From Lentimicrobiaceae bacterium (lineage in GTDB: Bacteria; Bacteroidota; Bacteroidia; Bacteroidales; JAGNHN01), in the NCBI GenBank assembly GCA_018001695.1, contig JAGNHN010000037.1:1-35840 (forward strand): a DNA stretch of 35,840 bases, written 5' to 3'. The notes beneath the pieces are model-generated. The model had not been told where the DNA came from and made no database searches. It worked only from the letters and a program-made list of their open reading frames with translations. Positions 1-35,840 of this stretch are shown here, in pieces. A program made the translations under genes and the position numbers. The number at the start of each line of letters is the position of its first letter. The stretch's first letter is position 1.

Positions 1-99
1 CACGTCTGGGATGATCAGTTTTTGCTGCAGTATAAACCGATTATCCCCGAAACAATCTTTGAACCCTATTCAGACCGTTACACATACTGTCACGAATAA
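1..99 (+). CDS. C-terminal fragment of an unidentified gene
   Basis: An open frame runs from the first base of the window to a TAA at 97-99 and encodes 32 residues ending YTYCHE. No start is visible, so this is the tail of a gene that begins upstream. The residues (for example WDDQF and PIIPETIFEPY) look like real protein rather than random translation, but I do not recognise the family. Base composition is more balanced than in the AT-rich stretch that follows. Confidence 0.45.
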   Translation, partial: HVWDDQFLLQYKPIIPETIFEPYSDRYTYCHE

Positions 100-342
100 A
101 CTCTGTGCTTTTTTGAGGAAGCCCTACAGTAAGGATAAGACTGACAATCTTTAACTGTTCAGAAATGCACTTATTGATCAATATCGATTATTCTCAAAAT
201 TCCATATCAAAATTGACAAAAACAATTAATTTTATTGTAGTTGGGATTTCAAAAGAGAAGATGCTAATAATATAATAGCATCAGGCAAGCATATTTGCTC
301 AGCAGGATATAATCAATTTAAATTCGTAAATGATTCACCATT

Positions 343-1278
343 ATGGATCTTCTAACACAAGAGAGCTCATTCATAAAGTTTGATGATGTGTATGAATCTG
401 AATGTATTATTAATACCGGTGATTTCGCTAGAAAAACATATTATGGTATTGAGCAAAACCCTCAATACTGTAGGTTTTGTAATAAGTGTTCGCCTTTAGT
501 TACCTTCCAAACCCAGGCTCACTTAATTCCAAAACTACTGGGCTCAAAGTATCTCCTAAGTTATTTTGAATGCGATAATTGCAATTCAGAATTCAAACAA
601 TATGACAGTGATCTGGCGAATTTCATCGGTGTATTACGAACGGTTACTGGGATATCAGGCAAATCTAGGGTGCCCAAATATAAGGATAGGGATCTAGTAA
701 TATATCAGTCAGGTGAAAAGGAGATAACATTTGTTTCTCCTGAGTTAACGAAGTCAATCCAAGAAGGTCATAAACAAATTATTATAAATGCAGTTAAACC
801 TAGTTTTAGGCCCATTAATGTATATAAATGCTTACTAAAGATGGGATTAAGCATTATTGCACATAATGAAGCTGAGAATTTTAGATCAGCATATGAGTTC
901 TTGTTGTCTAATAAAAACCAGAACTCAGAGGGAATACAAGTTTCAATGAATATACTTCAAGTATTTGTGCCAGGTCCTAGTTCGTTGAAATCACCAGTGC
1001 TTCATCTTTGGAGAAGAAAAGATAATAGGCTGGAATATCCTGAAAAAGTAGTCGTCTTACATGTAAAGAATTTAAAGTTTGGGTTTTATCTACCACTAAG
1101 TATAAATGACATGCATTTAGTAGGCAAAGAACTTAAAATGCCAATACTACAATTGGTTATGACAAAGGAATATATTGATAAATATGGCGGTCCAATATAT
1201 AAAATCGTCAATCTCGCTGAGAACAAGGTAATACAAGGAAAAGACGATATCCTTATTCTAAAACAGTATGATACATAG
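343..1278 (+). CDS. HNH endonuclease-like protein (HNH_5 type)
   Basis: This 311-residue protein has a zinc-ribbon-like HNH layout near the N-terminus. C43 and C46 (CRFC) are followed by AHLIPKLLG at 59-67 and by C77 and C80-N81 (CDNCN). The spacing and the H-I-P-x-x-L-G core match my recollection of HNH_5 nucleases, in which the first histidine is usually preceded by Glu; here it is Ala59. The remaining 220 residues have no motif I recognise. The gene is clearly richer in A and T than the rest of the window and stands alone about 220 bases upstream of the type I operon, which suggests horizontal acquisition into a defence island. Nuclease activity is inferred from the motif only; a structural zinc domain is possible. 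Confidence 0.55.
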   Translation: MDLLTQESSFIKFDDVYESECIINTGDFARKTYYGIEQNPQYCRFCNKCSPLVTFQTQAHLIPKLLGSKYLLSYFECDNCNSEFKQYDSDLANFIGVLRTVTGISGKSRVPKYKDRDLVIYQSGEKEITFVSPELTKSIQEGHKQIIINAVKPSFRPINVYKCLLKMGLSIIAHNEAENFRSAYEFLLSNKNQNSEGIQVSMNILQVFVPGPSSLKSPVLHLWRRKDNRLEYPEKVVVLHVKNLKFGFYLPLSINDMHLVGKELKMPILQLVMTKEYIDKYGGPIYKIVNLAENKVIQGKDDILILKQYDT

Positions 1279-1495
1279 GGATATATCACCAAAAACGCGT
1301 ATTTCGCATAGGTCAGATTGTAATCCGTACTTTAAGAATTAATAAAAGTACTTAGAAGTTAGGTGCAGGTATGTATATTATAGCAAAGGAAGTATGACAC
1401 AATTCAGATTAATTTTATTGGGTTTTATGAAACCTTCTCCAGCTTAAATGGGAATGAAATATTTTTAACTTTACCCATTCGACATATGTGTCTCC

Positions 1496-4318
1496 ATGAG
1501 CAACCAAAGCCCGGAACAATTAGCAAGAGATAATATCGATAATCAACTAATTGCATGTGGTTGGATTATACAGGATAAATCCAGAATAAACCTGAATGCA
1601 GGTATTGGTGTAGCTGTACGTGAATACCAAACCGATGTTGGCCCGGCCGATTATGTGCTGTTTGTGGATGGTAAACCTGCCGGGGTTATTGAAGCGAAGC
1701 GTGAAGAAGAAGGCCATAAACTCACATATCATGAAGACCAGGCGGAAGATTATGCTAGCGCAAAGCTCAAATACCTGAAAAATGAGAGATTGACTTTTGT
1801 CTATTTAAGTACAGGTGCAGTAACTGCCATTACCGACTTCAGGGATCTCAAGCCAAGAGGCAGGATTGTATTCACCTTTCACCGTCCTGAGACTTTAAGA
1901 AACTGGTTAAAGAAGACCAAATCACTCCGCACCGCATTGCATGACCTAGACAGTTTGCCCACAAAAGGCCTGCGTGACTGCCAGATCAATGCCATCAATA
2001 ACCTTGAAAAATCATTCAAGCAAAACAAGCCCAGGGCACTAATACAGATGGCCACTGGTTCAGGAAAAACTTATACAGCCATCACGTCGGTCTATCGCCT
2101 GCTTAAACTCAAAGATGACAATGGTAACAATGTGGTGAACCGTATCCTGTTCCTTGTGGACACCAAGAACCTGGGTGAACAGGCTGAACAGGAGTTCATG
2201 AGTTACCTGCCTAATGACGATAACCGTAAGTTCACGGAGTTGTATGGGGTTCACAGGTTAAAATCAAAATATATTCCTGACGATAACCATGTTTACATCA
2301 GCACCATCCAGCGTTTGTATGCCGTGCTGAAGGGACAGGATCTTGACGAAAGCGCAGAAGAAGATAACCCGCACGAAAAATGGCAGCCCAAAGAAGTTCC
2401 CCCGGTTGAATACAATGCGAATCTGCCCGTTGAGTTTTTCGATTTCATCGTGATTGATGAGTGCCACCGCAGTATTTATAACCTGTGGATGCAGGTGTTG
2501 GATTACTTCGATGCTTTCCAGGTTGGTTTGACCGCGACACCCGATGCCAGGACTTTTGCCTATTTCCAACAAAACATGGTGTCGGAATATTCGCATGAAA
2601 TGGCCGTGGCTGATGGAGTGAATGTAGGCTATGATGTGTATTTGATTGAAACCAAAATCACCCAGCAAGGCGGAACACTATGGAAAGGGGCATACATTGA
2701 AACACGGGAAAAGCTTTCCCGAAAAAAGCGCCTGGAATTGCAGGATGAGGATGAGGTGTATTCAGCACAGCAGCTTGATAAGGATATTGTGAACCCCAAT
2801 CAGATAAGAACCATTATCCGAACCTTCAGGGATTATATGCCCGAAATGTTTCCAGACCGCTTCGACCAACATGGCACTTTTGAGGTTCCTAAAACTTTGA
2901 TTTTTGCCAAAACAGATAGCCATGCCGATGATATCATTCAGATTGTAAGGGAAGAGTTTAACGAGGAAAACCGCTTCTGCAAAAAAGTAACCTACAAAGC
3001 CACCGAAGACCCCAAATCAGTGCTGGCTCAGTTCCGCAACGACTATTATCCCCGCATAGCGGTAACCGTGGATATGATAGCCACCGGAACCGATGTGAAA
3101 CCCCTGGAATGTTTGCTCTTTATGCGGGATGTAAAAAGCCGCAATTACTTTGAGCAAATGAAAGGCCGTGGAACAAGGGTCATAAAATACGACGACCTGA
3201 AAAAAGTATCTCCCTGTGCCAGGATCACCAAGGACCATTTCGTGATTGTGGATGCCATTGGTGTGACCAAAAGCCTGAAAACCGACAGCCGTCCGCTGGA
3301 GAAAAAGCCCGGAGTGCCGTTGAAAGGTTTGCTGGAAGCCATTGCTGTTGGCGCAAGGGATGAGGACTTATTTACTTCACTGGCTAACCGTTTGACCCGT
3401 CTGGATAAACAGATCACCGAAAAAGAGAAAAAACAGTTTCAGGAAAAAACGGGTGGCACTACCCTTGTTCAGGTAGTAAAGGATTTGCTGAACGCATATA
3501 ATCCTGATACATTAGAAGCCATTGAGGAAACAGTGAAGGAAGAAAAACGTGGCGAAGCTCCCGTTGCCATTGAAGCGACCATAAAACAGCAGGTGGAGGA
3601 ATTACGAAACCAGGCAGCTAAAGTATTTACCGGCGAACTCAACGAGTTTATTGAAAATGTGCGAAGGGCACACGAACAGAAGATTGACCTGATCAACCCC
3701 GATGAGCTGCTCAACAAAGGCTGGGACAAGGAAAACACCCTCAAGGCTGAAGAAACCGTGGCTGCTTTTAAAATCTGGATTGAAAGCCACAAAGATGAAC
3801 TTATTGCCCTTCAGGTTTTTTACGGGCAGCCCTACCGCAGGCGTGAACTTACCTTCAGGATGATAAAAGAGCTTGCCGAAAAGATTGTGCAGGACAAACC
3901 CATGATTTCCCCCTTGAACGTGTGGCGGGCATATGAGCAACTGGATGCTTCGACCCTTCGACAGGCTCAGGGCTCAGCACCCATAGGAAGCCCCAAAAAC
4001 GAAATGGTGGCTTTGGTTGCCCTTATCCGCAGGGTAGCTGGTATTGATACAGTGTTGACCCCATACGATAAAACCATTGATCGTAACTTCCAGCAATGGT
4101 TGTTTAAAAAGCAGGCTGGAACGCTTAAGTTTACCAAAGAACAGATGGACTGGCTGTACATGCTCAAAGAGCAGATTGCCACTTCTGTGCATGTGGAGGC
4201 TGAAGACCTAGATTACACTCCTTTTGATGCCAAAGGAGGACGGGGCAAAATGTGGCAACTCTTTGGCGATCAAATGGAAATGATTATTAACGAACTCAAT
4301 GAGGCATTGGCGGCGTGA
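1496..4318 (+). CDS. hsdR: Type I restriction enzyme R subunit
   Basis: The protein is the motor and nuclease subunit of a type I restriction complex, which translocates DNA and cuts at a distance. In the 940 residues I see an N-terminal nuclease domain with D52 and E66-A-K68 (PD-(D/E)xK pattern), a superfamily 2 helicase with Walker A ATGSGKT at 186-192, DECH at 321-324 and LTATP at 345-349, and a later QMKGRGTR motif. The C-terminal part resembles the EcoEI-type HsdR C-terminus. Two points are odd. Residues 818-828 (ASTLRQAQGSA) are encoded by a palindromic repeat that appears to have entered the frame. The last 11 codons recur twice further downstream. The stop TGA overlaps the next ATG by one base. 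It heads the operon; I found no convincing promoter in 1279-1495. Confidence 0.95.
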   Translation: MSNQSPEQLARDNIDNQLIACGWIIQDKSRINLNAGIGVAVREYQTDVGPADYVLFVDGKPAGVIEAKREEEGHKLTYHEDQAEDYASAKLKYLKNERLTFVYLSTGAVTAITDFRDLKPRGRIVFTFHRPETLRNWLKKTKSLRTALHDLDSLPTKGLRDCQINAINNLEKSFKQNKPRALIQMATGSGKTYTAITSVYRLLKLKDDNGNNVVNRILFLVDTKNLGEQAEQEFMSYLPNDDNRKFTELYGVHRLKSKYIPDDNHVYISTIQRLYAVLKGQDLDESAEEDNPHEKWQPKEVPPVEYNANLPVEFFDFIVIDECHRSIYNLWMQVLDYFDAFQVGLTATPDARTFAYFQQNMVSEYSHEMAVADGVNVGYDVYLIETKITQQGGTLWKGAYIETREKLSRKKRLELQDEDEVYSAQQLDKDIVNPNQIRTIIRTFRDYMPEMFPDRFDQHGTFEVPKTLIFAKTDSHADDIIQIVREEFNEENRFCKKVTYKATEDPKSVLAQFRNDYYPRIAVTVDMIATGTDVKPLECLLFMRDVKSRNYFEQMKGRGTRVIKYDDLKKVSPCARITKDHFVIVDAIGVTKSLKTDSRPLEKKPGVPLKGLLEAIAVGARDEDLFTSLANRLTRLDKQITEKEKKQFQEKTGGTTLVQVVKDLLNAYNPDTLEAIEETVKEEKRGEAPVAIEATIKQQVEELRNQAAKVFTGELNEFIENVRRAHEQKIDLINPDELLNKGWDKENTLKAEETVAAFKIWIESHKDELIALQVFYGQPYRRRELTFRMIKELAEKIVQDKPMISPLNVWRAYEQLDASTLRQAQGSAPIGSPKNEMVALVALIRRVAGIDTVLTPYDKTIDRNFQQWLFKKQAGTLKFTKEQMDWLYMLKEQIATSVHVEAEDLDYTPFDAKGGRGKMWQLFGDQMEMIINELNEALAA
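3947..3978. repeat. REP-like palindromic element inside hsdR
   Basis: The stretch has a nested palindromic layout. An inner core TTCGA-cagg-CTCA (3957-3969) lies between CCCT (3954-3957) and AGGG (3969-3972). An outer TTCGA (3949-3953) and CTCA (3973-3976) lie between GC and GC. The same TTCGA-N4-CTCA core recurs at 4647-4722 outside genes. Read in the hsdR frame it gives STLRQAQGS. LRQAQG-like peptides are, to my knowledge, a typical translated signature of dispersed repeats in several phyla. The reading frame stays open across it. Confidence 0.6.
4283..4318 (+). repeat. hsdR 3'-end repeat, copy 1 (genuine hsdR terminus)
   Basis: These are the last codons of hsdR, encoding IINELNEALAA and TGA, with the stop overlapping the following ATG. 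Two related copies occur at 4725-4757 and 6375-6410. Counted by eye, copies 1 and 3 agree at 30 of 36 positions, and copies 1 and 2 at 26 of 33. Confidence 0.8.
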
Positions 4319-4608
4319 TGAAAGGTTGGATGTACATATTAGAGTGTGCTGATGGCAGTTACTATACCGGTAGTACAAATGAATTATCTTTAAGATTGGC
4401 ACAGCATCAAGCCGGCGTAGGAGCCAATCATACCAAAAAGCGATTACCTGTGAAGTTGGTGTATTTTGAAGAATTCCAAAGAATTGATGAAGCATTTCAC
4501 CGCGAAAAACAAGTTCAGGGCTGGAGCAGAAAAAAGAAAGAAGCTTTAATTCAATCAAGACACGAAAGTCTGCCAGCTTTATCAATTGCGTATAGGGATT
4601 TAAAATGA
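4318..4608 (+). CDS. GIY-YIG nuclease-domain protein
   Basis: This small protein (96 residues from the ATG at 4318) consists almost entirely of a GIY-YIG domain of the UPF0213/YhbQ type. It shows MYILEC at 5-10, YYTGST at 15-20, R26 followed by H30, T39-KKR-LPVKLVYFE, and E63 in the HREKQVQGW segment, where the family keeps its catalytic Glu. A GTG three bases upstream (4315) is also possible, but the ATG overlapping the hsdR stop (TGATG) is the better start. It lies between hsdR and tcmP and is followed by palindromic repeats and a partial copy of the hsdR 3' end. Similar stand-alone proteins have been linked to DNA repair; a role in this RM operon is unproven. Confidence 0.85.
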   Translation: MKGWMYILECADGSYYTGSTNELSLRLAQHQAGVGANHTKKRLPVKLVYFEEFQRIDEAFHREKQVQGWSRKKKEALIQSRHESLPALSIAYRDLK

Positions 4609-4646
4609 GAAATCTGAGATTATTTTCGGTGTCATTTAGAATATCA

Positions 4647-4722
4647 CTGGTGCCTTCGAGAACCTCAGGCACCAGGCCGGTGGTTGAGGCTCTCGCGGTG
4701 GTTGAGGCTCTCGAAACCACCG
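4647..4722. repeat. Cluster of TTCGA-N4-CTCA palindromic elements
   Basis: Two palindromes lie side by side between the GIY-YIG gene and tcmP. The first has arms CTGGTGCC (4647-4654) and GGCACCAG (4668-4675) around TTCGAgaacCTCA. In the second, an 18-base unit cggtggttgaggctctcg is directly repeated without error (4678-4695 and 4696-4713), and the second unit pairs with AACCACCG (4715-4722). Read on the other strand its core is TTCGAgagcCTCA. The conserved core with variable complementary arms is the pattern of REP-like dispersed elements. No T-tract follows, so these are not obvious terminators. Confidence 0.65.
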
Positions 4723-4724
4723 CT

Positions 4725-4757
4725 ATTAACGTACTAAATGAATCCTTGGCAGCGTAA
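4725..4757 (+). repeat. hsdR 3'-end repeat, copy 2
   Basis: This untranslated remnant encodes INVLNESLAA and TAA, matching the end of hsdR (IINELNEALAA) codon for codon. It begins directly after the palindromic cluster and ends exactly at the tcmP start, with the TAA overlapping the tcmP ATG by one base as at the real hsdR junction. Confidence 0.75.
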
Positions 4758-5665
4758 TGGAAAATGGTCTTCAAAATATGGCAAATGAACCTCCATCATC
4801 ATGGGGTGGTGATTGGACAGACAGAAAACTTGAAGCTTTTGCAAAGTACATTTCTGCTTATCTGACAATCATGAAACACTATCCGTATTGGAAGACCATT
4901 TATTTCGATGGTTTTGCCGGCAGTGGGGACCGACAAAAGAAACAATGCTTTTCACCCCTTTACAAACAATTATTTAGTGATGATGATGAAAATGAAGGAT
5001 ACAAAGGAGCAGCCGAAAGGGTATTGACATTGCCCGGCAGTAATCATTTTGATTTCTATTATTTTATTGATAAGGATCAGGCATCACTTAACAAGTTAGA
5101 AAACAAGATATCTACATTACAGCTAAGGAATGAAGGCACTATCCAATACAAAGTGGGAGATTGCAATATTTATCTGAATGAATTGGCAGTTGCCATGAAA
5201 AGCAAGCCAAAATTTTATGTAGCACTGGTCATGCTTGACCCCTTCGGAATGCAGATAAACTGGAGTTCCATAGCTCAGTTGGCTGATACCAGGACGGATA
5301 TTTGGATTTTGGTACCAACCGGTGTTATTGTAAACAGATTACTTGACAAAAATGCCAACTTGAAACACACATTTAAACTGCAATCGTTTTTTGGCCTTGA
5401 AGAAGAACATATCAGGAAGTACTTTTACACCGCCGAAACAGTAAACACTCTTTTTGGAGAGCGTGAATTAATCCGTAAGGTTGAGAAGCCAATTGGAAAA
5501 ATTGCCGAACTTTATATAAGACAATTAAAAGCTATTTGGAAACATGTGACAGAAAAACCTTTGATTTTAAAAAACAATAAGGGTGTGCCTTTATTTCATT
5601 TCGTCTTTGCTTCAAACAATGAAAACGCGGTAAAAATTGCCTCACAAATTATCCAAAGAACTTAG
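4757..5665 (+). CDS. tcmP: Three-Cys-motif partner protein (TcmP-like)
   Basis: This 302-residue protein matches the TcmP family, which is normally encoded beside a DUF5131 (Gp37/Gp68) protein, as here. Visible marks are WTDRKLEAFAKYI near 20-32, a glycine-rich YFDGFAGSG at 49-57 that resembles a nucleotide- or SAM-binding loop, FIDKD at 103-107, and LDPFG at 160-164 in the place of a methyltransferase motif IV. A Rossmann methyltransferase-like fold is an inference from these motifs. The biochemical role of the family is, as far as I know, not established. The ATG at 4757 overlaps the stop of an hsdR-tail remnant; an internal Met8 (4778) is an alternative start. Two bases separate it from the next gene, so the pair is probably co-translated. 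Confidence 0.8.
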   Translation: MENGLQNMANEPPSSWGGDWTDRKLEAFAKYISAYLTIMKHYPYWKTIYFDGFAGSGDRQKKQCFSPLYKQLFSDDDENEGYKGAAERVLTLPGSNHFDFYYFIDKDQASLNKLENKISTLQLRNEGTIQYKVGDCNIYLNELAVAMKSKPKFYVALVMLDPFGMQINWSSIAQLADTRTDIWILVPTGVIVNRLLDKNANLKHTFKLQSFFGLEEEHIRKYFYTAETVNTLFGERELIRKVEKPIGKIAELYIRQLKAIWKHVTEKPLILKNNKGVPLFHFVFASNNENAVKIASQIIQRT

Positions 5666-5667
5666 AA

Positions 5668-6390
5668 ATGGCTACAACAAAAATAGAATGGACTGAAAGC
5701 ACATGGAACCCGATAACCGGTTGTACAAAAATATCTACAGGTTGCAAGTTTTGCTATGCCGAAGTTATGACGAGAAGGCTCAAGGCAATGGGACAGGAAA
5801 AATACCGCAATGGTTTTGAACTTACATTGCACCCAGAAACACTACAAGAACCGTATTCATGGAAGAAACCAAAAATGATTTTTGTTAATTCCATGAGCGA
5901 CCTCTTTCATAAAGATGTGCCGATTGATTATATCCAAAAGGTTTTCAGAGTTATTAAGGATAATCCACAACATGTTTTTCAGGTATTAACAAAAAGAGCA
6001 GATGTTTTAAGATATTACGACAGTGAGAACTGGCTTGAATGGCCTCACAATTTATGGATGGGCGTAACGGTTGAAAACAACAATTTTATACATCGTATTG
6101 ATAATTTGAGGAATACCGGTGCAAGAGTTAAATTCCTTTCCTGCGAACCCTTGTTAAGTCCATTAGAAAACATGGATTTGAAGGCTATTGACTGGGTAAT
6201 AGTTGGTGGTGAAAGCGGCAGAACCCCAAGACCCTTGAAAGAAGAATGGGTTGTTGATATAAAAGAGCAATGCCAAAGGGCAAATGTTGCATTTTACTTT
6301 AAGCAGTGGGGCGGAACCAATAAAAAGAAAAGCGGCAGGCTGCTAGATGGTAAAAGGTACGATAAGATGCCGGAATTATTGACCAACTAA
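5668..6390 (+). CDS. DUF5131 / phage Gp37-Gp68 family three-Cys protein
   Basis: The 240-residue protein begins with the family signature WNPITGC and has three cysteines, C19, C26 and C29 (C-x6-C-x2-C), with the last directly before YAE. Other family marks are VNSMSDLFH at 73-81, VLTKR at 106-110, LSCEPLL at 157-163, GGESG at 180-184 and FKQWGG at 211-216. The cysteine triplet and the GGE motif recall radical-SAM proteins, although the spacing is not the canonical C-x3-C-x2-C; an iron-sulfur cluster is an inference. It forms a cassette with tcmP. Its last four residues and its stop come from an out-of-frame copy of the hsdR 3' end, which places the original module boundary near 6375. Confidence 0.85.
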   Translation: MATTKIEWTESTWNPITGCTKISTGCKFCYAEVMTRRLKAMGQEKYRNGFELTLHPETLQEPYSWKKPKMIFVNSMSDLFHKDVPIDYIQKVFRVIKDNPQHVFQVLTKRADVLRYYDSENWLEWPHNLWMGVTVENNNFIHRIDNLRNTGARVKFLSCEPLLSPLENMDLKAIDWVIVGGESGRTPRPLKEEWVVDIKEQCQRANVAFYFKQWGGTNKKKSGRLLDGKRYDKMPELLTN

Positions 6391-6410
6391 ATGAGGCGTT
6401 GGCAGCGTAA
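6375..6410 (+). repeat. hsdR 3'-end repeat, copy 3
   Basis: In its own frame this segment encodes IIDQLNEALAA and TAA, a good HsdR C-terminus. It overlaps the end of the DUF5131 gene in a different frame, and its TAA overlaps the hsdS ATG by one base. It is probably the original hsdR-hsdS junction, or one brought in with the cargo. Confidence 0.8.
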
Positions 6411-7762
6411 TGAGTGATATTTTTATTGATTTTGAGAAAACACCTAATGGATGGCTATTAAGCTCGATAGATGATTTTGCCAATGTTATCATGGGGCAAT
6501 CTCCACCATCTGAGACATACAATGAAGATGAAATCGGACTTCCTTTTTTCCAAGGCAAAGCAGAGTTTACAGAATTACACCCAATAGTAAGAAAATGGTG
6601 TGATTCTCCAAACAAAATTGCCGAACCTTATGATATATTATTGTCGGTTAGGGCTCCAGTTGGTGCTACAAACATTGCAAACGTAAAGTGTTGCATCGGT
6701 AGAGGTTTAGCAGCAATCAGATATCCCCAATGCAATAGATTTCTTTTTTACTTTTTCAGATTAATTGAAAAGAAACTTGATGAAAAAGGAACTGGAACAA
6801 CCTTTAGGGCGATTTCAGGTGATGTGATTAAAAATGCAAAGATTTTTCTCCCCCCCCTCCCCGAGCAGCACCGCATCGTAGCCAAAATAGAGGAGTTGTT
6901 CAGCAGTTTGGATAAAGGCATAGAGAGCCTGAAAACGGCACGGCAGCAACTCAAAGTCTATCGCCAGGCGGTGTTGAAATGGGCGTTTGAGGGGAAGCTG
7001 ACCAATAAGGATGTGAAAGATGGGGAGTTGCCGGCGGGGTGGGTGTCGAAACGAGTTAATGAAATCGCTTTTGTTAATCCAAAGCTGCCATTTGAAAATA
7101 TTTCAAATGACTTGGAGGTTTCTTTCCTTCCAATGAAACTTGTTGAAGAGGTTATCAATAAAATTAATCTAATTGAAATCAGAAAATATGGAGAAGTAAA
7201 AAAAGGCTTTACTCCAATGACAGACGGTGATGTGATTTTTGCTAAAATTACTCCTTGTATGGAGAATGGCAAGATTGCCATAGTTCATTCACTAAAAAAT
7301 CATATTGCATTTGGCTCCACAGAGTTTCATGTATTCAGATGTAAGGATGGCATTCTTAATTCATACTTATTTCATTTTCTTGTGCAGGAAAGTACTCGCC
7401 AAGAAGCAGAAAGAAATATGACTGGAGCTGTTGGACAAAGGCGTGTTCCCAAAAAATTTCTGGAAGAGTTAGTTATTCCAATTCCCCCGACTCTTGATGA
7501 ACAACACCTCATCGCCTCTGAAATCGAATCCCGCCTTTCAGTTTGCGACAAGATTGAAGAAAGCATCAGCACCGCCCTGCAACAATCCGAAGCCCTGCGG
7601 CAAAGCATTTTGAAAAAAGCATTTGAAGGTAAGCTGGTACCGCAAAACCCAGGGGATGAGCCGGCAAGTATGTTGTTGGAGAGGATAAGGGTGGAGAGGG
7701 AGACTATTTTGAAAACAACAAAGAGAACATCAAAACAGCGTAGAAATAAACAATTAAAATAG
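6410..7762 (+). CDS. hsdS: Type I RM specificity subunit S
   Basis: HsdS recognises the two halves of the target site and directs both methylation and cleavage. The 450 residues show the usual two target-recognition domains separated by conserved helical spacers. The central one contains LPPLPEQHRIVAKIEELF (about 146-163) and ends in KWAFEGKL. The C-terminal one contains DEQHLIASEIESRL and KKAFEGKLVPQNPGDEPA. The recognition domains are AT-rich while the spacer segments are richer in G and C, the usual mosaic of hsdS alleles. A run of eight C (6850-6857) at the domain boundary could slip. Translation starts at the ATG overlapping an hsdR-tail stop. Confidence 0.93.
   Translation: MSDIFIDFEKTPNGWLLSSIDDFANVIMGQSPPSETYNEDEIGLPFFQGKAEFTELHPIVRKWCDSPNKIAEPYDILLSVRAPVGATNIANVKCCIGRGLAAIRYPQCNRFLFYFFRLIEKKLDEKGTGTTFRAISGDVIKNAKIFLPPLPEQHRIVAKIEELFSSLDKGIESLKTARQQLKVYRQAVLKWAFEGKLTNKDVKDGELPAGWVSKRVNEIAFVNPKLPFENISNDLEVSFLPMKLVEEVINKINLIEIRKYGEVKKGFTPMTDGDVIFAKITPCMENGKIAIVHSLKNHIAFGSTEFHVFRCKDGILNSYLFHFLVQESTRQEAERNMTGAVGQRRVPKKFLEELVIPIPPTLDEQHLIASEIESRLSVCDKIEESISTALQQSEALRQSILKKAFEGKLVPQNPGDEPASMLLERIRVERETILKTTKRTSKQRRNKQLK
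6850..6857 (+). repeat. C8 homopolymer tract in hsdS
   Basis: Eight consecutive C residues, then T and four more C, encode the LPPLP segment at the junction of the first recognition domain and the central conserved region. Gain or loss of one C would shift the frame and remove the second recognition domain. Confidence 0.6.
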
Positions 7763-7767
7763 CTAAA

Positions 7768-8745
7768 ATGGCAACCAATCCTGAAAACAAAGCCTTTCTT
7801 ATAGGCAATGGTATAAATCGTGCTAATTCAAATGGTGTAAAATCTTGGAAGGAATTATTAGAAGATTTATCACAATCCTTCAGCGTGAAGATCGATTTGA
7901 CAAATGACTTGAAGCCTTTTCCATTGAGTTTTGAAGAAATCCTATTTAGGTCTACAGGAGAGTTTGATTTCAAGATACGAGAAATTAAAGAAAGAATTGC
8001 AAAATATTTTAGACTTACACCAAAAAGCGATCTTCATGAACTATTTGTAAATTCCGGAATAACAAATATTTTGACAACTAATTATGATTACGCTTTTGAA
8101 AAGGTCTTAATAGAGGATTTTAACAATGACAAAAAAGATACTGCGAGAAGTACTGAAGAAACTCTAAATAGCATAAAACGCAGAACAGTATTCAAGGATT
8201 CCAACTTGTCTGTGTGGCATATTCATGGAGAAATTAATCAACGATTGTACCCCTCGAAAAAAGTTTCGACTGCTAATTCAATAATGATAGGCTATGAGCA
8301 TTATGGTAAGTATTTTTATGAGATTCAAAGTTATATAAGTGGCAAGAAGTATGAAAATGAAATGAGTATTTTAGATAAGGCAAGAGATAGTAACTACGCC
8401 CCAAAGTCTTGGATAGATTTTTTCTTTATGGGAGAGCTGCATATAGCTGGGTTATCTTTCGATTTTTCCGAATATCATTTATGGTGGCTGCTGAATTTCA
8501 GAGCAAAGCAAATAAAACAAGAGAGGCTAAAAAGTCTTTCTAAAATTTATTATTATCATAGTATTATGCCCGAAGTCGATGAATCAGAACGAGGAAAGTT
8601 TGTAAATCAAGTCATCAAGAGAAAGATGAATCAAGCCAAAAGTGATTTATTTAAAGCATTAGGTATAGAAATAGTACCTATACAAATACAATTGAATGAC
8701 TACAGAGATTTTTATGAACAAGTTTGCAATAGAGCGCTAAGATGA
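7768..8745 (+). CDS. SIR2-like domain protein embedded in the RM operon
   Basis: The 325-residue protein carries the marks of the bacterial SIR2-like (SIR2_2) defence domain. These are IGNGINR at 12-18 for nucleotide binding, TTNYD at 103-107, WHIHG at 150-154 with a candidate catalytic His, and GLSFDFSE at 228-235. Proteins with this domain in Thoeris, DSR, pAgo and related defence systems bind or degrade NAD+, so NAD+ depletion on phage infection is the likely activity (inference). No second recognised domain is visible. The gene starts 5 bases after hsdS, and its stop overlaps the hsdM start (ATGA), so it sits tightly between two essential RM genes. That suggests coupling to the state of the RM complex. 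Confidence 0.8.
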   Translation: MATNPENKAFLIGNGINRANSNGVKSWKELLEDLSQSFSVKIDLTNDLKPFPLSFEEILFRSTGEFDFKIREIKERIAKYFRLTPKSDLHELFVNSGITNILTTNYDYAFEKVLIEDFNNDKKDTARSTEETLNSIKRRTVFKDSNLSVWHIHGEINQRLYPSKKVSTANSIMIGYEHYGKYFYEIQSYISGKKYENEMSILDKARDSNYAPKSWIDFFFMGELHIAGLSFDFSEYHLWWLLNFRAKQIKQERLKSLSKIYYYHSIMPEVDESERGKFVNQVIKRKMNQAKSDLFKALGIEIVPIQIQLNDYRDFYEQVCNRALR

Positions 8746-10244
8746 CCAACGAAACCAATAATACATCCAGCATCATAAGCAAAGTATGGAGTTTCTGCAC
8801 TATACTCAAAGATGATGGCGTCAGCTACGGCGATTACCTGGAACAGCTTACCTACTTACTCTTCCTGAAAATGGCAGACGAATTTGGCCGCCCACCATAC
8901 AACCGCCAGCTTCCTATACCAAAAGAGTACAACTGGGAAAGCCTGGCAGCCAAGAGAGGCGCAGACCTTGAGAGCCATTACACCACCTTGCTGAGGGTGT
9001 TATCGCACGCAAAAGGCATACTGGGTCAGATATTTATCAAAAGCCAGAATAAAATTCAGGACCCTGCCAAGCTCTACAAGCTCATTGACATGATCAACAA
9101 AGAGCAATGGAGTACCATGGGCGCCGATGTGAAAGGCAAAATATATGAAGGGCTGCTGGAAAAGAACGCAGAGGACACCAAGAGCGGTGCAGGCCAATAC
9201 TTCACACCAAGGGCGCTGATCAGGGCTATGGTGGAATGTGTAAGGCCGGAACCCATGAAAATAATTGCCGATCCGGCATGTGGCACCGGAGGGTTTTTCC
9301 TGGCAGCATATGATTTTATTGCCAATCCCAAAAACTACTCACTCGATCGTGACCAGAAGGAGTTCCTGAAACTGAAAACCTTTTATGGTAACGAAATTGT
9401 TGCCAACACAAGGCGCATGGCTTTGATGAACCTGTTCCTGCACAATGTGGGCGATTTCGAGATTGACAGCTTTATTTCGCCTGCTGATGCACTGGTATCT
9501 GATACAGGCTTAAGAGCCGATTATGTGCTGGCCAATCCACCTTTTGGCAAGAAAAGCAGCATGACCTTTACAAACGATGAAGGAGAGCAGGACAGCGAAG
9601 ACCTGACTTATAACCGTCAGGACTTTTGGGTTACCACCAGCAACAAGCAACTGAACTTTGTGCAGCACATACGCACCATGCTTAAATCGGACGGTAAAGC
9701 CGCAGTGGTGGTTCCCGACAATGTGTTGTTTGAAGGCGGCGCCGGAGAAACCATCCGCAAGAAATTGCTGGAGACAACAAATCTCCACACCATCCTTCGC
9801 CTGCCTACCGGTATTTTCTACAAACAGGGCGTGAAGGCAAATGTGCTGTTCTTTGACAACAAGCCCGCTTCTAAAGACCCGCATACAAAAGAAATCTGGT
9901 TCTATGACTTCAGAACCAATATGCACTTCACCCTTAAAAAGAACCCGCTTCAGTTTGAAGACTTGAAGGACTTCGTTGAGTGTTACAATCCTGAAAACAT
10001 TCACAGGCGCAAGGAGACCTATCATCCCGAAACCAATCCCGAAGGGCGTTGGAGGAAATTCACCTACAATGACATCATAGAGCGTGACAAAACCAGCCTC
10101 GACATAGCCTGGCTAAAAGACAAAAGCCTGACCGATCTTGATAACCTCCCCGATCCTGATGTTTTAGCAGGTGACATCATAGAAAACCTGCAAGCAGGGA
10201 TTGAGAGCTTCAGGGAAGTAATGCTAAGGATAAATGGAGACTAA
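8742..10244 (+). CDS. hsdM: Type I RM methyltransferase subunit M
   Basis: HsdM transfers a methyl group from SAM to adenine N6 as part of the M2S complex. In its 500 residues the N-terminal HsdM_N helical region (about 10-130) is followed by an N6 adenine methyltransferase domain with GQYFTPR at 151-157, SAM-binding DPACGTGG at 177-184 and catalytic NPPFG at 265-269. The length is normal for the family. The ATG overlaps the SIR2-like stop by four bases. It is unusual that hsdM comes last and is separated from hsdS by another gene. The next gene is convergent, and no clear terminator lies in the 212-base gap. Confidence 0.95.
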   Translation: MTNETNNTSSIISKVWSFCTILKDDGVSYGDYLEQLTYLLFLKMADEFGRPPYNRQLPIPKEYNWESLAAKRGADLESHYTTLLRVLSHAKGILGQIFIKSQNKIQDPAKLYKLIDMINKEQWSTMGADVKGKIYEGLLEKNAEDTKSGAGQYFTPRALIRAMVECVRPEPMKIIADPACGTGGFFLAAYDFIANPKNYSLDRDQKEFLKLKTFYGNEIVANTRRMALMNLFLHNVGDFEIDSFISPADALVSDTGLRADYVLANPPFGKKSSMTFTNDEGEQDSEDLTYNRQDFWVTTSNKQLNFVQHIRTMLKSDGKAAVVVPDNVLFEGGAGETIRKKLLETTNLHTILRLPTGIFYKQGVKANVLFFDNKPASKDPHTKEIWFYDFRTNMHFTLKKNPLQFEDLKDFVECYNPENIHRRKETYHPETNPEGRWRKFTYNDIIERDKTSLDIAWLKDKSLTDLDNLPDPDVLAGDIIENLQAGIESFREVMLRINGD

Positions 10245-10456
10245 AAAAGGATGGTTTGAAAGATCTCACGTATGGCTCCCTTAAAACAGACATTACACAA
10301 AATGCGTCAATAATACTTATTTATATATACACATGTGTCGATCAAATTAAATACGAAATGACTATTATTTGAACTTTCTTTCAGAATATATCAATTCCGG
10401 ATTTTGTCGATCTATTGTGTAATAAATCAGAAAATCTCCAATTATCCCCTGTCACG

Positions 10457-13360
10457 CTAATTGAAAATCTCCTTCACCTTCACCCTGCGGACTTCCCCAT
10501 ATTTTGTCATCCAGTCGCTGCCGATGCGCTTCTCATTTCCCACGATGGTGGTGACCACAGGTTTAGTGGAAAACTGCCGCACATAACAGTCCATGATATC
10601 CGTAAAATGCATCTGCTGGTAGTGGTTGATCCATTGACTTCTCGGATCCTGGCCGTAACCGCGGTCGATCCATTCTGCCACCTGGGTTGAAACCCTCCTG
10701 AATGTGGGTTTGTTGCTGTTGATGGATTGTATCAGCGAGGACCGGACCATTTCCATGCGGTCGTGCTTACCGGGAACATCGCCCAGGATGCCATGGATCA
10801 CCTCTACCGCTTCGCGGGTTTTATCAGCCTGTGTACCTACAAAGGCAGTAAGTCCCACGCGCTCACCATCATAATAAGGTGCGTAAAGCTGTGCCCCGAC
10901 GGCATATGCCAGCGAGCGCAATTCCCTGACCTCCTGGAAGAGGACACTGTGCATGCCGCCGTCCAGGTATTCCTTGTAGGCATTCAGGTTGGCGCGTTCC
11001 ATCAGGTCGGCGTTCTGGCCGGCAACATAGAAGTAATTCTTACTTTGAATGGCTTTCTTATCAGGCAGGAAAAACACCGTGGCTTTTGCATAGTCTATGT
11101 ATTCCCTGCGCACCGGCGAGAGGCTCTGACGGCTGATGCGCCCCAGATCCAGACGGGTGGTCACAACGTCCTGTACCTCATTGAGCGGGCGGCGGCCGGA
11201 ATAGTGGATCGTGAGGGCGGTTTCCAGCACAGGCTGCATGGCTTCCTTGAGTATTTCCGGACTGAGGGCTCCGACTTCCTTGAGGCTGAGGCGGGTCAGG
11301 AAGGGGGACTTCTCTCCCATCATGGCATAGCTGTAGAGTGCCCTGCCCACGGTCTCAGGGTCTTTGGCCTCCACTTTGCGATTGGCTTGCTCCATCTGAT
11401 AAAGGACTTTCATCCGCGACGGATCCAGTTCAGGGTTGTAAAGCCATGAAGCCAGATAATCCATGACCTGTTCCAGGTGCTCTTCCGGTCCACTGCAGCG
11501 TACCGTAAAGGCACCTTCGCTGGCCGAAGCGCTGTAGGAGGCGCCCAGGGCCTGCATTTTGCGGGAAAAATCCTTAAATGGCATTGTCTCACTTCCGCAC
11601 AGACCATAATAGGCGGCTACCTGGTCGAGTATAGGATGCTCATGGGTGCCGGTTCCAAAGACCAGTTGAAGCTCAAACAAGGTATTGATGGGGTTTTCAA
11701 CCCAGTACATATCAATCTTGTCGCCGATGGACAGTATGTTTACATCCAGATGGGGCTCGCCGGGCGTCCCAAATTTCACAAAAGCCGGGGCCTGGACAGG
11801 TACCTCGATGTCCTGCAAACTCATGGCATATTCCGATTGCCTGTCGGTATTGCGGGAAGGGATAGGCTCAAAGGGTGGTTTAAGAGGACCTGGTTTTGCC
11901 GGTAAGCCGGTTTTGGAATAGAAAACAAGATGGTCATCACCCAGGTATTGCCTGGCAACCCGCACCACCTCCTCACGGGTGATATGGGACACCCTGTCTG
12001 GGTAATCCTGTACCAGTTTCCAGTCCATGTGTTTCACAAATGCCATCAGCATCATATAACCGCGCTTGTATTGGTCTTCGCTGTTTTGTTCCTGCTCAAC
12101 GCGGATCTGAGTTTTAACAGCCTCCAGCAATGCCTCATCGAAGCGGCCTTCGTGCAAATCACTTATCTTCTCCTTCACCAGCTTTTCAGCTGCAGGCAAT
12201 GATTGCCCAACAATCTTGGGGATGAAGAAAATGATCTGAGCTCCGGCATCTACCTGCATATTGGCAATGGCATAAGCACCCAGCAACTGGTTATTGACAC
12301 TCAGTTCATCCAGGGCTCCGGTCTGGCTTCCATTGGTGAGCATTTTGTTGAGGACATCCAGGGCAGGACGGTCAGGATGCGTGATGGAAGGCAGGCGGTA
12401 TCCGAGCAGCCCAAACCGGATCGGGGTGAGGCGCTGCTGAACAAGGGTGCGGCCTTTGAAAGGGGCAATCTTCGGCCGGTCAGAATCAGGAGGCAGTTGC
12501 CCGGTCCTCCATGCTCCAAACAAGCGTTCTATCTGTGGTTTCACTTCATCTGACCGGAAATTTCCACTCAGGATCAGGGCCATGTTGTTGGCCACATACC
12601 AGGTCTCAAAGAACTCATTCATTTTCCGGAGTGAGGGGGTCTTGAGGTGTTCAGGATATCCGATAATGGGCACACCATAAGGATGATCCGGGTAGAAAGC
12701 ACGGTTGAACGCCTCAAATGCGGCCGCAAACCGGTTGTCTTTGTACATATTGTACTCTTCATACACCGTTTCGAGCTCTGACTGGAAGAGCCGGTAAACC
12801 GGCTTGATGAAGCGATGGCTGTATACTTCCAGCCATTTGTTGATCTGATTCGAGGGGAAGATGTTGTAATAGACGATCTCTTCATTCCCGGTGCCGGCGT
12901 TGACCATGGTACTCCCCATTTCATCCAGGATCTTACCCAGCTCATTAGGGATCGCATACTCTGCTGCCTTGATAGATAAGCGGTTGATATTCTTTTGAAT
13001 ATCTTCCTGTCGCCTGGGATCTTTCTCTTTAGAAAGCCAATCATACAACAAAGTAATGCTGTCAAGGTAATGCCGCTCAGTATCATAGTCCAGGGTACCG
13101 ATACGGTCTGTCCCCTTAAACATGATATGTTCGAAATAATGCGCTATGCCTGTGGCATCTGCCGGATCATTCTTGCTACCGGCCCTCACGGCAACGGCGC
13201 CGAAGACATTGGGCAAGGAATGGTCCTCGTTCAGGTAAACAGTCAGGCCGTTCTCAAGGCGATAGATCTCTGTGTGAAGCGGGTCTTGCCCGAATAAAAA
13301 CGGCATGCCCTGTAGCAGCAGGGTCGCGATAAAACACAATACCAGGTTCGATTTCTTCAT
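10457..13360 (-). CDS. Secreted M16-family zinc metallopeptidase
   Basis: This 967-residue protein is a two-repeat M16 (inverzincin/pitrilysin-like) peptidase. From the ATG at 13360 it has an N-terminal signal peptide (MKKSNLVLCF with a hydrophobic core to about residue 25), so it is probably periplasmic. The zinc motif HYFEH is at 74-78, and a Glu-rich ETVYEE near 197-202 should supply the third ligand. The second half resembles the inactive M16 repeat (HYSGRRP, then REVRELRSLAYAVGAQ). The frame extends 28 residues upstream to 13444, but that extension has no signal-peptide character and the internal Met gives a standard one, so I prefer 13360. It is transcribed divergently from the M49-like gene. 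Confidence 0.9.
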   Translation of the reverse strand: MKKSNLVLCFIATLLLQGMPFLFGQDPLHTEIYRLENGLTVYLNEDHSLPNVFGAVAVRAGSKNDPADATGIAHYFEHIMFKGTDRIGTLDYDTERHYLDSITLLYDWLSKEKDPRRQEDIQKNINRLSIKAAEYAIPNELGKILDEMGSTMVNAGTGNEEIVYYNIFPSNQINKWLEVYSHRFIKPVYRLFQSELETVYEEYNMYKDNRFAAAFEAFNRAFYPDHPYGVPIIGYPEHLKTPSLRKMNEFFETWYVANNMALILSGNFRSDEVKPQIERLFGAWRTGQLPPDSDRPKIAPFKGRTLVQQRLTPIRFGLLGYRLPSITHPDRPALDVLNKMLTNGSQTGALDELSVNNQLLGAYAIANMQVDAGAQIIFFIPKIVGQSLPAAEKLVKEKISDLHEGRFDEALLEAVKTQIRVEQEQNSEDQYKRGYMMLMAFVKHMDWKLVQDYPDRVSHITREEVVRVARQYLGDDHLVFYSKTGLPAKPGPLKPPFEPIPSRNTDRQSEYAMSLQDIEVPVQAPAFVKFGTPGEPHLDVNILSIGDKIDMYWVENPINTLFELQLVFGTGTHEHPILDQVAAYYGLCGSETMPFKDFSRKMQALGASYSASASEGAFTVRCSGPEEHLEQVMDYLASWLYNPELDPSRMKVLYQMEQANRKVEAKDPETVGRALYSYAMMGEKSPFLTRLSLKEVGALSPEILKEAMQPVLETALTIHYSGRRPLNEVQDVVTTRLDLGRISRQSLSPVRREYIDYAKATVFFLPDKKAIQSKNYFYVAGQNADLMERANLNAYKEYLDGGMHSVLFQEVRELRSLAYAVGAQLYAPYYDGERVGLTAFVGTQADKTREAVEVIHGILGDVPGKHDRMEMVRSSLIQSINSNKPTFRRVSTQVAEWIDRGYGQDPRSQWINHYQQMHFTDIMDCYVRQFSTKPVVTTIVGNEKRIGSDWMTKYGEVRRVKVKEIFN

Positions 13361-13503
13361 GACGCTATTTTCCAGATGGATGATGTATTCGTATTCGTTG
13401 CGAATATAAGCAGCTCCGGCCTGTGAACAGGCGGTATCAGGCAAACATATTGAAAATCTTTAAAGGGTGAATTTTTGTCATGTATCCTGTCAGTTTTGTC
13501 ATA

Positions 13504-13556
13504 TTTTGAGGAGAATTCCTTAATTTCGTGGTCCTCAAAACGGAGCATCCTCAAAA
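13504..13556. promoter_or_regulatory. Three TCCTCAAAA sites around a possible promoter
   Basis: TTTTGAGGA at 13504-13512 is the exact reverse complement of TCCTCAAAA, which occurs at 13532-13540 and again at 13548-13556 (16 bases further on). Between the first two lies TAATTTCG (13521-13528), one base off the Bacteroidota -7 element TAnnTTTG. The last copy ends 11 bases before the M49-like start codon. The layout suggests an operator, or an mRNA hairpin at the 5' end. Confidence 0.35.
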
Positions 13557-13567
13557 TCAGTTGCAAT

Positions 13568-15217
13568 ATGATCAAAAATTGTATGTATGGCGCCATGTTC
13601 GCCACTTTACTCCTTGTTGCAGCCTGCCAGGGAGGGACCAAAGAAACCACCCAAACACCTTCCCCGATGGAAGAAAAGCTGGCCAAATACGTAAAAGTTC
13701 CATTGACCACCGATCTTTCGGTGCTGACAGCGGAAGAACGGCAAATGCTGCCCCTGTTGTTCGATGCAGCAGCCATCATGGATGAACTGTTCTGGCTACA
13801 GGCCTTTGGGGACAAGCACTCCCTGCTCGACACCATTTCGGACACTGCAGCCCTGCAGTTTGCCATGATCAATTATGGCCCCTGGGACCGTCTGGACGGA
13901 CAGAAGCCCTTCCTGGGCGGATATGGAGAGAAACCGAAAGGAGCCAATTTTTATCCGGCCGACATGACCAAGGAGGAATTCGACGCTTTCGAAGATCCAA
14001 ACAAGAACAGTCAGTTCACCCTCATCCGCCGCGATGACCAGGGTAAGCTCAAATCGGTATGGTACCATGAAGCCTATGCCGAACAGCTTCAAAAAGCTGC
14101 CAACCTCGTCAGCATGGCGTCGGATCTGGCCATGGACAAAGGATTGTTCAATTATCTCACCCTCCGGGCCCAGTCACTGCTCACAAGCGATTACCGCTCT
14201 TCAGATATGGCCTGGCTTGATATGAAAAACAACACCATTGACTTTGTTGTTGGTCCGATCGAAAACTACGAAGACGCCCTCTACAACAACAAAGCTGCTT
14301 TTGAGGCTTTCATTCTTATCAAAGACAAGGAATGGAGCAGCAAACTGGACCGTTATACAGCCTTCCTGCCCGATTTTCAGAAGAACCTTCCTGTCGAACC
14401 AGCCTATAAGAATGAGACACCGGGCACTTCAGGTAACCAGCTGAATGTATATGATGTCGTTTACTATGCCGGCGATTGCAATGCAGGCAGTAAAACCATC
14501 GCCATCAACCTGCCCAACGATGAGGTGGTCAGGGAACAAAAGGGTTCGAGGAAACTGCAGCTTAAGAATGCCATGCAGGCCAAGTTTGATAAGATCCTGG
14601 TTCCCATTGCCAACGAGCTGATCGATGAATCACAGCGGCAGCATATCACGTTTGATGCTTTCTTTGCCAATACCATGTTCCATGAAGTGGCACATGGACT
14701 GGGACTAAGCTATCTGAGCAAGGACAAGAAGGTTACCGTTCGTGAAGCCCTGCAGGATTCCTATACATCTATCGAAGAAGGCAAGGCAGATATTCTGGGC
14801 TTATATATTGTCAACGAGTTGTATGAAAAGGGAGAGTTAGGGGAAGTGGACATCCGTGACTACTATACGACTTTCATGGCCAGCATATTCAGATCCGTTC
14901 GTTTTGGTGTTTCCAGTGCTCATGGGAAGGCCAATATGATGCGGTTCTACTTCTTCCAGGAGAAGGGTGCTTTTGTCCGCAATGCAGAGACAGGCACTTA
15001 CAAGATCGATTATGACAAGATGAAGGAGGCCATGAACGAGCTGACGACCCTGATCCTGACCATTCAGGGTGATGGCGACTATCAGAAGGCCACAGAATGG
15101 ATCGCCCGGGATGGGGCTATCAAAGCTGAACTGCAGGGAGACCTTGACCGGCTTTCCGGGAAGAACATCCCGGTGGATGTTGTTTTTGAGCAAGGCAGGC
15201 AGGTACTGGGAATCTGA
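13568..15217 (+). CDS. M49-like (dipeptidyl-peptidase III-related) lipoprotein peptidase
   Basis: The 549-residue product starts with a lipoprotein signal peptide; the lipobox LVAAC puts the lipidated Cys at 20. The metal-site signature is FHEVAHGLG at 371-379 followed by SIEEGKAD at 401-408. The second motif matches the M49 pattern EExxAD/E. The first is odd: M49 enzymes usually have HExxxH, with the second His five residues on, but here it is four residues on (HExxH). Bacteroidota members with this motif are often annotated simply as zinc-dependent hydrolases. The frame could start at 13475, but only the ATG at 13568 gives a signal peptide. A hairpin follows the stop, and gpsA is next in the same direction. 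Substrate unknown. Confidence 0.8.
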   Translation: MIKNCMYGAMFATLLLVAACQGGTKETTQTPSPMEEKLAKYVKVPLTTDLSVLTAEERQMLPLLFDAAAIMDELFWLQAFGDKHSLLDTISDTAALQFAMINYGPWDRLDGQKPFLGGYGEKPKGANFYPADMTKEEFDAFEDPNKNSQFTLIRRDDQGKLKSVWYHEAYAEQLQKAANLVSMASDLAMDKGLFNYLTLRAQSLLTSDYRSSDMAWLDMKNNTIDFVVGPIENYEDALYNNKAAFEAFILIKDKEWSSKLDRYTAFLPDFQKNLPVEPAYKNETPGTSGNQLNVYDVVYYAGDCNAGSKTIAINLPNDEVVREQKGSRKLQLKNAMQAKFDKILVPIANELIDESQRQHITFDAFFANTMFHEVAHGLGLSYLSKDKKVTVREALQDSYTSIEEGKADILGLYIVNELYEKGELGEVDIRDYYTTFMASIFRSVRFGVSSAHGKANMMRFYFFQEKGAFVRNAETGTYKIDYDKMKEAMNELTTLILTIQGDGDYQKATEWIARDGAIKAELQGDLDRLSGKNIPVDVVFEQGRQVLGI

Positions 15218-15250
15218 TCATCTCCAGGGGCATTTATGGCCCCGGATGAT
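15217..15250 (+). terminator. Hairpin between the M49-like gene and gpsA
   Basis: ATCATC (15217-15222) pairs with GATGAT (15245-15250), and inside it GGGGC (15227-15231) pairs with GCCCC (15239-15243). It follows the M49-like stop directly. No U-tract follows, so it may be an RNA-stabilising or weak termination hairpin rather than a full intrinsic terminator. Confidence 0.3.
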
Positions 15251-15276
15251 GAATCTATAAAAAGGGAGGACGTTTC

Positions 15277-16266
15277 ATGGGAGATATTGCCGTTATTGGT
15301 GGTGGTTCCTGGGGCACAGCTTTGGTGAAGCTGCTGCTGGAGAATCAGTCTGCCGTACATTGGTGGGTGAGAAGAAAGGAAACGGAGGACCATATCCGCA
15401 CGTATCACCGCAATCCCAACTATCTCAGTTATCTTGAACTGGATGCAAACCGTATACATCTGTATACCGACATTGGAAGCGTGGTACAAAAGGCGGACAC
15501 ACTGATTTTCGCCGTCCCGGCAGCTTTTCTGCCGGATTGCCTGGAAGGGGTCAAACCTGAAGACCTCAAGGGAAAGACCATCGTCTCGGCCATCAAGGGC
15601 ATTGTTCCGGAAGAGAATCTCACTATTGGGAACTACTTCAGGACCTTTTTTAAGGTGGATGAGAACCATATCGGCATCATTGCAGGCCCTTGTCACAGCG
15701 AGGAAGTGGCCATGGAAAAACTGTCATTCCTGACCATTGCCTTCAATGATCCAGGCAAGGCAGAGAAGCTGATGACGATGCTTTCCAGCCGGTATATGCG
15801 GATCAAGGCAACACGGGACGTCAGTGGTGTCGAATATGCCGCAGTCCTGAAAAATATCTTCGCCATTGCCAACGGGATCTGTGTCGGACTGGGATACGGC
15901 GACAACTTTCAGTCGGTGCTGATTGTCAATGCCATCCAGGAAGCCCGGCGCTTTCTGGATAAGGTCAATATCATCGAACGCGACATCAATGATGCCGTGT
16001 ATACCGGCGACCTGATTGTAACCGCTTATTCCAAGTTCAGCCGCAACAGGATCTTCGGTCATATGATCGGGAAAGGCTATTCAGTCAAATTTGCCCAGAT
16101 TGAGATGCGCATGGTCGCCGAAGGCTATTATGCCACAAAAGGCATCTGGGAAATCAACCGCCAGATGGGCGTCTATATGCCCATCGCAGATGCGGTCCAT
16201 AAGATCCTATACGAAAAACAGTCGGCCTCCGTTGTGATGGGCAGACTGGCGGAGATACTGCATTAA
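15277..16266 (+). CDS. gpsA: NAD(P)H-dependent glycerol-3-phosphate dehydrogenase
   Basis: GpsA reduces dihydroxyacetone phosphate to sn-glycerol 3-phosphate, the backbone of phospholipids, in the cytosol. The 329-residue length is normal. The dinucleotide-binding loop GGGSWG is at 8-13. Further marks are SAIKGI for substrate binding, AGPCHSEEVA in the middle, and the C-terminal helical domain with YAAVLKNIFAIANG, which carries the catalytic Lys. A strong ribosome-binding site (gggagg) lies just before the ATG. The sigma-54 regulator gene follows after 23 bases, so gpsA probably heads the operon running to secG. Confidence 0.95.
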   Translation: MGDIAVIGGGSWGTALVKLLLENQSAVHWWVRRKETEDHIRTYHRNPNYLSYLELDANRIHLYTDIGSVVQKADTLIFAVPAAFLPDCLEGVKPEDLKGKTIVSAIKGIVPEENLTIGNYFRTFFKVDENHIGIIAGPCHSEEVAMEKLSFLTIAFNDPGKAEKLMTMLSSRYMRIKATRDVSGVEYAAVLKNIFAIANGICVGLGYGDNFQSVLIVNAIQEARRFLDKVNIIERDINDAVYTGDLIVTAYSKFSRNRIFGHMIGKGYSVKFAQIEMRMVAEGYYATKGIWEINRQMGVYMPIADAVHKILYEKQSASVVMGRLAEILH

Positions 16267-16289
16267 CCTAAAGCAAGTCAATACAGGCA

Positions 16290-17510
16290 ATGGATGTACA
16301 ATCGATAAAACAACGTTTTGGCATCATCGGTGCTTCACCTTTGCTGGACCGTGCCATTGACATTGCGCGTCAGGTAGCTCCAACGGATATCACGGTGATG
16401 ATTACCGGGGAGAGCGGTACAGGAAAGGAGTTTTTCCCCCAGATCATTCATCAGTTAAGCGCCCGCAAGCATGGACCTTATATCGCTGTAAACTGCGGCG
16501 CCATTCCTGAAGGAACCATTGACAGTGAGCTCTTTGGCCATGAAAAGGGCTCCTTTACCGGTGCCCATGAAGCCCGGAAAGGCTATTTTGAAGTGGTGAA
16601 CGGAGGGACCATCTTTCTGGATGAGGTGGCTGAATTACCCTTGTCGACCCAGGTACGCCTCCTCAGGGTGCTGGAAACAGGGGAGTTCATGAAAGTAGGA
16701 TCCAGCCGCGTCATAAAAACGGATGTCAGGGTCGTCGCCGCCACCAATGTCGATGTCCTGGAAGCCATCGACCACGGAAAGTTCCGCGAAGATCTGTTTT
16801 ACCGCCTGAATACCGTTCCCATCGTCGTTCCTGCACTGCGAGACCGAAAGGACGATATCGTATTGCTCTTCAGGAAGTTTGCATCGGACTTTGCACATAA
16901 ATACCGCATGCCTTCTTTGCAACTGGATGATGAAGCAAGGGAAATCCTCCGGAATTACCGTTGGCCGGGAAATATCCGTCAGCTGAAGAACATCACAGAG
17001 CAAATATCCATCATTGAAGGAGACCGGATAATCACGGCTGCCACCCTGGTCAAATATTTACCGCAGGGCGTCCAGCGCGATCTGCCTGTCTTATATCACG
17101 GGGAGTCGGACAGGCAGGAGTTTTCAGAACGGGAGCTGTTGTACAAAGTGCTTTTTGATATGAAGCGGGATATGACAGACCTCAAGAAGCTGGTGCTGGA
17201 GCTGATGCAACACCCGGGTCAGGAATCCGACCTGCTTCAATCCAATCCACAGTTGTTCAAAAGGATCATTGAAGATGTCGCTCCTCAGACCCTGGACTAC
17301 TCTGAGATAAGGATGCCAGGGGTGGAAGAAGATATGTTTGAAGATTCAGAAGTAATTGAGGAGTCTTTATCATTGCAGCAGAAAGAGATGGACCTTATTA
17401 AACGGGCGTTGAGCAAGCATAAAGGAAAGCGCAAGCACGCAGCCCGGGAGTTGGGTATCAGCGAGCGTACGCTTTACCGGAAAATCAAAGAATACGATAT
17501 CCAGCAATGA
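16290..17510 (+). CDS. Sigma-54 interacting transcriptional activator without sensor domain
   Basis: The 406-residue protein starts directly with an AAA+ sigma-54 activation domain. Walker A GESGTGKE is at 40-47, the sigma-54 contact loop GSFTGA at 87-92 (family consensus GAFTGA), and Walker B IFLDE at 108-112, followed by [16 protein letters not shown] Fis-type helix-turn-helix closes the protein ([17 protein letters not shown]). There is no receiver, PAS or GAF domain, so activity may be set by level or by an unknown partner. Residues about 265-360 form an acidic linker without a motif I know. The stop overlaps the lptE start (ATGA). This gene order with lptE and secG is, to my knowledge, common in Bacteroidota. 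Target promoters are unknown. Confidence 0.9.
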
Positions 17511-18022
17511 AAAGGACGCGGACATATGGATCTTTGATGGTCGTGGCTGCGATCACCCTGATGGTGCAGGCGTGCGGTATCTATTCATTTACCGGCGCCT
17601 CTATTCCACCTGCTGCAAAGACCATCTCCATCCTGAACTTTCCAAACAATGCACCCCTGGTGCAGCCTACCCTTAGCCAGACTTTTACGACGGCCCTTAT
17701 CGACCGGTTTTCGTCCCAGACCAGTCTTTCCATCGTGCCCCGGGACGGTGATCTTCACATTGAGGGTGAGATCACCGGTTATTCCACCCAGCCTGTAGCC
17801 ATTTTAAGCACCGAACAGGCTGCCCAAAACCGCTTAACCATCACAGTGGCTGTCAGGTTCATCAACGAAATCGAGCCGGAAAAGAGCTTTGAAGCCAGCT
17901 TCAGCCGTTTTCTGGATTACCCCAGTACACTTTCCCTGTCAGCAATAGAAGAAGGCCTGATCCGGGATATCAACGAAGCTCTGGTTGATGATATCTTTAA
18001 CAAAGCAGTTGTCAATTGGTAG
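17507..18022 (+). CDS. lptE: LptE-family LPS assembly lipoprotein
   Basis: LptE plugs the LptD barrel that inserts lipopolysaccharide into the outer membrane. The 171-residue protein has a lipoprotein signal with lipobox VQAC (Cys23), followed by [12 protein letters not shown], which I recognise as the start of the Bacteroidota LptE family. The alternating strands and helices fit the small LptE fold. Four bases overlap the regulator gene upstream, and the next gene starts immediately after the stop. I see no lptD in the window. Confidence 0.85.
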
Positions 18023-18736
18023 ATGCTTCCACAAGCCCAACATATCAGCCTGGAGGAGAAGCAGCGGTTAATGTCGCTGGTACGGGAGGGTGCTGCCTTC
18101 ACGCCGGGTGACGAAGGCCTGCTCAGGTCGCTGGTGGATCGTTGGCCCTGGTTTCATGCCGGTTGGGGTTTATTGGCTTTATGGGAGTTGCGCAGTAATC
18201 CGGACCGTTTCCAGGATCATCTGCCGCAGTTTTCCCTTCGCTTTGGCCATCGTCAGCATCTTTTCATGCTGCAGCGCAAACATCTGTTTCAGCAGGAAGA
18301 AGCGCCCAGACCGATAGCTGTTCCTGTCACCACCGCCCCGGCGATGTCGCTGGATGGTGATACCGGCGACCGGACTGCCTTTCTGGAGGAGTTGGTGCGT
18401 AAACGTCTGGAGGCCATTGCCCGTGAGAAAGCCGGACTTCCTCCCGTCAATGCACCGAAGCCTCCGGCCAAAGAAGAGATCATTGAGCGTTTCCTGAAGT
18501 CCGAGCCCAGGATCCGTCCACGCACAGATATCGCACCGGAACCCGATGAGAAGGCCGAGCGCAGCCTGAAGGAGGAGGGGAAACTTGTTAGTGAAACGCT
18601 GGCACGTATACATGAAAATCAGGGTAACTATCGCAGGGCCATAGAAATTTACCGCGCCCTTAGTTTGAAATATCCACAAAAAAGCACGTACTTTGCAGCC
18701 CAAATTGAAAAGCTGGAAGAAAAGCTAAAACCCTAA
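18023..18736 (+). CDS. TPR-containing protein between lptE and secG
   Basis: The 237-residue protein is cytosolic by appearance, with no signal peptide. The first 90 residues are helical and rich in Leu, Trp and His (RWPWFHAGWGLLALWEL). A Pro- and charge-rich linker of about 80 residues follows. The C-terminus (about 186-230) holds one to two tetratricopeptide-like helices with ETLARIHENQGNYRRAIEIY and LKYPQKSTYFAAQI. It begins at the base after the lptE stop, with no room for a separate leader, so it is probably translationally coupled. The function is unknown; its position between envelope-export genes suggests a scaffold role. Confidence 0.75.
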   Translation: MLPQAQHISLEEKQRLMSLVREGAAFTPGDEGLLRSLVDRWPWFHAGWGLLALWELRSNPDRFQDHLPQFSLRFGHRQHLFMLQRKHLFQQEEAPRPIAVPVTTAPAMSLDGDTGDRTAFLEELVRKRLEAIAREKAGLPPVNAPKPPAKEEIIERFLKSEPRIRPRTDIAPEPDEKAERSLKEEGKLVSETLARIHENQGNYRRAIEIYRALSLKYPQKSTYFAAQIEKLEEKLKP

Positions 18737-18751
18737 GAAACACATTACATC

Positions 18752-19075
18752 ATGGGTACATATATTTTAATCTCTGTATTGGTTCTGATCACCTGCGTCC
18801 TGCTGGTACTTGTCGTACTGGTTCAAAACTCCAAAGGTGGCGGACTGGCATCGAATTTTTCCTCATCCAACCAGATCATGGGTGTCAGAAAAACTGCCGA
18901 TTTCCTGGAAAAGACAACCTGGACCCTGGCCGTGGTACTTCTGGTACTCAGCCTTTTCTCCATTTTTGTTATTCCGCGTCAGGGCAATACCACCGTTACT
19001 GATACAGAGCTGCGGCAGCAGATTGATGAAACCCAGGCCCCTGTTCAGGGCTTCCAGGCTCCGCCGGAAGAATAA
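18752..19075 (+). CDS. secG: SecG translocase subunit
   Basis: SecG assists the SecYE channel in protein export across the inner membrane. In 107 residues there are two hydrophobic segments (about 3-24 and 55-75). The conserved loop between them has LVQNSKGGGLAS and the Bacteroidota-typical NFSSSNQIMGVRKTADFLEK. A short polar tail is rich in Gln and Glu. It is the last gene of the run from gpsA, followed by a strong intrinsic terminator. Confidence 0.93.
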   Translation: MGTYILISVLVLITCVLLVLVVLVQNSKGGGLASNFSSSNQIMGVRKTADFLEKTTWTLAVVLLVLSLFSIFVIPRQGNTTVTDTELRQQIDETQAPVQGFQAPPEE

Positions 19076-19102
19076 CATCCGGACAGATAAACCGGTCTTA
19101 CG

Positions 19103-19135
19103 TGTCAGAATGTCACCCATTCTGACATTTTTTTT
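19103..19135 (+). terminator. Intrinsic terminator after secG
   Basis: A perfect 10-base stem, TGTCAGAATG (19103-19112) with CATTCTGACA (19118-19127), encloses a 5-base loop and is followed by eight T residues (19128-19135). Confidence 0.9.
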
Positions 19136-19258
19136 ACCCCTAAGTCACTTAAACTGCAATAATGTCCCAATCATAGCCAAGGCCATGGCTTTGGCATGAA
19201 TTATGACAGGGTGCGTCGTTGGAATACGTCATTATACTAACCCTCAAATAACAAGACC

Positions 19259-19537
19259 ATGACAAAGATCAATCTTAAACCATTGGCAGACAGGGTGGTT
19301 GTAGAACCCGCCCAGGCTGAGGAAAAAACTTCTGGTGGTATCATCATCCCCGACACAGCAAAGGAAAAACCCCAGCGTGGCACCGTAGTGGCTGCCGGAC
19401 CTGGCAAGAAAGATGAGCCCATGACAGTGAAAGAAGGCGATAAGGTTCTCTACGGTAAATATGCCGGAACAGAAATTACTGTGGATGGAAATGATTACCT
19501 GATTCTGCGTGAATCAGATATACTGGCAATTATTTAA
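19259..19537 (+). CDS. groES: GroES co-chaperonin
   Basis: GroES caps the GroEL cage during folding. The 92-residue protein has the normal length, the N-terminal [12 protein letters not shown] strand, the mobile loop containing [14 protein letters not shown], and the YGKYAGTEI segment. groEL follows after 27 bases. I looked for a CIRCE element upstream (19136-19258) and did not see one, so HrcA-type control is not supported here. Confidence 0.97.
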
Positions 19538-19564
19538 TGTCTCACCTAAAAGATAATCAATCAT

Positions 19565-21202
19565 ATGGCTAAGCAAATCATTTACAACATCAAGGCACGT
19601 GAAGCCCTCAAAAGTGGGGCCGATGCCCTTGCCAATGCCGTCAAAGTGACCCTGGGTCCCAAAGGCCGTAATGTCGTCATTGAGAAATCCTATGGAGCTC
19701 CGGTAATCACCAAGGACGGTGTTACTGTGGCCAAGGAAGTGGAACTGAAGGATCCCGTGGAAAACATGGGTGCACAGATGCTCAAGGAAGTGGCCTCCAA
19801 GACCGCTGACCTGGCCGGTGACGGAACGACTACAGCTACCGTATTGGCACAGAGCATCATTGCAACCGGTCTGAAAAACGTTACAGCAGGTGCCAATCCG
19901 ATGGACCTGAAGCGCGGTATTGATAAAGCCGTTTCAGCTGTTATCGAAGACCTCAAAAAGCAAACCAAGCAGGTAGGCGACAGCTACGACAAGATCGAGC
20001 AGGTAGCCACCATCTCGGCCAACAACGACCAGAACATTGGTAAGCTGATCGCGGAAGCCATGGGCAAGGTGAAGAAAGAAGGCGTGATCACCATTGAAGA
20101 AGCAAAAGGCATCGAGACCACGGTGAAAGTCGTAGAAGGTATGCAGTTCGACCGTGGTTATATCTCTCCTTATTTCGTGACCGATCCAGACAAGATGGAA
20201 GCTGTTTATGAAAACCCTTTCATCCTGATCCATGACAAGAAGATCTCGGTGATGAAAGACCTTCTGCCTGTGTTGGAAAAGGTTGCACAAACAGGCCGTC
20301 CGCTGATCATTATCTCTGAAGACGTCGAAAGTGAAGCACTGGCAACTTTGGTTGTGAATAAGATCCGTGGTGCCCTCAAGGTTGCTGCTGTCAAAGCTCC
20401 GGGATTCGGCGACCGCCGCAAGGAAATGCTTGAAGACATCGCGATCCTGACCGGTGGTACGGTGATCAGTGAAGAAAAGGGCTATAAACTGGAAGATGCC
20501 AACCTGTCATACCTGGGTAATGCCGAAAAGGTGACCATTGACAAGGACAATACCACCATCGTTTCCGGCAAGGGCGATAAGAATAACATTGATGCCCGCA
20601 TCAACCAGATCAAGACGCAGATCGAGAAATCCACTTCAGATTACGACCGCGAAAAGCTGCAGGAGCGCCTGGCCAAACTGGCTGGTGGCGTAGCTGTAAT
20701 TTACGTAGGTGCTGCCAGTGAGGTAGAAATGAAGGAAAAGAAAGACCGCTTCGATGATGCACTTCACGCAACCCGTGCTGCCATTGAAGAAGGAATCATC
20801 CCGGGTGGGGGTGTTGCCTATATCCGTGCAATCGGCTCAGTCGATAAGCTGAAAGGTGACAACGAAGATCAGACTACCGGTATCGCCATCGTGAAACGGG
20901 CCCTGGAAGAGCCACTCCGTCAGATCGTTGAGAATGCGGGCATGGAAGGTTCTGTGGTCGTGAACAAGGTGAAGGAAGGGAAGGAAGACTACGGCTACAA
21001 TGCCCACACTGATAAGTACGAAAACCTGTACGAATCAGGTGTCATCGACCCAACCAAAGTAGCACGTATCGCGATCGAAAATGCCGCTTCCATTGCCGGC
21101 ATGATGCTGACCACCGAATGTGTGCTCTCAGAAATCAAAGAAGACAAGCCCGAAGTAAACCCGGCCATGGGTGGCATGGGCGGTATGGGTGGCATGATGT
21201 AA
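19565..21202 (+). CDS. groEL: GroEL chaperonin
   Basis: GroEL forms the double-ring ATP-dependent folding chamber. The 545-residue length is standard. Marks include [11 protein letters not shown] at 28-38, the ATP-site GDGTTTA at 85-91, [11 protein letters not shown] in the apical domain, [11 protein letters not shown] in the equatorial domain, and a GGM-repeat tail. It is the second gene of the groESL operon and ends before a strong terminator. Confidence 0.98.
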
Positions 21203-21223
21203 TATCCACCTGACCAAAGGCTC

Positions 21224-21259
21224 AAAGGGGTTACCGTAAAAGCGCGGTAACCCCTTTTT
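21224..21259 (+). terminator. Intrinsic terminator after groEL
   Basis: A perfect 13-base stem, AAAGGGGTTACCG (21224-21236) with CGGTAACCCCTTT (21245-21257), encloses an 8-base loop; the T-tract runs from 21255 to 21259. Confidence 0.85.
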
Positions 21260-21283
21260 ATATGATAACCCGTATTTTGGACT

Positions 21284-21291
21284 TATTTTTG
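21284..21291 (+). promoter_or_regulatory. Bacteroidota-type -7 element upstream of the DUF4468 gene
   Basis: TATTTTTG matches TAnnTTTG exactly and lies 28 bases before the ATG at 21320. No clear TTTG -33 box stands at the expected distance. Confidence 0.4.
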
Positions 21292-21319
21292 CATTGGTCT
21301 CTATCAAATCAAGATCCCT

Positions 21320-21877
21320 ATGCGCTATCTCAAGTCGAAATTGTTTCTGTTCTTCGCTTTGGTTATTTCTTTCCCCGTTGTATCACAATCAGGTGGTCAG
21401 TATTCGCCTCCAGTACCCGTGGATGAAGAAAGCGGAAAAATCATTTACCGTGATGTTGTTCAGGAAAAAGGCACGCCAGATAGCTTATACCTCAGGGGGA
21501 TCAACTGGATCAATCAAAACTTCGCCAATCCTTCCGATGTCACACGGGTCAGAGATCGTGAGAACAGCACCATAAAAGGAACAGCAAGGATGACGCTGAA
21601 CCGTATCGATGATGCCGGTGTTAAGGTAGGCGCCGGCATGGTGGAATTCACTTTTACCATTGAATGCCGGCCGGATCGTTACCGCTATACTTTCTTCGAT
21701 TTCATCTATAAGCAGGCCTCCCGTGTTCCGGTTGAGAAATGGCTAGATACCAGCCATCCGTCCTGGAACCCTATGATGGACGACTACCTTCGTCAGATAG
21801 ATGAACATATCAATAAGCTGATTGATAGCATGGTGGCCGGCATGAAACCTAAACCTAAGGTAGTGGATGAGTGGTAA
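21320..21877 (+). CDS. Secreted DUF4468 (TBP-like fold) protein
   Basis: The 185-residue protein has an N-terminal signal peptide (KSKLFLFFALVISFPVVSQ) and so is exported. The body has the DUF4468 layout, with an early YRDVVQEKGTPDSLYLR helix, then NSTIKGTARM and FTIECRPDRYRYTFFDF strands resembling the paired strands of this TBP-like domain. The C-terminus is helical and Lys/Pro-rich. The family is widespread in Bacteroidota and has no established function. It stands alone between the groEL terminator and the mevalonate operon. Confidence 0.75.
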   Translation: MRYLKSKLFLFFALVISFPVVSQSGGQYSPPVPVDEESGKIIYRDVVQEKGTPDSLYLRGINWINQNFANPSDVTRVRDRENSTIKGTARMTLNRIDDAGVKVGAGMVEFTFTIECRPDRYRYTFFDFIYKQASRVPVEKWLDTSHPSWNPMMDDYLRQIDEHINKLIDSMVAGMKPKPKVVDEW

Positions 21878-21994
21878 AACCATCCTCCTCATCATGTCCC
21901 AAAACATCCTGTTTTTGCTTTCCGGACATCCTTTTCCGGAACAAATACCCCCCCTGGCTGTTTAAAGTGGCTGAAACAGAATGTGTTTTCATGC

Positions 21995-22025
21995 CTGAAC
22001 ACATCAAAAAGAACTTGATGTTCAG
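21995..22025. promoter_or_regulatory. Interrupted inverted repeat upstream of the mevalonate operon
   Basis: CTGAACACATCAA (21995-22007) and TTGATGTTCAG (22015-22025) are complementary over 11 pairs with a 2-base bulge. It lies just upstream of the candidate promoter boxes at 22028 and 22049. It has no T-tract, so an operator is more likely than a terminator. This is a weak call. Confidence 0.3.
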
Positions 22026-22027
22026 CA

Positions 22028-22056
22028 TTTGAAAGCAATTTATTCAGTTACCTTTG
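22028..22056 (+). promoter_or_regulatory. Candidate promoter of the mevalonate operon
   Basis: TTTG at 22028-22031 and TACCTTTG at 22049-22056 match the Bacteroidota -33 and -7 consensus boxes. The 17-base spacing is slightly shorter than usual. The start codon of mvaA follows 25 bases later. Confidence 0.45.
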
Positions 22057-22081
22057 ACGTTTAATTTCACTTCGGCCTGTC

Positions 22082-23428
22082 ATGAATCAACATATCATAG
22101 AGAATAAACTGCTGAACGGGTTCTCACGAATGAGCAAAGTCGAGAAGCTGCGCCTGATCAGCAGGATGCATGCGGATCCGGAACATGCTCAGGAATTGCT
22201 GAGATCATTCTGGCACGCTGATCCGGACATACAGAAGCGGTTCGACGAGTTTTCGGAGAACACCCTCTCCAATTTCCATATTCCTTACGGGGTTGTTCCA
22301 AATGTCATCATCAACGACAAGGTCTATACCGTTCCCATGGTCATTGAGGAGAGCTCGGTGGTGGCAGCCGCTGCCAATGCTGCCAAATTCTGGGCTAACC
22401 ATGGCGGTTTTCATGCCACGGTAGCATCTACAATTAAAGTAGGCCAGGTACATTTCCTGTGGAGTGGGGATAAAACCTTGCTGCAAGCGGCCTTCCCGGA
22501 AATGAAGGCGATGTTTTTTGCAGGAACACGTCATTTAACGGCCAATATGGTGAGGCGGGGAGGCGGTATACGCGATATTGAACTGGTCGATATGACCCAT
22601 GAGATGACCGATTATTACCAGATCAAAGCCTATTTTGATACACGGGACAGCATGGGCGCCAATTTCATCAATTCCTGTCTGGAAGAATTTGCCCGCTCGC
22701 TTGAAGCTTTTCTTTGCCAGGATGGGCAGGCAGGGGCAGGCCCGGGTGAATGTCAGGTCATCATGGCCATCTTATCCAATTATACACCCGACTGCCGCGT
22801 AACTGTTCATGTTGAGGCGCCTTTCTCCGCTTTTGACGGCATGGATGAGCGACTAAGCGGGGAAGCATTTGTACGGAAGTTTGCCCAGGCTGTCGAGGTC
22901 GCCCGCCTGGACGTTTTTCGTGCCGCCACGCACAACAAAGGTATATTCAATGGTGTTGACGCTGTGGCCCTGGCAACCGGCAATGATTTCCGCGCCATCG
23001 AAGCCTGCGGCCATACGTACGCCAGTCGCGACGGGCAATACCGCAGCCTTACCCACATACAACTGCAGGATGGGATCTTCAGTTATACGCTCGATCTACC
23101 CCTGGCCATGGGTGCTGTTGGCGGACTGACACGCCTGCACCCCCTGGCAGCCTTCTCCCTGGAGCTCCTGGGAAACCCGGGCGGCGAAGAGCTGATGATG
23201 ATCACCGCCACCATGGGCCTGGCCAATAACTTCAGCGCATTGAGATCCCTCGTGACCAAAGGAATACAGGTGGGACATATGAAAATGCACCTCCTCAATA
23301 TCCTCAATCATTACCACGCCACCGATGCTGAGAAACAGTCTGCCATCGAATTTTTCAAAGACCATAAAGTCAGCTTCAACGCAGTGAGTGCATACCTGGC
23401 TGGGGTCAGGGCCCAGCAAAAGGAATAA
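22082..23428 (+). CDS. mvaA: HMG-CoA reductase, class II
   Basis: The enzyme interconverts HMG-CoA and mevalonate. The 448-residue protein has the class II layout: ENTLSNFHIPYGVVPN at 59-74, EESSVVAAA at 89-97 with the catalytic Glu, DSMGANFINS at 189-198, THNKG at 283-287 with the catalytic Lys, ATGND at 298-302, and GHMKMH near the C-terminus with the catalytic His. Homologues are often annotated as degradative, after the Pseudomonas mevalonii enzyme. Here the downstream kinases and decarboxylase argue for a biosynthetic role in isoprenoid formation. It heads a four-gene run; the next gene starts three bases after the stop. Confidence 0.95.
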   Translation: MNQHIIENKLLNGFSRMSKVEKLRLISRMHADPEHAQELLRSFWHADPDIQKRFDEFSENTLSNFHIPYGVVPNVIINDKVYTVPMVIEESSVVAAAANAAKFWANHGGFHATVASTIKVGQVHFLWSGDKTLLQAAFPEMKAMFFAGTRHLTANMVRRGGGIRDIELVDMTHEMTDYYQIKAYFDTRDSMGANFINSCLEEFARSLEAFLCQDGQAGAGPGECQVIMAILSNYTPDCRVTVHVEAPFSAFDGMDERLSGEAFVRKFAQAVEVARLDVFRAATHNKGIFNGVDAVALATGNDFRAIEACGHTYASRDGQYRSLTHIQLQDGIFSYTLDLPLAMGAVGGLTRLHPLAAFSLELLGNPGGEELMMITATMGLANNFSALRSLVTKGIQVGHMKMHLLNILNHYHATDAEKQSAIEFFKDHKVSFNAVSAYLAGVRAQQKE

Positions 23429-23431
23429 TAT

Positions 23432-24361
23432 GTGACCAGAAATCAGGTAGATATATACGCCAGGGGCAAGGTACTGCTGACAGGAGAATATGCCGTTCTG
23501 GCCGGGGCTACAGCCCTGGCTTTTCCTGCACGCAGGGGACAACAGCTGCGAGTATTGCCTGATAATCAATCAAATACCTTATACTGGGAAAGCCTGGATC
23601 CGGATGGAAAATGGTTCTCAGCGGAACTGTCTCTCCAACCTCTGGATTTACTTGCCACTTCAGATGCCAATACGGCGCAGCGCCTGCTGACGTTACTCGT
23701 TGAGATACAACATCTGTCACCCGGTTTTCTTGATTGTAAAAATGGATGGAAGGTTATCACGAAGGCTGACTTCCCACGGGGCTGGGGACTGGGCACCTCC
23801 TCCACCCTCATTCACCTTTTGGCGCGCTGGGCAGAGATCAATCCCTACACCCTACTGGAAAGAACGCTGGGAGGTTCGGGTTACGATGTGGCCTGTGCCG
23901 GTGCTGAACACCCCATCCTTTACCGCCGCACTACACAGGGCCCTGAAATCAGAGAAGTTTCTTTTCGTCCGGCCTATCTGGATCAGCTATATTTGGTGTA
24001 TTCGGGCCGCAAGCAATCCACGGCCGAAGAATTACTGCAGTATTCAGCCGGGAGCATCCCGGCAGGCGTGTTGGAAGAAGTATCCTCCCTGAGCCTGAAG
24101 ATACTGGAAGCCCCGACAATGAAGGAATTCAGATACTATATAGATGTCCATGAGAACTTGATTTCCAGGCTACTGAAGAGAGATGTCATCAAAAAGCAAC
24201 GGTTTTCTGATTACCCCGGCACCATCAAATCCCTCGGGGCCTGGGGTGGAGATCTGCTGCTGTTCGTCTGGGATGATGACCCTGTTGCCCTGTTGGAATA
24301 CCTGCGCCGGCATGATCTGAACACCCTCATCCCGTTCCGGGAGTTACTTTTGACTGATTAA
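23432..24361 (+). CDS. GYDIA-type GHMP kinase, candidate phosphomevalonate kinase
   Basis: The 309-residue protein belongs to the GHMP kinase superfamily. It has ARGKVLLTGEYAVLAG at 10-25, the ATP loop GLGTSST at 119-125 and GSGYDVACAG at 148-157, which corresponds to the GYDIA motif that names a Bacteroidota subfamily. Placed between HMG-CoA reductase and diphosphomevalonate decarboxylase, with a separate mevalonate kinase downstream, it is the natural candidate for phosphomevalonate kinase. That assignment rests on context and is not proven by motifs. The start is GTG at 23432, because the overlapping ATG at 23430 runs straight into a stop. An AGGA ribosome-binding site lies 8 bases upstream. 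Confidence 0.85.
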   Translation: MTRNQVDIYARGKVLLTGEYAVLAGATALAFPARRGQQLRVLPDNQSNTLYWESLDPDGKWFSAELSLQPLDLLATSDANTAQRLLTLLVEIQHLSPGFLDCKNGWKVITKADFPRGWGLGTSSTLIHLLARWAEINPYTLLERTLGGSGYDVACAGAEHPILYRRTTQGPEIREVSFRPAYLDQLYLVYSGRKQSTAEELLQYSAGSIPAGVLEEVSSLSLKILEAPTMKEFRYYIDVHENLISRLLKRDVIKKQRFSDYPGTIKSLGAWGGDLLLFVWDDDPVALLEYLRRHDLNTLIPFRELLLTD

Positions 24362-24370
24362 GCACAGAAT

Positions 24371-25468
24371 ATGATGGAGTCACACACTATGCACCCGTTT
24401 GCAGCTCCGGATCCCATGGGATATCGCTCCCTGCAGGAGGCACTGACCGTCGAATGGAGCAGTCCCAGCAATATTGCGCTGGTGAAATACTGGGGAAAAC
24501 ATGGGAACCAGCTTCCCATGAACCCTTCTGTCAGCTTTACCCTTACGCATTGCATTACCCGTACCTCTATTGAGCTGACCCCGCGCGACCCGGATCAACC
24601 CTGGGTGTTGTTCTATCTTGAAGGCCGGGATGAACCGGTGTTCAACCGGCGTGTTGAGACTTACCTGGAGACGCTGCTTCCTTACTTTCCTTTTTTGGAA
24701 CATTACAGGCTCAAGATTCACAGCGCCAACACCTTTCCACATTCCGCCGGTATCGCCTCTTCAGCCTCGGCCATGAGTGCCTTATCCCTTTGCCTTTGTT
24801 CTCTGGATGAAAGCCTGCGCAAGGGACAACCACCGGCCGATCCTATGCGAAAAGCATCTTACCTGGCACGTCTGGGATCTGGCAGCGCCTCCCGATCGCT
24901 TTATCCTTATCTGGCGCTTTGGGGGCAGCATGCGCAAGTGAAAGGATCTTCCGATGATTATGCCATCCCGGTGACGGATATTGATCCGGTCTTCAGGTCT
25001 TTCAAAGATGCAATCCTGATCGTGGATGCCGGAAAAAAAGCCATCAGCAGCTCGACCGGGCATAAATTGATGGAAAACCATCCTTTTGCCGATGCCAGAA
25101 AGAACCAGGCCATGGATAATATATCGCGACTGACATGGATCATGCGCCAGGGAGACCTTATGGCCTTTACAGAACTGGTGGAAGAAGAAGCCCTGACCTT
25201 GCACGGACTGATGATGAGCTCACGCCCATCCTATACACTTTTAAAGAGCGGCACCCTAGATATCATTCAGATTATCAGGGAATTCCGTAATGATACGCAG
25301 ATACCCCTCTGCTTCACCCTGGACGCCGGGCCTAACATACACCTGCTGTATCCTCAGGAAAATGCGCAAAAAGTGGAGGCCCTCGTTGAACAGAGACTCA
25401 GGAAATATTGTTCTGAGGGACAAGTAATTTATGATGAGGCCGGTCCGGGACCTAAAAGATGGTTGTGA
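24371..25468 (+). CDS. mvaD: Diphosphomevalonate decarboxylase
   Basis: MvaD converts mevalonate diphosphate to isopentenyl diphosphate with use of ATP. In 365 residues the family marks are SPSNIALVKYWGK at 31-43, FPHSAGIASSAS at 122-133, LGSGSASRS at 168-176 and TLDAGPN, whose Asp318 is the catalytic residue. The N-terminus has about 20 residues more than the core needs; ATGs at 24374 and 24389 are alternative starts. It starts nine bases after the GHMP kinase and is followed immediately by mevalonate kinase. Confidence 0.93.
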   Translation: MMESHTMHPFAAPDPMGYRSLQEALTVEWSSPSNIALVKYWGKHGNQLPMNPSVSFTLTHCITRTSIELTPRDPDQPWVLFYLEGRDEPVFNRRVETYLETLLPYFPFLEHYRLKIHSANTFPHSAGIASSASAMSALSLCLCSLDESLRKGQPPADPMRKASYLARLGSGSASRSLYPYLALWGQHAQVKGSSDDYAIPVTDIDPVFRSFKDAILIVDAGKKAISSSTGHKLMENHPFADARKNQAMDNISRLTWIMRQGDLMAFTELVEEEALTLHGLMMSSRPSYTLLKSGTLDIIQIIREFRNDTQIPLCFTLDAGPNIHLLYPQENAQKVEALVEQRLRKYCSEGQVIYDEAGPGPKRWL

Positions 25469-25469
25469 G

Positions 25470-26447
25470 ATGAAGGAAAACAAAGACGCATTCTACGCCA
25501 AAGTGCTGCTCTTCGGAGAGTACAGCGTGATTTACAACTCCATGGCCCTGACCATGCCCTATACCCATTTCATGGGGGAGCTGAGTTTTTTTGGTGAAGA
25601 TAAATACACTGACTGTGAGTTTGCGCTGGCCTCCAATAAGTCGCTCAAGGAGTACGCGTATTATCTGGAAGACCTCCGGGCGGAGGGCAGCCTTTTATGT
25701 GATTTCAATGTGGAGGAATTCCGCAGGGAACTGAAAAAAGGCTTGTACTTTGAATCCAGCATCCCTCAGGGATACGGCATGGGAAGCTCCGGTGCACTGG
25801 TCGTCGCTTTGTACACCCGCTATGTAGCGGATGCCGTGCCCGCAAGCCGTACCATCAGTCCGGAGGAAATAAGGAACCTGAAGAAAACCTTCTCCCAGCT
25901 GGAGTCGTATTTTCATGGCACTTCCTCCGGTATCGATCCCTTGAATTGCTATATCAGCTATCCGCTGCTATTCAGGAATAGCGAAGACATTGAAATCGTG
26001 GGCATTCCGAGAAACAAGCATGACCGGAACGGTGCCATTTTCGCCATCAACACCGGCAGGTCCGGAAAAACGGGACCCCTGGTCAGCTATTTCATGGACA
26101 AATGCCAGGAGCCGCGTTTCTTCCAAAAGGTTCAGGAAGAGTTTATTCCCAGGAACAATGCCTGTATCCAGCATCTGATCAAAGGAGAGACTTCCTCATT
26201 TTTCACAGAACTGAAGGCGCTGTCGGCCTACCAACTTGAGTACATGGACCCCATGATCCCATCTGATTACCGCCGGCTGTGGGAAAACGGTCTGCGAAGT
26301 GAAGACTACCTGTTGAAACTTTGCGGATCCGGGGGTGGAGGTTTTATCCTGGGATTTACCGAGCATTTTGATAAAGTTAAATCTGACCTGATCCGGCTAG
26401 GCAAAGATATCGTTACCATATACCGCAATCCTGGCCTGGATGCCTGA
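25470..26447 (+). CDS. mvk: Mevalonate kinase
   Basis: The enzyme phosphorylates mevalonate at C5. From the ATG at 25470 the protein has 325 residues. KVLLFGEYSV at 11-20 is the substrate-binding start of GHMP kinases, GMGSSGAL at 103-110 is the ATP loop, Glu145 and ESYFHGTSSGIDPLN match the metal and catalytic Asp region, and CGSGGGGF near the end is motif 3. The frame is open back to ATGs at 25431 and 25434 inside mvaD, but the start at 25470, one base after the mvaD stop, places the conserved KVLLFGEYSV segment at the usual distance. It is the last gene of the mevalonate block. Confidence 0.9.
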   Translation: MKENKDAFYAKVLLFGEYSVIYNSMALTMPYTHFMGELSFFGEDKYTDCEFALASNKSLKEYAYYLEDLRAEGSLLCDFNVEEFRRELKKGLYFESSIPQGYGMGSSGALVVALYTRYVADAVPASRTISPEEIRNLKKTFSQLESYFHGTSSGIDPLNCYISYPLLFRNSEDIEIVGIPRNKHDRNGAIFAINTGRSGKTGPLVSYFMDKCQEPRFFQKVQEEFIPRNNACIQHLIKGETSSFFTELKALSAYQLEYMDPMIPSDYRRLWENGLRSEDYLLKLCGSGGGGFILGFTEHFDKVKSDLIRLGKDIVTIYRNPGLDA

Positions 26448-26596
26448 TGCTGTTTTTCATAAAACCTAAGAATACTTGACCTTCTTCCTTCCCGGGATTT
26501 ATTTATGGTATCCGATGATTTCGGGTCAGGTAAACCGTAGTGAAGGCAGGGGTTAATTTTATATCTTAGCAGGTAATTATTCATAATCAAATCATT

Positions 26597-28237
26597 ATGA
26601 CAGATATGGAAAGGTGGTCTATTCCAGGCAGGATCGTTGATATTCATCAGGAAAGGATTTTTCAGGGCCGGCTCGTCATTGAGAATGATCGCATTGTGGC
26701 CGTTGAGGAAGGAGATTTTGGTGGTGATGCCTTCATCCTTCCCGGTTTCATCGATGCCCATGTTCATATTGAGAGCTCCATGCTACTTCCTTCGGAATTT
26801 GCCCGGCTGGCTGTGGTGCATGGCACAGTTGGCAGCGTCTCTGATCCGCATGAGATTGCCAATGTGCTCGGCATCGACGGCGTCCGGTTTATGATTGAGA
26901 ATGGCCGCAAGGTGCCATTTCATTTTTATTTCGGGGCACCTTCCTGTGTTCCGGCCACGCCCTTCGAAACGGCCGGTGCGAGCCTGGATGTCACGGATGT
27001 GGTTACATTGCTGGAAATGCCCGAGATACGGTATCTTTCTGAGATGATGAATTTCCCAGGGGTTTTGGGCGGAGATCCTGCCGTTATGGCCAAAATTGCT
27101 GCTGCCAGAGAGAGAGGTAAGCCTGTCGATGGCCATGCGCCCGGACTGCTGGGAGATGCAGCAAAAGCCTATGCTGCGGCAGGAATATCCACAGATCATG
27201 AATGTTTTACCATTGAAGAAGGCCGGGATAAAATCCAGGCCGGGATGAAGGTGCTGATCCGGGAAGGAAGTGCCGCACGTAATTTTGATGCCCTGGTGCC
27301 CTTGTTACATGAGGAACCTGGGATGGTGATGTTCTGTTCCGATGACAAACATCCGGATGAACTCGTAAAGGGGCATATTAACCAATTGGTTTCCAGGGCT
27401 GTGAAACAAGGTTTTCCATTGTTCGATGTCCTGCGTGCAGCAACCCTCAATCCGGTTGAACACTACGGACTGGATGCTGGCTTGCTCAGGACAGGTGACC
27501 GGGCAGATTTTATCGTGGTCAAAGACCTGCAGGATTTTCAAGTCCTGGCCACATACATCGCTGGAGAGAAGGTGGCTGAAGCCGGCCGTACTCTAATTCC
27601 CCATCATCCGGAAAGCACACCCAACCAGTTTATTGCGCGACGCTTGAAACAGGATGACCTGAGAATTACCGATAAGGGCCTTGATATCAAGGTGATCGAG
27701 GCATATGATGGACAACTTATCACCGGGAGGAAAGACGTCCGGCCCCTGGTGAAAGATGGGCTTATCTGCAGCGACACTGAGAGGGATATCCTTAAGATGC
27801 TCGTTCTTAACCGCTACGAACCAGCTTTGCCAGCGCTTGATTTTGTTACCCGCTTTGGACTGAAGAAGGGAGCCATTGCCTCGACGGTAGCCCATGACAG
27901 CCACAACATTATCTGTGTCGGAACCAATGATGAAGATATGGTCAATGCAGTTAATCTTCTGATCGGGAACCGTGGCGGAATCGTCCTGGTGAATGGTGAG
28001 GAAATCCACCTCCTTCCCTTGCCTGTGGCCGGAATCATGTCGGATCAGGATGGATATGAGGTAGCGGCAAAATATGAAAAGATCGATCACCGCGTCAAAG
28101 AACTGGGGTCAACCCTCAATGCACCTTTTATGACACTGTCATTCATGGCCTTATTGGTCATTCCTGCCCTTAAACTCAGCGATAAGGGACTCTTTGATGG
28201 AAACACCTTTCAGTTCACAGAAATTTTTTCTCACTAA
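26597..28237 (+). CDS. ade: Adenine deaminase
   Basis: The enzyme hydrolyses adenine to hypoxanthine and ammonia in purine salvage. The 546-residue amidohydrolase has PGFIDAHVHIESS at 49-61, with the two metal-binding His at 55 and 57. Further marks are DPHEIANVLG, VDGHAPGL, STDHECFTIEEG and FCSDDKHPDEL, each with a conserved metal ligand or acid. The second half, with AHDSHNIICVGTND, is the typical adenine deaminase C-terminal domain. The gene is separated from the mevalonate block by 149 bases and so probably has its own promoter; TATCTTAG near 26562 is close to the -7 consensus. Confidence 0.95.
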   Translation: MTDMERWSIPGRIVDIHQERIFQGRLVIENDRIVAVEEGDFGGDAFILPGFIDAHVHIESSMLLPSEFARLAVVHGTVGSVSDPHEIANVLGIDGVRFMIENGRKVPFHFYFGAPSCVPATPFETAGASLDVTDVVTLLEMPEIRYLSEMMNFPGVLGGDPAVMAKIAAARERGKPVDGHAPGLLGDAAKAYAAAGISTDHECFTIEEGRDKIQAGMKVLIREGSAARNFDALVPLLHEEPGMVMFCSDDKHPDELVKGHINQLVSRAVKQGFPLFDVLRAATLNPVEHYGLDAGLLRTGDRADFIVVKDLQDFQVLATYIAGEKVAEAGRTLIPHHPESTPNQFIARRLKQDDLRITDKGLDIKVIEAYDGQLITGRKDVRPLVKDGLICSDTERDILKMLVLNRYEPALPALDFVTRFGLKKGAIASTVAHDSHNIICVGTNDEDMVNAVNLLIGNRGGIVLVNGEEIHLLPLPVAGIMSDQDGYEVAAKYEKIDHRVKELGSTLNAPFMTLSFMALLVIPALKLSDKGLFDGNTFQFTEIFSH

Positions 28238-28275
28238 GAACTTTCATTCATATATTTATTTATCAGGAAAATGTA

Positions 28276-28283
28276 TATATTTG
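28276..28283 (+). promoter_or_regulatory. -7 element upstream of the ArsR-type gene
   Basis: TATATTTG is an exact match to TAnnTTTG and lies 17 bases before the ATG at 28301, which would give a very short leader. No clear -33 TTTG is visible; only a TTTA-like sequence occurs in the AT-rich stretch upstream. Confidence 0.45.
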
Positions 28284-28300
28284 CATAAATTTCGATTTCT

Positions 28301-28603
28301 ATGAAAAAACTGGATTTAGATGTTGTGAAGTTAGAGATGGCCGCCAGTAAACTGAGGGCGATGGCTCATCCCATGCGTATTGCCATCATCGACTTGCTAC
28401 ACAACAACAAGCGTCAGAGCGTTACAGAGATCTATCAGAAGTTGAACATTGAGCAAGCAGCTGCTTCCCATCATCTGAACATTTTGAAGAACAAGGGCGT
28501 ATTGGTCTCCCGTCGTGATGGTAAGAAGATTTTCTATTCCTTGCGCAACGAAACCCTGACAGAGATCATTGAATGCATCAACCGTTGCAATGAAGAGCGC
28601 TAA
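28301..28603 (+). CDS. ArsR-family winged-helix regulator
   Basis: The 100-residue protein is a single ArsR-type winged helix-turn-helix. AMAHPMRIAIIDLL opens the domain, VTEIYQKLNIEQAAASHHLNILKNKGVL is the recognition region, and RRDGKKIFYSL is the wing. The classic metal-binding Cys pair in the recognition helix is absent. Two cysteines occur only near the C-terminus (ECINRC), so metal sensing through the usual alpha3 site is unlikely. It stands alone, downstream of ade in the same direction and convergent with the next gene. Its target is not evident. Confidence 0.88.
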   Translation: MKKLDLDVVKLEMAASKLRAMAHPMRIAIIDLLHNNKRQSVTEIYQKLNIEQAAASHHLNILKNKGVLVSRRDGKKIFYSLRNETLTEIIECINRCNEER

Positions 28604-28646
28604 TCTGCGCGCTTTATCTCTGTAATAAGTTCGATCACAATTTACT

Positions 28647-28676
28647 TAAGGTTGCCTGGGAAACCGGGCGACCTTA
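28647..28676. terminator. Hairpin between convergent genes
   Basis: TAAGGTTGCC (28647-28656) and GGCGACCTTA (28667-28676) form a 10-pair stem with one G-T wobble. It lies between the ArsR-type gene and the convergent lipoprotein gene. Neither strand has a long T-tract after it, so termination is plausible but not assured. Confidence 0.45.
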
Positions 28677-28720
28677 TTGTGCTTAGGGCAGTTCCAGAAT
28701 GCTGATTTTCTTCTGATAAG

Positions 28721-30442
28721 CTATTCCGTGAGTGGCTTCAAATCCCATTTTTCAGCACGCTCCCATTTGGCCCTTACATCAACAGGCTGAGGGAAATAGA
28801 TCACTTCTTCAGGCTGAACGCCTACCTTGAAAAAGCCCGGATCCCAGCGCCCGTTATGGTTATGGTCCAATACCGCACGGAAAGTGTATTTACCGGGCCT
28901 GAGCATCGCGATGTTCAACACGTCCCTGTTGTCATGCTCCAGCCTCCTGATAACCCTGCCCTCTCCATCCAGGAGCTCGATAAACCATGGACTTGCAGGC
29001 ATATTTGAAAAAGTCAGGCTGAGTTGTCCGTAATCATCCTCTCCCGCAACGGTATAGGAAAATGTCACTCCTTTGCTGGCAAGGTCGCGCATATCATAGA
29101 GGGCACTATCCAACAGGGTGAGAGAATATTTCTCTCCGGGAAGAAGGGGTTCACCAACAAGGACCTGCAATGGCTGCCCTTCATGCATGATAACCGTGGG
29201 CTGCAGCGTGTCTTCTCCATGGATCCATATGAAGCGCTCCGCTATGATCCTTGAAACGGGGTAAGGCGACGCAAGCACCATGGACAAGCCTGGGTCGGCC
29301 ATGGGTCTGGTAACACTCACCACTGAGAATCCTTCCTTCTCATCGCCTTCCTTACGAGGACCCCTTCCGGTAGGCCGTGGACGGAGTGAAACCTGCAGGG
29401 TGTCTTTGCGGATGCCCGGCAATTCAGCAATTGCAAACAGGGAGTCCTGCCCTGCGGCATTTAACCATAGATGAATAGTATCCCTTAGTGCGCTGTAAGT
29501 GATCAGGTATATGGGTTCGTCTCCCGATTCCAGTAATGGCGCAACCAGCAAGCTGTCAATGGGATTGCGGTAAGTGACCGAGACATGTCCCTGCTTGACA
29601 AGCCAGGCTTTGAGAAAGGTCTGGCTGGTATCCCTGTCTGTGAACATGTGTAACCTGACGCTTTGAAGGGTACTGTCTCCAAGGACTGTCAGTGTATCCT
29701 GATCCGGTTGCTGGGTATCAGAAACTGCTGGTGGCAGATGTTCAGGCCTGATGGTTTGTGACAAAAAAGCAATGGATTCATTGGGTTGGTCATAGTAGAA
29801 GTTGCTGTTCATGTCCTTCAGGGCATACAAACGGAAATCGTGGAGGCCAAGATTTCGTAACACAAAATCGCCCTGGGCATTGGTCCGGGCTATATGATCA
29901 GGAGGACGGCCTGTAAAGGCGGTATCTGACAGGTCTTTGTAAAGACTGACTAATACGCCTCCCTGTCCCTCAAGGGTATAAGCATCCACGACCTGGCCTT
30001 TGATCATCAGGGAGTCACGCACAGGCCCGGTGGAGAAGGTATAGCTGAAGTCCTCCAGAATATTGGCCTCAGTGATATCCCGGATGGCTTTACCAAAACT
30101 CAGGGTATAAGTCGTCGAATCGGCCAGGCTGTCCGGGATCTGTATAAGAAGGCGTTTACCCTTCAGCCTCGTTTCCGGCAGGCGTGACATGGGAGGTGAG
30201 ACAAAGAGCTCATTATTAAGGTCTTTGACTTCAATAAATTCATCAAAAGTAACCACCACTTCACGGGCCCTGAACATGGTCTGCTTATCGGGAGGCTGGA
30301 TATCCAGGACGAGTGGTGGGGCCAGATCCCGGGGTCCGCCACCTGGTGCTACAATATTTGCACAACCACTCAGGATCAGCCATACCAAAACCAGCCAGAT
30401 TAATCCAGGTCGCATGAAACCGATGATATGCATAAAGCGCAT
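28721..30442 (-). CDS. Ig-like (Big_5) envelope lipoprotein
   Basis: The 573-residue protein has a lipoprotein signal with lipobox LSGC (Cys27) followed by ANIVAPGGGPRDLAPP, a sequence typical of a Bacteroidota lipoprotein group. Residues about 42-140 form an SbsA/Big_5 Ig-like domain (PPDKQTMFRAREVVVTFDEFIEV and YTLSFGKAIRD). A carboxypeptidase-regulatory-like stretch follows (IKGQVVDAYTLEGQGGVLVSLY). Near the end, DHNHNGRWDPG resembles a calcium-loop motif. Met4 or Met10 are alternative starts. It begins 13 bases after the DUF2723 stop, so the two are likely one transcript. It is probably a surface or periplasmic protein; the function is unknown. Confidence 0.8.
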   Translation of the reverse strand: MRFMHIIGFMRPGLIWLVLVWLILSGCANIVAPGGGPRDLAPPLVLDIQPPDKQTMFRAREVVVTFDEFIEVKDLNNELFVSPPMSRLPETRLKGKRLLIQIPDSLADSTTYTLSFGKAIRDITEANILEDFSYTFSTGPVRDSLMIKGQVVDAYTLEGQGGVLVSLYKDLSDTAFTGRPPDHIARTNAQGDFVLRNLGLHDFRLYALKDMNSNFYYDQPNESIAFLSQTIRPEHLPPAVSDTQQPDQDTLTVLGDSTLQSVRLHMFTDRDTSQTFLKAWLVKQGHVSVTYRNPIDSLLVAPLLESGDEPIYLITYSALRDTIHLWLNAAGQDSLFAIAELPGIRKDTLQVSLRPRPTGRGPRKEGDEKEGFSVVSVTRPMADPGLSMVLASPYPVSRIIAERFIWIHGEDTLQPTVIMHEGQPLQVLVGEPLLPGEKYSLTLLDSALYDMRDLASKGVTFSYTVAGEDDYGQLSLTFSNMPASPWFIELLDGEGRVIRRLEHDNRDVLNIAMLRPGKYTFRAVLDHNHNGRWDPGFFKVGVQPEEVIYFPQPVDVRAKWERAEKWDLKPLTE

Positions 30443-30455
30443 CGCTGAAGAACGC

Positions 30456-33400
30456 CTATTCAGTTGATGGTGTGAACGCTTCCTCTCCTGTATCCATCTC
30501 CTCCGGCAAGGTGCCGTTCAGGCTGGGCGGCCTTTCATCCCGGCTCTTGTAGCCGGGCTGTCCGGTAAATATGCCGAAATACAGGTCAAATACCTGGGTA
30601 GCCTCCTCGTAGAGCTTCTCCTGCCCGACCTCACGCGCAATGCGACGGATCTCCTGCGCTACCGCCAGGCTTTCCTGCTTCAGCTCCGTTACCATGGCAT
30701 CCGTGTTCAGGTGGGACGGAAACCCAAAAGCATAGATAAGCTTTTCCTGGGTATGCAGCAGCAATGTTGACAGGACCTCGTTTCCTTTCTCCGGCGCTCC
30801 TGCCCTGTAGTAGGCTTCGGCCACAGGAATAACAAAGAAGTTGTAGGGAATCGTGCGGTCCGGAATTCGCGTCATCAACTGATCACTCACCTGTATGGCT
30901 TTCTCATGATTTCCTTCCATGACCAGGGCATTGGCAAGGCGGCCGTAGATATTCCTCATATTCATGGCCATCCTGACATTGTCGGTATTGTAAAAAACAG
31001 CCGGGTTGCTCATGTCAAAGCGGAACGACTGCATCAGGTTGCGGTACATCCTTTCGGTATCCACATATCCGATCTGATCATCGGTCTTCTGGACATTTCT
31101 CACCGGAACAAGCCGGTAAGCCATGCCCTCCAGCCGGAAATAATCAGTCAGTCCGGCATAGGCATCTTCGCCCGACGTAACCGCAAAATAGACCGGTCGC
31201 TCCCAATTGTTGTGCGCCAGGAGATCGAGAATCATCAGCTGGTTTTTCTGAATCACGGAACCTTGCAGTGACCATTCAACCCAGGGCTCGATCAGGGCAG
31301 TGTCTTTCAGGCTGACCGTACCATTGGCAATCACCTTATCCCGGTCAACGGCCACCTTATAATGCCGTGCCGGGAGGTAATCCACAGGCCCATATTCTGT
31401 ATTGATTCTCAGCCGATCAGGTTGGGTGTGAAGAATCTGGAACAATTCCGCAACATTGACATGCTCTGTCAGGTTCTCTCTCTCAACGATATAGATGATT
31501 TCACGACTTCCCTGGGCGTATTGATGAGGCTGCAGTGAGAAGGGAAGCGGGTCCGAATCATAGGCCTTACGTCTCAACTGGTCGATATACCAGTCGGTAT
31601 TCAACAGGCTCAGGTTGACCACACGTACATCGGTTCGTATGCCTTCCACTTCCTGGGCATACCATAGGGGGAAGGTGTCGTTATCGCCACTGGTGAACAG
31701 GATGGCATGGGGAGCACAAGATTCCAGATAATTAATGGCCATATCCCGCGCCGTATATCGTCCGGAGCGGTCATGGTCATTCCAGCCCTCCACAGCCATG
31801 ACGCCTGGGACAAAAACGATGGAGATGACTGCCGCATTCAGGGCGGCTGTATATCCATTGAAAAGCTTCTTCAGTCCCTGATACAGCGCCAGCACGCCCA
31901 GACCTATCCAGATGGCAAAGGCATAAAAAGAGGCAGCGTAGGCATAATCCCTTTCTCTGGGTTGGAAAGCATATTGGTTCAGATACAGCACGATGGCGAT
32001 GCCCGTCATAAAGAAAAGCAGGGCCACAACCCAGGCATCCTGCTGGCGTTTGTTGATGTGGAAGAAGAACCCCAGCAGTCCGAGCAGCAGCGGGAGCATG
32101 AAAAAGCGGTTGTTTGCCTTGCTCTCAAGGGCTACCGGGATATCGTACTGCGGACCTAAACGGGCCTCATCCAGCCATGAAATCCCACTGATCCAGTTCC
32201 CGTCCAGGGGCCCGCCGAAGCCCTGGCTGTCGTTCTGCCTCCCGGCAAAGTTCCACATGAAATACCGGAAATACATATGATCCAGTTGATAGCGAAAGAA
32301 GAAGCGCAGGTTTTCCCTGAAGGTGGGCTTCTGCAGGCGCTCTGTTCCGCCCTCCTGGCTGGTCACTTCGATGGGCACGCCCTTAACAGCACCCCAGTTC
32401 TTGTATTGTTGAATGTGGCTTCCCTGTATAGAGTACATGCGTGGAAACAAGGTGACAAAACGGGGATCATAAACCGCATGGGTCCCACGTCTCGGGTCAA
32501 TGATCTCGTAACGTCCTGTTTCTCTGTTTTTACGATATACAGGATTGCCATCCTTACTGTCTATCACAGGCGCATTGTAGTAAGGTCCCTTGAAAATGGG
32601 GTACTGCCCATACTGTTCCCTGTTGAGGTAGGAAAGCAGGCCGATGGCATCCTCCGGGTTGTTTTCATCGATGGGGGGATCAGCATTGGAACGGATCACG
32701 AGCATGAAAAACGAGGAGTAGCCGATCAGCAGGAAGACGAAGGCCAGAACGCCGGCGTGAAGGGCTTCCTTTCTGTGTTTGGCGGACCAATATAATCCAT
32801 AAAGGATGGCGGCATTGAGGATCAGAAAATAGGCGATGGTGCCGGAATCGAAAGGCATGCCGAAACCATTTACAAAGAGCAGCTCTGAGTAGCCTGCCAA
32901 CTTGACGATCCAGGGTATGATGCCATAGAGCGTAAGGGCCAGGAGCAGGAAAGAAGCGCCGAGGGTGATTACAATGCCCTTCAGGCTGGGCTGGTATTTC
33001 TTGAAATAATAGATAAAAGAGATGGCTGGGATCGCCAGGAGGTTCAGGAGGTGTACACCGATGGATAGGCCGATGAGATAAGCTATCAGGATCAGCCAGC
33101 GAAGCGCATGGGAAGGATCAGGGGTCTCATCCCATTTCAGCATGGCCCAGAATACTACGGCTGTAAAGAAGCTGGACATGGCATATACCTCTCCTTCAAC
33201 CGCGCTGAACCAGAACGAGTCGCTGAAAGTATAGGCAAGGGCGCCGGTGAGGGCGCTTCCCAGGATGATGGCACGTTCAGCCTTATCCGGGTCTTTGCCG
33301 GGGGCCACGATTTTCCGCGCCAACATGCTGATGGTCCAGAAAAGAAAAAGAATGGTAAAGCCACTGGAAACCGCCGACAGGGTATTCACCATTAGCGCAA

Positions 33401-33623
33401 CCCGGGTTTCTTCCCCAAAAGCAAAAAGCGAGAAGAAACGGCCCATAAGCTGAAAGAAAGGTGCTCCGGGGGGATGACCTACCTGCAGCTTATAGGCTGT
33501 GGCGATGTATTCGCCACAATCCCAAAAGCTTACAGTTGGTTCTGCCGTGATAAGATAAACCAGCGTTGCCATGGCAAAGACGGTCCAGCCCAGGATATTG
33601 TTCCACAGCCTAAAGGGTTGCAT
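30456..33623 (-). CDS. DUF2723 (GT117) membrane glycosyltransferase-like protein
   Basis: The 1055-residue protein has many hydrophobic segments in its first 270 residues and again around 520-620, and a soluble C-terminal half ending in a helical TPR-like region (EGNHEKAIQVSDQLMTRIP). The segment SFWDCGEYIATAYKLQVGHPPG at 32-53 is the DUF2723 signature; Asp35 and Glu38 sit where GT-C glycosyltransferases keep their acidic catalytic motif. Family members in Bacteroidota are assigned to GT117 and proposed to glycosylate proteins in a way similar to protein O-mannosyltransferases. The substrate here is unknown. It is the first gene of a two-gene - strand unit. Confidence 0.88.
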   Translation of the reverse strand: MQPFRLWNNILGWTVFAMATLVYLITAEPTVSFWDCGEYIATAYKLQVGHPPGAPFFQLMGRFFSLFAFGEETRVALMVNTLSAVSSGFTILFLFWTISMLARKIVAPGKDPDKAERAIILGSALTGALAYTFSDSFWFSAVEGEVYAMSSFFTAVVFWAMLKWDETPDPSHALRWLILIAYLIGLSIGVHLLNLLAIPAISFIYYFKKYQPSLKGIVITLGASFLLLALTLYGIIPWIVKLAGYSELLFVNGFGMPFDSGTIAYFLILNAAILYGLYWSAKHRKEALHAGVLAFVFLLIGYSSFFMLVIRSNADPPIDENNPEDAIGLLSYLNREQYGQYPIFKGPYYNAPVIDSKDGNPVYRKNRETGRYEIIDPRRGTHAVYDPRFVTLFPRMYSIQGSHIQQYKNWGAVKGVPIEVTSQEGGTERLQKPTFRENLRFFFRYQLDHMYFRYFMWNFAGRQNDSQGFGGPLDGNWISGISWLDEARLGPQYDIPVALESKANNRFFMLPLLLGLLGFFFHINKRQQDAWVVALLFFMTGIAIVLYLNQYAFQPRERDYAYAASFYAFAIWIGLGVLALYQGLKKLFNGYTAALNAAVISIVFVPGVMAVEGWNDHDRSGRYTARDMAINYLESCAPHAILFTSGDNDTFPLWYAQEVEGIRTDVRVVNLSLLNTDWYIDQLRRKAYDSDPLPFSLQPHQYAQGSREIIYIVERENLTEHVNVAELFQILHTQPDRLRINTEYGPVDYLPARHYKVAVDRDKVIANGTVSLKDTALIEPWVEWSLQGSVIQKNQLMILDLLAHNNWERPVYFAVTSGEDAYAGLTDYFRLEGMAYRLVPVRNVQKTDDQIGYVDTERMYRNLMQSFRFDMSNPAVFYNTDNVRMAMNMRNIYGRLANALVMEGNHEKAIQVSDQLMTRIPDRTIPYNFFVIPVAEAYYRAGAPEKGNEVLSTLLLHTQEKLIYAFGFPSHLNTDAMVTELKQESLAVAQEIRRIAREVGQEKLYEEATQVFDLYFGIFTGQPGYKSRDERPPSLNGTLPEEMDTGEEAFTPSTE

Positions 33624-33747
33624 ATACAGTTTGATTTGATGACTTAATCAGGGCGCAAGATACGGAAATCAGGGGGATATCTGTATACCGGTGCCTGTGC
33701 CTGTCACATGTGAACGGCCGGGGTGCCGGGGAGAGACGCCGGCTGTC

Positions 33748-35067
33748 TCAGTGGCGAAACAGCTCGGGACTGACCTGCAACATAACCCATCCCCAGTAGG
33801 CCGGAGCAGCTTTACCATATACCCCTTTCAGTATCTCCATGCTGCGACTGGTCTGGTACCAGGAAAAGCCTGCTTTCAACAGGATTTCCCTGCTGAACTT
33901 ATGGGTATACATCAGGTCCCATTCCGATCCCAGTGCTTTGTCTAGGTAGTCCGTGGCAGCAACATGGGTATCACGGACCTTGTTTTGGAGACGGAACAGG
34001 TGCCAGACAACCTCCAGATCCTGATTCTGGCTGATATGCCACTGCAGTGAGGGGTAGACATCCACCAGTCCACCCTGGCGTGTGGTAGGTTTCAGGTTCA
34101 CAAACTGGTTCATCCAGCCGTTGAAGATAAATCGCCCGCCATAGAGAAGATCGAACGCATGGTCCGTTTTGGAATAATCCGGATCGGAATTGGAGGCATC
34201 ATGTCCTGAAAGCATATCAGCCCCAATCCCACCCGTGAAGGCACCCCAGCGGCTCCTGATGTTAGCCGACATCATCCATGCGCTTACCGGCATTCCGAAG
34301 GCCTGATGTCCGCCCTGATAATAGGCTGAGGCTTCAGCCTGAACACCGTCTTTGTCGTATCGGGCAAAGAGTCCTGTTGTGGCCATGACCTGCAGTGTAT
34401 TCCGTGTGCCGGGCTGCTGGTAACCACTGAGGATACCGAGACCGCTCAGGTACAAGGACTCCCCCAGGTTTTTCCTGAGGTAGAGGAAATGCAGCATGCG
34501 TATCCGGTTGCGGTCGGTATAATAGTCATTGTCGAAACCGGGATCGCCAAGGATTTTTTCATGGCGGCTGTTCCAAGACAGGGCCAGGTCCATTTCCCAG
34601 CCGGCCGGCCGGTAAGTCCACAGCATGGCATCGTAGGAGATGGCGTAGGGGTTCCAGTCGTTGAGTCCAAGCAGGCGCTGGTCGTCATAGCGAAACGACT
34701 GCCGACCCAGTTTGAGCCGCCATTTTTCGCCCAGGGGCAGGCTTGCCCATGCTTCGAAGATGTCCAGCCCTGATTCATCGCCCAGGACACCTGTTGCGGT
34801 GTAATTGTCTTCCCCGCCCCAGGCCCGCACATCCTGTACTGACAAGCGGAACAGCAGCTTATCACGCTGGTAATCGGCATTCAGACGGGTTCTTTGCATA
34901 ACATAATACTGCGCAATGGCCGCTGTATCGGGAATGAACTTATAGCCATGATTCATCTCCGCACGCGTGCGCAGTTGGGCACTCAATACGAACTGAGCCT
35001 GCGCGGTCTGCATTCCTGCAAGAAAGGTAAGACTAGCGATCAGGATCGTATAAAACATGTATTTCAT
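33748..35067 (-). CDS. Alginate-export-type outer-membrane beta-barrel protein
   Basis: From the ATG at 35067 the protein has 439 residues with a clear signal peptide (MKYMFYTILI, cleavage after AQA near 24). The rest alternates in the manner of amphipathic outer-membrane strands and contains KLGRQSFRYDDQRLLG and NDWNPYAISYDAMLWTY, features of the Alginate_exp porin-like family. It ends with an aromatic strand near the C-terminus (YWGWVMLQVSPELFRH). The frame stays open to 35121, but that extension has no signal-peptide character. It is likely a channel for small or anionic solutes; the name of the family does not prove alginate transport. Confidence 0.78.
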   Translation of the reverse strand: MKYMFYTILIASLTFLAGMQTAQAQFVLSAQLRTRAEMNHGYKFIPDTAAIAQYYVMQRTRLNADYQRDKLLFRLSVQDVRAWGGEDNYTATGVLGDESGLDIFEAWASLPLGEKWRLKLGRQSFRYDDQRLLGLNDWNPYAISYDAMLWTYRPAGWEMDLALSWNSRHEKILGDPGFDNDYYTDRNRIRMLHFLYLRKNLGESLYLSGLGILSGYQQPGTRNTLQVMATTGLFARYDKDGVQAEASAYYQGGHQAFGMPVSAWMMSANIRSRWGAFTGGIGADMLSGHDASNSDPDYSKTDHAFDLLYGGRFIFNGWMNQFVNLKPTTRQGGLVDVYPSLQWHISQNQDLEVVWHLFRLQNKVRDTHVAATDYLDKALGSEWDLMYTHKFSREILLKAGFSWYQTSRSMEILKGVYGKAAPAYWGWVMLQVSPELFRH

Positions 35068-35200
35068 AAGATAGGTTCTTGCTGCAACAATGATACATTG
35101 AAAGCAACAAAGATAATACATATGTTGGCCGGGAATGGCAGGTACAGCTCAGGGTCTTTGACGTCCGCGTTTAATGAGTGAGCGTGTGAGTGTTTTTCAT

Positions 35201-35250
35201 CTTCCCTCTTCCTCTCCCTCTTCCTCTTCCTGTTCCTCTCCCTGTCCTCC
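35201..35250. repeat. Polypyrimidine low-complexity tract
   Basis: Fifty bases contain only C and T except for two G residues, built from irregular CTTCC and CTCTCC units. Confidence 0.75.
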
Positions 35251-35267
35251 ATCGACCCCTCTCTAAA

Positions 35268-35290
35268 TCTCTCCCCTGAGAGGGGAGAGA
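35268..35290. repeat. 10-base perfect palindrome (CTCTCCCCT type)
   Basis: TCTCTCCCCT (35268-35277) pairs perfectly with AGGGGAGAGA (35281-35290) around a 3-base loop. From memory, the surrounding wording (ctctctaaatctctcccc) is a widespread dispersed repeat in many bacterial genomes. No T-tract follows. Confidence 0.6.
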
Positions 35291-35378
35291 CCCAGTTGTC
35301 CATAGCGTCCTCGCTACGGACTTGTAAAACCTTGGTTTTAGTCACCCTGATGCTTCCCTTGCCATTCATATGGCGTTT

Positions 35379-35482
35379 GCACGTGTGCAAGTGTGCCCGT
35401 ACGAACGTGTGCACATAAACATTTCACGTGATCCCGTTAATGTGCATACGTGCACATTTGCCCACGTTCACACGTGCCCACG
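35379..35482. repeat. CACGTG/GTGCAC-rich degenerate repeat
   Basis: Units such as GCACGTGTGCA, GTGTGCCCGTACG, ACGTGTGCAC, GCATACGTGCAC and CACACGTGCCC follow one another. The units are self-complementary and imprecise, with no constant spacing. Confidence 0.6.
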
Positions 35483-35531
35483 ATACCGATTGTCTGTATG
35501 CTATACCTGCGGACCCTGATCAGAATACTAC

Positions 35532-35580
35532 CAACTCCGTGAAACTCAGTTTGTTTTTCTGTGGTACTCTGTGGTTAAAT
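35532..35580. repeat. Dispersed repeat, left copy (caactccgtgaaactc type)
   Basis: The segment contains CAACTCC, GTGAAACTC and CTGTGGTTAAA. The same three blocks occur in reverse orientation at 35671-35706. Confidence 0.5.
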
Positions 35581-35670
35581 AATATCTCTCGATCAGAAGC
35601 ACATCCTCCCGATTAGTGGGTTCGCCTCACCTCCTAAGCCATATGTCAACCTATTGTAAGGGCTGGGTTG

Positions 35671-35706
35671 TTTAGCCACAGAGTTTCACCGAGTTAGAAG
35701 GAGTTG
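35671..35706. repeat. Dispersed repeat, right copy in inverted orientation
   Basis: The reverse complement reads CAACTCCTTC, then GGTGAAACTC, then TGTGGCTAAA, matching the blocks of the left copy at 35532-35580 with different spacing. Together they look like two members of one dispersed family, or the ends of a decayed element. Confidence 0.5.
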
Positions 35707-35720
35707 CACAGCGTGAGGGT

Positions 35721-35840
35721 GTTCGATTAACTGTGTCAATTATACAAAACGTAAATTTGACAAGTTATGGCAAAACAAATTAACTGGGAAGAGTTTAGCA
35801 AAGAAGCAGCTAAACAAATCCGATCAGGAAAACCTATAAC
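35721..35840 (+). mobile_element. Probable left end of an IS256-family insertion sequence
   Basis: Just before the transposase start, GATTAACTGTGTCAAT (from 35725) resembles the type of end sequence I associate with IS256 elements, and TGTCAA and TTGACA form a short inverted repeat between 35734 and 35763. The right end lies outside the window, so the terminal inverted repeats cannot be compared. The left boundary is approximate. Confidence 0.35.
35767..35840 (+). CDS. N-terminus of a probable IS256-family transposase
   Basis: The frame from the ATG at 35767 runs off the window after 24 complete codons. The visible residues, with WEEFSKEAAKQIRSGKPI, match the usual opening of Bacteroidota IS256 (Transposase_mut) transposases, in which a charged helix is followed by SGKxLTGKDG. 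The catalytic DDE residues would lie beyond the window, so the assignment rests on these residues alone. Confidence 0.55.
   Translation, partial: MAKQINWEEFSKEAAKQIRSGKPI

What the first reader, a model, noticed from the sequence alone, without database searches (positions are those of the whole stretch)
7768..8745. SIR2-like NADase candidate embedded between hsdS and hsdM
A protein with IGNGINR, TTNYD, WHIHG and GLSFDFSE motifs is encoded 5 bases after hsdS and overlaps hsdM by four bases. Known precedent: PrrC, an anticodon nuclease, is encoded inside a type I locus in E. coli and is released when a phage blocks the RM complex. By analogy, the SIR2-like protein may deplete NAD+ when restriction is inhibited. 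The placement inside the core genes, not beside them, suggests functional coupling.
Basis: partly seen in the sequence, partly recalled or inferred. Interest (0 to 1): 0.7.

Follow-up and report, generated by a model that had tools for sequence, protein, structure and literature searches.

The report
SIR2 gene carried inside restriction operon
A bacterial DNA-cutting defence operon carries, between two of its core genes, a gene for a probable NAD+-destroying enzyme; relatives of this operon carry other defence or toxin genes in exactly the same place, so the spot behaves like an exchangeable cargo slot and the SIR2 gene is one passenger of many.

Summary
In detail: a 325-aa SIR2-like protein is encoded at 7768-8745, 5 nt after hsdS and overlapping hsdM by 4 nt. 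Pfam SIR2_2 and an AlphaFold model matching ThsA (Z 19.3), KomC and DSR2, with N105 and H153 invariant in 46 homologues, support an NADase-type effector; activity is untested.

Of 80 homologues from a scan of ~85,000 species, none lies by type I genes recognisably like this operon's, so the family does not need Hsd. In relatives of this operon it is the hsdS-hsdM gap that recurs as a cargo site: 30 of 48 loci (30 of 33 outside one family) carry genes there, e.g. Septu PtuAB, Fic, RhuM, GmrSD, YhcG; only this one carries SIR2. The closest sister clade sits beside type IIG, type III and BREX systems, so some link to modification-based defence is plausible.

Most likely: an exchangeable second-line NADase, co-expressed with the restriction enzyme. 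A PrrC-like guard role is possible but undemonstrated. Linkage of Sir2 to type I RM was noted in 2012 (PMC3506569). New member of a known kind.

The parts
7768..8745 (+). SIR2-like (SIR2_2) single-domain protein, 325 aa; probable NADase effector; cargo in the hsdS-hsdM slot
   Evidence: G+C 32.3% (third positions 28%) against 46-47% in hsdR and hsdM
6410..7762 (+). hsdS, type I specificity subunit, 450 aa, upstream border of the slot
8742..10244 (+). hsdM, type I N6-adenine methyltransferase, 500 aa, downstream border of the slot; ATGA overlap with the SIR2 stop
1496..4318 (+). hsdR, type I restriction subunit, 940 aa
4315..4608 (+). GIY-YIG protein, 97 aa, in the second cargo interval (hsdR-hsdS)
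   Evidence: GIY-YIG 1.5e-17
4757..5665 (+). TcmP, three-Cys-motif partner protein (PADLOC candidate PDC-M41A), in the hsdR-hsdS interval
   Evidence: TIGR04474 5.4e-36; PDC-M41A 2.1e-106
5668..6390 (+). DUF5131 protein (PDC-M41B), partner of TcmP, in the hsdR-hsdS interval
   Evidence: DUF5131 1.2e-100; PDC-M41B 1.3e-124
343..1278 (+). HNH_5 endonuclease-like protein upstream of hsdR; part of the island, membership of the operon uncertain
   Evidence: HNH_5 5.6e-07; 217-nt gap to hsdR; G+C 34%

Best explanation
7768-8745 encodes a single-domain SIR2-superfamily enzyme that probably hydrolyses NAD+ and acts as an abortive-infection type effector. It is carried as exchangeable cargo in the gap between hsdS and hsdM of an R-S-M type I operon and is probably co-transcribed and translationally coupled with them. 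Restriction is the first line; the SIR2 protein is a second line with a trigger of its own (not known), gained by cassette exchange in which hsdR and hsdM stay and the stretch between them is replaced. Shown: SIR2 homology, predicted fold and conserved active-site residues, gene order, foreign base composition, recurrent variable cargo in the same gap of related operons. Inferred: co-expression, NADase activity, role in phage defence, independence of the trigger.
For: SIR2_2 and ThsA matches; AlphaFold pLDDT 88.5, PDB Z 19.3 to ThsA over 258 residues, 18.6 to KomC, about 16 to DSR2; G13, N14, N17, N105, H153, G154 invariant in 46 homologues. Cargo slot: 30 of 48 loci with hsdS and hsdM in view carry genes between them, 30 of 33 outside one family (f19); 45 of 50 ORFs of 100 aa or more in the slot run with the operon; median gaps 1 nt after hsdS and 9 nt before hsdM. 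Cargo includes PtuA+PtuB (L145, L246; PtuA with a PtuB-like ORF in L265), SoFic, PDC-S02/YhcG, PD-Lambda-2_B, RhuM x5, GmrSD x3, SLFN/AlbA with DUF4062 x4. Against L127 (HsdM 88% identical) hsdR and hsdM align end to end at 78% DNA identity while between them only two short HsdS blocks align, and its slot cargo is RhuM plus a 23S-IVP protein. SIR2 G+C 32%, hsdM 47%. Homologues occur without RM neighbours, e.g. in a Salmonella ICE.
Against: The closest sister clade (99/95 support) lies beside type IIG, type III and BREX systems, which suggests more than random parking. No NADase or phage assay was found for any close homologue. Some slot cargo (IS200-like Y1 proteins) is not defence. In Chitinophaga the homologue is a settled chromosomal gene next to AlkB, which does not look like mobile defence.
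Confidence: 0.6

Rival explanations
1. PrrC-like guard: the SIR2 protein is held silent by, or monitors, the Hsd complex and destroys NAD+ when a phage anti-restriction protein disables it.
For: Embedded with 5-nt gap and 4-nt overlap. PrrC precedent, silenced by a linked type Ic enzyme and activated by phage Stp (PMC2610378; PMC12707154). A single domain with no sensor domain of its own. The sister clade adjoins several kinds of modification-based systems.
Against: PrrC orthologues are invariably linked to type Ic RM (PMC2610378); this family is not. The same gap hosts many unrelated proteins, among them systems named for defence elsewhere such as Septu. The sister genes sit by systems with different subunits (type III, IIG, BREX), so one shared contact surface is unlikely.
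Confidence: 0.2
2. Stabilising toxin: constitutively toxic SIR2 restrained by a co-expressed Hsd subunit, so loss of the operon kills the cell (addiction of the RM island).
For: Slot cargo elsewhere includes toxin families and toxin-antitoxin genes such as HigB-like plus HTH/M78 (L206). Makarova et al. proposed repeated toxin displacement in RM systems (PMC3506569).
Against: Homologues exist as lone genes without a conserved partner, which a constitutive toxin could not afford.
Confidence: 0.08
3. Not an NADase: another SIR2 chemistry (deacylation, ADP-ribosylation) or a DNA-damage function.
For: In Chitinophaga the homologue lies 7-60 nt after an AlkB-like dioxygenase, in some species also after an HhH-GPD glycosylase. 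The superfamily includes deacetylases (CobB Z 10.3).
Against: The closest structures are defence NADases (ThsA, KomC, DSR2, Avs5, SIR2-HerA) with mostly higher Z.
Confidence: 0.1

Closest known systems
Embedded defence genes in type I RM loci (TgvAB in V. cholerae VPI-2, PMC11411939; C. jejuni rlo genes; Payne et al. 2024 as cited there)
   Same: Foreign defence genes placed between core hsd genes without breaking them; the embedded unit can act on its own (TgvAB does).
   Different: Here the cargo is a single SIR2 gene in the S-M gap of an R-S-M operon; TgvAB is a two-gene GmrSD-like system.
PrrC-EcoprrI
   Same: Probable toxic effector encoded inside a type I locus.
   Different: PrrC is an ABC-ATPase anticodon nuclease and is invariably linked to type Ic RM; this is a SIR2 protein whose family is mostly unlinked to RM.
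ThsA (Thoeris) SIR2 domain
   Same: Same fold, aligned active-site Asn and His, best structural match (Z 19.3).
   Different: ThsA has a second C-terminal domain that senses a TIR-made signal and a ThsB partner; neither is present here.
KomC (Kongming)
   Same: Single-domain SIR2 effector of similar size, Z 18.6.
   Different: KomC works with KomB and dITP; no KomA- or KomB-like neighbour here.
Sir2 genes linked to type I RM noted by Makarova et al. 2012 (PMC3506569)
   Same: The association and a suicide/dormancy role were already proposed.
   Different: That paper gives neither this family nor the recurrent S-M slot in the passages read.

Membership tests
SIR2 NADase effector superfamily | SIR2_2 / Rossmann SIR2 fold | tested here: met
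   Pfam 3.1e-07 above cut-off; fold matches
SIR2 NADase effector superfamily | Active-site Asn and His and the GxxN nucleotide loop conserved | tested here: met
   N105, H153, G13, N14, N17 invariant in 46 homologues; TTNYD and the HG motif align with ThsA
SIR2 NADase effector superfamily | NAD+ hydrolysis | not testable with these tools
   needs an enzyme assay
Thoeris (ThsA) | C-terminal signal-sensing domain and a TIR partner gene | tested here: not met
   325-aa single domain; ThsA match covers only residues 6-158; no TIR gene among the Pfam-scanned neighbours
SIR2-HerA, SPARSA, DSR2 | HerA or pAgo partner, or a large C-terminal extension | tested here: not met
   neighbours are hsd, GIY-YIG, TcmP, DUF5131; protein ends at 325 aa
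Kongming (KomABC) | KomC-like single SIR2 domain | tested here: met
   Z 18.6 over 245 residues
Kongming (KomABC) | KomA and KomB partner genes | tested here: not met
   no such families in the neighbours scanned
PrrC-type RM guard | Encoded within a type I RM locus | tested here: met
PrrC-type RM guard | Orthologues invariably linked to type I RM | tested here: not met
   no Hsd-like neighbours in 80 homologous loci
PrrC-type RM guard | Silenced by Hsd and activated by an anti-restriction protein | not testable with these tools
   needs experiments
Embedded defence cargo of type I RM operons | Intact core hsd genes with unrelated genes inserted between them, exchanged between relatives | tested here: met
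Embedded defence cargo of type I RM operons | Cargo confers phage resistance | not testable with these tools
   needs phage assays

The most novel reading that the evidence does not exclude
The long-form SIR2 clade (window, L017, L018, L019, L051) is a dedicated guard of DNA-modification-based immunity: it senses failure or inhibition of type I, IIG, III or BREX systems through a common signal (for example accumulating unmodified or damaged DNA, or a phage anti-restriction protein) and then depletes NAD+, and the hsdS-hsdM gap is a general guard slot whose occupants are coupled to the Hsd enzyme.
Probability: 0.1. Interest if true: 0.8.

Novelty: new member of a known kind. Interest (0 to 1): 0.42.

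Why it matters
It shows that a place inside type I operons that might look like evidence for a dedicated partnership is a recurrent cargo slot, filled in related operons by Septu, Fic, RhuM, GmrSD and others. That gives a clear null model for guilt-by-position inside RM operons, and a ready list of slot occupants for finding new defence genes. If the SIR2 product or other occupants turned out to be controlled by Hsd, the slot would become a general system for studying guards of restriction enzymes beyond PrrC.

Tried and rejected
Single-sequence scan of genome contigs for SIR2 found nothing; an alignment was needed. PHROGs gave no family. No close DNA copy of the Salmonella homologue in E. coli. 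No Rfam match and no tRNA, so no RNA element or tRNA integration site was seen in the window. Promoter- and terminator-like sites are at chance level, so a private promoter for SIR2 could not be judged. Viral contigs added few SIR2 relatives. Rejected: ThsA/Thoeris, SIR2-HerA, SPARSA, DSR2 and Kongming as memberships (partners or domains absent). Rejected: a SIR2-specific association with hsd loci. Searches of the paper library for SIR2 with hsdS and for 'between hsdS and hsdM' with RhuM and Fic found no description of this slot; subscription papers are not held.

Full report
Observation. The ORF at 7768-8745 is as described: 325 aa, 5 nt after the hsdS stop, ATGA overlap with hsdM. The order in the window is HNH_5, hsdR, GIY-YIG, TcmP, DUF5131, hsdS, SIR2, hsdM. 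Catalytic motifs of HsdR and HsdM are present, so the restriction system may well be active.

The protein. Pfam SIR2_2 matches above its cut-off, PADLOC gives ThsA at 7.6e-10, and phmmer aligns the TTNYD and HG motifs with ThsA. In 46 homologues G13, N14, N17, N105, H153 and G154 are invariant. The AlphaFold model has mean pLDDT 88.5; its best solved matches are ThsA (Z 19.3), KomC (18.6) and DSR2 (about 16), against CobB deacetylase at 10.3. A single-domain NADase-type effector is the best reading. No activity has been tested here.

Is the family tied to type I RM? No. One alignment-based scan of about 85,000 species gave 104 relatives, 80 kept. With the window's HsdR, HsdS, HsdM, TcmP and DUF5131 as blastp queries, no neighbour within about 8 kb was recognised in any of them. 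This control detects type I genes like those of the window, not every RM gene. Contexts are diverse: a Salmonella ICE, a Vibrio replicon, settled chromosomal sites in Chitinophaga. In 395 genomes of the class, SIR2_2 occurred in 68. By their coordinates none of the matches outside the window lies beside an HsdM match, and the 30 fetched as loci show no Hsd neighbour in about 1.5 kb.

The closest relatives differ. The window protein groups with L017, L018, L019 and L051 (99/95 support; long branches, so some caution). L019 follows an Eco57I/MmeI-type methylase and precedes a GmrSD gene. L051 follows a type III-like mod and res pair, but is truncated to 173 aa. L017 is convergent with a BREX cluster of brxL, pglZ and an Eco57I-type methylase, and itself follows an SbcC-like gene. 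L018 is at a contig end and uninformative. As a control, 107 neighbours of 38 other family members show no DNA methylase family in the 25 most frequent Pfam families, where every family from rank 8 on has a single member; blastp with the IIG, mod and other sister-clade proteins found IIG-like genes near L031 and L039 and a GmrSD-like gene near L022 only. Counting the window itself, four of four informative loci of this clade lie by modification-based systems. This is suggestive, but few, and the blastp queries came from those same loci.

The operon has a cargo slot. HsdM relatives were collected from class and phylum samples and from plasmids, and the intervals read. Among 48 loci with both hsdS and hsdM in view, 30 (the window included) have more than 250 nt between them. 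Fifteen of the 18 close S-M pairs come from one family, f19 (family labels); outside it the count is 30 of 33. Of 50 ORFs of at least 100 aa in the slot, 45 run with the operon; median gaps are 1 nt after hsdS and 9 nt before hsdM. ORF calls were mechanical, so single gaps may be off. PGAP-annotated plasmids agree independently: S-DUF262-M in Gemmobacter, S-GIY-YIG-M in Streptomyces, S-AAA-x-M in Pantoea. Two more distant HsdM (about 42%) have the order R-M-S with no gap. In viral contigs the slot is often empty (6 loci) and sometimes filled (L264; L257 without an S call).

What the slot holds. RhuM (5 members), Fic, SLFN_AlbA with DUF4062 (4 loci), GmrSD_N (3), IS200-like Y1 proteins, YhcG, a HigB-like/HTH-M78 pair, HIRAN, and by PADLOC PtuA with PtuB (L145, L246), PtuA in L265 (its partner ORF resembles the PtuB-like protein of L246 by blastp), SoFic, PDC-S02, PD-Lambda-2_B. 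SIR2 was seen only in the window.

Exchange. L127 has an HsdM 88% identical to the window's and an HsdR of 84%. hsdR and hsdM align end to end at 78% DNA identity, but of the 4.4 kb between them only two short HsdS blocks align. SIR2 has G+C 32% and third-position G+C 28%, against 46/50 in hsdR and 47/57 in hsdM. A genome of the same genus keeps the downstream genes (window 13583-16715) but has no close hsdM there or elsewhere.

Interpretation. The position is explained by the slot, so position alone does not argue for a SIR2-Hsd partnership. Co-expression and complementary defence are the economical reading, as shown for TgvAB embedded in the V. [quoted passage not shown] A PrrC-like guard (PMC2610378, PMC12707154) stays possible, the more so because the protein has no sensor domain and its nearest relatives accompany other modification systems. 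Makarova et al. 2012 already noted Sir2 enzymes linked to type I RM and proposed coupling of immunity with suicide or dormancy (PMC3506569). Hence: new member of a known kind, moderate interest.

Noticed in passing
window 4315-6390: A second cargo interval lies between hsdR and hsdS (GIY-YIG, TcmP, DUF5131); a TcmP-like and DUF5131 pair recurs there in L128 and L132.
   Followed up: partly
L036:7370-8909, L088:6689-8876 and other Chitinophaga loci: The short-form SIR2 homologue is a conserved chromosomal gene a few nt after an AlkB-like 2OG-Fe(II) dioxygenase, in L088 also after an HhH-GPD glycosylase: a possible DNA-repair connection.
   Followed up: partly
L051:7998-8519: SIR2 homologue truncated to 173 aa directly after a type III-like mod/res pair.
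   Followed up: partly
L145:3735-6226, L246:6442-8996, L265:6400-8996: Septu PtuA lies between hsdS and hsdM of type I operons, with a PtuB by PADLOC in L145 and L246 and a PtuB-like ORF by blastp in L265.
   Followed up: partly
L128:6893-9018, L131:6505-8554, L138:6706-8855, L207:6295-8348: A two-gene DUF4062 plus SLFN_AlbA unit recurs in the S-M slot of four loci; a candidate uncharacterised defence pair.
   Followed up: no
window 10457-15217: In a genome of the same genus (L271) the genes from window 13583 on are conserved, but no match to the M16-type peptidase gene (10457-13444) or the RM operon was seen beside them.
   Followed up: partly
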